From: Bryopsis sp. KO-2023
Taxonomy: Eukaryota > Chlorophyta > Ulvophyceae > Bryopsidales > Bryopsidaceae
Length of the DNA stretch: 64,000 nucleotides
Direction: 5' to 3'
Assembly: GCA_030272585.1 (NCBI GenBank)
Contig: BSYQ01000011.1
Span: forward strand, 1,178,001-1,242,000
Positions 1 to 64,000 of the stretch are shown here, one piece after another. Position 1 is the stretch's first letter. Each line of letters begins with the position of its first letter. Below the pieces are notes generated by a model that made no database searches, was not told the origin of the DNA, and worked only from the letters and a program-made list of their open reading frames with translations. A program made the position numbers and the translations under genes.

Positions 1-2
1 TC

Positions 3-794
3 GATCATGGTGGAGACAGAGAAGGAGGAGAATTTGGCAGAGTGGGAATCAGTGGAGGTGCTGCTAGAGAGGAACAAGAAAGGGATGAAAGAGTGGAGGA
101 CCAGGACAGGATTGATCCCACGGGAGGACGAGAGGGAGGTAGTCAAGGTGGCAGCGGAATCAGAGAGAGGGCGGATCACAGTGATGGAGGTGGAGGAACG
201 GATGCAGGGATCGATCAAGCACAGATCAAAGAGGAGGAGGACAATCCCGGCGGGGACTGGGTTGAGGGGAACTGCTTTTTCTGCAGGTCGCGAAATGCAG
301 TGAAACCCATCGGCGGGGCATGTTCTCGGCACCAAGCCTGTCACCGGATTGGTTGTCGAGACCGTGCTTGGTTGGCGGGGAGCTTGGAGCTGGACATGAA
401 TGAAGGGGGCATGGGAACCTTTCGCAGGATATACGCTCCCGAATCGTCAATCGCACCGCCGGCAAACTTCTCCGATCAGACATGTTCTCTATGTCGATTG
501 ATCGGAGGAGCAAATCATTTCCGCTCCATCTACCCGGCGACCTCTCGACCCCGTTTGGAAATCAACCGCGCCACACATCGGGCTCGGAGTCATGTGCAAG
601 CGGATCAGTTCCCAGGAGCATGGGTCGACAATGAGCAGCAGAGCCATCCAGTGGAGACCCTCCTGGATGAGAGATTGATCGAAATCCATGGAGCGACCAC
701 TCCTCCACTCTCCCGAAAGAGGACTGCCCGAAAAGGAGCAACATCAGCAGCTGCAGCATCCAGCAAACGACAAAGGGGACCCAGTGGCAGCTAG
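3..794 (+). CDS. ORF3-type accessory protein of element G, RING-like zinc array (5' partial)
   Basis: The frame is open to the left edge, so the start is outside. The visible N-terminal part is hydrophilic and rich in Gly, Asp, Glu and Arg. A cysteine/histidine array spans 273-494: CFFC, then C-x2-H-x2-C, then after about 60 residues CSLC. The spacing matches the separate ORF3 proteins of B and F, although the second histidine ligand is not obvious here. The C-terminus is basic (KRTARKG, SSKRQRG) and could be a nuclear signal. It is the last ORF before the 3' LTR, the env position. No Env, RT or integrase motif is visible. Function is unknown; the zinc-binding fold is inferred from ligand spacing. 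Confidence 0.6.
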   Translation, partial: DHGGDREGGEFGRVGISGGAAREEQERDERVEDQDRIDPTGGREGGSQGGSGIRERADHSDGGGGTDAGIDQAQIKEEEDNPGGDWVEGNCFFCRSRNAVKPIGGACSRHQACHRIGCRDRAWLAGSLELDMNEGGMGTFRRIYAPESSIAPPANFSDQTCSLCRLIGGANHFRSIYPATSRPRLEINRATHRARSHVQADQFPGAWVDNEQQSHPVETLLDERLIEIHGATTPPLSRKRTARKGATSAAAASSKRQRGPSGS

Positions 795-1343
795 AGAGAG
801 GGTAAATTTCTGGGAGAGTAGAAATTAAAAAAAAAAATAATAATAATAATAAATAAAAATTGGATAACAGTGAAGAGGGGGATTCCCTTTGTGAAAGGGT
901 GTTATTCCTGGGTTATCAAAGGGGTGTGGATTTTTGCCAAAATTTTATAAGGTTTTCTTTCTCATATCATTTTCTTGACTTGAGAAAATAAGAGGGGGAT
1001 TCTAAAAAAAAAAAAAAGGGGAACAGACAAATCCTGTGGATTTTCTGGTAGACAAAAAGGGAGAGACAAATCCTGTGGATTTTCTGGTAGACAATAAGGG
1101 AGAGACAAATTCTGTGGATTTTCTGGTAGAATAAGGGAGGACTTAGAAGTGTTGAATACACTTAATAGGGGGTTTGATGTGGGTGTTGAATACACTCAAT
1201 GGAGTTTTGATGTGGGTGCAAGAGGTGAAATGAACAGTATGGTTGAAAGGAAGAAAGACTGCATGAGATGCAGTGGGTTTTTGATTAGGTTTTGGGTACG
1301 CATAGAGTGATTTCTATGCGGGTGTAAGGGGGAGCGTCACAGC
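795..1343 (+). other. Element G 3' non-coding tail with short tandem repeats and PPT
   Basis: No supported gene. An A/T-rich tail is followed by three copies of a roughly 40-bp unit containing TGTGGATTTTCTGGTAGA (about 1025-1140) and two copies of a unit containing GTTGAATACACT (1151-1222). It ends in GGTGTAAGGGGGAGC, a plausible polypurine tract, then the palindrome GTCACAGCTGTGAC across the LTR start. Confidence 0.5.
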
Positions 1344-1349
1344 TGTGAC
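1336..1349. promoter_or_regulatory. Palindrome at the G PPT-LTR junction
   Basis: GTCACAGCTGTGAC is a perfect 14-bp palindrome whose right half is the first 6 bases of the G LTR. It has the same design as the GGTTACAGCTGTAACC palindrome of A, C and D, with TGTGAC in place of TGTAAC. It resembles a joined LTR end - GC - LTR start. Confidence 0.6.
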
Positions 1350-2730
1350 GGAGCTAGAAAGAACATGGCAGATGTACTGCCACCAGATGTAATGATTATT
1401 CCGATGATAATTCGGAAGAATGGAATTGCCAACTCACACTGATAAACAGTCGTATTTTACGCTGCTCTATGTGAGACCTGGTGGTTCGTACGTCGGGTTC
1501 AATTCCTGACGAGGTCGATGACGTAGGAAAAGTTGTATATTGATACGCTGGAAGATATCGAATAGCTGGCACGCCAACCCATGGCTAGCGCAGAGTACTA
1601 GGAGTCTTACTGCCGGCACTGTCGTTTTATGACATCCGAGGTATGACTTCTACGAAACGTGCGGCTGGGAACACAAGGAGCCAGCGAAAACACTATGGAT
1701 TCCAGCGAAACGGATACAACTCCCTACGAAAAGCGATCTTTTAGGCGATACGCACGACTGGCAGTCGGGTCGCTAGTCGACCCCTGTCGTGACGCCGAAC
1801 TCGCGGCCAGCACACATGCGCTAGCGCTAGAACCGGCCGCGAGTATAAATATCCCACAGAATTCTGATAGAGAACAGACAGAACTCGGTGAATACCTCGT
1901 TTACTTCTTACTTCGGACATCTATCTATAGGAGGACTCTCTTATCGTGACGGACTTAAGGAAAGCTTCGCGACTTACCTTAAACGGGAATCCCGACCGGA
2001 CGAGGTACTTCTGGCCAAAGATAGCATCATCCAAGGTTTTCTGAAGTACACTTTTGAAATGGGATACACCATCCCTTCTCTTTCTGTAAAAATATTCTCT
2101 TGCTATTATTCTTGTGTCTCTGAGTGTCTTTATTCACAATAAGATTGTTTCTGATCAAACTTTGATTCTAGAGGAAATAGGAGTGGAGTCAGAATAGTAA
2201 GAGAAGGTGCTGCCCTTCTCTTAGGAGGTTTTTCTCCACTCAGAGGAGCCGACCTCTCCTCTGAGTGTCTCCTTTCGTTTTTGGTGTTTGCGTTTTGTGT
2301 TTTCTCTCTTTCTCCAGCTCAGTTTCCAGAGTCCTCCTAGGCCATGGTCTCTTAGCGACCATCCTCCAGAGGACTCCACTTTCTGTCTCACTCTCGGGAG
2401 CAAGGCCCTCTTAGCGGGTGTCTCCGTCGACTTTGACTCGTGTTGCGTTCAGATGCCTGGTCTTAGGCTTTTCGTTGTTATGGGGAATCGAGACTGTGAC
2501 TCTCGGATGGTGATGATTGTTAGCGCGACTGGTCTTAGCCGACTTCTTAGGTGACGATAGTTTCAGTGCGTTGCAGTTCAGATACCAAGTTTTTGGATAA
2601 GACATTCAACGTCGGCGTAGTCCGACTCCGTTACCGTAGACAGACTCTGCGGTAGTTCAGTACGACTCTACCTTCAGTCGCGGCGCGAATGAAGAATTAG
2701 TAGTTGTGCCGAATGCGTTTTCGGAGCGTC
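1344..2730 (+). repeat. 3' LTR of element G (interrupted by A1)
   Basis: Starts TGTGAC and ends GTCACA once A1 and one duplication copy are removed (last bases 36175-36177), about 1,390 bp. A TATA box lies at 1844. No supported gene inside; the short frames near 1659 and 1888 show no family signature. The other LTR is not in the window, so the left boundary rests on the terminal inverted repeat and the PPT. Confidence 0.65.
1844..1851 (+). promoter_or_regulatory. TATA box of G LTR
   Basis: TATAAATA in a GC-rich context about 500 bp into the LTR, on the element's coding strand. It is the expected position for the U3 promoter, with a start predicted 25-35 bp downstream near the ACAGA at about 1875. 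Confidence 0.5.
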
Positions 2731-3267
2731 TGTAACCACAAATAGGGTAACCTTGACCGCTGGGGTCACCCCTGCAGCCGTACTTAACGGTGGTGATGGC
2801 GTTTCTGCAGAACGGGAACGGCGGAAGTGGGGACAGCCCCTCTTGAAGTTGATCACACGGCCTTTGCAAGGCACCTTACTCAGGACTCTTCACACAAGCT
2901 TTCTTACAACAATCAATAAAGGTCCAAACTCGAATAAACACAAAAACCTCACCCAGAATGTCCAATAACCTAAGATCAGCCATTAAATAGGCTGCCGCCT
3001 GACTCACCCTAGTCCCACTGATCACCTAGGATCCCTCCTACTGATGGGGACTACCTAACCTATCAAGCCTAGCTGATCTTCCTAACCTCCCTCAATCCCT
3101 TCCCTTAGTCTCTACCCCTAGGACCGTCCAACCTAGTCATTTCCGCAGCTGGACTGCTACTTCCAGACTGTGGCTGGACTGTCCCAACTACCCCTCCTCT
3201 ACCCGATAGCACTCTGGCCTTGGCCAGTGTGACGAAATCGGTGGAGGCGACGTGGTTTGGGGTTACA
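2731..3267 (-). repeat. 3' LTR of A1
   Basis: 537 bp, TGTAACCCC...GGTTACA in element sense. Its outer end carries TGTAACC (plus strand, 2731-2737) before ACAAATAGGG. That heptamer is absent from the inner end of the 5' LTR at 35639. The same LTR type occurs at 56176-56712 and as a solo copy at 52337-52872. Confidence 0.92.
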
Positions 3268-3290
3268 GCTGTAACCACTCCCCTCCTCCC
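3261..3290 (-). promoter_or_regulatory. A1 PPT and junction palindrome
   Basis: In element sense, GGGAGGAGGGGAGT (3277-3290) is the polypurine tract. It is followed by GGTTACAGCTGTAACC (3261-3276), a perfect 16-bp palindrome whose second half starts the LTR. Nine bases (GGTTACAGC) therefore sit between PPT and LTR, instead of direct abutment. Confidence 0.6.
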
Positions 3291-4321
3291 TGAACTTTTG
3301 TCCCCAAAAGTTTTAACATCCCCTCCCCTCTTTTCTGAACTGTTTCTGTGTCTAGACTTCCATTTTCAAGATAACTGGGGTCAGAACTGTTGGAGAAGTG
3401 GTGAATAGAAAGACCTAACTGCCTATTCGACCACTAAGTCCACAGATGCAGTGTCCCCAGTACTACAGAACAAGTGCTAAGTGTCAGTATGTTGGGATCC
3501 AAAATAAAAGTTTTTTTTTTTTTTTTTTTTTCAATTATCACTTTCTACACAACAGGAAAAATGTCTGTTAACCTTGATAACACAAGCACAACACAATCCA
3601 CAGCTGTTCTGTCAGCTTGTTCACTTCATCCCTAGAAATACTGAGCAACCTGCCTTCTCAACCAGTAGGCTTGTTCTCTTATTTTTTTTTTTTTTTTTTT
3701 TTCAGGTCCAATAACCAGAGGTTTTTGTTTGTTTATTCCCCCCCCCCCCCTTTTTCATGCCTTCCCCCAAAAAGATACCTAACCCATCAGACACCCACTC
3801 CTGCCACAGTGTTTTACTGCCTGCCCACTTCAGCAGCAGACAGTCTGATCTCTAACCCTCATAGCAACTTGAAATCATGTATCAAAAAGATTTAAGAAAG
3901 AACCCTGACCTCTGAACTCTTACTCCCTCTTCCTCACTTCCTTTTCTTTTCCATTCTTACTGGTCCAATCCAGTTCAGCTACTACTTTTCTTTGAGAAGG
4001 CTGTCTCTATAGCCATTCTCATGAAAACCAATAAAACAAAAACAAAAACAATAAAAGCAAAAACAAAAAGTCATCAAAAAGAGAGCCCTGAACTCTGAAC
4101 TCTTACTCTCTCTTTCTCACTTCCTTTTCTTTTCCATTCTTCCTGATCCAACCCAGTTCAGCTACTACTTTTCTTTGAGAAGGCTGTCTCCATAGCCATT
4201 CTCATGAAAACCAATAAAACAAAAACAAATAAAAACAATAAAAACAAAAACAAACAGTCACCCCTCCCCCATTTTCCTTCCTTTTTCTTTTTTTTTTTTT
4301 TCTTTTCACCTTCCCCCCTTT
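3291..4321 (-). other. A1 3' untranslated region, poly-T tracts and a direct duplication
   Basis: No gene. Long homopolymer T and C tracts on the plus strand (about 3510, 3681, 3740, 4288). A unit of about 185 bp, from CTGAACTCTTACTC to the AAAACAAAAAC run, is present twice in tandem (about 3900-4080 and 4085-4255). A1 has about 170-190 bp between two poly-T tracts (about 3530-3700) that A2 lacks. Confidence 0.6.
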
Positions 4322-7300
4322 TTAGGCTGTCGGCGGCGGCGGTGGTGGTGGTGGTGGCGGTCCTCCCTGACCTCCGCGACAGTGCTCCGGCGGCTCTCCT
4401 CCTGCTGCTGGATCGTCTGGACCTTCGTCTTCTCGGGGCCGCTTGGTTGCGCTGCCTCTCTCCAGGGGGATCTCGTCAGGGAACGGCCGACGGAGCTCGG
4501 GGTATCGCCCCCACATCTCCGCCGTCAGCGTGCGCCAGTATGCCGTTGTTGGGAAGTTTCTGGCTTCCGCTTCGCATCGCCAGCAGCGATTTTGGAAGAC
4601 CTCGTCGGCGGTGATGCCAGGGCGATACTCCGGGATCCATGAAAGGTCCGCCGCCGGGATGTCCCCCAGCGTGAGTTCGCGTCCGCGGCAGAAGAGGTCG
4701 GGGCGCCGCAAGGCCACGAGGATGGCCAACACATCCTTGGCACACGCTTTCCAGGATTTTCCAAAGCGGTCTCGCGAGCAGTGTCGGTGGTGCCCGGGTG
4801 TGTTAGCAAACTTACAGGCGGTTGGGATGTACGCGTTGGAGCCGGGCGGTTTTGAACAACGGCTGCAACGCGTACCCATCCCTGGAGTGCCGCCGCCGCT
4901 GCTCTGGCCGTGCTGTCCCTTTCCATCACCCGGTGCTGTTCCGTCTGGGGGCCCTTCGTCCTCGCCAGTCTCCGTATCCGTTCCTGAAAAATCCATGACG
5001 ATCTTCTTGAGCTTCCCTTTTCCTGAGGCGAGTCTAGTGGTTGGGCCCTTCCTTGGCGCTCCTCCCTTCGATGCTGGAGTCCCGCTTTGGCTTAATCCCG
5101 GGGTAGTTCCTGTGGGAGTTCCTGCTCCGAACGCGAATGGGGCTTGGACATTCTGGAACATCTGGAAGGGGCGTGGTGGCCGAGGTCCCGCCATGGGTGG
5201 AGCTGGTGGTCTGATTGGCCCTGGTGGCAGCAAGACGAGTTGGGAGGCTGGAGGCACTTCCTCCGTCGTTGGGAGTTCAGCTGGTGGATCCTGGGGTCCT
5301 GCTTGCTCCGCTTGGTGGGCAAACGGAACTGGATCAGGTTCCTCCACACGAGGCTGTGACACCCTCTCCTCCCATCCTCTCCGGTAATGCATCCCAGGCA
5401 GCGGCTGGTGTCCCGCCAACGACCGATCTCTTTCCTCCCTCTGCACCTCCGCCCATTCCTGAGCCGACAGTGGCTGTGGATGTGGTGGGCTTCCTGGGAT
5501 CACATCAGCTGGAGCTGGGGGTTCATCTTCTGGTGTTGTTGGCTGCTCCTCCCCCACTTTCTCCCCAGTCCCTGCTTCACTCTCAACCAATCCTGAGCCC
5601 TCCCCCACTGTGGTTTCCTCATGCTGCCCTCCTCCTGTGGCTGCTGTTGCTGCTGTAGCTGCTGTTGCTGCTGTTGATCCCTCCAGACCTCCTTGTCCAG
5701 GCTGATGGAGTGGCTGTTCTCCTGTTAATGTTGCTGTAGCTTCCTCCAAGTCTTCTGGACCCAACTGAGGAGGTGGCCTTCCTCCTTCCCCAATGTCCCC
5801 AGCCTTGAGGTTTTTCACCGTTTTCTTTCGTGGGTGGCTGCTTCGGGGGTGTAGCGATCCTTTTTCCTTCCCCGTCAGTTCCGCGATTCGATCCTTCTGG
5901 CGATCCAAGAGGTCCGCCATCTTCTTCATCCGCCTCCGTTGTTGCTCCCATTGATTCCACGGCACCATGTCGCAGGTAGCCTGCGACCCCTGATCCCGCT
6001 GCTCTTCTTCGTCGGTTTGGGTGGCAACATTCTGGGTTTCCGGCTGGGTCATATGGCTCGCAAGGATCGCCGCAAAGTACGCGGCCACTGCATCAATTTG
6101 CAGCTCCACCGGCAGATTTCGGAAGGTGGCCGGGAGTTCTACTGGTGGAGGTTGTGATGGCCCGGCTGCTGGTAAGGCGATCTCCACCATGGGCTCGCTG
6201 ACCAACTCCTCCACTGTCTCCTCCTCCTGCAATCCATATTCCGCCTCCAAATCTGCTGTATCGAGGCTGCCGGATTCAGCCATGGGTGTGTCGTCATTTC
6301 CTTGCCCTGGTTGATTTCCGCCACCCCCTTGCGATGACCCACTGCCCCCTCGCTCTGGCTGATCGCCGCCACCCTCACGTGCGCCACCGATTGGCCCTAC
6401 TCCGCCTCCGCCACTACTCAACACGCCGCATATGATGGCCAGGAAACATACGAATCGGAACATGGTCGCTGGGCTCTCGAAAAGTGCAAATTCGTCTAAC
6501 AATTCGCCGCCGCTGTCGGGTTTTTCTGCACTTCCGCCACGAGACTCCTCCACGTCCGTCCTCTCAATGAGGCGACACTGTACCCTGTCCACAGTCCATG
6601 CATCCCTTGGGGTCTGACCCACCTTTACCAAATCCCCACGTAATTCCTGGACCATCCATGGCCCCTGATTGAATTCCATCTCCTTGGGGTGGTAGGGGAA
6701 CCGAGTTGAGCACAACATCACCATGTCCCCTACTTTCAGTTCTGCTGGAGCTTTACCCCGCCTGATCGTCTCCCAGAGGTGCCCCAGCTGCTGTTTGACC
6801 CTTGCTTTCTGCAAGGCTCTGGCAATACTCCCCTCCTGAGCTTTCCTCTCCTCATTCATAAACCTCAGGGTGACCTGGCGCTGCAGCTCCACTGCATCTG
6901 CCCGGCGTAACTCCCCTCGCAATTCTGCCAAGCGTTCATTTCGTTTGGTTTTGGTGGAAAACTCCCGGAAAAACAATGCCTTGGCGGGGCTGAGTCCGGT
7001 GGAGGTGTGTTCCCTGGTGTTGATAGCATAAATCACCTCCTGCAGTTTCTCCGGCCATTGGGGCGTGATCCCGCCGCCACACTCCCTCCGCAATAGTTGT
7101 TGTATCTCCCGGTTCATTCTTTCGACCAGCCCATTGGTCTCCGGGTGGTATGGGCGCCCTTTCCTCAACTGGACTCCCCACTGCTGTAGAAGTTCTGCCA
7201 CCTCTCCTTCGAATTCACTCCCGTTATCTGTGATGATGGAGGCGGGCGGTCCATATGGATGGAACACCGAGGCCTTCAGCCACGCCGCCACCGCAGAACT

Positions 7301-7659
7301 CCTCTTACTCGTTAATGCCCCGGCGATCGTCCACTTGGTGAAGTAGTCTACCATGACTATCACATATTTTTCTCCCGTTCCGGTGGTGGGCAGGGTGATC
7401 AAGTCCATACCCAGTCTCTCCCAGGCTCTTAACGGTATATGCTGCCTTAATGGGTGTCGTTCCTTAGGCGCTTTCTGACTTCTTCTGCAGCTGTGGCACG
7501 TCTGCCACACTTGTTCTACCTCTTTCCTTATATATGGCCACCAGTATCTCTGCTGCACTTTCTGGCACAATCCTCTGCCGCCGATGTGCGCATTTTCTCT
7601 GTGGACTTTTCGGACCACAGTTGGCCTTTGCTCCTCTTTTGGCACCTCTAGCCATTCTC
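4322..7659 (-). CDS. A1 ORF3, main part: integrase core and tail fused to a signal-like segment and RING-like domain
   Basis: Second part of an ORF whose first 53 codons lie at 18271-18429; TRIM-B1 separates them. Joined length fits A2 apart from a 6-residue Ala-Thr repeat difference. In order: HHCC zinc region (HRENAHIGG...CHSC), DDE core (MVDYF, TDNGSEF, VERMN), a C-terminal integrase tail with GPWMV, then near codon 6463 a hydrophobic stretch MFRFVCFLAIICGVLSS. A long Gly/Pro/Glu-rich linker follows, then a cysteine array CSRC (4856-4867) ... H-x2-C-x2-D ... CWRC (4574-4585), and a poly-Pro end. No chromodomain. The linker-plus-zinc part occupies the position of the separate ORF3 in B and F. 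Confidence 0.85.
4574..4867 (-). other. RING-like cysteine/histidine array at the A1 ORF3 C-terminus
   Basis: Ligand order CxxC, C-x7-HH..HC-x2-D, then CxxC about 70 residues later. This is the most divergent of the four arrays: the sixth ligand is Asp and the middle spacing is longer. It is identical in A2 (57864-58157). Confidence 0.5.
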
Positions 7660-7730
7660 TGATACACGATACGGGACGTTGGTGGACCGGCCCGCCCCCT
7701 TTGCGGGTTGTGCCGCTTTATCCCGTATCA
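7660..7730 (-). repeat. TRIM 3' terminal repeat
   Basis: 71 bp, same sequence as 8127-8197. Begins TGATAC and ends GTATCA, a 6-bp terminal inverted repeat. Confidence 0.85.
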
Positions 7731-8049
7731 TCTCGTCCCCCCTCGGGCCAGTGGTCGCCCTCGACCACCTTCTCCTCGTGCCCGTTACTCCATTCTCCTT
7801 GACCCTCTCTGCGATTACCGGGTTACCGTTCTCTCGCGGGTCTGTTCGGGGGTTCTCCAGGATCTTTCTTGTGATCCTCTGATCCTTTGTTCTTATCCCT
7901 TTGATCCGTCTAGTCTCTTGAGCTTATGGTATTTTGCCTTGCTCTGCGGCGGCGATCACTGTGATGATCTCAGCCCCCTCCCCTCCTTCGCAGTGATCCT
8001 CATGCTCTTTCACCTCTCGTTACTACCACTCTCGGGTCAGAGGTGCCAA

Positions 8050-8126
8050 CTCACTCTCAACTTCCATGGCCTCGCTAGGACTCGAACTTGTGACCTTCGG
8101 ATCGCAAGTTCGGCTCCGAAACCAAA
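8050..8126 (-). other. TRIM PBS and tRNA-like B-box motif
   Basis: PBS at 8112-8124. Just downstream in element sense lies AAGTTCGAGTCC, a good match to the Pol III B box (GGTTCRANTCC type), preceded by a weak anticodon-arm-like stretch. The T stem does not pair cleanly and no acceptor stem is visible, so this is at most a degenerate tRNA-like segment. Confidence 0.3.
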
Positions 8127-8197
8127 TGATACACGATACGGGACGTTGGTGGACCGGCCCGCCCCCTTTGCGGGTTGTGCCGCTTTATCCCGTATCA
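8127..8197 (-). repeat. TRIM 5' terminal repeat
   Basis: 71 bp, identical to 7660-7730, directly beside the PBS. Seven bases (TCTCGAT, 8198-8204) separate it from the B1 LTR. Confidence 0.85.
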
Positions 8198-8204
8198 TCT
8201 CGAT

Positions 8205-8623
8205 TGATAGTGAAGCTTGTGGGTGACGCAATAGTGGTCGGCTGTGTTGGTTGGATTCGTGATAACTTGCTGGCTAACGCAAGTATACTTGTGGGGTTTG
8301 TTGGTTTAGACAACTCTCTAGCTAGCGCGGTTGTGAACGCTACTAGAGCACTTGATTGGATAAGTGATTGCGTCAGGCAAACACTTAGACACACACACAC
8401 AAACACACACACAAGCGGGAACACACCAATCCCACGAATCCCGAATTCTTACAAAGTAAAGTGAATGTCAAAACAACGAGTGGGCCTCTTAAGTACCCCT
8501 AAGTGTAGTACGCTGACGCATGCCCCAAACTCTGGGTCTAATCTGTCTTACTCGCGAACCCGCATGCGTCAGCCACCCTCGGCTCTATCCCAAACTACCT
8601 CGTATAGCGCTAAAAGACTAACA
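8205..8623 (-). repeat. B1 3' LTR
   Basis: 419 bp, TGTTAG...TATCA in element sense. Contains an AC-rich microsatellite (about 8390-8413) and an 11-bp inverted repeat CTGACGCATGC (8513-8523) / GCATGCGTCAG (8562-8572). A purine tract (about 8624-8642, GCGGGGGGGGCG in element sense) abuts it as PPT. Confidence 0.93.
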
Positions 8624-8804
8624 TACGCCCCCCCCGCAAAAAGTGGGCGCCCACGCACACCAAAACACAAAGAAAAACAAAAACACAAAACTCACCCACT
8701 CCCATACCCACACCCAACTGTCTTGGACCTGTCTCTTGCTCGGACGTCTCTGACAGCTGCTGCACGCACACACTTGGTCGACGATAACTCCTTTTCCCTC
8801 CTCC

Positions 8805-10619
8805 TTAACGCTGTTCCTGCGCTTGCGCTTGTTGGGTAGCACGCTGCTCCTGCGCATGCGCTTGCTGCACTGCACGATACCGGACACAGGGATCAAATGC
8901 GGCAGCCACCCTCTTGGACTTTAGGAATGGCAGATCCCTTGTGATGCCGGACACCTTGAGCTGCCGCTTCACACACATGTTGCAGTGTGGCAACTTCTCG
9001 TGCTCAGCCGGGAACGGAGGGATTTCTTCGAACGTCGAGCGTGTCAGCTTCAACATATGGGCAGGTAGAGAGAATGGGGAGACGGTGGCGATGGACTTGT
9101 TGTCCACTTCTGCGACTTTTTGGACCGCCGTGACGATGCGCCCCAGCATCGAGTATGCCAACCAGTGAGCATCACACACGAGGTGATACCCACAAGGAAG
9201 GACGGAATACTTCTTCTGCGTCAGCCGCTGAGCACTTGCTTGCATTGGGCTTCTCCCGCACCAAATGCACATGGGCAACTCGTGAAAGTGCCGGTTGCCG
9301 CGGTAATTTTGCAAGGCTCGGTCCCTGGGGTTAGTATATTGGACCTTCGGCCATTTCTCTGACGCAGTGATGGGGTTGCAAGCCTCCTCGATATCCTCCC
9401 GTGACAGGTTCACTTCGCTGGGTGCAGCATCCACTTTGTCTTGAGCAGCCGCCCTTAGTCTTCTGAGCTTAACCTTTTCTCGGAAAGCCCGAAGTGCTGC
9501 TTCTGTTGGAGCTAACTCCAACGGTGGATGAACCGCACGCTGAACCTCTGTCACCTGGCTTGGCCCTTCATCATTCCTGATTTCCCCGTCCTCCAGTTCA
9601 GAACTAGGACCTTCGAGCCTAGGAGGTGGACTGCCGAAGTCAATTTCTTCGTTAAAATCCAAGTCCAAAAGCTCCTCCTCTCTCATGTCGAATAAGTCCT
9701 CCCCCGGTGCTATTGCGGTAGCCTCATCTCCGGGAGTCTGAACTGTTGGCGCTGGTTGTGAGGGTGCTGGAGTCTTTAATGCGGCAGCCTTTAACTTGAG
9801 TAACAAGTTGGCTCTTGCTGCATCTCCAGGCATACGATCCCTCGGTGGCTCACCACCTTCATCGTCACCGTCCTCTCGCCTTCTCTTTCCGTGTGGATCT
9901 TCATCCCTACACGGCGAGCTTGGGCGTTTGTTTTTCCCTTTCCCCTTGCCCTTGCTTGAGCCTCCCGCATCATCGTCCTTGGACGGTTCCAGATCAAGTG
10001 TTGCGTTTGACAACAGAACTTGGACTTGGCGATCCAGTTCTTCGCGTACCCGTGGTGCTGGTACCGCCGGGTTCAAACGCAGCATCTTGTCCGTTGTTTC
10101 GCTCTGCACTTGAAGTTTTTCAGAGCCGTCTCTGAGGGACTCTCCCAGCAAATCGATCTGCAGCTCTTGTTCTGCCAATTCCTTCTTAAGGTTATTGGCT
10201 GCTGCACTCCACGCGGTTGCTACAGCTCGCTGCAGCGTTTCCTCTACCGCGGTAAATCGATCTACCATTCCCCCGAGAGCTTGTTTACGGAGGTCATTCT
10301 CACGATGGTTAGCCATCATGTGAGATTGGAACCTTTGCTTTTTCAGCTTCATGGCTTCCAATTTTTCTTCCAAGACCTTGGTCTTGTCCTCCGCTTCTTT
10401 CTTTTCCGCCTCCGCCTTATCCTTGGCTTTCTCCGCTGCCTCCTTCGCAGCCTCAGCTGCTTTCGTCCGGTCACTCAACTCTGAGAGCTGCCGGGTTAAG
10501 GCCTCATTGTTCTGCAGCACTTCCTCTGCGGTCGACGTAAAGTGCTGCAGCTCCTCTTCTTTTTGAGCTACCTCCGCTTCCAACCTCGCAATAATTGCGG
10601 CGGGTGTGTCGGCAGCCAT
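8805..10619 (-). CDS. B1 ORF3: coiled-coil protein with C-terminal RING-like zinc array
   Basis: 604 aa from the ATG at 10619 (context ATAATGG). An in-frame extension upstream to 10703 has no ATG. Residues about 10-165 are a long Ala/Glu/Lys heptad-like coiled coil; then a basic patch KGKGKNKRP and an acidic Pro-rich middle. The cysteine array is at residues about 450-548 (8973-9269): CIWC, C-x2-H-x2-C-x2-H-W, then CNMC about 60 residues later. The tail is rich in Gln-Ala-Gln-Glu. Ligand order fits a cross-brace RING-type fold with His at position 6. It is neither Gag, Pol nor a recognisable Env: there is no signal peptide or membrane segment. It sits after pol with its own TATA-like box, suggesting a separate transcript. 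Ubiquitin-ligase or nucleic-acid roles are possible but unproven. Confidence 0.75.
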   Translation of the reverse strand: MAADTPAAIIARLEAEVAQKEEELQHFTSTAEEVLQNNEALTRQLSELSDRTKAAEAAKEAAEKAKDKAEAEKKEAEDKTKVLEEKLEAMKLKKQRFQSHMMANHRENDLRKQALGGMVDRFTAVEETLQRAVATAWSAAANNLKKELAEQELQIDLLGESLRDGSEKLQVQSETTDKMLRLNPAVPAPRVREELDRQVQVLLSNATLDLEPSKDDDAGGSSKGKGKGKNKRPSSPCRDEDPHGKRRREDGDDEGGEPPRDRMPGDAARANLLLKLKAAALKTPAPSQPAPTVQTPGDEATAIAPGEDLFDMREEELLDLDFNEEIDFGSPPPRLEGPSSELEDGEIRNDEGPSQVTEVQRAVHPPLELAPTEAALRAFREKVKLRRLRAAAQDKVDAAPSEVNLSREDIEEACNPITASEKWPKVQYTNPRDRALQNYRGNRHFHELPMCIWCGRSPMQASAQRLTQKKYSVLPCGYHLVCDAHWLAYSMLGRIVTAVQKVAEVDNKSIATVSPFSLPAHMLKLTRSTFEEIPPFPAEHEKLPHCNMCVKRQLKVSGITRDLPFLKSKRVAAAFDPCVRYRAVQQAHAQEQRATQQAQAQEQR

Positions 10620-11068
10620 TATGTTCGTCGGAAAGAAAGAAATAACAACGGTTTGTGCGTCTTTAGACTCTTTTTCACTCAGGAGCTCGCTCCGTTTACA
10701 CAAACACTAGGGCAAAATGGTTCAAGGGCTGCGCTTATAAGGCTGGGTGACTCGTACACTTTCCTCGTTGGGTTATTGGGGTGAGACACCAACGTTTCGC
10801 TCAGTTGGAGTCTCGTCAAGACCACCTCAACACGTCACTTGATAGGGGTTTTCTCGGAACAACCACACTATCTCAAATGTGACATCGTTTGCCCGGTTTC
10901 TAAAGTACTACTGAAGCTACACTTACTGCGCCAGCCAAATAACTTAGGCACCTAACGCATTAAAGTTAAAGAGTTGGTTTGGAAGTCGACAGAGTTTTTC
11001 TAAGGTATCCTTTTTCGCGCCCCCTTGCTATAAGGAGTTCCACCTTAGCCATCAAACACTCTGCTTCC
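10620..11068 (-). promoter_or_regulatory. B1 pol-ORF3 spacer with putative internal promoter
   Basis: No gene. In element sense CCTTATAAGCGCAGCCC centres on TTATAA (10735-10740), about 117 nt before the ORF3 ATG. F has TATAAAC at nearly the same distance, with similar GC-rich flanking and a GTAAACGG/GTTTACG-like motif further down. The rest shows no signal. Confidence 0.45.
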
Positions 11069-14000
11069 CTATTCTCTTCCTTTCTGCAACTCTTTTCTTT
11101 CTTTCTCTTTAAATGCGCGAAGTATATCTGGTGCGTTAACCAGATTAGCTTCAGGTTCCCAAGTAGCGTCAAGTAGATCGTATCCTTTCCACAGCACTAG
11201 GTATTCACGATTGCGTTTACCTCTAGCCCTTAGGATATTTTCGACCTCATACTCTACTTCGCTACCAATCAACTCTCCTTCTGGAGGTTGTATCTGCCTG
11301 CTGTTATCACTCGAGGCGTGATAACGCTTGAACTTAGAAACATGAAACACTGGGTGAATGAGCCATGTTTCCGGAAGTTGAACTCTGTAAGCCACCTTTG
11401 ATATTTTCTCCACAATTTCAAAGGGACCCACAAATCGACGGCGCAGTTTGGGACTCACTTTGTTCAAAGCAGCCAACGGAATAAAACGGCTTTTTATCAG
11501 GACTTTATCCCCTTTCTCAAAAGCAATGTCTTTCCTCTTCTTGTTTGCACTCACACACATTCTGTGTTGTGCTCTAGAGTAATATGCTTTTGCGGTATCT
11601 AAGTCCTGTGCCATCCGTGCTACCATAGTCTTAACTGCTTCCACTTGAAATTGCGTTGCCGTCCCACCAATGTTTGGTGTCTCTGGATGGTACCCATACA
11701 TCAAATATGCAGGTGCGAACCCTGTACTCGCATTCACTGCATTGTTTGCTGCAAACTCTGCTGTAGGTAAATACTCAACCCACTTATGGGGATACCTCTC
11801 AGCATATGGCCTTAAGAAATTTTCCAGAGTACGTATGGTAACCTCACTCTGCCCATCCGTCTGAGGGTGGTAAGCTGTACTCATACGAATCTCTGTACCC
11901 AGAGCTTTAAAAAGCGTCTGCCAGAACTTGCTGGTAAAGCGAGGGTCTCTATCAGACACAATCACTTTAGGTAGGCCATGGTTGCGGTAAACATGTTCGA
12001 TAAAAAGTTGGGCGTATCCTGCAGCGGTAATCTCTTTAGTACATGGGGCGAAATGCACAAACTTGGTAAGTCTATCGACAAAGACAGCTACAGCACTAAA
12101 CCCATTGGATGCTGGTAGATCTGTCACCAAGTCAGTGGTAATCTGCTCCCACTTCCGCTCAGGTATTGGCAGGGGTTGAAGTAAGCCCATAGGCTTCTGT
12201 GTGTCAGCCTTTATTTGTTGGCACACAGGGCATTCGCGCACAAATGCCTTCAACTCATTCATCCACCCCTTCCACCAATATCGCCGCGCTAGGATTTCTC
12301 CTGTTCGCGCTGGTCCTGTATGGCCTGCTGAAGGTGTCTCATGGCACTCCTTCATAATCTTATTGCGCTGGCCTTTAGGAACCACCACTTTCTCGACTAA
12401 TCCTCTCTTTGGGACCGTCCAGAGTATTCCCTCTCTGAGGAAATATCCCTCAACTTCCTCGCCACTCTCAAGCTTCCGCAATATCTTCACCAAGGAGTTA
12501 TCAGCTTGGAGGGCTTGTTTCCACTCGTCTTGGCTTGCTTGATGCACTTGCCAAGTGGAAATGTTCATCGCAGTTTCCACGGGCTTAGGAATACTGCGGG
12601 AGAGAGCATCTGCTAACACATTAGCCTTGCCTTTGATATAGGAGATCTTGGGGTTGATCGAAGTCAGGTACCCCGCCTCAAGCCATCTTGCTTGGGTTCT
12701 AGAAAGGTTCCTCTGCGACAGAATATGCGTCAGAGGTTGGTGGTCAGTGAACACTGTTACTCCACCCGCACAACCTTCTAGATAATGTCTCCACTGCACC
12801 ATCGCATAACATATTGCACACAACTCTTTGTCGTATGGTGCATAGTTAAGCTCGGCAGGCTTGAATCTACGTGAGAGGTAAGCTATTGGCTGTAGCCCCT
12901 CTCCGTGATCCTGTGTTAACACGGCACCGATGGCCTCATTCGACGCATCAGTGATCACAGTGTAAGGCAGTGACGCATCTGGAAAAATAAGGACGGGAGC
13001 TTGACTTAGACGCTTTTTCAGTTCATTGAATGCGCCACGCTCAACCTGTCCCCATCTCCAGGGATGGTCTTTTTTCACTAAGTCATGGAGTGGTCCAGCA
13101 ACATGTGCAAACTGGGGAATGAATTTCCTGTAGTATGAAACCATTCCAAGGAAACTACGTACATCACTAACACTCTGTAGTTCCTTCCACTCCTTCACTG
13201 CCTTCACTTTTTGTTCCTGTGGTTTTAACCCACTTCCGCTAATGCGGTAGCCAAGATAGTCTACTGTTGCGACAGCCAGCTCACTTTTACTTGCCTTAGC
13301 AAAAAGCTGATATTCTGCTAGTCGCGACAGAACTTTCTCTAAGTGTTCGGCATGCTGTTCCATGTTTTCAGAGAAGATGAGTATGTCATCGATAAAGACA
13401 ACAACAAAATCATCTAAAAACTCTGCGAGTAGGTCTTGCACTAGAGTTTGGAATTGCGCTGGGCAATTGGTTAGCCCAAAAGGCGCTACCAAAAACTCAA
13501 AGTGACCGTATCTCGTGCGGAACGCTGTTTTATCTGTATCAGATGGCCTTACTGGAAATTGCCAATAGCCTGATCGCAGATCTAACTTCGAGAACACTTT
13601 GGCTTTGAACACTCTATCCATCAATTCTTCTGGCAGGGGTAAAGGATATCGGTTTTTCACCGTCACCTTATTGATCCACCTGTAATCCACACACATCCTT
13701 AAGCCTCCATCCTTTTTCGGTACAAATAGGATTGGCGCGCCCCAAGGGGACTCGGATGGTTTGATTTTCTTCTGTTCCAGAAGGTAGTCCACTTGTGCTT
13801 TCACTTCATCCAGCTCTGCTGGTGAAAGCTTGTATATTGGACGATGGATAGGTGTTGGATCCTCCAGGTCTATCTTAAACTCATGACCTTTTCTCTTTGG
13901 AGGAATCCCTGGGGGTAAATCACGAGGGAACACACCACGGTGTGTTTCTACCACCTTTTTAATTTCGGCAGGGGTGTCTGAACGAATAAGTTTGCCAATC

Positions 14001-15079
14001 TCATCCTCAGTGTTGAATGGCTGTGTTCGCTCTATTGCGTCAGGCAATTCATGTTGGCCTAAAGCTTTCTCTTCAGACTCTTGCACTACAACCATGAATG
14101 CTGTCTCTGTTTTGAGATGACGCATCATTCTCTTAGCTGAACACTCAGTCACTGGCACTTCTTGCAGTATCGACTGTACTTTTCGTTCAGGTTCAATACT
14201 CTCTTGGGTTGGATGTCGCAACGGGAGATGAAACACTTGGCTGTTTTTGCAAACTGAAATCTCATTTTGCTGAAAGTCTATGCGGGGGTTTTCTTTCTGC
14301 AACCAGGGCATGCCCAATATTAGGTCATAACCAAGGTCTGGGAACAGATCCGCTTTCATTTTGCACTTCAGCCCTCCTATCTTTACTCGGAGGTTGTTAC
14401 AGCTGCCAGCCAGTTCTTTAATATCTCCGTTTGCCAACATTGCTCTCTTTGAGCTTGGTGTAATCGACAACCCGAGATCACGCGCTACCTTATCATTGAT
14501 ATAGTTTGCGGTACTTCCACAATCAATGAATGCATAAAGGTCCGTGGTCTTAATCCGTGCTTTTACTTCGTACCCTCTCACAGGCACTTCTTGAATTTTT
14601 AACAGAGGGCATGTGTCACCCTTGGTTGACGAAGTTGATCGAACTTCTGACACATTAACTCGCTCTGTGGTAGACCGCTGGGTTGTTTCTGACCCACTAT
14701 CGTCTACGTCTGCAGGCAGGGACTCCTGTAGACTACTCTGCGACTCCAATGAGCCCACAGATTCACTAACAGAGGGAAGAGATGCAGATGACGCATGAGG
14801 CGCGTCCATCTCATCCGGTGTGCTTTCCTTCTGTTCATTTTTCCAATCGCAGTTGTCATGTGCCGATTGGGTAGATGTGGAGAGTGTCTCTGTTCTCTCT
14901 TCACGCGGTGTACTAGTCCGCTCCTCAGGTTTTCCGCTGTGAGTACTTTTAACCTTTTTCGAGGCACCTACTTTTGATCTATGCTTCCTACGCCGCCTAC
15001 GAACTCTGTTTCGCTTACGACGTTTGCGTCGGCCAGGCTCAGACGAAGCAGTTTCCTGCCTGGCGGTCAGTTTAACATT
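11069..15079 (-). CDS. pol: B1 Pol: protease, RT, RNase H, integrase, chromodomain
   Basis: The -1 frame relative to Gag is open without a stop from the slip site at 15079, through a very basic segment (KRRKRNRVRRRRRK), to the stop at 11069. An ATG at 14809 is replaced by GTG in B2, so frameshift entry is preferred over internal initiation. Counting from 14809: protease DCGS near residue 95, RT about 330-510 with FIDD near 470, RNase H (TDASNEAIGAVL...ELCAI...TDHQ) about 600-730, integrase zinc region with CPVC, DDE core (TDLVTD near 891, SDRDPRF near 955, SEVTIRTLENF near 986), GPFEIVEK tail, and a chromodomain YLVLWKGYDLLDATWEP about 1190-1240. The chromodomain is expected to direct integration to marked chromatin. 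Confidence 0.93.
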   Translation of the reverse strand, partial: NVKLTARQETASSEPGRRKRRKRNRVRRRRRKHRSKVGASKKVKSTHSGKPEERTSTPREERTETLSTSTQSAHDNCDWKNEQKESTPDEMDAPHASSASLPSVSESVGSLESQSSLQESLPADVDDSGSETTQRSTTERVNVSEVRSTSSTKGDTCPLLKIQEVPVRGYEVKARIKTTDLYAFIDCGSTANYINDKVARDLGLSITPSSKRAMLANGDIKELAGSCNNLRVKIGGLKCKMKADLFPDLGYDLILGMPWLQKENPRIDFQQNEISVCKNSQVFHLPLRHPTQESIEPERKVQSILQEVPVTECSAKRMMRHLKTETAFMVVVQESEEKALGQHELPDAIERTQPFNTEDEIGKLIRSDTPAEIKKVVETHRGVFPRDLPPGIPPKRKGHEFKIDLEDPTPIHRPIYKLSPAELDEVKAQVDYLLEQKKIKPSESPWGAPILFVPKKDGGLRMCVDYRWINKVTVKNRYPLPLPEELMDRVFKAKVFSKLDLRSGYWQFPVRPSDTDKTAFRTRYGHFEFLVAPFGLTNCPAQFQTLVQDLLAEFLDDFVVVFIDDILIFSENMEQHAEHLEKVLSRLAEYQLFAKASKSELAVATVDYLGYRISGSGLKPQEQKVKAVKEWKELQSVSDVRSFLGMVSYYRKFIPQFAHVAGPLHDLVKKDHPWRWGQVERGAFNELKKRLSQAPVLIFPDASLPYTVITDASNEAIGAVLTQDHGEGLQPIAYLSRRFKPAELNYAPYDKELCAICYAMVQWRHYLEGCAGGVTVFTDHQPLTHILSQRNLSRTQARWLEAGYLTSINPKISYIKGKANVLADALSRSIPKPVETAMNISTWQVHQASQDEWKQALQADNSLVKILRKLESGEEVEGYFLREGILWTVPKRGLVEKVVVPKGQRNKIMKECHETPSAGHTGPARTGEILARRYWWKGWMNELKAFVRECPVCQQIKADTQKPMGLLQPLPIPERKWEQITTDLVTDLPASNGFSAVAVFVDRLTKFVHFAPCTKEITAAGYAQLFIEHVYRNHGLPKVIVSDRDPRFTSKFWQTLFKALGTEIRMSTAYHPQTDGQSEVTIRTLENFLRPYAERYPHKWVEYLPTAEFAANNAVNASTGFAPAYLMYGYHPETPNIGGTATQFQVEAVKTMVARMAQDLDTAKAYYSRAQHRMCVSANKKRKDIAFEKGDKVLIKSRFIPLAALNKVSPKLRRRFVGPFEIVEKISKVAYRVQLPETWLIHPVFHVSKFKRYHASSDNSRQIQPPEGELIGSEVEYEVENILRARGKRNREYLVLWKGYDLLDATWEPEANLVNAPDILRAFKEKERKELQKGRE

Positions 15080-17706
15080 TTTTTTACATCGGGGAGGTTT
15101 TTCACCTCCTCCAATCTAGGACATTGCCTCACAGGATGACCCTTCTTTCCACAAAGATAACAATTATATCCTCCTCCCCCCTGGGGGTTCTGTCTTCCCT
15201 GATTGGCTTGTCCTCTTCCACGGTTACCACCACCGCGTCCACGTCCACCACCACCACGTCCTCCTCCTCGTCCTTGTTGCTGTTGCTGCTGCACTCCTGC
15301 GGCAGCTTGTGGTGGTGCTTGGGCTGGTGGTGTGGGGTTCTGCTGCTGCTGACCCTGATTCTGGCCTTTCTTCTTTCTTCCACCACGCCAGACTCCTTTC
15401 TTTTTCTGATTGGTCTGCCCTCCTTGGCCTTGTGTTCCAACTCCAAGGGCTTCCAATCGTTCGGCGGATATGATGGCGGCCTCGACATCTCGAGGTACCG
15501 TTGCTGCGACTAACTTCTGAACTTCACTTTTAAGTCCATCCACGAAGAGCAAATACTGGTGATCCTCTTCGAGGTCTGGAATCCTCAAGACTAACCGCTG
15601 AAACTCTTTGACGAACTGTTTCACGGTTCCAGTCTGCTTGAGTTTGTGGAGGTCACGCCACGCTTCATCTCGATCACTAGAGAATTCGAAAGCTGTAGCT
15701 AAGCCATCCATGAAGTCCATCCAGTCACGGAAGGGTGGTCTTTCACCTCGGTGAATTTTCAACTCTTGCATCGTTAACCAATCCGAGGCAGCTCCATAAA
15801 GGTTAGTGGCCATAATCGATTGCCACTGTGCTTCATGCACTCCGCAGGTTCTCAAGTACCGCGTCATGAGCACTTGCCATTTACGGGCTTTTGGTTCTCC
15901 ACTTCCGTTAAATGCACGAGGCATTTGCAACTTGACGGTGCTAGGCAACCACTGTCCTTGCCTAGGAGGTCCTGGCCCTGCCGGTCCAGCGCCACCTCCA
16001 CCTCCATCAGGAGGTCCACCGGGAGGTCCACCGCCTCCACCATCTCCACCGCCGCCACCACCTCCTCCGCCATCAGGCGCACCTGGAATGCGGGAAGGTG
16101 GGCGGTTTCGTCTGTCGCGGTAATCATCACCGCCATCATCATCTGGGTCGTCATCACCAGGGTCTCCAAAGTTACCACGCATGCGAGGAACTCGACTGGG
16201 TCCACCAGTAGACTCATATGAACCAAGTGCAGCAAAGGGATTATTTTCTACCCTTGCTCCCAATGCACTTAACCCAAGTCCCAATCTTCCAGTACGTGTG
16301 GGGATCTGCATGGGTTCTTTTCCTTTCTCTTCTCTGACCTGTGCCTTAGCACGCTCCAGGTCAATTTGATATAACACTTCTGCTGAGGAGAGAACTCTTG
16401 GGTTAGTTCGTGTGGGTCTACGTGATCCATCGGCAGAGTCGGGTTCTGAGATGCGTACTCCAGGCTGAGCTCTTGTACTTGGAGGTATCAACTGAGGGAA
16501 TGTGAAATCAGCGTCTGGTGCGCTGTCCACTGCAGTGCATGGTGGTGCTTCTGCAGCAACAATTTCACCCTCCTCGACCTGTACTGCTGGAGGAGCCGGT
16601 ATTGTTGAGGTTCCTGCCCCAACCATTCCTACCGCGAAGCTCTGGTCTAGTGGCGGCCATGATGCAGCCAACTGCTTTACTGATTTCTTCGGCAGCGGCA
16701 TCCCAAAGGCTGAGTCCTCAGGCTCAGGAGAAGTTGATTCTTCTCGCTCTGGTGATACTGCACGAGCATCACTTCCACTTTGGGCACTCTGACTTCCGCC
16801 ACTCACATCCTCCATGCTTCGTTCCAGGCCAGATAATCTTAAGGCAACCACATCAGCTGCATCTTGCTGCTGATCCCAGGTCTTGGATGCCTTTTTCTCC
16901 AAGGCAATCAAATCTTTTTGAATTGCTACTCTTGAGCTCTGCAAACGCTTCACCTCAGCACCTTGCTTATGCAAGGACTCCCGAAACAATTCTAGAGTCC
17001 GTTCGACTTTTTCGTTGGAATCCGCAACAGTTCCTAATAAGCCTTCAATTCTCCGCCCTTGAACAAGGGATAACTCGGAGAGTTGTTTTAACTGAAGTGC
17101 TGATGCTTCAGTTGCTTCTTTTAGGTCAGCAAAACGAGAGTCCGCTAGAATGTCTGCGGCATCCATTCTCCTCGTTATTGCATCCACAGAAGCTTTGATC
17201 TCGGCTCTTTCTTTTCTATGGTCGATATCTTGGCGTAAGAGCCTCTGCTCGTATCGACTATGTTGAGCCGCTACTGAATCCAGCTTCTGCTGTTGCGACA
17301 CCACCGCATGCTGTGTGGCCTCAACCTGTTGCGCATGCTGGTGCTGTGTTTCCAGCGCCTGCCCGATCACCTCTGATGCGCCAGCCAGTTGGTTCGACAC
17401 AGAGGCCTCAGCATGGGCTAGCCTCTGCCCCAGTGTCTGGTCAACTTGCTGCAGGTGACCCCTTAGCCCGTGGGCTAAATCGTCCACACGGTCATGGACC
17501 GCATCCACATCCTCTCTTAAGGCTTCCGCATCAGCTCCCATGTCTATGTCGACAGCTGCTTGCTGGACATTGTGGATGTTCTGGACGTTTATTTGTTGAT
17601 ACACAACATTGGGTGCGTCAGGCAATTCCTCATCGAACTCAGGTTCAATCCCTGGCTCTTCAACTTGAGGCTCGCGCACTGCCAATGCGTGTTCACGGTC
17701 AGCCAT
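15067..17706 (-). CDS. gag: B1 Gag with CCHC zinc knuckle
   Basis: 879 aa from the ATG at 17706 (MADREHAL). The N-terminal third is a long heptad-like region (about 60-290) rich in Gln, Ala and Glu. Then comes a Pro/Ser/Glu-rich linker, a Gly/Pro tract around residue 540, and the retrotransposon Gag capsid region about 582-750 (FNGSGEPKARKWQ...FVDGLKSEV). A Gln/Arg/Gly-rich RNA-binding stretch precedes the knuckle CYLCGKKGHPVRQC near residue 843. The slippery run A-AAA-AAA lies just before the stop, so most ribosomes end Gag here and a minority continue in Pol. Confidence 0.93.
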   Translation of the reverse strand: MADREHALAVREPQVEEPGIEPEFDEELPDAPNVVYQQINVQNIHNVQQAAVDIDMGADAEALREDVDAVHDRVDDLAHGLRGHLQQVDQTLGQRLAHAEASVSNQLAGASEVIGQALETQHQHAQQVEATQHAVVSQQQKLDSVAAQHSRYEQRLLRQDIDHRKERAEIKASVDAITRRMDAADILADSRFADLKEATEASALQLKQLSELSLVQGRRIEGLLGTVADSNEKVERTLELFRESLHKQGAEVKRLQSSRVAIQKDLIALEKKASKTWDQQQDAADVVALRLSGLERSMEDVSGGSQSAQSGSDARAVSPEREESTSPEPEDSAFGMPLPKKSVKQLAASWPPLDQSFAVGMVGAGTSTIPAPPAVQVEEGEIVAAEAPPCTAVDSAPDADFTFPQLIPPSTRAQPGVRISEPDSADGSRRPTRTNPRVLSSAEVLYQIDLERAKAQVREEKGKEPMQIPTRTGRLGLGLSALGARVENNPFAALGSYESTGGPSRVPRMRGNFGDPGDDDPDDDGGDDYRDRRNRPPSRIPGAPDGGGGGGGGGDGGGGGPPGGPPDGGGGGAGPAGPGPPRQGQWLPSTVKLQMPRAFNGSGEPKARKWQVLMTRYLRTCGVHEAQWQSIMATNLYGAASDWLTMQELKIHRGERPPFRDWMDFMDGLATAFEFSSDRDEAWRDLHKLKQTGTVKQFVKEFQRLVLRIPDLEEDHQYLLFVDGLKSEVQKLVAATVPRDVEAAIISAERLEALGVGTQGQGGQTNQKKKGVWRGGRKKKGQNQGQQQQNPTPPAQAPPQAAAGVQQQQQQGRGGGRGGGGRGRGGGNRGRGQANQGRQNPQGGGGYNCYLCGKKGHPVRQCPRLEEVKNLPDVKKMLN
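15079..15085 (-). promoter_or_regulatory. B1 -1 frameshift site A AAA AAA
   Basis: In element sense GTA AAA AAA ATG TTA AAC TGA: a canonical slippery heptamer five codons before the Gag stop. Slipping back one base enters the open Pol frame (AAT GTT AAA CTG ...). B2 keeps the same run at 25803-25809. A downstream stimulatory structure was not assessed. Confidence 0.7.
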
Positions 17707-17836
17707 GATCTCTCAGCCACTATTTGGGAGTACTCAACAACCACGGTTGGAGTTTCTCTCTACCAAACAAACAAACAAAAACGTTTGTTGCGCCACGTTC
17801 ACAAGTTTCGATCTCAAGAACTTAAAGTTCTTGCCT

Positions 17837-17849
17837 CGCTCCGAAACCA
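17837..17849 (-). promoter_or_regulatory. B1 primer binding site
   Basis: TGGTTTCGGAGCG in element sense, two bases inside the 5' LTR. Pairs with a tRNA 3' end CGCTCCGAAACCA. The first 12 bases are shared with the PBS of A, C, D, TRIM and B2. Confidence 0.7.
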
Positions 17850-17851
17850 AT

Positions 17852-18270
17852 TGATAGTGAAGCTTGTGGGTGACGCAATAGTGGTCGGCTGTGTTGGTTG
17901 GATTCGTGATAACTTGCTGGCTAACGCAAGTATACTTGTGGGGTTTGTTGGTTTAGACAACTCTCTAGCTAGCGCGGTTGTGAACGCTACTAGAGCACTT
18001 GATTGGATAAGTGATTGCGTCAGGCAAACACTTAGACACACACACACAAACACACACACAAGCGGGAACACACCAATCCCACGAATCCCGAATTCTTACA
18101 AAGTAAAGTGAATGTCAAAACAACGAGTGGGCCTCTTAAGTACCCCTAAGTGTAGTACGCTGACGCATGCCCCAAACTCTGGGTCTAATCTGTCTTACTC
18201 GCGAACCCGCATGCGTCAGCCACCCTCGGCTCTATCCCAAACTACCTCGTATAGCGCTAAAAGACTAACA
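17852..18270 (-). repeat. B1 5' LTR
   Basis: 419 bp, reads identical to 8205-8623. Followed on the right by the target duplication TTCTC. Confidence 0.93.
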
Positions 18271-18429
18271 TTCTCCTTGTTTACTCAAGCACTTGAGTGG
18301 GTGTAGATCTCCTCCCACCCATCGATATCTCTGACCCCTTTTTCGCACCCTCGCTTTTGCTCGTTTCTCAGCGGGTAATGCCGTTGTTTTCAAGAATTCC
18401 ATCAGTTCCGCATCCGCCCATGGATCCAT
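18271..18429 (-). CDS. A1 ORF3, first part (N-terminus of integrase polyprotein)
   Basis: The first 53 codons of the A1 integrase ORF, from the ATG at 18429 (MDPWADAELMEFL) to the TRIM-B1 insertion. It continues at 7654 after removal of one TTCTC. A2 shows the uninterrupted version (61121 leftward). The stretch GGDLHPLKCLSKQG lies just before the integrase zinc region. Confidence 0.85.
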
Positions 18430-18615
18430 TCTCCTTTGACCTCCTCCTTTGATCACGGCAGCAACTGTGGCAAATCACGAAGTCCGAACGGTCACGGTGT
18501 TCCACGCTACTTTTTCGGGGTTCGTGTGGCCTTGCCTTCAGTCTAGAAGTACCCCCATTGGACCAACAATGGTTCCTCTTTTTCCAGCCATGATCTTGAG
18601 ATCCCCGGAAGATCC
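18430..18615 (-). other. A1 RT-RH to integrase spacer with in-frame stops
   Basis: ORF2 ends at 18616 and ORF3 is in the same frame, yet three stops (TAA, TGA, TGA) separate them. A2 has the same three stops, so integrase is a separate ORF in this family, not damage in one copy. Confidence 0.7.
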
Positions 18616-18914
18616 TTATGGACGAAGTGCTGTGGATCCACTGACTATCGGATGATCCAGTGGAACTGGAAGCCTGGTCAGTGCATCCGCATTCGCATTG
18701 CTTTTTCCAGCGCGGAACTCAATCCTGAAATCAAACTCCTGTAGGCGGAGTGCCCACCTCATCAGTTTTCCCGTCAGTTTAGTACCTGTCATCAACCACT
18801 GTAATGCCCGCTGGTCTGTCTGCAGCACAAATTCCGTGCCATAGATGTATGGCCTGAATAGGGTGCAAGCCCATACCACTGCCAGGCACTCCCCCTCCAC
18901 TACCGAATAGTTCT
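18616..18914 (-). CDS. pol: A1 ORF2, second part (RNase H C-terminus)
   Basis: C-terminal RNase H segment: NYSVVEGECLAVVWAC, TDQRALQWL and NANADALTRLP, ending at GSTALRP. The N-terminal part is at 28996-30717 across B2. The join at GTTCT restores 672 codons. Confidence 0.9.
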
Positions 18915-19333
18915 TGATAGTGAAGCTTGTGGGTGACGCAATAGTGGTCGGCTGTGTTGATTGGATTCGTGATAACTTGCTGGCTAACGCAAGTATACTT
19001 GTGGGGTTTGTTGGTTTAGACAACTCTCTAGCTAGCGCGGTTGTGAACGCTACTAGAGCACTTGGTTGGATAAGTGATTGCGTCAGGCAAACACTTAGAC
19101 ACACACACACAAACACACACACAAGCGGGAACACACCAATCCCACGAATCCCGAGTTCTTACAAAATAAAGTGAATGTCAAAACAACGAGTGGGCCTCTT
19201 AAGTACCCCTAAGTGTAGTACGCTGACGCATGCCCCAAACTCTGGGTCTAATCTGTCTTACTCGCGAACCCGCATGCGTCAGCCACCCTCGGCTCTATCC
19301 CAAACTACCTCGTATAGCGCTAAAAGACTAACA
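18915..19333 (-). repeat. B2 3' LTR
   Basis: 419 bp. Preceded on the plus strand by GTTCT and followed by the PPT complement (about 19334-19352). Confidence 0.94.
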
Positions 19334-19528
19334 TACGCCCCCCCCGCAAAAAGTGGGCGCCCACGCACACCAAAACACAAAGAAAAACAAAAACACAAAA
19401 ACACAAACACAAAACTCACCCACTCCCATACCCACACCCAACTGTCTTGGACCTGTCTCTTGCTCTGACGTCTCTGACAGCTGCTGCACGCACACACTTG
19501 GTCGACGATAACTCCTTTTCCCTCCTCC

Positions 19529-21343
19529 TTAACGCTGTTCCGGCGCTTGCGCTTGCTGAATAGCACGCTGCTCCTGCGCATGCGCTTGCTGCACTGCACG
19601 ATACCGGACACAGGGATCAAATGCGGCAGCCACCCTCTTGGACTTAAGGAATGGCAGATCCCTTGTGATGCCGGACACCTTGAGCTGCCGCTTCACACAC
19701 ATGTTGCAGTGTGGCAACTTCTCGTGCTCAGCCGGGAACGGAGGGATTTCTTCGAACGTCGAGCGTGTCAGCTTCAACATATGGGCAGGTAGAGAGAATG
19801 GGGAGACGGTGGCGATGGACTTGTTGTCCACTTCCGCGACTTTTTGGACCGCCGTGACGATGCGCCCCAGCATCGAGTATGCCAACCAGTGAGCATCACA
19901 CACGAGGTGATACCCACAAGGAAGGACGGAATACTTCTTCTGCGTCAGCCGCTGAGCACTTGCTTGCATTGGGCTTCTCCCGCACCAAATGCACATGGGC
20001 AACTCGTGAAAGTGCCGGTTGCCGCGGTAATTTTGCAAGGCTCGGTCCCTGGGGTTCGTATATTGGACCTTCGGCCATTTCTCTGACGCAGTGATGGGGT
20101 TGCAAGCCTCCTCGATATCCTCCCGTGACAGGTTCACTTCGCTGGGTGCAGCATCCACTTTGTCCTGAGCAGCCGCCCTTAGTCTCCTGAGCTTAACCTT
20201 TTCTCGGAAAGCCCGAAGTGCTGCTTCTGTTGGAGCTAACTCCAACGGTGGATGGACCGCACGCTGAACCTCTGTCACCTGGCTTGGCCCTTCATCATTC
20301 CGTATTTCCCCGTCCTCCAGTTCAGAACTAGGACCTTCGAGCCTAGGAGGTGGACTGCCGAAGTCAATTTCTTCGTTAAAATCCAAGTCCAAAAGCTCCT
20401 CCTCTCTCATGTCGAATAAGTCCTCCCCCGGTGCTATTGCGGTAGCCTCATCTCCGGGAGTCTGAACTGTTGGCGCTGGTTGTGAGGGTGCTGGAGTCTT
20501 TAATGCGGCAGCCTTTAACTTGAGTAACAAGTTGGCTCTTGCTGCATCTCCAGGCATACGATCCCTCGGTGGCTCACCACCTTCATCGTCACCGTCCTCT
20601 CGCCTTCTCTTTCCGTGTGGATCTTCATCCCTACACGGCGAGCTTGGGCGTTTGTTTTTCCCTTTCCCCTTGCCCTTGCTTGAGCCTCCCGCATCATCGT
20701 CCTTGGACGGTTCCAGATCAAGTGTTGCGTTTGACAACAGAACTTGGACTTGGCGATCCAGTTCTTCGCGTACCCGTGGTGCTGGTACCGCCGGGTTCAA
20801 ACGCAGCATCTTGTCCGTTGTTTCGCTCTGCACTTGAAGTTTTTCAGAGCCGTCTCTGAGGGACTCTCCCAGCAAATCGATCTGCAGCTCTTGTTCTGCC
20901 AATTCCTTCTTAAGGTTATTGGCTGCTGCACTCCACGCGGTTGCTACAGCTCGCTGCAGCGTTTCCTCTACCGCGGTAAATCGATCCACCATTCCCCCAA
21001 GAGCTTGCTTACGGAGGTCATTCTCACGATGGTTAGCCATCATGTGAGATTGGAACCTTTGCTTTTTCAGCTTCATGGCTTCCAATTTTTCTTCCAAGAC
21101 CTTGGTCTTGTCCTCCGCTTCTTTCTTTTCCGCCTCCGCCTTATCCTTGGCTTTCTCCGCTGCCTCCTTCGCAGCCTCAGCTGCTTTCGTCCGGTCACTC
21201 AACTCTGAGAGTTGCCGGGTTAAGGCCTCATTGTTCTGCAGCACTTCCTCTGCGGTCGACGTAAAGTGCTGCAGCTCCTCTTCTTTTTGAGCTACCTCCG
21301 CTTCCAACCTCGCAATAATTGCGGCGGGTGTATCGGCAGCCAT
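19529..21343 (-). CDS. B2 ORF3: coiled-coil protein with C-terminal RING-like zinc array
   Basis: 604 aa from the ATG at 21343, nearly identical to the B1 protein (few differences, such as the last Gln-rich tail). All eight putative zinc ligands are kept: CIWC, C-x2-H-x2-C-x2-H, CNMC. An open frame of this length in two independently inserted copies argues that the protein is needed by the element. Function is unknown. Confidence 0.75.
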   Translation of the reverse strand: MAADTPAAIIARLEAEVAQKEEELQHFTSTAEEVLQNNEALTRQLSELSDRTKAAEAAKEAAEKAKDKAEAEKKEAEDKTKVLEEKLEAMKLKKQRFQSHMMANHRENDLRKQALGGMVDRFTAVEETLQRAVATAWSAAANNLKKELAEQELQIDLLGESLRDGSEKLQVQSETTDKMLRLNPAVPAPRVREELDRQVQVLLSNATLDLEPSKDDDAGGSSKGKGKGKNKRPSSPCRDEDPHGKRRREDGDDEGGEPPRDRMPGDAARANLLLKLKAAALKTPAPSQPAPTVQTPGDEATAIAPGEDLFDMREEELLDLDFNEEIDFGSPPPRLEGPSSELEDGEIRNDEGPSQVTEVQRAVHPPLELAPTEAALRAFREKVKLRRLRAAAQDKVDAAPSEVNLSREDIEEACNPITASEKWPKVQYTNPRDRALQNYRGNRHFHELPMCIWCGRSPMQASAQRLTQKKYSVLPCGYHLVCDAHWLAYSMLGRIVTAVQKVAEVDNKSIATVSPFSLPAHMLKLTRSTFEEIPPFPAEHEKLPHCNMCVKRQLKVSGITRDLPFLKSKRVAAAFDPCVRYRAVQQAHAQEQRAIQQAQAPEQR

Positions 21344-21792
21344 TATGTTCGTCGGAAAGAAAGAAATAACAACGGTTTGTGCGTCTTTAGACTGTTTTTC
21401 ACTCAGGAGCTCGCTCCGTTTACACAAACACTAGGGCAAAATGGTTCGAGGGCTGCGCTTATAAGGCTGGGTGACTCGTACACTTTCCTCGTTGGGTTAT
21501 TGGGGTGAGACACCAACGTTTTGCTCGGTTGGAGTCTCGTCAAGACCACCTCAACACGTCACTTGATAGGGGTTTTCTCGGAACAACCACACTATCTCGA
21601 ATGTGACATCGTTTGCCCGGTTTCTACAGTACTACTGAAGCTACACTTACTGCGCCAGCCAAATAACTTAGGCACCTAACGCATTAAAGATAAAGAGTTG
21701 GTTTGGAAGTCGACAGAGTTTTTCTAAGGTATCCTTTTTCGCGCCCCCTTGCTATAAGGAGTTCCACCTTAGCCATCAAACACTCTGTTTCC
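21344..21792 (-). promoter_or_regulatory. B2 pol-ORF3 spacer with putative internal promoter
   Basis: TTATAA at 21459-21464, about 117 nt before the ORF3 ATG, as in B1. No other gene or signal seen. Confidence 0.45.
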
Positions 21793-24700
21793 CTATTCTC
21801 TTCCTTTCTGCAACTCTTTTCTTTCCTTCTCTTTAAATGCGCGAAGTATATCTGGTGCGTTAACCAGATTAGCTTCAGGTTCCCAAGTAGCGTCAAGTAG
21901 ATCGTATCCTTTCCACAGCACTAGGTATTCACGATTGCGTTTACCTCTAGCCCTTAGGATATTTTCGACCTCATACTCTACTTCGCTACCAATCAACTCT
22001 CCTTCTGGAGGTTGTATCTGCCTGCTGTTATCACTCGAGGCGTGATAACGCTTGAACTTAGAAACATGAAACACTGGGTGAATGAGCCATGTTTCCGGAA
22101 GTTGAACTCTGTAAGCCACCTTTGATATTTTCTCCACAATTTCAAAGGGACCCACAAATCGACGGCGCAGTTTGGGACTCACTTTGTTCAAAGCAGCCAA
22201 CGGAATAAAACGGCTTTTTATCAGGACTTTATCCCCTTTCTCAAAAACAATATCTTTTCTCTTCTTGTTTGCACTCACACACATTCTGTGTTGTGCTCTA
22301 GAGTAATATGCTTTTGCGGTATCTAAGTCCTGTGCCATCCGTGCTACCATAGTCTTAACTGCTTCCACTTGAAATTGCGTTGCCGTCCCACCAATGTTTG
22401 GTGTTTCTGGATGGTACCCATACATCAAGTATGCAGGTGCGAACCCTGTACTCGCATTCACTGCATTGTTTGCTGCAAACTCTGCTGTAGGTAAATACTC
22501 AACCCACTTATGGGGATACCTCTCAGCATATGGCCTTAGAAAATTTTCCAGAGTACGTATGGTAACCTCACTCTGCCCATCCGTCTGAGGGTGGTAAGCT
22601 GTACTCATACGAATCTCTGTACCCAGAGCTTTAAAAAGCGTCTGCCAGAACTTGCTGGTAAAGCGAGGGTCTCTATCAGACACAATCACTTTAGGTAGGC
22701 CATGGTTGCGGTAAACATGTTCGATAAAAAGTTGGGCGTATCCTGCAGCGGTAATCTCTTTAGTACATGGGGCGAAATGCACAAACTTGGTAAGTCTATC
22801 GACAAAGACAGCTACAGCACTAAACCCATTGGATGCTGGTAAATCTGTCACCAAGTCAGTGGTAATCTGCTCCCACTTCCGCTCAGGTATTGGCAGGGGT
22901 TGAAGTAAGCCCATAGGCTTCTGTGTGTCAGCCTTTATTTGTTGGCACACAGGGCATTCGCGCACAAATGCCTTCAACTCATTCATCCACCCCTTCCACC
23001 AATATCGCCGCGCGAGGATTTCTCCTGTTCGCGCTGGTCCTGTATGGCCTGCTGAAGGTGTCTCATGGCACTCCTTCATGATCTTATTGCGCTGGCCTTT
23101 AGGAACCACCACTTTCTCGACTAATCCTCTCTTTGGGACCGTCCAGAGTATTCCCTCTCTGAGGAAATATCCCTCAACTTCCTCGCCACTCTCAAGCTTC
23201 CGCAATATCTTCACCAAGGAGTTATCAGCTTGGAGGGCTTGTTTCCACTCGTCTTGGCTTGCTTGATGCACTTGCCAAGTGGAAATGTTCATCGCAGTTT
23301 CCACGGGCTTAGGAACACTGCGGGAGAGAGCATCTGCTAACACATTAGCCTTGCCTTTGATATAGGAGATCTTGGGGTTGATCGAAGTCAGGTACCCCGC
23401 CTCAAGCCATCTTGCTTGGGTTCTAGAAAGGTTCCTCTGCGACAGAATATGCGTCAGAGGTTGGTGGTCAGTGAACACTGTTACTCCACCCGCACAACCT
23501 TCTAGATAATGTCTCCACTGCACCATCGCATAACATATTGCACACAACTCTTTGTCGTATGGTGCATAGTTAAGCTCGGCAGGCTTGAATCTACGTGAGA
23601 GGTAAGCTATTGGCTGTAGCCCCTCTCCGTGATCCTGTGTTAACACGGCACCGATGGCCTCATTCGACGCATCAGTGATCACAGTGTAAGGCAGTGACGC
23701 ATCTGGAAAAATAAGGACGGGAGCTTGACTTAAACGCTTTTTCAGTTCATTGAATGCGCCACGCTCAACCTGTCCCCATCTCCAGGGATGGTCTTTTTTC
23801 ACTAAGTCATGGAGTGGTCCAGCAACATGTGCAAACTGGGGAATGAATTTCCTGTAGTATGAAACCATTCCAAGGAAACTACGTACATCACTAACACTCT
23901 GTAGTTCCTTCCACTCCTTCACTGCCTTCACTTTTTGTTCCTGTGGTTTTAACCCACTTCCGCTAATGCGGTAGCCAAGATAGTCTACTGTTGCGACAGC
24001 CAGCTCACTCTTACTTGCCTTAGCAAAAAGCTGATATTCTGCTAGTCGCGACAGGACTTTCTCTAAGTGTTCGGCATGCTGTTCCATGTTTTCAGAGAAG
24101 ATGAGTATGTCATCGATAAAGACAACAACAAAATCATCTAAAAACTCTGCGAGTAGGTCTTGCACTAGAGTTTGGAATTGCGCTGGGCAATTGGTTAGCC
24201 CAAAAGGCGCTACCAAAAACTCAAAGTGACCGTATCTCGTGCGGAACGCTGTTTTATCTGTATCAGATGGCCTTACTGGAAATTGCCAATAGCCTGATCG
24301 CAGATCTAACTTCGAGAACACTTTGGCTTTGAACACTCTATCCATCAATTCTTCTGGCAGGGGTAAAGGATATCGGTTTTTCACCGTCACCTTATTGATC
24401 CACCTGTAATCCACACACATCCTTAAGCCTCCATCCTTTTTCGGTACAAATAGGATTGGCGCGCCCCAAGGGGACTCGGATGGTTTGATTTTCTTCTGTT
24501 CCAGAAGGTAGTCCACTTGTGCTTTCACTTCATCCAGCTCTGCTGGTGAAAGCTTGTATATTGGACGATGGATAGGTGTTGGATCCTCCAGGTCTATCTT
24601 AAACTCATGACCTTTTCTTTTCGGAGGGATCCCTGGGGGTAAATCACGAGGGAACACACCACGGTGTTTTTCTACCACCTTTTTAATTTCGGCAGGGGTG

Positions 24701-25803
24701 TCTGAACGAATAAGTTTGCCAATCTCATCCTCAGTGTTGAATGGCTGTGTTCGCTCTATTGCGTCAGGCAATTCATGTTGGCCTAAAGCTTTCTCTTCAG
24801 ACTCTTGCACTACAACCATGAATGCTGTCTCTGTTTTGAGATGACGCATCATTCTCTTAGCTGAACACTCAGTCACTGGCACTTCTTGCAGTATCGACTG
24901 TACTTTTCGTTCAGGTTCAATACTCTCCTGGGTTGGATGTCGCAACGGGAGATGAAACACTTGGCTGTTTTTGCAAACTGAAATCTCATTCTGCTGAAAG
25001 TCTATGCGGGGGTTTTCTTTCTGCAACCAAGGCATGCCCAATATTAGGTCATAACCAAGGTCTGGGAACAGATCCGCTTTCATTTTGCACTTCAGCCCTC
25101 CTATCTTTACTCGGAGGTTGTTACAGCTGCCAGCCAGTTCTTTAATATCTCCGTTTGCCAACATTGCTCTCTTTGAGCTTGGTGTAATCGACAACCCGAG
25201 ATCACGCGCTACCTTATCATTGATATAGTTTGCGGTACTTCCACAATCAATGAATGCATAAAGGTCCGTGGTCTTGATCCGTGCTTTTACTTCGTACCCT
25301 CTCACAGGCACTTCTTGAATTTTTAACAGAGGGCATGTGTCACCCTTGGTTGATGAAGTTGATCGAACTTCTGACACATTAACTCGCTCTGTGGTAGACC
25401 GTTGGGTTGTTTCTGACCCACTATCGTCTACGTCTGCAGGCAGGGACTCCTGTAGACTACTCTGCGACTCCAATGAGCCCACAGATTCACTAACAGAGGG
25501 AAGAGATGCAGATGACGCATGAGGCGCGTCCACCTCATCCGGTGTGCTTTCCTTCTGTTCATTTTTCCAATCGCAGTTGTCATGTGCCGATTGGGTAGAT
25601 GTGGAGAGTGTCTCTGTTCTCTCTTCACGCGGTGTACTAGTCCGCTCCTCAGGTTTTCCGCTGTGAGTACTTTTAACCTTTTTCGAGGCACCTACTTTTG
25701 ATCTATGCTTCCTACGCCGCCTACGAACTCTGTTTCGCTTACGACGTTTGCGTCGGCCAGGCTCAGACGAAGCAGTTTCCTGCCTGGCGGTCAGTTTAAC
25801 ATT
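21793..25803 (-). CDS. pol: B2 Pol: protease, RT, RNase H, integrase, chromodomain
   Basis: Same domains and length as B1 Pol, with DCGS, FIDD, the DDE triad and the chromodomain intact. The codon at 25533 that is ATG in B1 is GTG here, which supports expression by -1 frameshift from Gag at 25803 and not by internal initiation. The frame is open throughout. Confidence 0.93.
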   Translation of the reverse strand, partial: NVKLTARQETASSEPGRRKRRKRNRVRRRRRKHRSKVGASKKVKSTHSGKPEERTSTPREERTETLSTSTQSAHDNCDWKNEQKESTPDEVDAPHASSASLPSVSESVGSLESQSSLQESLPADVDDSGSETTQRSTTERVNVSEVRSTSSTKGDTCPLLKIQEVPVRGYEVKARIKTTDLYAFIDCGSTANYINDKVARDLGLSITPSSKRAMLANGDIKELAGSCNNLRVKIGGLKCKMKADLFPDLGYDLILGMPWLQKENPRIDFQQNEISVCKNSQVFHLPLRHPTQESIEPERKVQSILQEVPVTECSAKRMMRHLKTETAFMVVVQESEEKALGQHELPDAIERTQPFNTEDEIGKLIRSDTPAEIKKVVEKHRGVFPRDLPPGIPPKRKGHEFKIDLEDPTPIHRPIYKLSPAELDEVKAQVDYLLEQKKIKPSESPWGAPILFVPKKDGGLRMCVDYRWINKVTVKNRYPLPLPEELMDRVFKAKVFSKLDLRSGYWQFPVRPSDTDKTAFRTRYGHFEFLVAPFGLTNCPAQFQTLVQDLLAEFLDDFVVVFIDDILIFSENMEQHAEHLEKVLSRLAEYQLFAKASKSELAVATVDYLGYRISGSGLKPQEQKVKAVKEWKELQSVSDVRSFLGMVSYYRKFIPQFAHVAGPLHDLVKKDHPWRWGQVERGAFNELKKRLSQAPVLIFPDASLPYTVITDASNEAIGAVLTQDHGEGLQPIAYLSRRFKPAELNYAPYDKELCAICYAMVQWRHYLEGCAGGVTVFTDHQPLTHILSQRNLSRTQARWLEAGYLTSINPKISYIKGKANVLADALSRSVPKPVETAMNISTWQVHQASQDEWKQALQADNSLVKILRKLESGEEVEGYFLREGILWTVPKRGLVEKVVVPKGQRNKIMKECHETPSAGHTGPARTGEILARRYWWKGWMNELKAFVRECPVCQQIKADTQKPMGLLQPLPIPERKWEQITTDLVTDLPASNGFSAVAVFVDRLTKFVHFAPCTKEITAAGYAQLFIEHVYRNHGLPKVIVSDRDPRFTSKFWQTLFKALGTEIRMSTAYHPQTDGQSEVTIRTLENFLRPYAERYPHKWVEYLPTAEFAANNAVNASTGFAPAYLMYGYHPETPNIGGTATQFQVEAVKTMVARMAQDLDTAKAYYSRAQHRMCVSANKKRKDIVFEKGDKVLIKSRFIPLAALNKVSPKLRRRFVGPFEIVEKISKVAYRVQLPETWLIHPVFHVSKFKRYHASSDNSRQIQPPEGELIGSEVEYEVENILRARGKRNREYLVLWKGYDLLDATWEPEANLVNAPDILRAFKEKERKELQKGRE

Positions 25804-28430
25804 TTTTTTACATCGGGGAGGTTTTTCACCTCCTCCAATCTAGGACATTGCCTCACAGGGTGACCCTTCTTTCCACAAAGATAACAATTATATCCCCCTC
25901 CCCCCTGGGGGTTCTGTCTTCCCTGATTGGCTTGTCCTCTTCCACGGTTACCACCACCGCGTCCACGTCCACCACCACCACGTCCTTGTTGCTGTTGCTG
26001 CTGCTGTTGCACTCCTGCGGCAGCTTGTGGTGGTGCTTGGGCTGGTGGTGTAGGGTTCTGCTGCAGCTGACCCTGATTCTGGCCTTTCTTCTTTCTTCCA
26101 CCACGCCAGACTCCTTTCTTTTTCTGATTGGTTTGCCCTCCTTGGCCTTGTGTTCCAACTCCAAGGGCTTCCAATCGTTCGGCGGATATGATGGCGGCCT
26201 CGACATCTCGAGGTACCGTTGCTGCGACTAACTTCTGAACTTCACTTTTAAGTCCATCCACGAAGAGCAAATACTGGTGATCCTCTTCGAGGTCTGGAAT
26301 CCTCAAGACTAACCGCTGAAACTCTTTAACGAACTGTTTCACGGTTCCAGTCTGCTTGAGTTTATGGAGGTCACGCCACGCTTCATCTCGATCACTAGAG
26401 AATTCGAAAGCTGTAGCTAAGCCATCCATGAAGTCCATCCAGTCACGGAAGGGTGGTCTTTCACCTCGGTGAATTTTCAACTCTTGCATCGTTAACCAAT
26501 CCGAGGCAGCTCCATAAAGGTTAGTGGCCATAATCGACTGCCACTGTGCTTCATGCACTCCGCAGGTTCTCAAGTACCGCGTCATGAGCACTTGCCATTT
26601 ACGGGCTTTTGGTTCTCCACTTCCGTTAAATGCGCGAGGCATTTGCAACTTGACGGTGCTAGGCAACCACTGTCCTTGCCTAGGAGGTCCTGGGCCTGCT
26701 GGTCCAGCGCCACCTCCACCTCCACCTCCATCAGGAGGTCCACCGGGAGGTCCACCGCCTCCACCATCTCCACCGCCGCCACCACCTCCACCGCCATCAG
26801 GCGCACCTGGAATGCGGGAAGGTGGGCGGTTTCGTCTGTCGCGGTAATCATCACCGCCATCATCATCTGGGTCGTCATCACCAGGGTCTCCAAAGTTACC
26901 TCGCATGCGAGGAACTCGACTGGGTCCACCAGTAGACTCATATGAACCAAGTGCAGCAAAGGGATTATTTTCTACCCTTGCTCCCAAAGCACTTAACCCA
27001 AGTCCCAATCTTCCAGTACGTGTGGGGATCTGCATGGGTTCTTTTCCTTTCTCTTCTCTGACCTGTGCCTTAGCACGCTCAAGGTCAATTTGATATAACA
27101 CTTCTGCTGAGGAGAGAACTCTTGGGTTAGTTCGTGTGGGTCTACGTGATCCATCGGCAGAGTCGGGTTCTGAGATGCGTACTCCAGGCTGAGCTCTTGT
27201 ACTTGGAGGTATCAACTGAGGGAATGTGAAATCAGCGTCTGGTGCGCTATCCACTGCAGTGCATGGTGGTGCTTCTGCAGCAACAATTTCACCCTCCTCG
27301 ACCTGTACTGCTGGAGGAGCCGGTATTGTTGAGGTTCCTGCCCCAACCATTCCTACCGCGAAGCTCTGGTCTAGTGGCGGCCATGATGCAGCCAACTGCT
27401 TTACTGATTTCTTCGGCAGCGGCATCCCAAAGGCTGAGTCCTCAGGCTCAGGAGAAGTTGATTCTTCTCGCTCTGGTGATACTGCACGAGCATCACTTCC
27501 ACTTTGGGCACTCTGACTTCCGCCACTCACATCCTCCATGCTTCGTTCCAGGCCAGATAATCTTAAGGCAACCACATCAGCTGCATCTTGCTGCTGATCC
27601 CAGGTCTTGGATGCCTTTTTCTCTAAGGCAATCAAATCTTTTTGAATTGCTACTCTGGAGCTCTGCAAACGCTTCACCTCAGCACCTTGCTTATGCAAGG
27701 ACTCCCGAAACAATTCTAGAGTCCGTTCGACTTTTTCGTTGGAATCCGCAACAGTTCCTAATAAGCCTTCAATTCTCCGCCCTTGAACAAGGGATAACTC
27801 GGAGAGTTGTTTTAACTGAAGTGCTGATGCTTCAGTTGCTTCTTTCAGGTCAGCAAAACGAGAGTCCGCTAGGATGTCTGCGGCATCCATCCTCCTCGTT
27901 ATTGCGTCCACAGAAGCTTTGATCTCAGCTCTTTCTTTTCTATGGTCGATATCTTGGCGTAATAGCCTCTGCTCGTATCGACTATGTTGAGCCGCTACTG
28001 AATCCAGCTTCTGCTGTTGCGACACCACCGCATGCTGTGTGGCCTCAACCTGTTGCGCATGCTGGTGCTGTGTTTCCAGCGCCTGCCCGATCACCTCTGA
28101 TGCGCCAGCCAATTGGTTCGACACAGAGGCCTCAGCATGGGCTAGCCTCTGCCCCAGTGTCTGGTCAACTTGCTGCAGGTGACCCCTTAGCCCGTGGGCT
28201 AAATCGTCCACACGGTCATGGACCGCATCCACATCCTCTCTTAAGGCTTCCGCATCAGCTCCCATGTCTATGTCGACAGCTGCTTGCTGGACATTGTGGA
28301 TGTTCTGGACGTTTATTTGTTGATACACAACATTGGGTGCGTCAGGCAATTCCTCATCGAACTCAGGTTCAATCCCTGGCTCTTCAACTTGAGGCTCGCG
28401 CACTGCCAATGCGTGTTCACGGTCAGCCAT
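25791..28430 (-). CDS. gag: B2 Gag with CCHC zinc knuckle
   Basis: 879 aa from the ATG at 28430 (MADREHAL), chosen because it matches B1. A further 13 codons upstream are open here, owing to a one-base difference from B1, but are not conserved. Coiled coil, Gag capsid region and CYLCGKKGHPVRQC are as in B1. Small in-frame length changes occur in the Gly and Gln/Arg-rich tracts. Confidence 0.93.
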   Translation of the reverse strand: MADREHALAVREPQVEEPGIEPEFDEELPDAPNVVYQQINVQNIHNVQQAAVDIDMGADAEALREDVDAVHDRVDDLAHGLRGHLQQVDQTLGQRLAHAEASVSNQLAGASEVIGQALETQHQHAQQVEATQHAVVSQQQKLDSVAAQHSRYEQRLLRQDIDHRKERAEIKASVDAITRRMDAADILADSRFADLKEATEASALQLKQLSELSLVQGRRIEGLLGTVADSNEKVERTLELFRESLHKQGAEVKRLQSSRVAIQKDLIALEKKASKTWDQQQDAADVVALRLSGLERSMEDVSGGSQSAQSGSDARAVSPEREESTSPEPEDSAFGMPLPKKSVKQLAASWPPLDQSFAVGMVGAGTSTIPAPPAVQVEEGEIVAAEAPPCTAVDSAPDADFTFPQLIPPSTRAQPGVRISEPDSADGSRRPTRTNPRVLSSAEVLYQIDLERAKAQVREEKGKEPMQIPTRTGRLGLGLSALGARVENNPFAALGSYESTGGPSRVPRMRGNFGDPGDDDPDDDGGDDYRDRRNRPPSRIPGAPDGGGGGGGGGDGGGGGPPGGPPDGGGGGGGAGPAGPGPPRQGQWLPSTVKLQMPRAFNGSGEPKARKWQVLMTRYLRTCGVHEAQWQSIMATNLYGAASDWLTMQELKIHRGERPPFRDWMDFMDGLATAFEFSSDRDEAWRDLHKLKQTGTVKQFVKEFQRLVLRIPDLEEDHQYLLFVDGLKSEVQKLVAATVPRDVEAAIISAERLEALGVGTQGQGGQTNQKKKGVWRGGRKKKGQNQGQLQQNPTPPAQAPPQAAAGVQQQQQQQQGRGGGGRGRGGGNRGRGQANQGRQNPQGGGGYNCYLCGKKGHPVRQCPRLEEVKNLPDVKKMLN
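25803..25809 (-). promoter_or_regulatory. B2 -1 frameshift site A AAA AAA
   Basis: The eight-A run in element sense is conserved with B1, positioned five codons before the Gag stop at 25791. Confidence 0.7.
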
Positions 28431-28561
28431 GATCTTCTCAGCCACTATTTGGGAGTACTCAACAACCACGGTTGGAGTTTCTCTCTACCAAACAAACAAA
28501 CAAAAACGTTTGTTGCGCCACGTTCACAAGTTTCGATCTCAAGAACTTAAAGTTCTTGCCT

Positions 28562-28574
28562 CGCTCCGAAACCA
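28562..28574 (-). promoter_or_regulatory. B2 primer binding site
   Basis: TGGTTTCGGAGCG in element sense, two bases from the 5' LTR inner end. Confidence 0.7.
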
Positions 28575-28576
28575 AT

Positions 28577-28995
28577 TGATAGTGAAGCTTGTGGGTGACG
28601 CAATAGTGGTCGGCTGTGTTGATTGGATTCGTGATAACTTGCTGGCTAACGCAAGTATACTTGTGGGGTTTGTTGGTTTAGACAACTCTCTAGCTAGCGC
28701 GGTTGTGAACGCTACTAGAGCACTTGGTTGGATAAGTGATTGCGTCAGGCAAACACTTAGACACACACACACAAACACACACACAAGCGGGAACACACCA
28801 ATCCCACGAATCCCGAGTTCTTACAAAATAAAGTGAATGTCAAAACAACGAGTGGGCCTCTTAAGTACCCCTAAGTGTAGTACGCTGACGCATGCCCCAA
28901 ACTCTGGGTCTAATCTGTCTTACTCGCGAACCCGCATGCGTCAGCCACCCTCGGCTCTATCCCAAACTACCTCGTATAGCGCTAAAAGACTAACA
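28577..28995 (-). repeat. B2 5' LTR
   Basis: 419 bp, reads identical to 18915-19333. Followed by the target duplication GTTCT. Confidence 0.94.
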
Positions 28996-30717
28996 GTTCT
29001 TCTCCGCTGGGTTGAGTCTTTTGCTGGCATAGGCTACCACATGCTCTCTCCCTTGCTCATCCTTCTGGCAGAGTACTGCCCCCACAGCCTGGCTGCTCCA
29101 GTCTGTCTGCAGAGTGTATGGTAGGTGTGGCTGTGGTGGAGCCAGGACTGGTTGATCGGTTATGCTTTTCTTCAGCCTCTCAAATGCTTGTTGTTGTCGT
29201 TCCCTCCATTCAAATGGCACATCCTTCTTCAACAACTCCGTCAGAGGTGCAGCGATCCTTGCATAGTCGCGCACAAATCTCCTGTAGTAAGAAGTAAGGC
29301 CAAGGAAGGACCTCAGAGTAGACACATCCACCGGTGGCTCCTGCAGCTCCACTGTGGCTACCTTCTTCGGATTCATCTTGATTTCCCCTTTTCCCACGAT
29401 GTGGCCCAAGTAGAGTAGCTCCTCAAACCCGAAGTCCGATTTCCTCGGGCTGATCCTCAGGTTGGCCTCCTTCAGCCGCTGCAGCACCTCTGCCAAGATC
29501 TCCTGATGCTTTTCCCAAGTCTCCGCATAGATGATGATATCATCCAAGTACACGATCACCCCCTTCCACAGCATAGGTCCCAGTACCTCGTTCATCATCC
29601 TTTGGAATGTCGCTGGGGCGTTACTGAGCCCGAAGGGCATCACCACAAACTCATATAGCCCCTCCTGAGTGATGAAGGCCGTTTTCTCCGCGGAGGCAGT
29701 GCTCATCCTGACCTGCCAATACCCTGACCTCAAATCCAGAGCGGTGAAGAACTTGGCCTCCGAGAACTGGTTGATCGCATCCTCGATCCTCGGGAGAGGA
29801 AAGCTATCCCGGGTGGTCACCTTGTTAAGCTTGCGGTAATCAACACAGAACCGCACCGACCCATCTGGCTTTGGAACCAAGACGATCGGTGAGGCCCACG
29901 GGGACTTTGACTTCCGCACCACTCCATCCAGGAGCATCCTCGCCACCTCCGATTTGACTACCTGGTTCTCCGCAAAACTGAACCGGTAGGGATTCTGCCT
30001 GATAGGGGGATGATCTCCGGTAGGGATCTCGTGGTATAATATGTTGGTTTGCCCGACTTGATCCGAGGACCAAGCACAGGCATCGGGGTACTGCTGCAGA
30101 AGCTCCAGCAGCTCTTTTCTTTGGTGGGGGGTAAGATGGGGACTAATTTTCAGTTCTTCCAGTTTTTCTCTAAGTGACACCTTTTTCTCTTCCCTTTCCT
30201 TTTCTGTGGCAAACGTTTTATTTTCTACATCAGAAGTCCCAAGGGGAACCACCCCTGCCCAAATCTGATTTTCCTGCAGCTGAACTGCTGCCTGTCCCAT
30301 TTCCCTCAACCCAAACCTTTCTTTTCTTTCTCCTTTTTCTTTTCTTTCCTTTTCTTTTTCTGTTTCTTTGGCTTTCCTTTCCCCTGAATTTTCTTTTCCC
30401 TTTTTTTCTTTTTCTTCTCCCATTCCCTCCCTCATAAGGATTTCTGCCTCCACTGTTCTGCTATGGTTTAAGCATTGCATGGCCCATGAGTCCGGCCACA
30501 GACTCCTGGCCCTTTCCACTTCTTCCGTTTGGCGTTGCATTCTCGCTTCCTGCTCCTTGATCCTCCTGCCTGCTCGACGCCACTGTTCTCGTTTACCCGC
30601 ACGCTTGCCACGCCGCCCTCTTCCCCTTTTCCCTTTATTCCCCTTTGTGGGACCGAACCACCTCCGCCACCCCTTCAGGTGTCGCCGAAGAAGGACGTCG
30701 GTGGCCGGCCCACTTAA
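28996..30717 (-). CDS. pol: A1 ORF2, first part: RT and RNase H N-terminus, entered by -1 frameshift
   Basis: Begins at the slip site (30717) and runs to the B2 insertion; the end is at 18616-18914. After an N-terminal basic and Glu/Lys-rich region it holds RT: YHEIPTGDHPPIRQ, WASPIVLVPKPDGSVRFCVDYR, LDLRSGYWQVRM, MPFGLSNAPATFQ, YLDDIIIY, then the connection and RNase H (LQTDWSSQAVGAVL). Total joined length is 672 codons, equal to A2 and C. The protease is not here but at the end of ORF1. Confidence 0.92.
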
Positions 30718-33700
30718 AAATCCGAGGAGTCGTAGCTCACCACCCTTGGTGGCTCACTCCTCCCCTCCCCGCCAGCTGCGGCTGCTGTGGAGGTCCCTCC
30801 TCCAGTCTCGCCACCCTCCACTGGCCTCCACCTCTGGGCCTCCCTGCGGAAGTGCCCCAACATCTCCTCCGACTCCTCCCTCTGTGCGCTCGTCACAGCG
30901 TCGCACCTTCGGAAATACTCCCTTGTGATAGCATCCCTTTTTCTCGGTTCTCCCTCGCATCTCAACCTTTCGTCGTGGATCTTTTTGAACTCCCTCTTTG
31001 TCCCTCCGTGGTGCCTCCCCCTGGTGTCCAGTATTTCTGCCTCTTGGTGATACAGATGTGTGGCCGCCGCCTCACTCATCCCCTTTCCCCGCCGAATAGC
31101 GCAGCACTCCTGCAGCACTGCCTTCTGGCGCTTGGTGACCCACAGAGGAGGGGGTTGAGGAACGTAGAGGTAGGGCTGGATAAACCCATCTGGTCGGCGT
31201 TCCCCCGGTGGCGTCTGGCTCGTCATTGAATCCTGCTGTGGCTGCTTTCCAGTGGGGGCTGCTGGCGGTTCTGGGGCGGCGCTCGTTTCTTCGATCGATC
31301 GGAGGGTTTGGTAAACTGCGACGACTGCAGCACTCTCAGGCGTCGTTGTGTGAAGGAACTCGATGGGTACGTGACCTACTCGCCGTCCAGCCACACACGG
31401 AGTGAGCCGCTTGAAACCAAAGTGGATCTCTGTACCGGTATCCACCAACCACGGGGTCCCAATGATCAGGGATAGATGTTCGTTCTCCACTACATGGCAC
31501 GGTACGATCTGTTTGCATTGTCCAAGGGCGATGGGCAGGGCAGGGATGTACCCCAGAGCTTGCCTAGTCTCGCCATTGCAATCCCTGTACCTCCCCTTCG
31601 GTGCCTCCATCAGGTGGGTCAACCCTGTCCGTGCTAGGAGTTGGGCCGATATCACACAAGCACTCGCCCCCGTATCAATGATGGCCCCTGGTACCTTGGT
31701 CTCCATGATCTTGGCTGTGGCGGTAGTGACTGCATATGGGCTGGGCTTGCCCACTCCCTCCACAGTAGTGATTGCAGGTACTTTAGCCATGGGCACCCTC
31801 AGTGCCTTCAACCATGCATCGATCAACTCCGGGTGGTGCTGGCACAGACTCGCCACTGGAACCTCCGTCATCAGACCCTCCACAAACTTTTTGGCCTCTG
31901 CCGCCGTAAACATTCTCTTCTCTTTTGGCTCCCCCGCCGTCTTTTTCCCCATTCTCTTTTTCTTGGTCATGGTATTCCGTGGGGACGGTGGCCGCATGGG
32001 TGGAGGTAACATAGGTGGTGACATAACCGGTCTCGATCCTTGTGGCTCATCTCGTGGCCTCGGCACATCTTCTGGTTCAGGCACAGACTTTGTCTTCTCC
32101 TCCGGCTCCCGTGGGGGTTCTGGTTCCTTCTTTGGTTCCTCCATCACAACTTCCTCCCCAGCATCTGCTCGAGGTTCTGAAGGTATTGGGCTCGTGTCCA
32201 TGGGGGTTCCTCCACTGCCTCCCTGGTCCCCGTCCAAGCCTCCGTGGTCAATATCCATTTCAGAGTACCAGATTGGTGCCAGAACCTCCTCGGGTCCTTC
32301 TGTGGTGGTTGCCCCAGGGTCCGTTTGCTCAAAGTCCATCACCAGGTGGTCCCCCATTTCCGCCTGGAAGAAGTTTAAATGTTCAGGACACTGGCTGGCA
32401 TAATGGCCAAGGCGCGAGCAGTGCCAACATCTGACTTTGTTCACATCATAACGCCCTCCTCCCCAGCCTCTTCCTCCATTGCCATTGTTCCGAGTCCCCC
32501 GTCCTCTGCCTCCTCCATTTCCCCAGCCATTGCCTCTGTAGGCCCCTTGCCCTCTGCCTCCATTGATTGGCACTTGATTTGCTCCAGTACCCCCAGTGTT
32601 TCCATAGTTCCCCCCTCCTGGCTCTGGCACATTAGGCTGTCTCACATCCGCCACCATTCCGGATAGAGTGGAGATCATACTTTTGAGTTCGCCAAACTGC
32701 TGCCCGGAGGTTCTCACATGCTGCTCCACTCCTCTGAGCCGCGAGTCCGTAGTGGTTTGGTGTTCGCGCACCTCCTTCCTCAAATTCTCGATTTGTTCGT
32801 TCACCCGCTGATCCATAATATTTACTTCCGCCAGGACTGGCTCCATCACTGCTTGGTCCTGCAGTTCCTCCAGTGTGTTGATCGTTGTCTTTCGCTTTGG
32901 CCCCGGCCGCACTTGTCTCTCTTCGATCTGTCTGGCTCTTGCCACTGCTTCATCCAGGGTATCTCCTGTAAAACCCAGCAGGATGGGGGCAAGATCCTCC
33001 CGCACTCCGTTCTTAAACAATTGCAGTAGAAGTTCGTCAGCCACGGCGGGACTGCCTGGGGCTCGACTCGCATTGAGTTGTTGCTGCATCTGGGAGAGTG
33101 CAGAAGCGTATTCTCCCACAGTTTCGTCATTCTTTTGTTTCCGTTCCAAAATACGGGCCACCAACGTCGCTGGCGCCACTCCAAACCTTGCCAACATGCC
33201 CATTTGTAACTCCTGCCATGTCCTTTCTGGGTTCGGCAGCCCTCCCACATGTGTAGGGTGTCTGGCCGTCCAATTGTCCACCCATGATCGCGCTTTCCCC
33301 GTCGTATACAGGACGAGTCTCTCAATTCTCTGATCCTCATGGTCCGGCACCGCTGGTGGTACACTCCACCCTGAGCCTGTGGCGAGAATCTCATATGACC
33401 GTATCCAGGTGGCCACATCTTCCTTCTCTGCCCCAGTGAAGGCTGTTAACTGACTGTTGATCAGCCTGTTTGGAGGTCCTCTGGGGTGGGCCATAGCACC
33501 GACTCCGCCTGGTGGGTGTGGTGGAGGAGGTGGTGGAGGAGGTGGTGGAGGGACTGGTGGTGGACCAGGTGGTACAGGTGGAACGGGTGGAGGAACAGGT
33601 GGGACTGGTGGTTGGAGATAGGGAAGTCCAACCTCAAAGGCAAATGGGTTCAGCGGGGGCTGGTCCGGTAACGGTTCTTCTTCAGCACTGGAGGATGATC

Positions 33701-35603
33701 CACTCTCGCCTTCTTCTTCGTCAAAGGTAAAAAATGGGTTCAGCGGGGGCTGATCTGGGGGTAACGATCCTTCCCCAGAACTGGAGGTCGACTCTCTTTC
33801 GCCTTCTCCTTCGTGGGACTCTTCCTCGTCTGAAGTGGTACTCGATGGCTCAGAAGGGTCCTCTGGAAACCCTGGCTCGATACGATAGGCTCTTCCTTCC
33901 GCCCAACTAGCGGCGCTGTGGTACTCAGTTCCTCCGCCTGATCCCACTCCGTTGGTCTCTCCGCTACTCCCTGGAACGGCCGCACTTCCTCCTTCCTCAA
34001 CTGGTTCAACACCGGCTTCCTCGTGGTCAGTGGTTCCAACAAGATCTCCTTCAGAGGCTCCTTCTTCAACAGGTTCGACTCCGACTTCTTCCACAACAAC
34101 CTCGGCTTCCTCTTGGTCAGTGGCTCCAACAAGATCTCCTTCAGAGGCTCCTTCTTCAACAGGTTCGACTTCGACTTCTTCCACAACAACCTCGGCTTCC
34201 TCTTGGTCAGTGGCTCCAACAAGATCTCCTTCGGAGGCTCCTTCTTCAACAGGTTCGACTTCGACTTCTTCCACAACAACCTCGGCTTCCTCTTGGTCAG
34301 TGGCTCCAACAAGATCTCCTTCGGAGGCTCCTTCTTCAACAGGTTCGACTCCGACTTCTTCCACAACAACCTCGGCTTCCTCTTGGTCAGTGGCTCCAAC
34401 AAGATCTCCTTCGGAGGCTCCTTCTTCAACAGGTTCGACTTCGACTTCTTCCACAACAACCTCGGCTTCCTCTTGGTCAGTGGCTCCAACAAGATCTCCT
34501 TCAGAGGCTCCTTCTTCAACAGGTTCGACTCCGACTTCTTCCACAACAACCTCGGCTTCCTCTTGGTCAGTGGTTCCAACAAGATCTCCTTCAGAGGCTC
34601 CTTCTTCAACAGGTTCGACTCCGACTTCTTCCACAACAACCTCGGCTTCCTCTTGGTCAGCGGCTCCAACAAGATCTCCTTCAGAGGCTCCGTCTTCAAC
34701 AGGTTCGACTCCGACTTCTTCCACAACAACCTCGGCTTCCTCTTGGTCAGCGGCTCCAACAAGATCTCCTTCAGGGGCTCCTTCTTCACTAGGTTCGACT
34801 CCGACTTCTTCTACAACAACCTCGGCTTCCCAATCACGGGGAGAGTCTTCGTGGCTCTCTCTTTCCTCGTCCTCAGACTCAACCCTGGGCTGCTCTCTCG
34901 CGCTGCCTTGCTCAGTCTCGTCGTGCACTGTCTCCGCGCCGCCACCAAGGCTCTCTTCACTGATCTCGCTGTCCGGTTTTTCCTCAGGTTCTCCAACTTC
35001 TCCAACTTCTCCTGCGCCGCCACTCAGATCTGGGGAATTTCTGCTTGCCGGGCGTGATCCCTCGGCGTCTCCCTCCGTTCTTTGGTGGTACTCGTCTTCA
35101 AGACCCTTGAGGAACTTCGTTTTCCACTGCTGCTCGGCTTTTTGCAGTTCCTCCGATACTCGTTCTTCCACTCGCTCTGTACCCAGCCGTGCTGCCTCGT
35201 GCTCTCCCCAGAACAGCCGTGAGACCTCGTGATCACGCGCTCTGTCTCGGGCTAGCTTGAAAAGACCAGATAAGTCGTTACTGAACAGCTCACGAGTTTG
35301 TGAGTCCCCCTCTTCCTTGGTTAACAGGCCTGTGAGTACACTCTGATATATCCACCAAAAACTCTTCGCGCGGAAACGATGGCACCACACAGCAACCCAC
35401 TCGTCCTCAAATATGGCAGGTATGGGTCCGATAAACTCAGGGTGTATTGTCAGGGGTGGTCTATAAGCTACTTCCTCTGCAACCTGTTCCCGTTCCTGCC
35501 AATGGTATAGGCGCAGGCGAAAGCCAGCCGCCTTTAACTCCTGATCGTCCAGACTGCCTTCCTGCACGTTTTCCCAGAATGTGTAGCACGCCTGCTGCAG
35601 CAC
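30714..35603 (-). CDS. gag: A1 ORF1: Gag with CCHC and aspartic protease
   Basis: Up to 1,629 codons. Residues about 258-527 are nine copies of an acidic 30-residue repeat; then Glu- and Pro-rich tracts. The Gag capsid region is about 703-895 (LTAFTGAEKEDVATWIRSY...TWQELQMGMLARFG), the CCHC knuckle CWHCSRLGHYASQC near 1056, and the aspartic protease IIDTGASACVIS near 1307 followed by LIIGTPWL. The ORF ends SSDF-stop on a GGATTTT slip site. The frame starts about 20 nt after the PBS, just after an in-frame TGA, and has no ATG in roughly the first 700 codons. GTG (35603) and CTG are the first near-cognate candidates, so the true start is unresolved. Confidence 0.88.
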   Translation of the reverse strand: MLQQACYTFWENVQEGSLDDQELKAAGFRLRLYHWQEREQVAEEVAYRPPLTIHPEFIGPIPAIFEDEWVAVWCHRFRAKSFWWIYQSVLTGLLTKEEGDSQTRELFSNDLSGLFKLARDRARDHEVSRLFWGEHEAARLGTERVEERVSEELQKAEQQWKTKFLKGLEDEYHQRTEGDAEGSRPASRNSPDLSGGAGEVGEVGEPEEKPDSEISEESLGGGAETVHDETEQGSAREQPRVESEDEERESHEDSPRDWEAEVVVEEVGVEPSEEGAPEGDLVGAADQEEAEVVVEEVGVEPVEDGASEGDLVGAADQEEAEVVVEEVGVEPVEEGASEGDLVGTTDQEEAEVVVEEVGVEPVEEGASEGDLVGATDQEEAEVVVEEVEVEPVEEGASEGDLVGATDQEEAEVVVEEVGVEPVEEGASEGDLVGATDQEEAEVVVEEVEVEPVEEGASEGDLVGATDQEEAEVVVEEVEVEPVEEGASEGDLVGATDQEEAEVVVEEVGVEPVEEGASEGDLVGTTDHEEAGVEPVEEGGSAAVPGSSGETNGVGSGGGTEYHSAASWAEGRAYRIEPGFPEDPSEPSSTTSDEEESHEGEGERESTSSSGEGSLPPDQPPLNPFFTFDEEEGESGSSSSAEEEPLPDQPPLNPFAFEVGLPYLQPPVPPVPPPVPPVPPGPPPVPPPPPPPPPPPHPPGGVGAMAHPRGPPNRLINSQLTAFTGAEKEDVATWIRSYEILATGSGWSVPPAVPDHEDQRIERLVLYTTGKARSWVDNWTARHPTHVGGLPNPERTWQELQMGMLARFGVAPATLVARILERKQKNDETVGEYASALSQMQQQLNASRAPGSPAVADELLLQLFKNGVREDLAPILLGFTGDTLDEAVARARQIEERQVRPGPKRKTTINTLEELQDQAVMEPVLAEVNIMDQRVNEQIENLRKEVREHQTTTDSRLRGVEQHVRTSGQQFGELKSMISTLSGMVADVRQPNVPEPGGGNYGNTGGTGANQVPINGGRGQGAYRGNGWGNGGGRGRGTRNNGNGGRGWGGGRYDVNKVRCWHCSRLGHYASQCPEHLNFFQAEMGDHLVMDFEQTDPGATTTEGPEEVLAPIWYSEMDIDHGGLDGDQGGSGGTPMDTSPIPSEPRADAGEEVVMEEPKKEPEPPREPEEKTKSVPEPEDVPRPRDEPQGSRPVMSPPMLPPPMRPPSPRNTMTKKKRMGKKTAGEPKEKRMFTAAEAKKFVEGLMTEVPVASLCQHHPELIDAWLKALRVPMAKVPAITTVEGVGKPSPYAVTTATAKIMETKVPGAIIDTGASACVISAQLLARTGLTHLMEAPKGRYRDCNGETRQALGYIPALPIALGQCKQIVPCHVVENEHLSLIIGTPWLVDTGTEIHFGFKRLTPCVAGRRVGHVPIEFLHTTTPESAAVVAVYQTLRSIEETSAAPEPPAAPTGKQPQQDSMTSQTPPGERRPDGFIQPYLYVPQPPPLWVTKRQKAVLQECCAIRRGKGMSEAAATHLYHQEAEILDTRGRHHGGTKREFKKIHDERLRCEGEPRKRDAITREYFRRCDAVTSAQREESEEMLGHFRREAQRWRPVEGGETGGGTSTAAAAGGEGRSEPPRVVSYDSSDF
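30717..30723 (-). promoter_or_regulatory. A1 -1 frameshift site GGATTTT at the Gag-PR stop
   Basis: In element sense TCG GAT TTT TAA. Slipping back one base on G-GAT-TTT bypasses the stop and reads TTA AGT GGG CCG into ORF2. C has the same design with TGA, and A2 is identical. Confidence 0.65.
34021..34830 (-). repeat. 90-bp minisatellite inside A1 Gag
   Basis: Nine tandem 90-bp units (starts 34021, 34111, 34201 and so on to 34741), each encoding EEAEVVVEEV...DLVGATDQ-like acidic residues. The period is a multiple of 3, so all frames stay open, and long antisense and alternative-frame ORFs here are by-products. C Gag carries only a degenerate single-copy equivalent (LVGVTDQGEAEVV). Confidence 0.92.
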
Positions 35604-35625
35604 AGCTCAAAAGTGTGCGCAACCT

Positions 35626-35638
35626 GGCTCCGAAACCA
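35626..35638 (-). promoter_or_regulatory. A1 primer binding site
   Basis: TGGTTTCGGAGCC in element sense, directly at the inner end of the 5' LTR (TTTGT|TGGTTTCGG). Confidence 0.75.
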
Positions 35639-36168
35639 ACAAATAGGGTAACCTTGACCGCTGGGGTCACCCCTGCAGCCGTACTTAACGGTGGTGATGG
35701 CGTTTCTGCAGAACGGGAACGGCGGAAGTGGGGACAGCCCCTCTTGAAGTTGATCACACGGCCTTTGCAAGGCACCTTACTCAGGACTCTTCACACAAGC
35801 TTTCTTACAACAATCAATAAAGGTCCAAACTCGAATAAACACAAAAACCTCACCCAGAATGTCCAATAACCTAAGATCAGCCATTAAATAGGCTGCCGCC
35901 TGACTCACCCTAGTCCCACTGATCACCTAGGATCCCTCCTACTGATGGGGACTACCTAACCTATCAAGCCTAGCTGATCTTCCTAACCTCCCTCAATCCC
36001 TTCCCTTAGTCTCTACCCCTAGGACCGTCCAACCTAGTCATTTCCGCAGCTGGACTGCTACTTCCAGACTGTGGCTGGACTGTCCCAACTACCCCTCCTC
36101 TACCCGATAGCACTCTGGCCTTGGCCAGTGTGACGAAATCGGTGGAGGCGACGTGGTTTGGGGTTACA
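35639..36168 (-). repeat. A1 5' LTR
   Basis: 530 bp: the 537-bp LTR without the terminal GGTTACA at its inner edge. Over the shared 530 bp it reads the same as 2738-3267. TATTTAA (element sense GCCTATTTAATGG) is a possible TATA element. Followed by AGCGTC. Confidence 0.92.
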
Positions 36169-36174
36169 AGCGTC

Positions 36175-36177
36175 ACA
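36175..36177 (+). repeat. Last 3 bp of G LTR
   Basis: ACA, which after the AGCGTC duplication completes GTCACA, the reverse complement of the G LTR start. Confidence 0.55.
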
Positions 36178-36997
36178 CAGCACGTCGCTGCCTTGCATGC
36201 TGTCGACTTCTGACGCGACTTGCGCTACCTTTCAGGTGTCCAACGCACACCTCAACCTCCTGCAACCGTCCTTCACGCCCTGTGGCGTTTCAACTCCCTT
36301 TTGACGCGACTTTAAAGAAATGGCACTTCGCGCCTGCCACACTGCACTTTCGCTTTTTTTTTTTTTTTCCGCACTGACCTCCAAGGCGCTCTCAACACCC
36401 ACAGCTCGTCAGTGTCCACCTGGGGTCGCACCAACCCCCAGCACCAATCCAAACTCACTAATTTGTCAACACTCCTCTCGTCACACTTTTCAACAAACAG
36501 CGAACACTACCGCAAAACACGCTGCATACGCAGTTCGTAAAGCCACAGCAACCAAACTCGACTCAATACCACACTTCCATCAACAAACTCGAAAATAAAC
36601 TTCCTTTCGTGGGCCCAAACGACGGCAACGTCAACAATAAAAACGATTGCACAGCACTGCAAACAACTCACACTCCACCCCAATACGCTGCGTTCCGACG
36701 TCCCCAAATAAAACGAATCAAACTTTCACTCTTTCGTGAACCAAAACCATCGAACGTTTCAAAGCCTTTCACGACTATCGACTCGTCCATCACCTCATGG
36801 CGAACTCCTATCTTCACGACCTCTGTTAGGTCCCTGTAGGTTTTAGTGAGTCGTTGCTGAAGTTGAGACTGGGGTCACACACTTTCACAAACCAGAGAAT
36901 TAATTTTACAAGTGTTCTCTCTGAACTTAACCCCCTAGAACCCGTACTAACCCGTACTACACACTCGTACTGCAAAATGAGTGCGATCAACGTATCA
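36178..36997 (-). repeat. F 3' LTR (partial)
   Basis: Element sense starts TGATACGTTGATCGC at 36997, right after a long G-run PPT, and extends at least to the G insertion. The distal end is not seen, so the length is unknown (820 bp visible). No gene in it; one poly-T tract near 36354. Confidence 0.55.
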
Positions 36998-37162
36998 ACT
37001 ACTCCCCCCCCCCCCCCCAAAGGGTGTCCACACCCGTAGAAGAACCCAAAAAGAAAGAAAAAGAAAAGAAAAGAAAAGAAAAGAAAAGAAAAGAAAAGAA
37101 AACCCCCAAGGAAAAACTGTCTCTGTCCGGCTCTGACGCTCTGGCTCTGGCTCCGCGCTCTC
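36998..37162 (-). other. F PPT and (AAAAG)n microsatellite
   Basis: A run of about 16 G in element sense (about 37003-37018) is the PPT. Near 37047-37101 the plus strand is an AAAAG microsatellite. No gene. Confidence 0.6.
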
Positions 37163-39031
37163 TCACTCTGTCTCGGAGTCCAAGCCCTCGAGATCCCACA
37201 TCGTTCGTAGGATGTATGTCAGCCGGGATCCAAGCTCCTTGACACCGGTTTTCGAGGGGAAGGCTGCGGATTTGACCCGACACACCTGACATGGTAAGGT
37301 GAGCTGATCAGTGGTGTCCGGGGATGGAAGCGATGGGAGCGGAAGGAAATCCTCCGCACGTTTCCCGAGGCGAAGATGCTCCGCGGTCATATCGAGCGGC
37401 CGGATACTTTTATCCGCGAGCCACCGATTGATGACCCGATCCATTACATGATGATGGGGCCAGTGTGTAGGGCAAACGTAGTGTGCCCCACAACTGGTTT
37501 TTACCCCGACACCATGTTGCGTTCCCGCGCAGTAATAGCACTTCGTTCCCGCGAGTGCTGGATCGTGCGTGCCTTTGATCTTCTTGAGCGCTGCACGCAA
37601 CTCTTTCGCGTCCTTCGCGCGTGTGCGTTTCTTCCCTCGCTTGGTGCTTTTCTCCGCGCCCTTTTTGTCCGCTTCCTTCACTTTTTCCGCATCCGCCTGA
37701 GTCGACGGCTCCCCTTTCTTGGTTTCAGCGGTTGTCTTTTTCTCCGCGTCCGCCTTCTTTTGTTTTCCCGCGTCCGCATGTGTTTTCTCCGCGTCCGCCT
37801 TTTGTTTTTCCGCAGCCGCCTTTTTCTCCGCATGTGTTTTCTCCGCGTCCGCCTGTTGTTTTTCCGCGGCCGCCTTTTTCTCCGCGGCTGCTTTCTTTTT
37901 CTCCGCAAGTGCTTTGAGCATTGCTGCTTTGACGAGTGCTTTTGTTTGTGCGTCCTCCGCGCTCAGCGGTGGTTTTGAACCTGTCGGTTCTTCCGCTATG
38001 ACGTCTTCGTTGTCGTCATCGTCAAGGGAACTCTGGGGTGGTTTCGCCAACTGCTGTGAGATATTTTCCGCTGCCCCGTCTATCCGGCTCAACCAGTCGT
38101 TCACTTGGTCCAAATTGTGCGCCTTCGTAAGGTCTACGTTTGTGATGGTTATCTCTTTGACCTTATGCATATCGACCTGGTCTTTTATCCGGCCATCCCT
38201 CACCAACTGCGCCTGTGTTTTCGCGGTGTCCAGACGTACTCCCACGAGTCCGTGTGAGAAACTCGCGAGTGACTGCGGAATGTCCATGAGGCTGGCCCGA
38301 AGCCGGCTGACCTCAACCTTGGACGCCACCAACTCGGACATTAACACGCGGGCAGTCGTGCTGCTGCAGAAATTGTCTCCCTTTTCCGCCTTGGCGAGAG
38401 CTGCTTTTGTGGCCGCCAGCTCTTTTTGGACCGTGGCGAGGTGCTTGTAGCGTTTCTCCGCCTCGCTGATGAGCTGCTTGTTTTCCTTGTGATACCATTC
38501 GGTATCCGCCTGAGCTTTGGTGGCTGTTTTCCGGGAGAGGGCCAGATCGGTGGTCAGCTGGGTGATTTCCTTTGCTTTCGCGGAAATTTCTTGATTCCGC
38601 GCGGAAATGGTTTGATCCTTTGCGGAATTTTCTTCCTCTTTCGCGGATAACTCTCTTTTGATGGTCTTGAGTTCCGCTTCCGCACCGCGGGCTTTCACTT
38701 GAGCATCACTCAACTGCTGTTGAAGAGCCCGGTATCGATTTGTCCAATCCGCCTCCAGCTTAGTTTTTTCCGCCGCCCTTTCCTCTTTTGTTTCCCGGAG
38801 TTCCGCCGCCAGCTCACAGATTTCCGCCTCCTGCTCATCTCTTTTTGTCACACCCTCCTGAAGCTTCTTGTGTAACTTTTCGTAATCCGCCGCCACATTT
38901 GCATGTGATTCCACCGCCTCAGTTCCAGATTCTAAGGCTTCCGCGAGCTCCGTTTCCAAGGCCTCTGCCTTTGCTTTCCACTCATCCCTCTGCTGACGGA
39001 GTCGCTCCAAATGCTCGGATGTTCCAGACAT
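37163..39031 (-). CDS. F ORF3: coiled-coil protein with C-terminal RING-like zinc array
   Basis: 622 aa from an ATG at 39031. Residues about 1-230 form a strong Glu/Lys/Ala coiled coil; about 350-450 is a low-complexity run of AEKKAAAEKQ and ADAEKTHAE units, followed by a basic patch (RGKKRTRAK). The zinc array is at residues about 497-584 (37280-37540): CYYC, C-x2-H-x2-C-x2-H-W (CGAHYVCPTHW), and CQVC about 60 residues on. CGxHxVCxxHW is nearly the same in B (CGYHLVCDAHW), while the rest has diverged widely, so the zinc core is the conserved part. It lies after pol, before the 3' LTR. No membrane segment. Confidence 0.75.
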   Translation of the reverse strand: MSGTSEHLERLRQQRDEWKAKAEALETELAEALESGTEAVESHANVAADYEKLHKKLQEGVTKRDEQEAEICELAAELRETKEERAAEKTKLEADWTNRYRALQQQLSDAQVKARGAEAELKTIKRELSAKEEENSAKDQTISARNQEISAKAKEITQLTTDLALSRKTATKAQADTEWYHKENKQLISEAEKRYKHLATVQKELAATKAALAKAEKGDNFCSSTTARVLMSELVASKVEVSRLRASLMDIPQSLASFSHGLVGVRLDTAKTQAQLVRDGRIKDQVDMHKVKEITITNVDLTKAHNLDQVNDWLSRIDGAAENISQQLAKPPQSSLDDDDNEDVIAEEPTGSKPPLSAEDAQTKALVKAAMLKALAEKKKAAAEKKAAAEKQQADAEKTHAEKKAAAEKQKADAEKTHADAGKQKKADAEKKTTAETKKGEPSTQADAEKVKEADKKGAEKSTKRGKKRTRAKDAKELRAALKKIKGTHDPALAGTKCYYCAGTQHGVGVKTSCGAHYVCPTHWPHHHVMDRVINRWLADKSIRPLDMTAEHLRLGKRAEDFLPLPSLPSPDTTDQLTLPCQVCRVKSAAFPSKTGVKELGSRLTYILRTMWDLEGLDSETE

Positions 39032-39352
39032 TTTTATGCAAATGCTTTTAATGTTTTGCTCTGGTGGCGGTTGCTTCTGAAGGTTCAGTGCGCTCGGCGT
39101 AAACTTTTGACGAAATAGGGCTGGAGGGTTGCAGCCTAGCTAGTTTATACAAGTGATAGAGTCACTCACTTGTCACTGATGGAAGACTTCCTCTATTGAG
39201 TGTCGTCTCATCCAAGGTTCTAGCCCGCTTTGATATTACCCTCGCTATCTTGACTCAGCTCTCTGTAGCTCGCTCTTAGATGTATTTGATTATGGGTGAA
39301 CTGATACCAACTCAGTAACCATCGTTCCCTTCCCCATATCAACCTGTATCAT
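39032..39352 (-). promoter_or_regulatory. F pol-ORF3 spacer with putative internal promoter
   Basis: In element sense TATAAAC at 39149-39143, about 115 nt before the ORF3 ATG. It is followed by CTAGGCTGCAACCC and AGTTTACGCCGAGCGC, resembling the B spacer (TATAAGCGCAGCCC, GTAAACGGAGCGAGC). No other feature. Confidence 0.45.
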
Positions 39353-40106
39353 CTAAAGAGGTTGTTTCCGCCGCCTTGTCCGCCTTTCTTCCCGCTTAGA
39401 GCGGATTTCCTCTTTGGTCGGCAAGCGCGTGCGGTTTCTGAGATACTCTGCCAAGATATCGCTGGCATTGGCCAGGTGGGCTTCTGGCTCCCAGGTGGCT
39501 TCCATCAAATCATAGCCCTTCCACAGAATCAAGTACTCCCGACGGTTGGGTGTGCCTCGATCCCGCAGAATACGCTCGACCTCATATTCAATGGCGCCAT
39601 CCACCAACTCCCCTTCGGGAGGTTCCACCTCCCGCTCATCATCTTCTGACAAGCGGTTGTATGCCTTCAGCTTGGAGACATGGAAGGTAGAATGAATAGT
39701 CCAATGGGGTGGTAGTTGCAGGCGATAAGCGACTGTGGATATCGCTTTGTCCACTTTGAATGGCCCGACAAACCTCCGGCGGATTTTTGGTGGGATCTTT
39801 TGCAAGGATTGCAGCGGAATAAATGTACTCCGCACCAAAACTTCATCCCCTTCTTTGAAGATTACTTCCCGCCGCCGTTTGTTCGCTTGGACACACATCC
39901 GCTCTTGTGCGGTTGCATACTGCTGCTTTGCCTGCTGCAGTTGCTCGTCCATTCGTTTCACCATTTCGGTTGCCATTTCGGACTCTTCTTTCGCCGTTAA
40001 CTTTTTCTGCACGGTAATTTGTCCCATATGCTGCCCATACAATAAGTGTGCTGGGGCATAGCCGGTTGACACATTGCGGGAGTTGTTGGCAGCAAATTCC
40101 GCTGTC
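39353..40106 (-). CDS. pol: F Pol C-terminus: integrase end and chromodomain (interrupted)
   Basis: Resumes at TAEFAANNSRNVSTG and continues through the integrase C-terminal region (GDEVLVRSTFIPL, RRRFVGPFKVDK, PPHWTIHSTFHVSKLK) to a chromodomain (YEVERILRDRG, YLILWKGYDLMEATWEP) and a basic tail. The preceding coding part is at 55412-56175. The sequence is closest to B Pol in this window. The frame is intact apart from the D insertion. Confidence 0.9.
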
Positions 40107-40387
40107 TGTAACCCCAAACCACGTCGCCTCCACCGATTTCGTCGTCCCTGCAGCGGGAGTAGGTGTGTTTGGTAGTAATCGGGAAGGACAAGACTTAGTT
40201 GGGCTAGATTGGGTTGATCCGGCTTCGAGTAGACCTTGATTTGGATCAAGTACATTTGTGATGGGATGTGGGAAGATATATTGGACGAGTTTATGGACGT
40301 TGGAACCTTTTTGCTTTGGATTGTAAGTCTTCCTTTGGAGTGGGACTGTGGCGTGTGTGACAAGAGCGGTCAAGACGACGTTTTGGG
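40107..40387 (+). repeat. D 5' LTR
   Basis: 281 bp, starts TGTAACCCCAAACC. The inner end TTTTGGG is directly followed by the PBS TGGTTTCGGAGCC. Confidence 0.92.
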
Positions 40388-40400
40388 TGGTTTCGGAGCC
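40388..40400 (+). promoter_or_regulatory. D primer binding site
   Basis: TGGTTTCGGAGCC, identical to A and C. Confidence 0.75.
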
Positions 40401-41145
40401 AACAAGGAGACTTTTTAGCTCTCCTGATCCAAGGAAGAACCAAGGAAGGCTTGCAACCCTTAGCAAGGGTCGAGACAAGTGCAAGGGAGGTCTTTCCCTA
40501 GTGGAAGTGAAGTGAGCACTTGCAGGAGTGAAGAGAAGGACCCATAGGGGTATTCGCTCCTCAAAAGAATACAAGGACGAGCTTGAGTCGCTCAAAAAGT
40601 TAAAGAGAAGGCGAAGAAGTTCTGTGGTTTTTGGGATCTGTGTTAGGTTAAGATCTTAACCTAAGGGTTGGTCAGGAGTGCGCTTGCGCCGCTTTTGTCT
40701 TGTTTTTCTGTGAGTTGCGTGGTGGCGTTTTCAAAAGAAACGAGAGGCGAGAGTTGGTGCTGTGTAGCTACTGCCGAGGTTTTATAGGTTTTCGTTTCCA
40801 GTGGTGTTTCGGAGTAGGAGTGGTATTGCCGTTTTGCAAAAGAAGCGAGAAGGCGAGACGGTGCTGTGTAGCGACTGCCGAGGTTTTATAGGTTTTCGTT
40901 TGCAGTGGCGTTTTCCGAAGTAGGAGTGTTGGCTGAGTAGAGATCTGTCGCTAAGAAAGAAGAAGGCGAGAGTCAGTGTTGTGTAGCGACTGCCGAGGTT
41001 TTATAGGTTTTCGTTTGCAGTGGCGTTTTCCGAAGTAGGAGTGTTGACTGAGTAGAGGTCTGTCGCTGGCGCGTACAGCAGGGTCGGCTGTTTTGTTTGG
41101 GGTGTTTTTCCTTTCACAGAGTCGCTCTTTTCTAAGAAACAAGAT
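40401..41145 (+). other. D leader: C-like leader, 22-bp palindrome, threefold 104-115-bp repeat
   Basis: No gene. 40524-40703 matches the C leader (41876-42054) across most of its length, including GAGTGAAGAGAAGGACCCA. A perfect 22-bp palindrome (TTAGGTTAAGA plus its reverse complement) is at 40643-40664. A unit with TGTGTAGCGACTGCCGAGG and GTTTTATAGGTTTTCG is repeated three times (from about 40761, 40865 and 40980). The shared leader is a candidate packaging or dimerisation region. Confidence 0.55.
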
Positions 41146-41151
41146 CTCCAG

Positions 41152-41737
41152 TGTAACCCCAAACCACGTCGCCTCGACCAATTTTGTCACCTCCAGGGCT
41201 AGAGTGATATCAGGGGAGGGAATGCTGCTTGAGGCAGTCCCAGACGGATTACGTAGGGCTAGCAGTCACCCTGGGACAGTTCTGCCATAGCAGTTCCGCC
41301 ATAGTTTAGAAGTAGCAGTTCAGCTACAGAAATGCCTAGGTTGGACGTTCCTAGGGGTTGGTGCTGAGGGAAGGGATTGAGAGTGGTTAGGAAGATCAAC
41401 TAGGCTTGATGGGTTAGGAAGTCTCCATCAGTAGGTGGGATCCTAGGTGATCAGTGGGACCAAGGTGAGTCAGGCTGCAGCCTATTTAAACGGCTGATCT
41501 TAGGGTATTGTTCTTCTTCTTGGTGTGGATCTTCTTGTTTTGTTTGAGTTCGGACTTGGGTTGTTGTAAAAGAAGCTTTGAGAGAAAGACCTGAGTGGAG
41601 AGTGTTTTTGTGAGGCCGTGTGATTATATCAAAAGGGGCTGTCCCCACTTCTGCCGTTCCCTTACTGCAAGAACGTCTCTACAACCGTTAAGTCCAGCTG
41701 CAGGGGTGACCCCAGCGGTCAGGACGACGCAATTTGT
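41152..41737 (+). repeat. C 5' LTR
   Basis: 586 bp, starts TGTAACCCCAAACCACGTCG. Contains GCCTATTTAAACGG, a possible TATA element. Inner end TTTGT is followed by the PBS. Confidence 0.93.
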
Positions 41738-41750
41738 TGGTTTCGGAGCC
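41738..41750 (+). promoter_or_regulatory. C primer binding site
   Basis: TGGTTTCGGAGCC directly after the LTR. Confidence 0.75.
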
Positions 41751-42231
41751 CAGGCGCGCACACTTTTTAGCTGTGCTGCAGCAGACGTGCACTACGGCTC
41801 TGGCAGTCGTTATAAGTGGGCAGTCTGGACGAGCAAGACCTGAGAGTGAGAAAAGAAGCGGAGTAAGCTCTTGCAAGAGTGAAGAGAAGGACCCACAGGG
41901 GTGGATACGTTTCAAAAGGGTACAAGGTCGAGCTTGGGTCGCTCACAAGGGTGAAGAGAAGGCGAAAAAGCTTTGTGGGTTTCGGGATCTTGTGGGATCT
42001 TAACCTAAGGTTAGGTCAGAACTGCTGTTGGGTCGCTTTTGTCTTGTTTGGGCTGCAGCAAGGTCGAGAACAAATACAAGAAAGAGTGACGAACTGCATA
42101 AGGTGGAAAAAGAAGCAAGGGCAGTACTTATCCGAGGTTTGGAGGAGAACAGAGGGTAAAAGAGAAGGATCACGACCAGAAGGGAGACTTGCCACTCAGA
42201 TCTGTGGCGGCGCTGAAGGAAAAAGAAGATC
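41751..42231 (+). other. C leader
   Basis: Shares GCGCACACTTTT and AGCTGTGCTGCAGCAG with the start of A ORF1. It has an open stretch from about 41734 to 42003 that does not continue into Gag. It contains the odd palindrome AACCTAAGGTT (42002-42012) and homology to the D leader. It may include a broken former Gag N-terminus. No ATG start for Gag is visible. Confidence 0.5.
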
Positions 42232-45200
42232 TTGACGGAAAAAGTGAACGAGGAAGAAGAACCAAACGAGGAAGAAGGCCTTGGTGGTGCAGAAGGAGTG
42301 AACGTTGAGGTTTCTGAGGCACAAGGAAGTGTTGGTGCTTTTTCTGAGGCTGGTCTTGTTGACGACGAAGGGGTATTGAAGGAAGACTTTCTTGGCGGCT
42401 GGGATAACGAGGAAGTGAACGAGGTTGACGAGAAAGAGGTTGTGATGGTCGAGAGTGTTCCTGAAGAACGTGAAGCAAGACAAGAAGACAGAGCTGCTGG
42501 AGACGAGGTTACGAGGGCAGAGGTAGACGACGAAGTGGTTGCTGTCGTTAAAGAAGAAGAAGAGCAAGCAAGTGTTGACCCCACTGGAAGGGAGGTACAA
42601 GAAGGAAACCTCGTTGGCGTTACTGACCAAGGAGAAGCCGAGGTTGTCCAAGAGGAGGAAGAAGTGCTTGCGGAAGAAGTAAAAGAAGAAGACGAAGCAA
42701 GACGAGTGACCAAAGAAGAGGAGGAAGCCTTTGTTGAGCCAGAAGTTGTGGTTAAGGAAGAAGTCAAACAAGAAGAGGAAGAAGAGAGCAGTGTTGCTGC
42801 AGGGAACGGAGGAAATGGAGGCGCTACCAACGAGCCCTCGAGTTCCAGTTCCGACGAAGACAAACCTGAAGGGGAAAGAGACAAGAGGGAGACATCCTCT
42901 AGTTTCGAGGAAGAGCCTGTGCCCCCAGTACATCCACCACTGAACCCATTTGCCTTTGCTGCCAGTCTCCCCCAGATTCCTCCAATTGTGCCACCTGGTC
43001 CAGTTGTTCCACCCGTTCCACCAAGACCTCCTGTTCCACCACCAGTTTGTCCACCGACTCCAGGCAGTGGCGGCGCCATGATACATCCAACAGAAGGACT
43101 TCCTAATCGGTTGACTAACAGTCATTTACCTGCATTTACGGGTGCAGAGGCAGAAGATGTGGCCACCTGGTTACGTTCCTATGGGATCCTCGCTGAAGGC
43201 TCTGGCTGGAACGTACCCCCAGCAGTGCAGCCACACGAAGACGAGAGGATAGAGAGACTGGTCCGCTATACAACCAGGGAGGCTCGGTCATGGGTTGACA
43301 ATTGGATATCCAGACATCCAGCCCTTGTGGAAGGAGTGCCAAACCCATTGAGGACGTGGCAGAAGTTGCAAACGGACATGCTGGCCTGGTTTGGAATTGC
43401 CCCAGCAACACTAGTGGCCCATACCTTGGAACAAAGCCGGAAATGTGATGAAACAGGCGACGAGTGTGCATCTGCGCCATCCCAGGAGCAAGTGGAAGCG
43501 GACAGAGTACCAGGCAATCCAGCCGTGGCAGATGGGTCCTTACTTCGATTGAACAAGGACGGAGCTCAGGGGGAGTTGACACCCATACTTCATGCACCCA
43601 TGGAGGATACTTTGGAGGGAGTCAGTGCCAGAGCCAGACAAGTTGAGAAGAGACAAGTGGACCCCAGTTCCACCCAGAAGGAAGTGACGGTCCCAGCAAC
43701 CGAACTGATGGGAGAACTGCAGGAGCATGCAGCATTGGAGCCTGTTTTGGCAGAAGTGGGCGTTATGGATCGGAGAGTAAATGGGCAAATTGACAGCCTA
43801 AGGAAGGAAATGCGTGATCACAAAATTGTGACGGATTCAAGACTTCGAGGAGTGGAGCAGCAAGTGAGAATATCTGGGCGGCAGTATAGCGAACTCAGGA
43901 GGATGATCTCCGCCTTGACAGAAAGGGTAGCAGATATGCGACAATCGGAAGAACCCGAGCTGGCAGGGGTGAGCCATGGCATTACTGAAGACGCTGGAGC
44001 GAATGGAATACTTACCAATGGAGAAAGAGGCCGGGGAAGGAACAGAGGAAATGAATGGAGGAGAAGGAGTGGAAGGATAGACATGAGCGAAGTCACGTGT
44101 TGGCATTGCTTAGACCTTGGACATTACAGAAGAAATTGTCCCAACCGAATGCAGAGTTTCCAAGCAGAACTGGAAGATCAGTTGATTATGGATTTCGAGC
44201 AGACCGACCCAGTGACAGCAGCCATGAAGGAACCAGAGGAAGTCATGGCATCAATCTTGTACTCTGCTATGGATGTCGACAATGGAGCAATGGACAGTGC
44301 CCAAGGAAGCAATGGAGGGACTCCTGTGGATACGAGCCCAATACCCTCAGAACCGCAAGCAACTACTGCAGAAGATGTTGTAATGGAGGAACTGAAAGAG
44401 CAGCCAAACCTTGAATCAAAGAAAGAGCCAGAAGAGATTCCAAAGCGATTGCCGAAGCCAGAAGATGTGCCACAAGGATCCAAGCCAGTTGTGATGTTGC
44501 CATTGATGCATAGACCGATGCAAGTACCATCGCCGAGAAATACCATGGCAAAGAAAAAGAAGATGGTCAAGAAATCAACAGTGGAGCCAAAGGAGAAGCG
44601 CATGTTTACTAAGGCGGAGGCCAAGAAGTTTGTGGAGGGATTGACGGCGGAAGTATCCGTGGCCAAACTCTGTCAACATCATCCGAAGCTGATTGATGCT
44701 TGGCTGAAGGCATTGAGGGTGCCCATGGCGAAAGTCCCAGCAGTTACCACCATGGCAGAAGTGGACAAGACAAGCTCATATGCAGTCACTACAGCCACAG
44801 CCAAAGTGATGGAAACTAAAGTGCCAGGAGCAATCATTGACACCGGAGCGAGTGCCTGTGTGATATCCAAAAAACTCCTAACACAAACGGGGTTAGCACA
44901 CCTTATGGAGGAACCAAGAGGGCGTTACCGGGACTGCAATGGAGAGACTCGGCAGGCAGTAGGGTACATCCCCGCTCTACCCATTGCCCTTGGACAATGC
45001 AAACAAATGGTACCGTGCCATGTAGTGGAGAACAAGCATTTGTCCCTAATCATTGGGACTCCATGGTTGGCTAAAACCGGCACCGAGATTGACTACGGGC
45101 TCAAAAAGCTCACTCCATACGTGGCGGGACAGCGCATGGGTGGCGTGCCGATCGAGTTCATCCACTCTGTAACGCCTGCAACTGCTGCAGTCGTCTCTGT

Positions 45201-45765
45201 CTACCAGACCCTCCGCCACATCGAAGAATCCAGTCCTGCACCAGCACAACCACCCCCTTCTACCGGGGAACTTTTGCAGCCAAACTCAAGGACGACTCAT
45301 GATGGTCTGAACCAGCCCAACGCCGCCAGTCGACATCCACCGACCCTCCGGCTTACATACTACCAAGCAAGGGTGCTGCAAGAGTGCTACACCATGCGTC
45401 GGGAGAACGGGATGAGTGAGGCAGCAGCCTCACACCTCCACCAGCAAGAGATGGAGTTACTGGATGCAAGAAGAGGGCACCATTTGAAAATACAAAAAGA
45501 GAACGAAGGGAGTTTGGAGGAAACACTGCGAAGGGAAGGAAAACAGGGGAGAAGGAATGGTGTAACAGAGGAATACATGCGGAGGCGGGAGGCACTGAAA
45601 CAACAAGAAAAGGAGGAGCTCAAAAAGCTTTTGGATTACTTCCGGGAGAGTGCACAAGCATGGAGACCGAAAGGAGTGCCTGCAGCAGGAGTGCCAGCAG
45701 CAACGGCCGCAACCGGAGGGAAAGGAGGGAGTGAGGTGATAAGCTATACCACTTCGGATTTTTGA
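42232..45765 (+). CDS. gag: C ORF1: Gag with CCHC and aspartic protease
   Basis: 1,177 codons from a TTG at 42232; the frame opens just after an in-frame TGA, and the first ATG is codon 72 (42445). An acidic Glu/Val-rich N-terminus is followed by a Pro-rich tract, a Gag capsid region (LPAFTGAEAEDVATWLRSYG...TWQKLQTDMLAWFG), CCHC knuckle CWHCLDLGHYRRNC, and aspartic protease IIDTGASACVIS with LIIGTPWL. It ends TTSDF-stop on GGATTTT. Clearly related to A ORF1 but without the ninefold acidic repeat. Start codon uncertain. Confidence 0.88.
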   Translation: MTEKVNEEEEPNEEEGLGGAEGVNVEVSEAQGSVGAFSEAGLVDDEGVLKEDFLGGWDNEEVNEVDEKEVVMVESVPEEREARQEDRAAGDEVTRAEVDDEVVAVVKEEEEQASVDPTGREVQEGNLVGVTDQGEAEVVQEEEEVLAEEVKEEDEARRVTKEEEEAFVEPEVVVKEEVKQEEEEESSVAAGNGGNGGATNEPSSSSSDEDKPEGERDKRETSSSFEEEPVPPVHPPLNPFAFAASLPQIPPIVPPGPVVPPVPPRPPVPPPVCPPTPGSGGAMIHPTEGLPNRLTNSHLPAFTGAEAEDVATWLRSYGILAEGSGWNVPPAVQPHEDERIERLVRYTTREARSWVDNWISRHPALVEGVPNPLRTWQKLQTDMLAWFGIAPATLVAHTLEQSRKCDETGDECASAPSQEQVEADRVPGNPAVADGSLLRLNKDGAQGELTPILHAPMEDTLEGVSARARQVEKRQVDPSSTQKEVTVPATELMGELQEHAALEPVLAEVGVMDRRVNGQIDSLRKEMRDHKIVTDSRLRGVEQQVRISGRQYSELRRMISALTERVADMRQSEEPELAGVSHGITEDAGANGILTNGERGRGRNRGNEWRRRSGRIDMSEVTCWHCLDLGHYRRNCPNRMQSFQAELEDQLIMDFEQTDPVTAAMKEPEEVMASILYSAMDVDNGAMDSAQGSNGGTPVDTSPIPSEPQATTAEDVVMEELKEQPNLESKKEPEEIPKRLPKPEDVPQGSKPVVMLPLMHRPMQVPSPRNTMAKKKKMVKKSTVEPKEKRMFTKAEAKKFVEGLTAEVSVAKLCQHHPKLIDAWLKALRVPMAKVPAVTTMAEVDKTSSYAVTTATAKVMETKVPGAIIDTGASACVISKKLLTQTGLAHLMEEPRGRYRDCNGETRQAVGYIPALPIALGQCKQMVPCHVVENKHLSLIIGTPWLAKTGTEIDYGLKKLTPYVAGQRMGGVPIEFIHSVTPATAAVVSVYQTLRHIEESSPAPAQPPPSTGELLQPNSRTTHDGLNQPNAASRHPPTLRLTYYQARVLQECYTMRRENGMSEAAASHLHQQEMELLDARRGHHLKIQKENEGSLEETLRREGKQGRRNGVTEEYMRRREALKQQEKEELKKLLDYFRESAQAWRPKGVPAAGVPAATAATGGKGGSEVISYTTSDF
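45756..45762 (+). promoter_or_regulatory. C -1 frameshift site GGATTTT at the Gag-PR stop
   Basis: TCG GAT TTT TGA. A -1 slip reads TTG AGT GGG CCG and enters ORF2, whose frame opens exactly here. Same arrangement as A. Confidence 0.65.
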
Positions 45766-47777
45766 GTGGGCCGGCCACCGACGTCCTCCTTCGGCGACAC
45801 CTGAAGGGGTGGCGGGAGTGGGTCGGTCCAGAAAAACGAAATAAAAGGAAAAGGAAAAGGAGGAGACGTGGCAAACGTGCGGGTAGGCGAGAACAGTGGC
45901 GTCGAGCAGGCAGGAGGATCAAGGAGCAGGAAGAGAGAATGCAACGCCAAACACAAGAGGTAGAAAGGGCCAGAAGTCTGTGGCCAGACTCATGGGCCAT
46001 GCAGTGTTTGAACCATAGTAAAACAGTGGAAGCAGAAATTCTGGTGAGACAAGAGATAAAAGGGGAAGAAGAAAAGAAAAGAAGGGAAAATTCAAGGGAA
46101 GGGGAAGCAGCTGAAAAAGAATTGGGAAGAGAAAAGAAAGAAAAAGGAAGAAGAAAAGAAAAGTTTGGGTTGAAAGAAATGGGACAGACAGCAGTTCAGC
46201 TGCAGGAAAACCAGATTTGGGCAGGGGTGGTTCCCCTTGGGACTTCTGATGTAGAAAATAAAACGTTTGCCACAGAAAAGGAAAGAAAGGAGGAAAAGGT
46301 GTCACTTAGAGAAAAATTGGAAGAACTGAAAATTAGTCCCCATCTAACCCCCCACCAAAGAAAGGAACTACTGGATCTTCTGCAGCAGTACCCCGATGCT
46401 TGTGCTTGGTCCTCGGATCAAGTCGGGCAAACCAACCTCTTATACCACGAGATTCCCACCAGAGATCATCCCCCCATCAGGCAGAACCCCTACAGGTTCA
46501 GTTACGCGGAGAACCGGGTGGTAAAATCGGAGGTGGCGAGGATGCTCCTGGACGGAGTGGTGCGGAAGTCAAAGTCCCCATGGGCCTCACCGATCGTCCT
46601 AGTCCCAAAGCCAGATGGGTCGGTGCGGTTCTGCGTCGATTACCGCAAGCTTAACAAGGTGACCACCCGGGATAGCTTTCCCCTCCCAAGGATAGAGGAC
46701 GCGATCAACCAGTTTTCGGAGGCCAAATTCTTTACCGCTCTGGATTTGAGGTCGGGGTATTGGCAGGTCAGGATGAGCACCGCCTCCGCGGAAAAAACGG
46801 CCTTCATCACCCAGGAGGGGCTGTATGAGTTCGTGGTAATGCCCTTCGGGCTCAGTAACGCCCCAGCAACTTTCCAAAGGATGATGAATGAGGTGCTGGG
46901 ACCCATGCTGTGGAAGGGGGTGATCGTATACCTGGATGATATCATCATCTATGCGGAGACCTGGGAAAAGCATCAGGAGATCCTGGCAGAGGTGCTGCAG
47001 CGGTTGAAGGAGGCCAACCTGAGGATCAGCCCAAGGAAATCGGACTTCGGGTTTGAGGAGCTGCTGTACTTGGGCCACATCGTGGGGAAAGGAGAGATAA
47101 AAATGAATCCGGGGAAAATAGCCACAGTGGAGATGCAGGAGCCCCCGGTGGATGTGTCTACTCTGCGGTCCTTCCTGGGCCTTACTTCTTACTACAGGAG
47201 ATTTGTGCGCGACTATGCAAGGATCGCTGCACCTCTGACGGAGTTGTTGAAGAAGGATGTGACATTTGAATGGAGGGAACGCCACCAACAAGCATTTGAG
47301 AGGCTGAAGAAAAGCATTACCGATCAACCAGTCCTGGCTCCACCACAGCCACACCTACCATACATTCTGCAAACAGACTGGAGCAGCCAGGCTGTGGGGG
47401 CAGTACTCTGTCAAAAGGATGAGCAAGGGAGAGAGCATGTGGTGGCTTATGCCAGTAAAAGGCTCAATCCTGCTGAGAGGAATTATTCTGCAGTGGAAGG
47501 GGAGTGCCTAGCAGTGGTGTGGGCTTGCACCTTATTTCGGCCATACATCTACGGAACGGAATTTGTGCTGCAGACTGATCAAAGAGCCTTACAATGGTTG
47601 ATGACGGGTACCAAACTGACGGGGAAACTGATGAGGTGGGCACTCCGCCTACAAGAGTTTGATTTCACGATTGAGTTCCGCGCTGGGAAGAGTAACGCAA
47701 ATGCGGATGCACTGACAAGGCTTCCAGTTCCGCTGGACCATCCAATAGTCAGTGGTTCCACAGCGCTTCGTCCATGA
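45762..47777 (+). CDS. pol: C ORF2: reverse transcriptase and RNase H
   Basis: 672 codons, same length as in A. Basic Lys/Arg/Glu-rich N-terminus, RT with WASPIVLVPKPDGSVRFCVDYR, MPFGLSNAPATFQ and YLDDIIIY, RNase H with LQTDWSSQAVGAVL, VEGECLAVVW, TDQRALQWL and NADALTR. All catalytic motifs are present. It is entered by frameshift from ORF1, with no good start of its own. It ends GSTALRP like A, before a separate integrase region. Confidence 0.93.
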   Translation: MSGPATDVLLRRHLKGWREWVGPEKRNKRKRKRRRRGKRAGRREQWRRAGRRIKEQEERMQRQTQEVERARSLWPDSWAMQCLNHSKTVEAEILVRQEIKGEEEKKRRENSREGEAAEKELGREKKEKGRRKEKFGLKEMGQTAVQLQENQIWAGVVPLGTSDVENKTFATEKERKEEKVSLREKLEELKISPHLTPHQRKELLDLLQQYPDACAWSSDQVGQTNLLYHEIPTRDHPPIRQNPYRFSYAENRVVKSEVARMLLDGVVRKSKSPWASPIVLVPKPDGSVRFCVDYRKLNKVTTRDSFPLPRIEDAINQFSEAKFFTALDLRSGYWQVRMSTASAEKTAFITQEGLYEFVVMPFGLSNAPATFQRMMNEVLGPMLWKGVIVYLDDIIIYAETWEKHQEILAEVLQRLKEANLRISPRKSDFGFEELLYLGHIVGKGEIKMNPGKIATVEMQEPPVDVSTLRSFLGLTSYYRRFVRDYARIAAPLTELLKKDVTFEWRERHQQAFERLKKSITDQPVLAPPQPHLPYILQTDWSSQAVGAVLCQKDEQGREHVVAYASKRLNPAERNYSAVEGECLAVVWACTLFRPYIYGTEFVLQTDQRALQWLMTGTKLTGKLMRWALRLQEFDFTIEFRAGKSNANADALTRLPVPLDHPIVSGSTALRP

Positions 47778-47829
47778 TTTACTATGGAACCCCAGATCAG
47801 AGCTGACAAGGTGCAACCATTGTTGTCCC

Positions 47830-48480
47830 AATGGAAGTACTCAACAGTGGTAGGGGACACTTGAATTTTGTGAGGTTTTTGCATATTTCTTGCCTACCAT
47901 TGTTGTTGCAAAAGGTCAAGGGGGAAAAAGTGGATCAATGGATGGATAAGGATCAGATGAAATATTTGGAAAGAAAGGATTTGCCTGCTGGGAGACAAGC
48001 TGAGGCAAAAGTGCACAGAAGAAGTCGACGATATTGAAGGGTAGCAGGAGATGCTCACCCACTCAAGTACTTGAGCAGAGAAAGAGAATGGCGACAGGTG
48101 CCAAATGAGGAACAACGATAGTCTGTGGTTCGAGATATCCACAGACAGAATGCGCACATCGGCGGGAGAGGATTAAGCCAGAAGAGTGCAGCAGCTGCAC
48201 AGCAGCAAGAGTTATATATCAAAAGAGGAAGAGCAAGTGTGGCAGACGTGCCATAACTGCAGAGAGAGTTAAAAAGCGCCTAAGGAACTATATCCGCTAC
48301 AGCAGCATGAGAGAGAGAAAGCGCCTAAGGGACTTCATCCACTACGGCAGCATATACCGTTGAGAGCTTGGGAGAAAACAAAACAGCGGAAAAAGGGGAA
48401 AGAAATGAAGTGGCAGAACTTCTACAGAAGCCGGGCGTTCAACTAAGGAAAGGACGACCATACCATTCGGAGACCAATTG
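47830..48480 (+). pseudogene. C integrase remnant (frameshifted, core deleted)
   Basis: Recognisable A-type integrase pieces in changing frames: PLKYLSRE, VPNEEQR, HRQNAHIGGRGL, VWQTCHNC-like text, then a jump to GVQLRKGRPYH. Several stops interrupt it, and the region with the first two catalytic Asp residues is missing. The similarity ends near ETN at 48480, before the position of the catalytic Glu. It cannot give an active integrase. Confidence 0.85.
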
Positions 48481-48493
48481 ACTGGTGGTACGG

Positions 48494-48742
48494 ATGGATT
48501 GCGAAATACAATATGGTATTTTGTGGTTTGTTGTGTTTTGTATTGTATTGTTTGTTTTGTTTGGTATTGCTGTATTTCTGCAGCAGCAGTGGGTGGGTTT
48601 TTATTCTGTTTTTGTTCTATCTCGTTTAGTGAGTATTATTTCTGCAGGAATAGTATTCAGTCAGTCAGGCGATAAAGAAAAGGATTTTTCTTTTGATACT
48701 TTTTTGAGCTCAATAGAGAACTGGGAAAGAAAAGGGGGATAA
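48494..48742 (+). CDS. Small membrane-type ORF in C (82 aa)
   Basis: From the ATG at 48494: a strongly hydrophobic segment (YGILWFVVFCIVLFVLFGIAV) near the N-terminus, a second apolar stretch, and a polar tail (GDKEKDFSFD...). It occupies the place where A ORF3 has its MFRFVCFLAIICGVL segment. No family is recognised. It may be a decayed relic of that region or chance in T-rich DNA. Confidence 0.3.
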   Translation: MDCEIQYGILWFVVFCIVLFVLFGIAVFLQQQWVGFYSVFVLSRLVSIISAGIVFSQSGDKEKDFSFDTFLSSIENWERKGG

Positions 48743-49239
48743 ACAAGGGACAAATAGGGACAAACCGGTCACTTTGACCTATAGGGGTGAAAGAACAGCT
48801 GATGGCTATGAGAAAAAAAAAAAAGAAAGGGGGAACTGATTGAAGTGCAGCACCACTGGTTTACATTCGAGTGCTCTTTGAACAGTCCTGCTGGGTTTAA
48901 AGAACAGCTGATGGCTGTGATTAAAAAGAAAAAAAAGGGGGGACCTGTTTGAGGAACAACATTGTTAGTTTACATTTTGATGTCCTTGAACAGTTTTGCT
49001 GTGGAAATTAAAAATAAAATGGATCTGCAGTAACAATGGGCACTTGTTTTGTGTTTCTGAGCACTACGTCTACAGACATAGTAGCCAGTCAGGCAGTTAA
49101 GAGAAAGATTTTCTTGTTGATACTTTTTGGAAAAGTTCTAGGAACAACTAGCTAACAACTAAAGACCAGGGACAGAAGAAGTTCAGTGGGGGAGGTTGAG
49201 TTTAACTTTTGGGGACAAAAGTCAAGGGAGGAGGGGAGT
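48743..49239 (+). other. C 3' UTR with repeated polypurine tracts
   Basis: No gene. Two copies of a unit with GAACAGCTGATGGCT, an A/G tract and GGGGG (about 48792 and 48900). The distal part resembles the A 3' UTR (AACTTTTGGGGACAAAAGT) and ends in the PPT GGGAGGAGGGGAGT. Confidence 0.55.
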
Positions 49240-49255
49240 GGTTACAGCTGTAACC
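49240..49255 (+). promoter_or_regulatory. C junction palindrome
   Basis: GGTTACAGCTGTAACC spanning the PPT side and LTR start (49249), identical to A and D. Confidence 0.6.
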
Positions 49256-49842
49256 CCAAACCACGTCGCCTCGACCAATTTTGTCACCTCCAGGGCTAGA
49301 GTGATATCAGGGGAGGGAATGCTGCTTGAGGCAGTCCCAGACGGATTACGTAGGGCTAGCAGTCACCCTGGGACAGTTCTGCCATAGCAGTTCCGCCATA
49401 GTTTAGAAGTAGCAGTTCAGCTACAGAAATGCCTAGGTTGGACGTTCCTAGGGGTTGGTGCTGAGGGAAGGGATTGAGAGTGGTTAGGAAGATCAACTAG
49501 GCTTGATGGGTTAGGAAGTCTCCATCAGTAGGTGGGATCCTAGGTGATCAGTGGGACCAAGGTGAGTCAGGCTGCAGCCTATTTAAACGGCTGATCTTAG
49601 GGTATTGTTCTTCTTCTTGGTGTGGATCTTCTTGTTTTGTTTGAGTTCGGACTTGGGTTGTTGTAAAAGAAGCTTTGAGAGAAAGACCTGAGTGGAGAGT
49701 GTTTTTGTGAGGCCGTGTGATTATATCAAAAGGGGCTGTCCCCACTTCTGCCGTTCCCTTACTGCAAGAACGTCTCTACAACCGTTAAGTCCAGCTGCAG
49801 GGGTGACCCCAGCGGTCAGGACGACGCAATTTGTTGGTTACA
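49249..49842 (+). repeat. C 3' LTR
   Basis: 594 bp: the 586-bp sequence of the 5' LTR plus terminal TGGTTACA. Followed by CTCCAG. Confidence 0.93.
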
Positions 49843-49848
49843 CTCCAG

Positions 49849-52330
49849 CGGTTTTCTTCGATCGTGTGAGGTGTCGTTCCAGTGTTTCGTAAAGTGGACG
49901 AGACTTTGTTTTGGTTACTTTGTTTCGGTGTCGGAAGTTTACTTTGGTTGAAGTCGACAGTGTTATTGTGGGACGTTCAAGTCGGCGATGGTTACAGCGT
50001 AAGGGACTTTTCGAAGTAGATTTGTAGGAGTCTGTTGTTTGTCTTGGAAACAGTGGAGACGGAAGTTTTTGCCGTTGAAGTGTTTGAGAAAGAACGACGA
50101 AAAAGAAAAAAACAAGATCTCACTGCTCACACTCACACTTCTGTGGGTAGGAGTCGGCGACGGACAGAAAGAGGTTTTTTTTTGGGCGCACGTTGTTTTT
50201 CTTTTATACGAGGAAAAGAGTAAGACTGTCGTTACCCTAGTGGGGGGAGTGCGTGGCGTTACTGCTTAAAGCGATCTTTACAGGAAAAGCGAGGTTAATC
50301 TTCAACCTTTGGTTGGAGCGCAGCAAAACAGGTTGCCTGGGTCGAAAAAATCAGTGCACTGAGGTTGTTGGAGGAGTTGCGCTGTGCAGGGTTGCATAAC
50401 CAGGCGACTAAAGTGAGGGTGCGCTACGAAGAAAGCAAAAGTGTGACAAGCGCGAAAACACGTCGACTGGGAACGTCGTGTGGATCGACTCACACAGAAC
50501 ACGAGCAAATGGGAGGTCGGATCTCTTCCACCTGGTGCGCAAAGTCGTTGGAGTGGGAGTGGTTGCAACCACAACTTTTGTTTCATTGTCGCTGGTGGGG
50601 CGCGAGTGTGTCGGCCAGTTTCGCGGACTTATGATTTGTTTCACGAGGAAAGGTCTATTTTGAGAAGTTGGACGGAGTGTTTGAAATGTTGGTGTTTTGG
50701 GCTAGATTTATGACAAGATTTGCAGTGATCTACGAATAGTCCAGAAGTGCAGTGCAGCAGTATCATTTTTGTTGACTTGACATATCAGAACTGATTTTTA
50801 CAGTATTCGAATTTGTGGAGATTTTGCCACACCATTTTCTTTGGCAGAAGTCTTGGTTGAGAGGGAGAATTTCCATCACTTCTACAATGGAAATTCAGCA
50901 AGAGTAAAGAAAGAAAGAAAAAAAAAAAAAAAAAGGAAGAAGATTATAGATGAAAAAAAAAAAATTCTAAGGAACAGCAAGAGATGGAAGAGTAGGAAAG
51001 GTGTTTCTGAGTTGAAAGATGGAAGTATTTCCACTCAAGTGCGGCACTGTTTGATGACTTGCAGTTGGCATATGTGAGTGCTCCTGTTGATTTGCTTCTA
51101 GTTGTTTCGTTTGGCTGGGATCTGGAAAGAGTGATAAAAGTGTGTGGGCGAGAGCGTCTGCGAAGCGGTGATACTCGTTTGGGGTTTTAGACTCGGGAAG
51201 TAGGGTCGTGTTGGGTTTCTCCCATGTGGTTATTTTGGTACCACTTCTTGGGCGGTGTCGCAGTCCGCAGTATTACTGGGGTTTTCTTGTTTTCGAGTTT
51301 TGGTGAAACCTGTAGGAGAGAAACGAAAGTTAATGCGGAGTGTTTCTTATTAAAGCAGGTAATGATGCAAGATAGGGGCTTGTTTCAGGTCGCACCCATA
51401 GAGCGGATGCTCCAGTGTTTCTGGTTTTGACTTTCGGAGTATTCGCTGGGGGACGTTTTGACAGCGTAACTGTGGGTAGAAGGGATCGACAGAAATGCGG
51501 CAGGGAGTTTAAGGTCGAGTTTTTGGGCCTGTGTTTCTTTTTGGGAGAGTGAGTGTTGTGGACGCGGAAGTTCGACAGTGTTTCAAAAGAACAGAGTGAG
51601 TGTGTCTTCTTGGCAGTAATGAACTTTCTTGTGGAAGGGTAGACATTTTTGGTGAGTGGTGAACGTTCTATTGTCGACGGTAGTTGCGATACAATATCTT
51701 TTGGAAGAGGTGTTTCTTTTGCACAACAAGGATTGCGGGAAAAAAAAAAAAAAAAAAAATGGCAGAAGTACTGATTGATACGGGAAAAGTCAAGGACCAG
51801 CAGTTTATCAAGGCGGGATTAGCTACCCCGAGTTTATAAGTTGCGGTGATTGAGCGGACCAGGGGTGAGTGTGTGTAGAGGAAGGACTGGGAACGTGTTT
51901 TTAGATGGTTTGTTGGCGACCAATCAAGCGGCAGCCACGGAAAGTTCTGAGCATTATGGGGTGCTCTGTATTTCTGTTGGCGGTCGTGGGATGAGAGCTG
52001 ATTTATGAAATACTGTGGGTAGTATCTTTTAGGGGGATAGGAAATGGAAAACGGCTTTGAAACAGAAAGACCAGTCGTGATCAGAGGCAAGAACGACAGC
52101 AGTACTGAGCATCAAAAAGACAGCTCAGAATGGAAGGAGTACGCCCTAACAATATTGCCAAGGAGGTTGTGGGTGGTACCAACAGTATGAGAAGATAGAG
52201 GTACAAGGTTTTTCAGCTAAGGAAAAGATAAGGGAGCAGTTGAAAAATATATATATATATATGGTGTGTGGACGAAGAGAAGAAAAAAAAAAAAAAGAGG
52301 GGGAAAATATATGAAAGGAGTCTTTCAGGG
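49849..52330 (+). other. D interior, non-coding, between C and the solo LTR
   Basis: About 2.5 kb without an ORF of recognisable family; the longest frames are about 60-140 codons and lack motifs. Several A-rich tracts (about 50917, 50955, 51740, 52285) and a TA microsatellite (about 52247-52262). Codon-like periodicity is not evident by eye. Confidence 0.6.
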
Positions 52331-52336
52331 ATTGAG

Positions 52337-52872
52337 TGTAACCCCAAACCACGTCGCCTCCACCGATTTCGTCACATTGGCCAAGGCCAGAGTGCTATCG
52401 GGTAGAGGAGGGGTAGTTAGGACAGTCCAGCCACAGTCTGGAAGTAGCAGTCCAGCTGCGGAAATGGCTAGGTTGGACGGTCCTAGGGGTAGACTAAGGG
52501 AAGGGATTGAGGGAGGTTAGGAAGATCAGCTAGGTTTGATAGGTTAGGTAGTCCCCATCAGTAGGTGGGATCCTAGGTGATCAGTGGGACTAGGGTGAGT
52601 CAGGCGGCAGCCTATTTAATGGCTGATCTTAGGTTATTGGACATTCTGGGTGGGGCTTTTGTGTTTATTCGGGTTTGGACCCTTTATTGATTGTTGTAAG
52701 AAAGCTTGTGTGAAGAGTCCTGAGTAAGGTGCCTTGCAAAGGCCGTGTGATCAAGTACAAGAGGGGCTGTCCCCACTTCCGCCGTTCCCGTTCTGCAGAA
52801 ACGCCATCACAACCGTTAAGTACGGCTGCAGGGGTGACCCCAGCGGTCAAGGGTACCCTATTTGTGGTTACA
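52337..52872 (+). repeat. Solo LTR of family A
   Basis: 536 bp, TGTAACCCC...GGTTACA, flanked by ATTGAG (52331-52336, 52873-52878). Same LTR type as 2731-3267 but in plus orientation with some substitutions. It is the product of LTR-LTR recombination in a former full copy. Confidence 0.92.
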
Positions 52873-52878
52873 ATTGAG

Positions 52879-55107
52879 GTATTTGTTCTATCTCCAGTAT
52901 TTCTGATAGGAACAGTGGCAGGTCTGCTTTTGGCACTCAATAGTGACCTGTTGAGGGTATTCGAGGCTAGTGCTGGAGGTCACCATTTGGTTAAAATGGC
53001 CAGCAAAAGTCTGTTTACTAGCAAGAGTGAGAGTGGGCGTGAGTAAAGGGGTTTTTCTTGTTACCTCTGCGGTAGTGACGTTAAGAAGAAAGACGTTCTA
53101 ACCTTTGTCAGATGGGAGTTGCGGAACAGCAGGTACAGAGTAAGGGGTACCTTGTCTGAAAGGGAAAAAGAAAGAGTGACAGCGTCAGGTAGACGTGCCT
53201 GGGCGACTCTAGAGTGGAAAAGTGCGTCGACAGCAAAAGTGGTGCGACTGGAAACTACGTTTGCTGTTCAGGAGTTACAGTAAACGTGGTCAGGAAATGG
53301 AAGTAGCGTTTGGGACGTTGTTGAAGGAAGAGGATAATGGATATCAAGATACAAAGAAGAAAGAGTGATTGTGGAAGAGCCATGGCAGGTTCCAAGATGA
53401 GCCGGTGGTTATAAAAGCAAGCGAGGAGGAGTCCTCAAGGAAGAGTGATTGTTGAAGAGCCGTGGCAGGTTCCAAGATGAGCCGGTGGCCATAAAAGCAA
53501 GCGAGGAGGAGTCCTCAAGAAAGAGTGATTGTGGAAGAGCCATGGCAGGTTCCAAGATGAGCCGGTGGTTATAAAAGCAAGCGAGGAGGAGTCCTCAAGA
53601 AAGAGTGATTGTGGAAGAGCCATGGCAGGTTTCAAAATGAGCCGGTGGTTATAAAAGCAAGCGAGGAGGAGTCCTCAAGGAAGAGTGATTGTTGAAGAGC
53701 CGTGGCAGGTTCCAAGATGAGCCGGTGGCTATAAAAGCAAGCGAGGAGGAGTCCTCAAGGAAGAGTGATTGTTGAAGAGCCGTGGCAGGTTCCAAGATGA
53801 GCCGGTGGTTATAAAAGCAAGCGAGGAGGAGTCTTCAAGGAAGAGTGATTGTGGAAGAGCCATGGCAGGTTCCAAGATGAGCCGGTGGTTATAAAAGCAA
53901 GCGAGGAGGAGTCTTCAAGGAAGAGTGATTGTGGAAGAGCCATGGCAGGTTCCAAGATGAGCCGGTGGTTATAAAAGCAGCGAGGAGGAGTCCTCAAGGA
54001 AGAGTGATTATGGAAGAGCCGGGGCAGGTTCCAAGACGAGCCGGCGGTTATAAAAGCAAGCAAGAAGGAGTATACAAGAGACGACGCAGCTGTGGTTATG
54101 TTTATACAAATCAGACGATGGATTGAGGTACTTTGAAGATATTTTCGCTGCAGCGTAAATATTAGGTGGAAGTGTCGCTGTTCAGCAGCAAATGATGGAA
54201 GTAGCGCCACAGATGTAGTGTCCAGGTGGCAGCTCAGCTCAAAAGAAGCTTGGAAACCGCGCCACAGACGTGATGTCTGGATGGCTGCAACCTCAGCTTT
54301 TGGAGCTTACGAAGAGGAAGAGAGATGATGAAGAGGAAGAGAAAGCGTGGACAGGAGAGAGTCGCGTAAGAAAGAGGCACAGAGTGTGACCTGATGAAGA
54401 GAAAGAGAGACACTGGGTGTGTCCTGACGAAGAGAGAAGAGAGAAGAGAAAGAGATATGCATATATGAGAATTGGTGTGCAGACGTGCCACCAGAAGAGA
54501 AGATACAAGCGCCGTATCCTGCGTGGTGGCGGCAGCTGAACTGGAGGTATCCATATGGTGTTGAGACTGGCGAGATCAAAAAAAAAAAAAAAAAGAATGA
54601 CAACAATGGTTAGAGAGCCTTCCAAAGGTGTGAACTGGTATGGAGATTTAAGCGCTTTGGGAAGGGTGACCAACCCTGTAGCAGCTTGTCTTATTTGGGA
54701 AGATATGAGTGTGCGGAAAGATTGGTTTTTGGTAATGGAAAGAGTGGGTATCCTTGTTGAACGAGCGAAGATGCGCTGAGGGCAGAGAACTCTCGAGCAG
54801 CATTATTGCGAAAGTAATGAGCGGTATCGATTCGGGGAAGAAAAAAAAAAAAAAGAAATTTGAGACAAATAGGATGGTGCATGTGCGTTTGTGGGCCAAA
54901 TAGAGAGAAACCAGTGTTTGTGGCCGCACTGGAGGAGTCTCTTAAACGCAGAAGTGCTATTGTGTTTGCTTGAATTAGAAAAAGGTTTAGTTGGTTTCAT
55001 CGATTTATGTTATATTGGTGGCGTTTTTCTTATATTTTGCCTTTCTGTTTTTGTTAGTGTATTTTCTCCACACTTGGAGGGCCAAGTGTTGGTTATGGGG
55101 GGGAAAA
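52879..55107 (+). other. D interior, non-coding, with 80-bp tandem array
   Basis: No gene. Contains the ninefold 80-bp array (53361-54075), an AGAGA-rich stretch (about 54304-54450) and A-tracts near 54577 and 54840. It ends TTATGGGGGGGAAAA, the PPT. Confidence 0.6.
53361..54075 (+). repeat. Nine tandem 80-bp repeats, each with a TATAAAA motif
   Basis: Units start AAGAGTGATTGTGGAAGAGC at 53361, 53441, 53521, 53601, 53681, 53761, 53841, 53921 and 54000 (one unit is 79 bp). Most carry GGTTATAAAAGCAAGCGAGG, with GGCTATAAAAG or GGCCATAAAAG in two. The period is not a multiple of 3, so it is not a protein repeat. Units are highly similar, pointing to recent expansion. Confidence 0.92.
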
Positions 55108-55123
55108 GGTTACAGCTGTAACC
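55108..55123 (+). promoter_or_regulatory. D junction palindrome
   Basis: GGTTACAGCTGTAACC across the LTR start (55117), after the PPT GGGGGGGAAAA. Confidence 0.6.
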
Positions 55124-55405
55124 CCAAACCACGTCGCCTCCACCGATTTCGTCGTCCCTGCAGCGGGAGTAGGTGTGTTTGGTAGTAATCGGGAAGGACA
55201 AGACTTAGTTGGGCTAGATTGGGTTGATCCGGCTTCGAGTAGACCTTGATTTGGATCAAGTACATTTGTGATGGGATGTGGGAAGATATATTGGACGAGT
55301 TTATGGACGTTGGAACCTTTTTGCTTTGGATTGTAAGTCTTCCTTTGGAGTGGGACTGTGGCGTGTGTGACAAGAGCGGTCAAGACGACGTTTTGGGAGG
55401 TTACA
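55117..55405 (+). repeat. D 3' LTR
   Basis: 289 bp: the 281 bp of the 5' LTR plus terminal AGGTTACA. Followed by GCTGTC. Confidence 0.92.
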
Positions 55406-56175
55406 GCTGTCGCCAAGAAATCAACCCAGCGGTCTGGATACCGCTCCACATAAGGCCGCAAAAAGTCTTCCAACACCCGAATAGTAACCTCTGACTGCCC
55501 ATCTGTTTGTGGGTGGTAGGCTGTGCTCATTCGGAGTTGGGTTCCCAGAAGTGAAAATAAAGACCGCCAGAAGGAACTTGTGAATCTGGGGTCTCGATCG
55601 GAAATTATCACTTTGGGGAGGCCATAGTGTTTGTATATTTTGTCCACAAACAACTTAGCATATTCCGGGGCGGTTATTTCCTTAGTGCAGGGTGCGAAGC
55701 GAACGTACTTGGTTAACCGATCAACAAATACCGCGATGGCGGTGAACCCACGTGACTTTGGTAAATCAGTCACGAGGTCAGTGGTGATCTGTTCCCACTT
55801 TGTTGTCGGTATTGGGAGTGGATGCAGAAGCCCTTTCTGCTTCGTCGTATCAGCTTTTGTCCGCTGACAGACAGGACATGTCCGCACATATGCTTGGACA
55901 TCCTTTCCAACTCCTTTCCACCAGTAGTATCGCTGTAGCACATCCGATGTCCGGGCGGCACCTGCGTGTCCAGCGCTCGGAACATCATGGAACTCCCCCA
56001 TAACCTTTTTCCGGTATCCATTTGGAACCACTAGTACTTTGTCTGAGGTGGGAGCTGCTTGATAGTACAACCAGCCATCCTCGAACGAAAGTTTCGTGGG
56101 TTTACCCTCTTGGATTTTCGCGACTTCCGCTTGCAGTTTTTGATCTGCCGCAATAGCGGTCTTCCATGCATCCGC
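55406..56175 (-). CDS. pol: F Pol, integrase core (interrupted both sides)
   Basis: Minus-strand fragment of F integrase, cut on the left by D and on the right by A2. It has the zinc region (HAGAARTSDVLQRYYWWKG, CPVC), then TDLVTDLPKSRGF, SDRDPRFTSSFW and SEVTIRVLEDFL, so all three catalytic acids are present. It ends DFLAT and continues at 40106 (TAEFAANN). The first 6 bases are the target duplication. Upstream RT lies beyond A2. Confidence 0.92.
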
Positions 56176-56712
56176 TGTAACCACAAATAGGGTAACCTTG
56201 ACCGCTGGGGTCACCCCTGCAGCCGTACTTAACGGTGGTGATGGCGTTTCTGCAGAACGGGAACGGCGGAAGTGGGGACAGCCCCTCTTGAATTTGATCA
56301 CACGGCCTTTGCAAGGCACCTTACTCAGGACTCTTCACACAAGCTTTCTTACAACAATCAATAAAGGTCCAAACTCGAATAAACACAAAAGCCTCACCCA
56401 GAATGTCCAATAACCTAAGATCAGCCATTAAATAGGCTGCCGCCTGACTCACCCTAGTCCCACTGATCACCTAGGATCCCACCTACTGATGGGGACTACC
56501 TAACCTATCAAGCCTAGCTGATCTTCCTAACCTCCCTCAATCCCTTCCCTTAGTCTCTACCCCTAGGACCGTCCAACCTAGTCATTTCCGCAGCTGGACT
56601 GCTACTTCCAGGCTGTGGCTGGACTGTCCTAACTACCCCTCCTCTACCCGATAGCACTCTGGCCTTGGCCAGTGTGACGAAATCGGTGGAGGCGACGTGG
56701 TTTGGGGTTACA
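56176..56712 (-). repeat. A2 3' LTR
   Basis: 537 bp, same as the A1 LTR with a few substitutions (for example GGATCCCACC versus GGATCCCTCC). The junction palindrome is at 56706-56721 and the PPT just after. Confidence 0.92.
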
Positions 56713-56721
56713 GCTGTAACC

Positions 56722-57611
56722 ACTCCCCTCCTCCCTGAACTTTTGTCCCCAAAAGTTTTAACATCCCCTCCCCTCTTTTCTGAACTGTTTCTGTGTCTAG
56801 ACTTCCATTTTCAAGATAACTGGGGTCAGAACTGTTGGAGAAGTGGTGAATAGAAAGACCTAACTACCTATTCAACCACTAAGTCCACAGATGCAGTGTC
56901 CCCAGTACTACAGAACAAGTGCTAAGTGTCAGTATGTTGGGATCCAAAATAAAAGTTTTTTTTTTTTTTTCTTTTCAGGTCCAATAACCAGAGGTTTCTG
57001 TTTGTTTATTCCCCCCCCCCCCCCCCCCTTTTTCATGCCTTCCCCCAAAAAGATACCTAACCCATCAGACACCCACTCCTGCCACAGTGTTTTACTGCCT
57101 GCCCACTTCAGCAGCAGACAGTCTGTTCTCTAACCCTCATAGCAACTTGAAATCATGTATCAAAAAGATTTAAGAAAGAACCCTGAACTCTGAACTCTTA
57201 CTCTCTCTTCCTCACTTCCTTTTCTTTTTCATTCTTACTGGTCCAATCCAGTTCAGCTACTACTTTTCTTTGAGAAGGCTGTCTCTATAGCCATTCTCAT
57301 GAAAACCAATAAAACAAAAACAAAAACAATAAAAGCAAAAACAAAAAGTCATCAAAAAGAGAGCCCTGAACTCTGAACTCTTACTCTCTCTTTCTCACTT
57401 CCTTTTCTTTTCCATTCTTACTGATCCAACCCAGTTCAGCTACTACTTTTCTTTGAGAAGGCTGTCTCCATAGCCATTCTCATGAAAACCAATAAAACAA
57501 AAACAAATAAAAACAATAAAAACAAAAACAAACAGTCACCCCTCCCCCATTTTCCTTCCTTTTTCTTTTTTTTTTTTTTTTTTTTTTTTTTCTTTTCACC
57601 TTCCCCCCTTT
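56722..57611 (-). other. A2 3' UTR
   Basis: No gene. Same poly-T/poly-C tracts and tandem unit of about 185 bp as A1, but without the A1-specific 170-190 bp between poly-T tracts; the homopolymer lengths differ. Confidence 0.6.
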
Positions 57612-60600
57612 TTAGGCTGTCGGCGGCGGCGGTGGTGGTGGTGGTGGCGGTCCTCCCTGACCTCCGCGACAGTGCTCCGGCGGCTCTCCTCCTGCTGCTG
57701 GATCGTCTGGACCTTCGTCTTCTCGGGGCCGCTTGGCTGCGCTGCCTCTCTCCAGGGGGATCTCGTCAGGGAACGGCCGACGGAGCTCGGGGTATCGCCC
57801 CCACATCTCCGCCGTCAGCGTGCGCCAGTATGCCGTCGTTGGGAAGTTTCTGGCTTCCGCTTCGCATCGCCAGCAGCGATTTTGGAAGACCTCGTCGGCG
57901 GTGATGCCAGGGCGATACTCCGGGATCCATGAAAGGTCCGCCGCCGGGATGTCCCCCAGCGTGAGTTCGCGTCCGCGGCAGAAGAGGTCGGGGCGCCGCA
58001 AGGCCACGAGGATGGCCAACACATCCTTGGCACACGCTTTCCAGGATTTTCCAAAGCGGTCTCGCGAGCAGTGTCGGTGGTGCCCGGGTGTGTTAGCAAA
58101 CTTGCAGGCGGTTGGGATGTACGCGTTGGAGCCGGGCGGTTTTGAACAACGGCTGCAACGCGTACCCATCCCTGGAGTGCCGCCGCCGCTGCTCTGGCCG
58201 TGCTGTCCCTTTCCATCACCCGGTGCTGTTCCGTCTGGGGGCCCTTCGTCCTCGCCAGTCTCCGTATCCGTTCCTGAAAAATCCAAGACGACCTTCTTGA
58301 GCTTCCCTTTTCCTGAGGCGAGTCTAGTGGTTGGGCCCTTCCTTGGCGCTCCTCCCTTCGATGCTGGAGTCCCGCTTTGGCTTAATCCCGGGGTAGTTCC
58401 TGTAGGAGTTCCTGCTCCGAACGCGAATGGGGCTTGGACATTCTGGAACATCTGGAAGGGGCGTGGTGGCCGAGGTCCCGCCATGGGTGGAGCTGGTGGT
58501 CTGATTGGCCCTGGTGGCAGCAAGACGAGTTGGGAGGCTGGAGGCACTTCCTCCGTCGTTGGGAGTTCAGCTGGTGGATCCTGGGGTCCTGCTTGCTCCG
58601 CTTGGTGGGCAAACGGAACTGGATCAGGTTCCTCCACACGAGGCTGTGACACCCTCTCCTCCCATCCTCTCCGGTAATGCATCCCAGGCAGCGGCTGGTG
58701 TCCCGCCAACGATCGATCTCTTTCCTCCCTCTGCACCTCCGCCCATTCCTGAGCCGACAGTGGCTGTGGATGTGGTGGGCTTCCTGGGATCACATCAGCT
58801 GGAGCTGGGGGTTCATCCTCTGGTGTTGTTGGCTGCTCCTCCCCCACTTTCTCCCCAGTCCCTGCTTCACTCCCAACCAATCCTGAGCCTTCCCCCACTG
58901 TGGTTTCCTCATGCTGCCCCCCTCCTGTGGCTGCTGTTGCTGCTGTGGCTGCTGTTGCTGCTGTGGCTGCTGTTGCTGCTGTTGATCCCTCCAGACCTCC
59001 TTGTCCAGGCTGATGGAGTGGCCGTTCTCCTGTTAATGTTGCTGTAGCTTCCTCCAAGTCTTCTGGACCCAACTGAGGAGGTGGCTTTCCTCCTTCCCCA
59101 ATGTCCCCAGCCTTGAGGCTTTTCACCGTTTTCTTTCGTGGGTGGCTGCTTCGGGGGTGTAGCGATCCTTTTTCCTTCCCCGTCAGTTCCGCGATCCGAT
59201 CCTTCTGGCGATCCAAGAGGTCCGCCATCTTCTTCATCCGCCTCCGTTGTTGCTCCCATTGATTCCACGGCACCATGTCGCAGGTAGCCTGCGACCCCTG
59301 ATCCCGCTGCTCTTCTTCGTCGGTTTGGGTGGCAACATTCTGGGTTTCCGGCTGGGTCATATGGCTCGCAAGGATCGCCGCAAAGTACGCGGCCACTGCA
59401 TCAATTTGCAGCTCCACCGGCAGATTTCGGAAGGTGGCGGGGAGTTCTACTGGTGGAGGTTGTGATGGCCCGGCTGCTGGAAAAGCGATCTCCACCATGG
59501 TCTCGCTGACCAACTCCTCCACTGTCTCCTCCTCCTGCAATCCATATTCCGCCTCCAAATCTGCTGTATCGAGGCTGCCGGATTCAGCCATGGGTGTGTC
59601 GTCATTTCCTTGCCCTGGTTGATTTCCGCCACCCCCTTGCGATGACCCACTGCCCCCTCGCTCTGGCTGATCGCCGCCACCCTCACGTGCGCCACCGATT
59701 GGCCCTACTCCGCCTCCGCCACTACTCAACACGCCGCATATGATGGCCAGGAAACATACGAATCGGAACATGGTCGCTGGGCTCTCGAAAAGTGCAAATT
59801 CGTCTAACAATTCGCCGCCGCTGTCGGGTTTTTCTGCACTTCCGCCACGAGACTCCTCCACGTCCGTCCTCTCAATGAGGCGACACTGTACCCTGTCCAC
59901 AGTCCATGCATCCCTTGGGGTCTGACCCACCTTTACCAAATCCCCACGTAATTCCTGGACCATCCATGGCCCCTGATTGAATTCCATCTCCTTGGGGTGG
60001 TAGGGGAACCGAGTTGAGCACAACATCACCATGTCCCCTACTTTCAGTTCTGCTGGAGCTTTACCCCGCCTGATCGTCTCCCAGAGGTGCCCCAGCTGCT
60101 GTTTGACCCTTGCTTTCTGCAAGGCTCTGGCAATACTCCCCTCCTGAGCTTTCCTCTCCTCATTCATAAACCTCAGGGTGACCTGGCGCTGCAGCTCCAC
60201 TGCATCTGCCCGGCGTAACTCCCCTCGCAATTCTGCTAAGCGTTCATTTCGTTTGGTTTTGGTGGAAAACTCCCGGAAAAACAATGCCTTGGCGGGGCTG
60301 AGTCCGGTGGAGGTGTGTTCCCTGGTGTTGATAGCATAAATCACCTCCTGCAGTTTCTCCGGCCATTGGGGCGTGATCCCGCCGCCACACTCCCTCCGCA
60401 ATAGTTGTTGTATCTCCCGGTTCATTCTTTCGACCAGCCCATTGGTCTCCGGGTGGTATGGGCGTCCTTTCCTCAGCTGGACTCCCCACTGCTGTAGAAG
60501 TTCTGCCACCTCTCCTTCGAATTCACTCCCGTTGTCTGTGATGATGGAGGCGGGCGGTCCATATGGATGGAACACCGAGGCTTTCAGCCACGCCGCCACC

Positions 60601-61121
60601 GCAGAACTCCTCTTACTCGTTAATGCCCCGGCGATCGTCCACTTGGTGAAGTAGTCTACCATGACTATCACATATTTTTCTCCCGTTCCGGTGGTGGGCA
60701 GGGTGATCAAGTCCATACCCAGTCTCTCCCAGGCTCTTAACGGTATATGCTGCCTTAATGGGTGTCGTTCCTTAGGCGCTTTCTGACTTCTTCTGCAGCT
60801 GTGGCACGTCTGCCACACTTGTTCTACCTCTTTCCTTATATATGGCCACCAGTATCTCTGCTGCACTTTCTGGCACAATCCTCTGCCGCCGATGTGCGCA
60901 TTTTCCCTGTGGACTTTTCGGACCACAGTTGGCCTTTGCTCCTCTTTTGGCACCTCTAGCCATTCTCCTTGTTTACTCAAGCACTTGAGTGGGTGTAGAT
61001 CTCCTCCCACCCATCGATATCTCTGACCCCTTTTTCGCACCCTCGCTTTTGCTTGTTTCTCAGCGGGTAATGCCGTTGTTTTCAAGAATTCCATCAGTTC
61101 CGCATCCGCCCATGGATCCAT
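57612..61121 (-). CDS. A2 ORF3: integrase fused to a signal-like segment and RING-like domain
   Basis: 1,169 codons from the ATG at 61121. Integrase zinc region about residues 69-110, catalytic D/D/E near 155 (MVDYF), 195 (TDNGSEF) and 229 (VERMN), tail with GPWMVQEL. At 59771 an in-frame ATG begins MFRFVCFLAIICGVLSS, which has the charge-hydrophobic-small residue order of a signal peptide. After a 500-residue Gly/Pro/Glu linker with an Ala-Thr repeat comes the cysteine array (57864-58157; CSRC...CWRC), a basic segment KRPRE and a poly-Pro end. Same frame as ORF2 but separated by three stops. It may be one fusion protein or two products if 59771 is used. Confidence 0.88.
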   Translation of the reverse strand: MDPWADAELMEFLKTTALPAEKQAKARVRKRGQRYRWVGGDLHPLKCLSKQGEWLEVPKEEQRPTVVRKVHRENAHIGGRGLCQKVQQRYWWPYIRKEVEQVWQTCHSCRRSQKAPKERHPLRQHIPLRAWERLGMDLITLPTTGTGEKYVIVMVDYFTKWTIAGALTSKRSSAVAAWLKASVFHPYGPPASIITDNGSEFEGEVAELLQQWGVQLRKGRPYHPETNGLVERMNREIQQLLRRECGGGITPQWPEKLQEVIYAINTREHTSTGLSPAKALFFREFSTKTKRNERLAELRGELRRADAVELQRQVTLRFMNEERKAQEGSIARALQKARVKQQLGHLWETIRRGKAPAELKVGDMVMLCSTRFPYHPKEMEFNQGPWMVQELRGDLVKVGQTPRDAWTVDRVQCRLIERTDVEESRGGSAEKPDSGGELLDEFALFESPATMFRFVCFLAIICGVLSSGGGGVGPIGGAREGGGDQPERGGSGSSQGGGGNQPGQGNDDTPMAESGSLDTADLEAEYGLQEEETVEELVSETMVEIAFPAAGPSQPPPVELPATFRNLPVELQIDAVAAYFAAILASHMTQPETQNVATQTDEEEQRDQGSQATCDMVPWNQWEQQRRRMKKMADLLDRQKDRIAELTGKEKGSLHPRSSHPRKKTVKSLKAGDIGEGGKPPPQLGPEDLEEATATLTGERPLHQPGQGGLEGSTAATAATAATAATAATAATGGGQHEETTVGEGSGLVGSEAGTGEKVGEEQPTTPEDEPPAPADVIPGSPPHPQPLSAQEWAEVQREERDRSLAGHQPLPGMHYRRGWEERVSQPRVEEPDPVPFAHQAEQAGPQDPPAELPTTEEVPPASQLVLLPPGPIRPPAPPMAGPRPPRPFQMFQNVQAPFAFGAGTPTGTTPGLSQSGTPASKGGAPRKGPTTRLASGKGKLKKVVLDFSGTDTETGEDEGPPDGTAPGDGKGQHGQSSGGGTPGMGTRCSRCSKPPGSNAYIPTACKFANTPGHHRHCSRDRFGKSWKACAKDVLAILVALRRPDLFCRGRELTLGDIPAADLSWIPEYRPGITADEVFQNRCWRCEAEARNFPTTAYWRTLTAEMWGRYPELRRPFPDEIPLERGSAAKRPREDEGPDDPAAGGEPPEHCRGGQGGPPPPPPPPPPTA

Positions 61122-61307
61122 TCTCCTTTGACCTCCTCCTTTGATCACGGCAGCAACTGTGGCAAATCACGAAGTCCGAACGGTAACGGTGTTCCACGCT
61201 ACTTTTTCGGGGTTCGTGTGGCCTTGCCTTCAGTCTAGAAGTACCCCCATTGGACCAACAATGGTTCCTCTTTTTCCAGCCATGATCTTGAGATCCCCGG
61301 AAGATCC
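61122..61307 (-). other. A2 RT-RH to integrase spacer with three in-frame stops
   Basis: TAA after GSTALRP, then TGA and TGA in the shared frame, as in A1. No ORF of its own. The ORF3 frame opens after the last TGA with GTG (61148) before the ATG (61121). Confidence 0.7.
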
Positions 61308-63323
61308 TTATGGACGAAGTGCTGTGGATCCACTGACTATCGGATGATCCAGTGGAACTGGAAGCCTGGTCAGTGCATCCGCATTCGCATTGCTTCTTCC
61401 AGCGCGGAACTCAATCCTGAAATCAAACTCCTGTAGGCGGAGTGCCCACCTCATCAGTTTTCCCGTCAGTTTAGTACCTGTCATCAACCACTGTAATGCC
61501 CGCTGGTCTGTCTGCAGCACAAATTCTGTGCCATAGATGTATGGCCTGAATAGGGTGCAAGCCCATACCACTGCCAGGCACTCCCCCTCCACTACCGAAT
61601 AGTTCTTCTCCGCTGGGTTGAGTCTTTTGCTGGCATAGGCTACCACATGCTCTCTCCCTTGCTCATCCTTCTGGCAGAGTACTGCCCCCACAGCCTGGCT
61701 GCTCCAGTCTGTCTGCAGAGTGTATGGTAGGTGTGGCTGTGGTGGAGCCAGGACTGGTTGATCGGTTATGCTTTTCTTCAGCCTCTCAAATGCTTGTTGT
61801 TGTCGTTCCCTCCATTCAAATGGCACATCCTTCTTCAACAACTCCGTCAGAGGTGCAGCGATCCTTGCATAGTCGCGCACAAATCTCCTGTAGTAAGAAG
61901 TAAGGCCAAGGAAGGACCTCAGAGTAGACACATCCACCGGTGGCTCCTGCAGCTCCACTGTGGCTACCTTCTTCGGACTCATCTTGATTTCCCCTTTTCC
62001 CACGATGTGGCCCAAGTAGAGTAGCTCCTCAAACCCGAAGTCCGATTTCCTCGGGCTGATCCTCAGGTTGGCCTCCTTCAGCCGCTGCAGCACCTCTGCC
62101 AAGATCTCCTGATGCTTTTCCCAAGTCTCCGCATAGATGATGATATCATCCAAATACACGATCACCCCCTTCCACAGCATAGGTCCCAGTACCTCGTTCA
62201 TCATCCTTTGGAATGTCGCTGGGGCGTTACTGAGCCCGAAGGGCATCACCACGAACTCATACAGCCCCTCCTGTGTGATGAAGGCCGTTTTCTCCGCGGA
62301 GGCAGTGCTCATCCTGACCTGCCAATACCCTGATCTCAAATCCAAAGCGGTGAAGAACTTGGCCTCCGAGAACTGGTTGATCGCATCCTCTATCCTCGGG
62401 AGAGGAAAGCTATCTCGGGTGGTCACCTTGTTGAGCTTGCGGTAATCAACACAGAACCGCACCGACCCATCTGGCTTTGGAACCAAGACGATCGGTGAGG
62501 CCCACGGGGACTTTGACTTCCGCACCACTCCATCCAGGAGCATCCTCGCCACCTCCGATTTGACTACCTGGTTCTCCGCAAAACTGAACCGGTAGGGATT
62601 CTGCCTGATGGGGGGATGATCTCCGGTGGGGATCTCGTGGTATAATATGTTGGTTTGCCCGACTTGATCCGAGGACCAAGCACAGGCATCGGGGTACTGC
62701 TGCAGAAGCTCCAGCAGCTCTTTTCTTTGGTGGGGGGTAAGATGGGGACTAATTTTCAGTTCTTCCAGTTTTTCTCTAAGTGACACCTTTTTCTCTTCCC
62801 TTTCCTTTTCTGTGGCAAACGTTTTATTTTCTACATCAGAAGTCCCAAGGGGAACCACCCCTGCCCAAATCTGATTTTCCTGCAGCTGAACTGCTGCCTG
62901 TCCCATTTCCCTCAACCCAAACCTTTCTTTTCTTTCTCCTTTTTCTTTTCTTTCCTCTTCTTTTTCTGTTTCTTTGGCTTTCCTTTCCCTTGAATTTTCT
63001 TTTCCCTTTTTTTCTTTTTCTTCTCCCATTCCCTCCCTCATAAGGATTTCTGCCTCCACTGTTCTGCTATGGTTTAAGCATTGCATGGCCCATGAGTCCG
63101 GCCACAGACTCCTGGCCCTTTCTACTTCCTCCGTTTGGCGTTGCATTCTCGCTTCCTGCTCCTTGATCCTCCTGCCTGCTCGACGCCATTGTTCTCGTTT
63201 ACCCGCACGCTTGCCACGCCGCCCTCTTCCCCTTTTCCCTTTATTCCCTTTTGTGGGACCGAACCACCTCCGCCACCCCTTCAGGTGTCGCCGAAGAAGG
63301 ACGTCGGTGGCCGGCCCACTTAA
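61308..63323 (-). CDS. pol: A2 ORF2: reverse transcriptase and RNase H
   Basis: 672 codons from the slip site. RT (DYRKLNKVTTRDSFPLP, MPFGLSNAPATFQ, YLDDIIIY) and RNase H (LQTDWSSQ, VEGECLAVVW, TDQRALQW, NADALTR) motifs complete. It is the uninterrupted equivalent of A1 ORF2 and contains the empty B2 target site (GTTCT). Confidence 0.93.
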   Translation of the reverse strand, partial: LSGPATDVLLRRHLKGWRRWFGPTKGNKGKRGRGRRGKRAGKREQWRRAGRRIKEQEARMQRQTEEVERARSLWPDSWAMQCLNHSRTVEAEILMREGMGEEKEKKGKENSRERKAKETEKEEERKEKGERKERFGLREMGQAAVQLQENQIWAGVVPLGTSDVENKTFATEKEREEKKVSLREKLEELKISPHLTPHQRKELLELLQQYPDACAWSSDQVGQTNILYHEIPTGDHPPIRQNPYRFSFAENQVVKSEVARMLLDGVVRKSKSPWASPIVLVPKPDGSVRFCVDYRKLNKVTTRDSFPLPRIEDAINQFSEAKFFTALDLRSGYWQVRMSTASAEKTAFITQEGLYEFVVMPFGLSNAPATFQRMMNEVLGPMLWKGVIVYLDDIIIYAETWEKHQEILAEVLQRLKEANLRISPRKSDFGFEELLYLGHIVGKGEIKMSPKKVATVELQEPPVDVSTLRSFLGLTSYYRRFVRDYARIAAPLTELLKKDVPFEWRERQQQAFERLKKSITDQPVLAPPQPHLPYTLQTDWSSQAVGAVLCQKDEQGREHVVAYASKRLNPAEKNYSVVEGECLAVVWACTLFRPYIYGTEFVLQTDQRALQWLMTGTKLTGKLMRWALRLQEFDFRIEFRAGRSNANADALTRLPVPLDHPIVSGSTALRP

Positions 63324-64000
63324 AAATCCGAGGAGTCGTAGCTCACCACCCTTGGTGGCTCACTCCTCCCCTCCCCGCCAGCTGCGGCTGCTGTGGAGGT
63401 CCCCCCTCCAGTCTCGCCACCCTCCACTGGCCTCCACCTCTGGGCCTCCCTGCGGAAGTGCCCCAACATCTCCTCCGACTCCTCCCTCTGTGCGCTCGTC
63501 ACAGCGTCGCACCTTCGGAAATACTCCCTTGTGATAGCATCCCTTTTTCTCGGTTCTCCCTCGCATCTCAACCTTTCGTCGTGGATCTTTTTGAACTCCC
63601 TCTTTGTCCCTCCGTGGTGCCTCCCCCTGGTGTCCAGTATTTCCGCCTCCTGGAGATACAGATGTGTGGCCGCCGCCTCACTCATCCCCTTTTCCCGCCG
63701 AATGGTGCAGCACTCCTGCAGCACCGCCTTCTGGCGCTTGGTGATCCACAGAGGAGGGGGTTGAGGAACGTAGAGGTAGGGCTGGATGAACCCATCTGGT
63801 CGGCGTTCCCCTGGTGGCGTTTGGCTCGTCATTGAATCCTGCTGTGGCTGCTTTCCAGTGGGGGCTGCTGGCGGTTCTGGGGCGGCGCTCGTTTCTTCGA
63901 TCGATCGGAGGGTTTGGTAAACTGCGACGACTGCAGCACTCTCAGGCGTCGTTGTGTGAAGGAACTCGATGGGTACGTGACCTACTCGCCGTCCTGCCAC
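63320..64000 (-). CDS. gag: A2 ORF1, C-terminal part (Gag-PR, truncated by window)
   Basis: Last 226 codons, downstream of the protease active site; nearly identical to A1 ORF1 C-terminus, ending VSYDSSDF. The rest lies beyond 64000. Confidence 0.9.
   Translation of the reverse strand: MAGRRVGHVPIEFLHTTTPESAAVVAVYQTLRSIEETSAAPEPPAAPTGKQPQQDSMTSQTPPGERRPDGFIQPYLYVPQPPPLWITKRQKAVLQECCTIRREKGMSEAAATHLYLQEAEILDTRGRHHGGTKREFKKIHDERLRCEGEPRKRDAITREYFRRCDAVTSAQREESEEMLGHFRREAQRWRPVEGGETGGGTSTAAAAGGEGRSEPPRVVSYDSSDF
63323..63329 (-). promoter_or_regulatory. A2 -1 frameshift site GGATTTT
   Basis: TCG GAT TTT TAA in element sense, identical to A1. Confidence 0.65.

Follow-up and report, generated by a model that had tools for sequence, protein, structure and literature searches.

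What protein is encoded between pol and the 3′ LTR, in the position of an envelope gene, in Ty3/gypsy retrotransposons of Bryopsis sp. KO-2023, and how widely is it shared among element families? The question is raised by a 64,000-nucleotide stretch of DNA (the window; 51% G+C) from a 91-Mb host genome of 28 contigs, whose 107 matches to the light-harvesting family mark a photosynthetic eukaryote. Several Ty3/gypsy elements are nested within the window, and a first-pass annotation of its sequence proposed that four families – A, B, F and G – share a conserved accessory gene (ORF3) whose product ends in a RING-like zinc array.

Position of ORF3 in the nested elements

Element B is present in two copies. 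In copy 1, gag, a pol with chromodomain and ORF3 follow one another in this order, all on the minus strand. A Pfam scan identified Retrotrans_gag in gag (15067–17712), with a CCHC knuckle below cut-off, and protease, reverse transcriptase, RNase H, integrase and chromodomain in pol (11069–15115). ORF3 is open from an ATG at 10619 to a stop at 8805 and encodes 604 amino acids, with an N-terminal coiled-coil-like region, a basic/acidic linker and a C-terminal zinc array (8973–9269). The LTRs (3′, 8205–8623; 5′, 17852–18270) are identical and have TG...CA ends, and a PBS-like TGGTTTCGGAGCGAG lies two bases inside the 5′ LTR on the minus strand. Copy 2, 0.6 kb from copy 1 on a stretch whose remaining parts match element A, has its own ORF3 (19529–21343, minus strand) and zinc array (19697–19993, minus strand). 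Its LTR pair is also identical, with TG...CA ends and a PBS-like stretch, and the copy is bordered on both sides by GTTCT, which marks a target duplication of 5 bp. Copy 1 shows no visible duplication of this kind.

The remaining families place ORF3 similarly. Element F encodes a 622-residue ORF3 counted from its ATG (37163–39031, minus strand; array 37280–37540) behind a pol end with SH3_Tf2-1 and chromodomain (39353–40105, minus strand) that is interrupted upstream and is 56% identical to B over 223 residues, linking F to B. In element A, integrase and ORF3 form one open frame of 1131 residues in which no chromodomain was found (4322–7717, minus strand; array 4574–4867); a second copy has the same single-frame arrangement over 1184 residues (57612–61166, minus strand; array 57864–58157). 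Element G contributes the C-terminal part of an ORF3 (3–794, plus strand; array 273–494) that is truncated by the window edge, its 5′ end lying beyond, and the N-terminus at its own locus is unlike that of another copy, L021. Read from another G copy, ORF3 lies behind integrase plus one further frame. An accessory ORF of a Ty3/gypsy element is expected to lie within the LTRs, past integrase and on the strand of pol. B shows all of this; for F and A the position was read behind chromodomain or integrase, and for G behind integrase in another copy. In A3, one of the further lineages described below, the pol end appears by eye to be in frame with ORF3.

The further frame of element G encodes 187 charged, helical-looking residues between integrase and ORF3 (L021, L080; G000:C7, about 2590500–2593800).

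A Cys/His array recurs in 15 ORF3 lineages

We observed the arrays at exactly the positions that the first-pass annotation had given for B, F, G and both A copies, and the CGxHxVCxxHW motif that it reported as common to B and F is literally present in both. The layouts are CxxC-x21-CxxHxxCxxH-x60-CxxC in B, CxxC-x12-CxxHxxCxxH-x57-CxxC in F, CxxC-x12-CxxHxxCx4C-x42-CxxC in G and CxxC-x13-C-x8-HxxC-x11-C-x52-CxxC in A. Two details required correction. The last loop, put at 60–70 residues, spans 42–60 in the four window families, and the sixth ligand, described as His or Asp, is indeed His in B and F, but it is Cys in G and A and an Asp ligand is unnecessary.

A loose pattern for the array matches 6 of the 155 open frames of at least 100 amino acids in the window (B, B2, F, G, A and A′), and a stricter one matches four, excluding the two A frames. 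In 300 shuffles of residues within frames, the loose pattern matched a mean of 0.017 frames (maximum 1) and the strict pattern none. The Cys/His layout is far above chance; since the patterns were composed from arrays already seen, the shuffles establish no more than that residue composition does not by itself produce the layout.

The count of four families proved too low. In the host genome we collected representatives of 15 ORF3 lineages, namely A, A2, A3, B, F, F2, F3, G and G2–G8. The B ORF3 gave 339 candidates, and all 70 that were scored match at 98% identity or more, 62 of them free of stops; with the B array alone, all 150 scored of 275 candidates match at this level, which places B at no fewer than 150 near-identical copies. 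Scoring 67 of 227 candidates for the F ORF3 yielded 74 matches, including relatives at 38–45% identity. For the G ORF3, all 115 candidates were scored and 105 matches range from 100% down to 25% identity, and the A array (59 of 59 scored) gave 58 matches, 40 at 94% or more and the rest down to 26%. Queries with the G4 array (121 candidates, all scored and all matching) and the F2 array (150 of 151 candidates scored, all 150 matching) added lineages at a loose E of 10, a limit that may have let in a few chance hits among the weakest. Some lineages are rare: G2 was seen once, A2 twice, A3 three times, and G4 and G5 five times each. Because G/G2 and G4/G5 are close pairs (71% identical over the matched part of ORF3, 77–78% over the array), independent lineages number nearer 13 than 15.

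Likeness outside the array varies. F2 matches F almost end to end (residues 40–655, 41%) and G3 aligns along the length of G at 29%, and remote matches to the 263-residue G query fall chiefly on residues 88–212, the array with what follows it. The array queries taken from A, B, F2 and G4 contain little else and are uninformative on similarity elsewhere.

All 15 lineages keep the opening CxxC, a later Cys, HxxC, a sixth ligand and the closing CxxC, with seven ligands invariant; the sixth is His in B, F, F2 and F3 and Cys in the remaining 11. The gaps range over 12–21 residues between C2 and C3, 2–8 between C3 and His, 2–11 between C5 and ligand 6, and 38–60 in the last loop. Ligand 6 follows C5 by x2 only in the F/B types (His, with a loop of 53–60), by x4 in G types and by x8–11 in A types. 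The sole fixed inner pair is H-x2-C, rigid in every lineage while the C3-to-His gap varies, which disfavors a RING-type site built from C3 and H4. We infer that C1, C2, H4 and C5 most likely form the first zinc site and that C7, C8, ligand 6 and C3 most likely form the second; with H-x2-C as the single rigid inner pair, sequential sites of the LIM kind fit as well as a cross-brace.

Arrays of B also occur at regular distances. Five lie in succession at a spacing of 10,264 bp (G000:C9:273001-314503), and pairs at 9,649–9,678 bp, about the length of the element minus one LTR, occur at C3:7827458/7837120, C14:72561/82239 and C14:612809/622458. This spacing suggests head-to-tail elements with common LTRs.

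Relatedness of the arrays

We compared array profiles using hhalign with local settings and set seven pairs against 100 column shuffles (full) and 100 shuffles that retain the Cys/His columns (ligand-keeping). The F set matches the B array profile with a score of 39.2 (E 3.2e-6), and the F/B set matches the A set with a score of 28.0 (E 4.6e-4); in both cases 0 of 100 full and 0 of 100 ligand-keeping shuffles reach the score. The F and G sets score 26.4 (E 5.6e-4), equaled by none of the full shuffles and one of the 100 ligand-keeping ones. Within G, three of four sub-group pairs give E values of 4e-6 to 5e-9, and G7/G8 against G6 gives only 0.0017. On these values, the B and F arrays are firmly joined as homologs – related beyond their ligands, where the first-pass annotation had found the proteins unalike by eye apart from the motif – and the G-type lineages form one family, firmly so in three of the four sub-group pairs run. 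The profiles argue with moderate strength that A joins F/B, and weakly for a join of F to G.

Other pairs are closer to the shuffled background. The F/B set against the full G set scores 20.9, which no full shuffle but 24 of the 100 ligand-keeping ones attain; the joined F/B/G set against A scores 19.7 (1 and 3 of 100); and G against A scores 15.1 (10 and 18 of 100). Among unshuffled pairs, the F set alone against A gives E 0.0085 and B against the G set 0.011. A comparison with fewer sequences gave 2.9e-5 for G–F, 3.5e-4 for F–B, 0.023 for G–A and 0.21 for A–F. The proposal of one array common to all four families is thus only partly supported: F–B and F/B–A pass and F–G is borderline, but G–A fails.

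These weaker pairs bear on a different explanation, that the A, G and F/B arrays have separate origins and resemble one another only through the layout imposed by eight ligands, which would be compatible with any of the functional readings considered below. The G–A result, the ligand-keeping shuffles that equal F/B against the full G set, the joined F/B/G set against A and the modest E value of F alone against A are all what separate origins would produce. We nevertheless regard separate origins as rather unlikely, given the F–B, F/B–A and F–G scores, the same position of ORF3 in the window families and the similar overall plan of the proteins.

As the first-pass annotation proposed, the array is not confined to one type of element: it occurs with a chromodomain in B and F and without in A. 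In integrase, B is distant from both A and G (24–27% identity). By score, the A and G integrases are each other's best match at 27% identity, in a pairwise comparison only. A further integrase fragment in the window (55093–56334), which need not belong to F, is 69% identical to B. On these sequence data, the grouping of the arrays and that of the integrases are without clear agreement.

Comparison with RING, PHD and LIM domains

The array shares the RING order of ligands, CxxC...C..H..C..[CH]...CxxC, but spacing, last loop, the residue after C7 and Pfam scores all differ. A RING follows the pattern C3-x(1-3)-H4-x(2-3)-[CH]-x2-C with a loop of 4–48 residues to C7, and the arrays fail this spacing. 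For reference we used 16 host RINGs that were readable by a RING-shaped pattern (loops of 4–48 allowed) among 20 fetched loci, and that are canonical by choice. The C3-to-His gap is x2 or more in all 15 arrays, compared with x1 in 14 of the 16 host RINGs; the last loop is 38–60 residues, compared with 10–16 in all 16; and a Pro after C7 is present in one of 15 arrays, compared with 16 of 16.

Contrary to the RING-like reading first proposed, no RING, PHD or FYVE model reached the Pfam cut-off in any scanned ORF3, and 11 arrays scanned alone gave no RING match at E values up to 10. By comparison, one host RING scores E 8.8e-18. The host genome yields 44 zf-RING_2 matches, which served as the RING reference, and 22 PHD matches. 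Sub-threshold RING hints are confined to two of the 15 lineages, G7 (XB3/XBAT31 RING, E 0.0088) and F3 (zf-RING_5, E 1.1); both cover the first half of the array, and G8, a relative of G7, lacks any hint. The helical part of F3 matches the BRE1 model at E 0.098, also below cut-off. In profile comparison, the F/B/G set matches the 16 host RINGs at E 0.0056, a score equaled by 0 of 100 full shuffles (narrowly, 17.9 against 17.3) and by 7 of 100 ligand-keeping ones. This is weaker than an unrelated control, RING against the integrase H2C2 domain (E 0.0014); the F/B/G set against H2C2 gives E 0.079. The likeness of the array profiles to RING is thus about what the ligand layout alone yields.

We accordingly reject membership in the RING family, given the absence of matches above cut-off and the spacings unlike those of the 16 host RINGs, and in the PHD family, of which no model reached the Pfam cut-off in scanned ORF3s. 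LIM domains combine CxxC, then HxxC and a closing CxxC, with two zincs in sequence; the array has these elements too, but adds a Cys before the His and a long last loop, and no LIM match was obtained in the Pfam scans; membership in the LIM family is rejected as well.

Proteins that combine a coiled coil with a C-terminal RING, such as Bre1/RNF20, and the viral ICP0 provide precedents for a role in which ORF3, as a RING-like ubiquitin E3, would eliminate a silencing factor of the host. Such an enzyme would fit the eight potential ligands, which follow the RING order, and the sub-cut-off matches of G7 and F3, including that of the F3 helical part to BRE1. Set against the empty Pfam scans, the differences from host RINGs and a profile score below that of the unrelated control, they leave an E3 role improbable.

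Searches for relatives

Protein database searches returned 213 candidates for the B array region, none at E 0.01 or better, and 8000 scored candidates for four G-type ORF3s, none at E 1 or better; candidates were limited to those of similar length with common 5-residue words, so that absence is not proven. In the same database, the integrase–chromodomain part of B pol matched 5396 of 7999 scored candidates at E 1e-10 or better, the best three at 65–69% identity. Relatives of the element are thus present in that database and kin of ORF3 were not found there. Among the 120 pol relatives listed, the loose array pattern had no match and the array profiles reached E 0.1 at best. A search of viral contigs gave no relative of B pol, and a scan of genome contigs identified one, 49% identical, on a contig that ends shortly past pol.

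Searching the PDB by sequence gave no match for the B array, an 11-array profile or the G profile, and three weak matches for the A profile (E 0.1–1.1). An NCBIfam scan of seven ORF3s of the 15 lineages produced matches that were all below cut-off and all on coiled-coil parts. An ORF between pol and the 3′ LTR is already known: additional ORFs of unknown function are marked in elements shown in Figure 3 of PMC2864245, and sense aORFs of plant LTR retrotransposons occupy this position, are env-like and in some cases have transmembrane domains (PMC7264820). The plant aORFs share position and strand with ORF3, and the words zinc, coiled and RING are absent from the main text of PMC7264820. Family-specific ORF3s of bdelloid rotifer LTR retrotransposons, according to PMC5408684, encode GDSL or DEDDy enzymes or env-like proteins, the DEDDy-like type having been acquired at least twice; these include non-envelope types as well, but here one zinc layout recurs over many lineages. 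What appears to be new is the zinc domain, of which we found no description among the titles and abstract openings listed by literature searches or in passages of PMC7264820, PMC2864245, PMC10309623, PMC8226300, PMC5408684 and PMC13317346. As far as Pfam, NCBIfam, the PDB and this limited literature extend, the domain seems to be undescribed so far.

Selection and architecture of ORF3

Purifying selection acts on ORF3 in B, F and G, the three lineages tested, and in B and G it is strongest at the array. Pooled dN/dS over the array is 0.00 in B (8 copies; 0 nonsynonymous and 42 synonymous pair-summed changes), 0.13 in F (12 copies) and 0.10 in G (11 copies), values that serve as indications because pair sums count common branches repeatedly. 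The part before the array gives 0.05, 0.13 and 0.34 and the part after it 0.20, 0.17 and 0.18 in B, F and G, respectively. Between G and G2, dN/dS is 0.08 in the array and 0.30 ahead of it. F shows no extra constraint on the array relative to the preceding part. The recurrence over lineages and this selection bear out the proposal of a conserved accessory gene in the env position.

N-terminal coiled coils had been proposed for B and F. We observed a heptad pattern in both, and in 10 of the 15 lineages overall the part before the array beats its shuffles (at most 8 of 200; B, F, F2, F3, G, G2, G3, G6, G7 and A3). The test fails in A, A2, G4, G5 and G8, among which A2, G4 and G5 were fetched without their start. 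Matches of the coiled-coil parts to models of SMC and further coiled-coil proteins stay below cut-off. NLS-like K-[KR]-x-[KR] runs, which are short and common in basic proteins, are present outside the array in 11 of 15 lineages (A, A2, B, F, F2, F3, G, G2, G3, G6 and G8); G7 and A3 lack one, and G4 and G5 have only one, within the array. A portion of the runs in G, G2, F2 and F3 precedes the start codon, but each of these proteins has others inside it.

A 19-residue window above 1.6, our measure of a membrane-like segment, was not seen in 13 of 15 lineages, three of them (A2, G4 and G5) fetched without the start. The exceptions are A (2.00; window 6398–6463, minus strand) and A3 (1.83; L050), each with a hydrophobic, signal-peptide-like stretch only at the start of ORF3, behind integrase. 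With no such segment seen in these 13 lineages, we reject the envelope reading, the hydrophobic start of A and A3 being an unexplained exception.

Possible roles of ORF3

Since the module matches no named family searched, ORF3 is probably a helper of the element life cycle. The best parallel by description is CERV of the Caenorhabditis element Cer1, which occupies the env position of a Gypsy-type element and is the product of a spliced mRNA; its account in PMC10309623 reports multimerization in models, predicted coiled coils and invariant cysteines that may form an RNA-binding C4 finger and that are essential for export of genomic RNA. The two differ in that CERV has a C4 loop, compared with 7–8 ligands in ORF3, a G-protein-like domain and another host (PMC10309623, as described there).

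By analogy with CERV or Rev, we tentatively propose that ORF3 is a multimerizing, probably nuclear accessory protein that acts on the RNA of its own element, and RNA export or handling is the function we consider likeliest, with some hesitation. The proposal builds on a common plan. Most lineages have a putatively self-associating helical region at the N-terminus; a charged linker follows, in many cases with NLS-like runs, and the zinc module closes the protein at its C-terminus. In favor of the proposal are the env position on the strand of pol, the spread over 15 lineages, the purifying selection, the heptad pattern, the NLS-like runs, the 13 lineages in which no membrane-like segment was seen and the CERV precedent. 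ORF3 would be made apart from Gag-Pol or, in the A type, cut from Pol; the in-frame fusion with integrase would make a separate mRNA unnecessary in A. The protein would multimerize through its helical region and enter the nucleus, where the zinc module would grip the RNA of the element, and unspliced genomic RNA would thereby be exported, translated and packaged. Counted against an RNA-export role are the heptad failures, the missing NLS of G7 and A3 and its restriction to the array in G4 and G5, the fusion with integrase in A, the hydrophobic starts of A and A3, and the F array being under no more constraint than the preceding part.

Two further roles draw on the same features. Like VANC, a transposon-encoded anti-silencing protein of Arabidopsis Vandal elements (PMC13317346), ORF3 might be a nuclear DNA-binding factor that binds non-coding DNA motifs of its own element and lifts methylation. 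The NLS-like runs of 11 lineages, the zinc module, the divergence among lineages and the VANC precedent are what such a factor would show, but VANC comes from a DNA transposon; we consider this role unlikely. ORF3 might instead be a structural or assembly cofactor of the particle – a Gag-like chaperone, a nucleocapsid helper or an envelope relic. The env position, the helical N-terminus and the hydrophobic start of A and A3 point that way, and the A ORF3, in frame with integrase, could enter particles within Pol. Against a particle cofactor stand the 13 lineages without a membrane-like segment and the CCHC-like knuckle that B gag already has, which make this role a poor prospect.

In a broader form of the RNA-regulator proposal, Ty3/gypsy elements of this photosynthetic lineage, whether or not they have a chromodomain, would share as their third gene a single ancient zinc domain that matches nothing in Pfam, NCBIfam or the PDB, and selection would maintain it as a regulator of the Rev/CERV type. 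We regard this combined claim as doubtful. If true, post-transcriptional self-regulation by an accessory protein would characterize these elements in general and would no longer be special to retroviruses. That the module recurs in 15 lineages, and that the elements have intact recent copies, suggests a step of the cycle beyond Gag and Pol, and the small size of the array makes direct structural and binding tests feasible.

Other repeats in the window

Several other repeats were observed. The gag of element A contains direct repeats with a 90-bp period (33917–34936) that encode a repeated acidic 30-residue unit, and direct repeats with an 80-bp period and seven copies in register lie at 53277–54056. 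A 287-bp stretch occurs at 40106–40392 and 55116–55402 (99.7% identical), adjoins the broken ends of two B-like pol genes and looks like a repeated insertion. Beside B copy 1, at about 8064–8140, we noticed by eye a tRNA-like 3′ half in a stretch bounded by repeated GATACACGATACGGGACG, possibly a short interspersed element.
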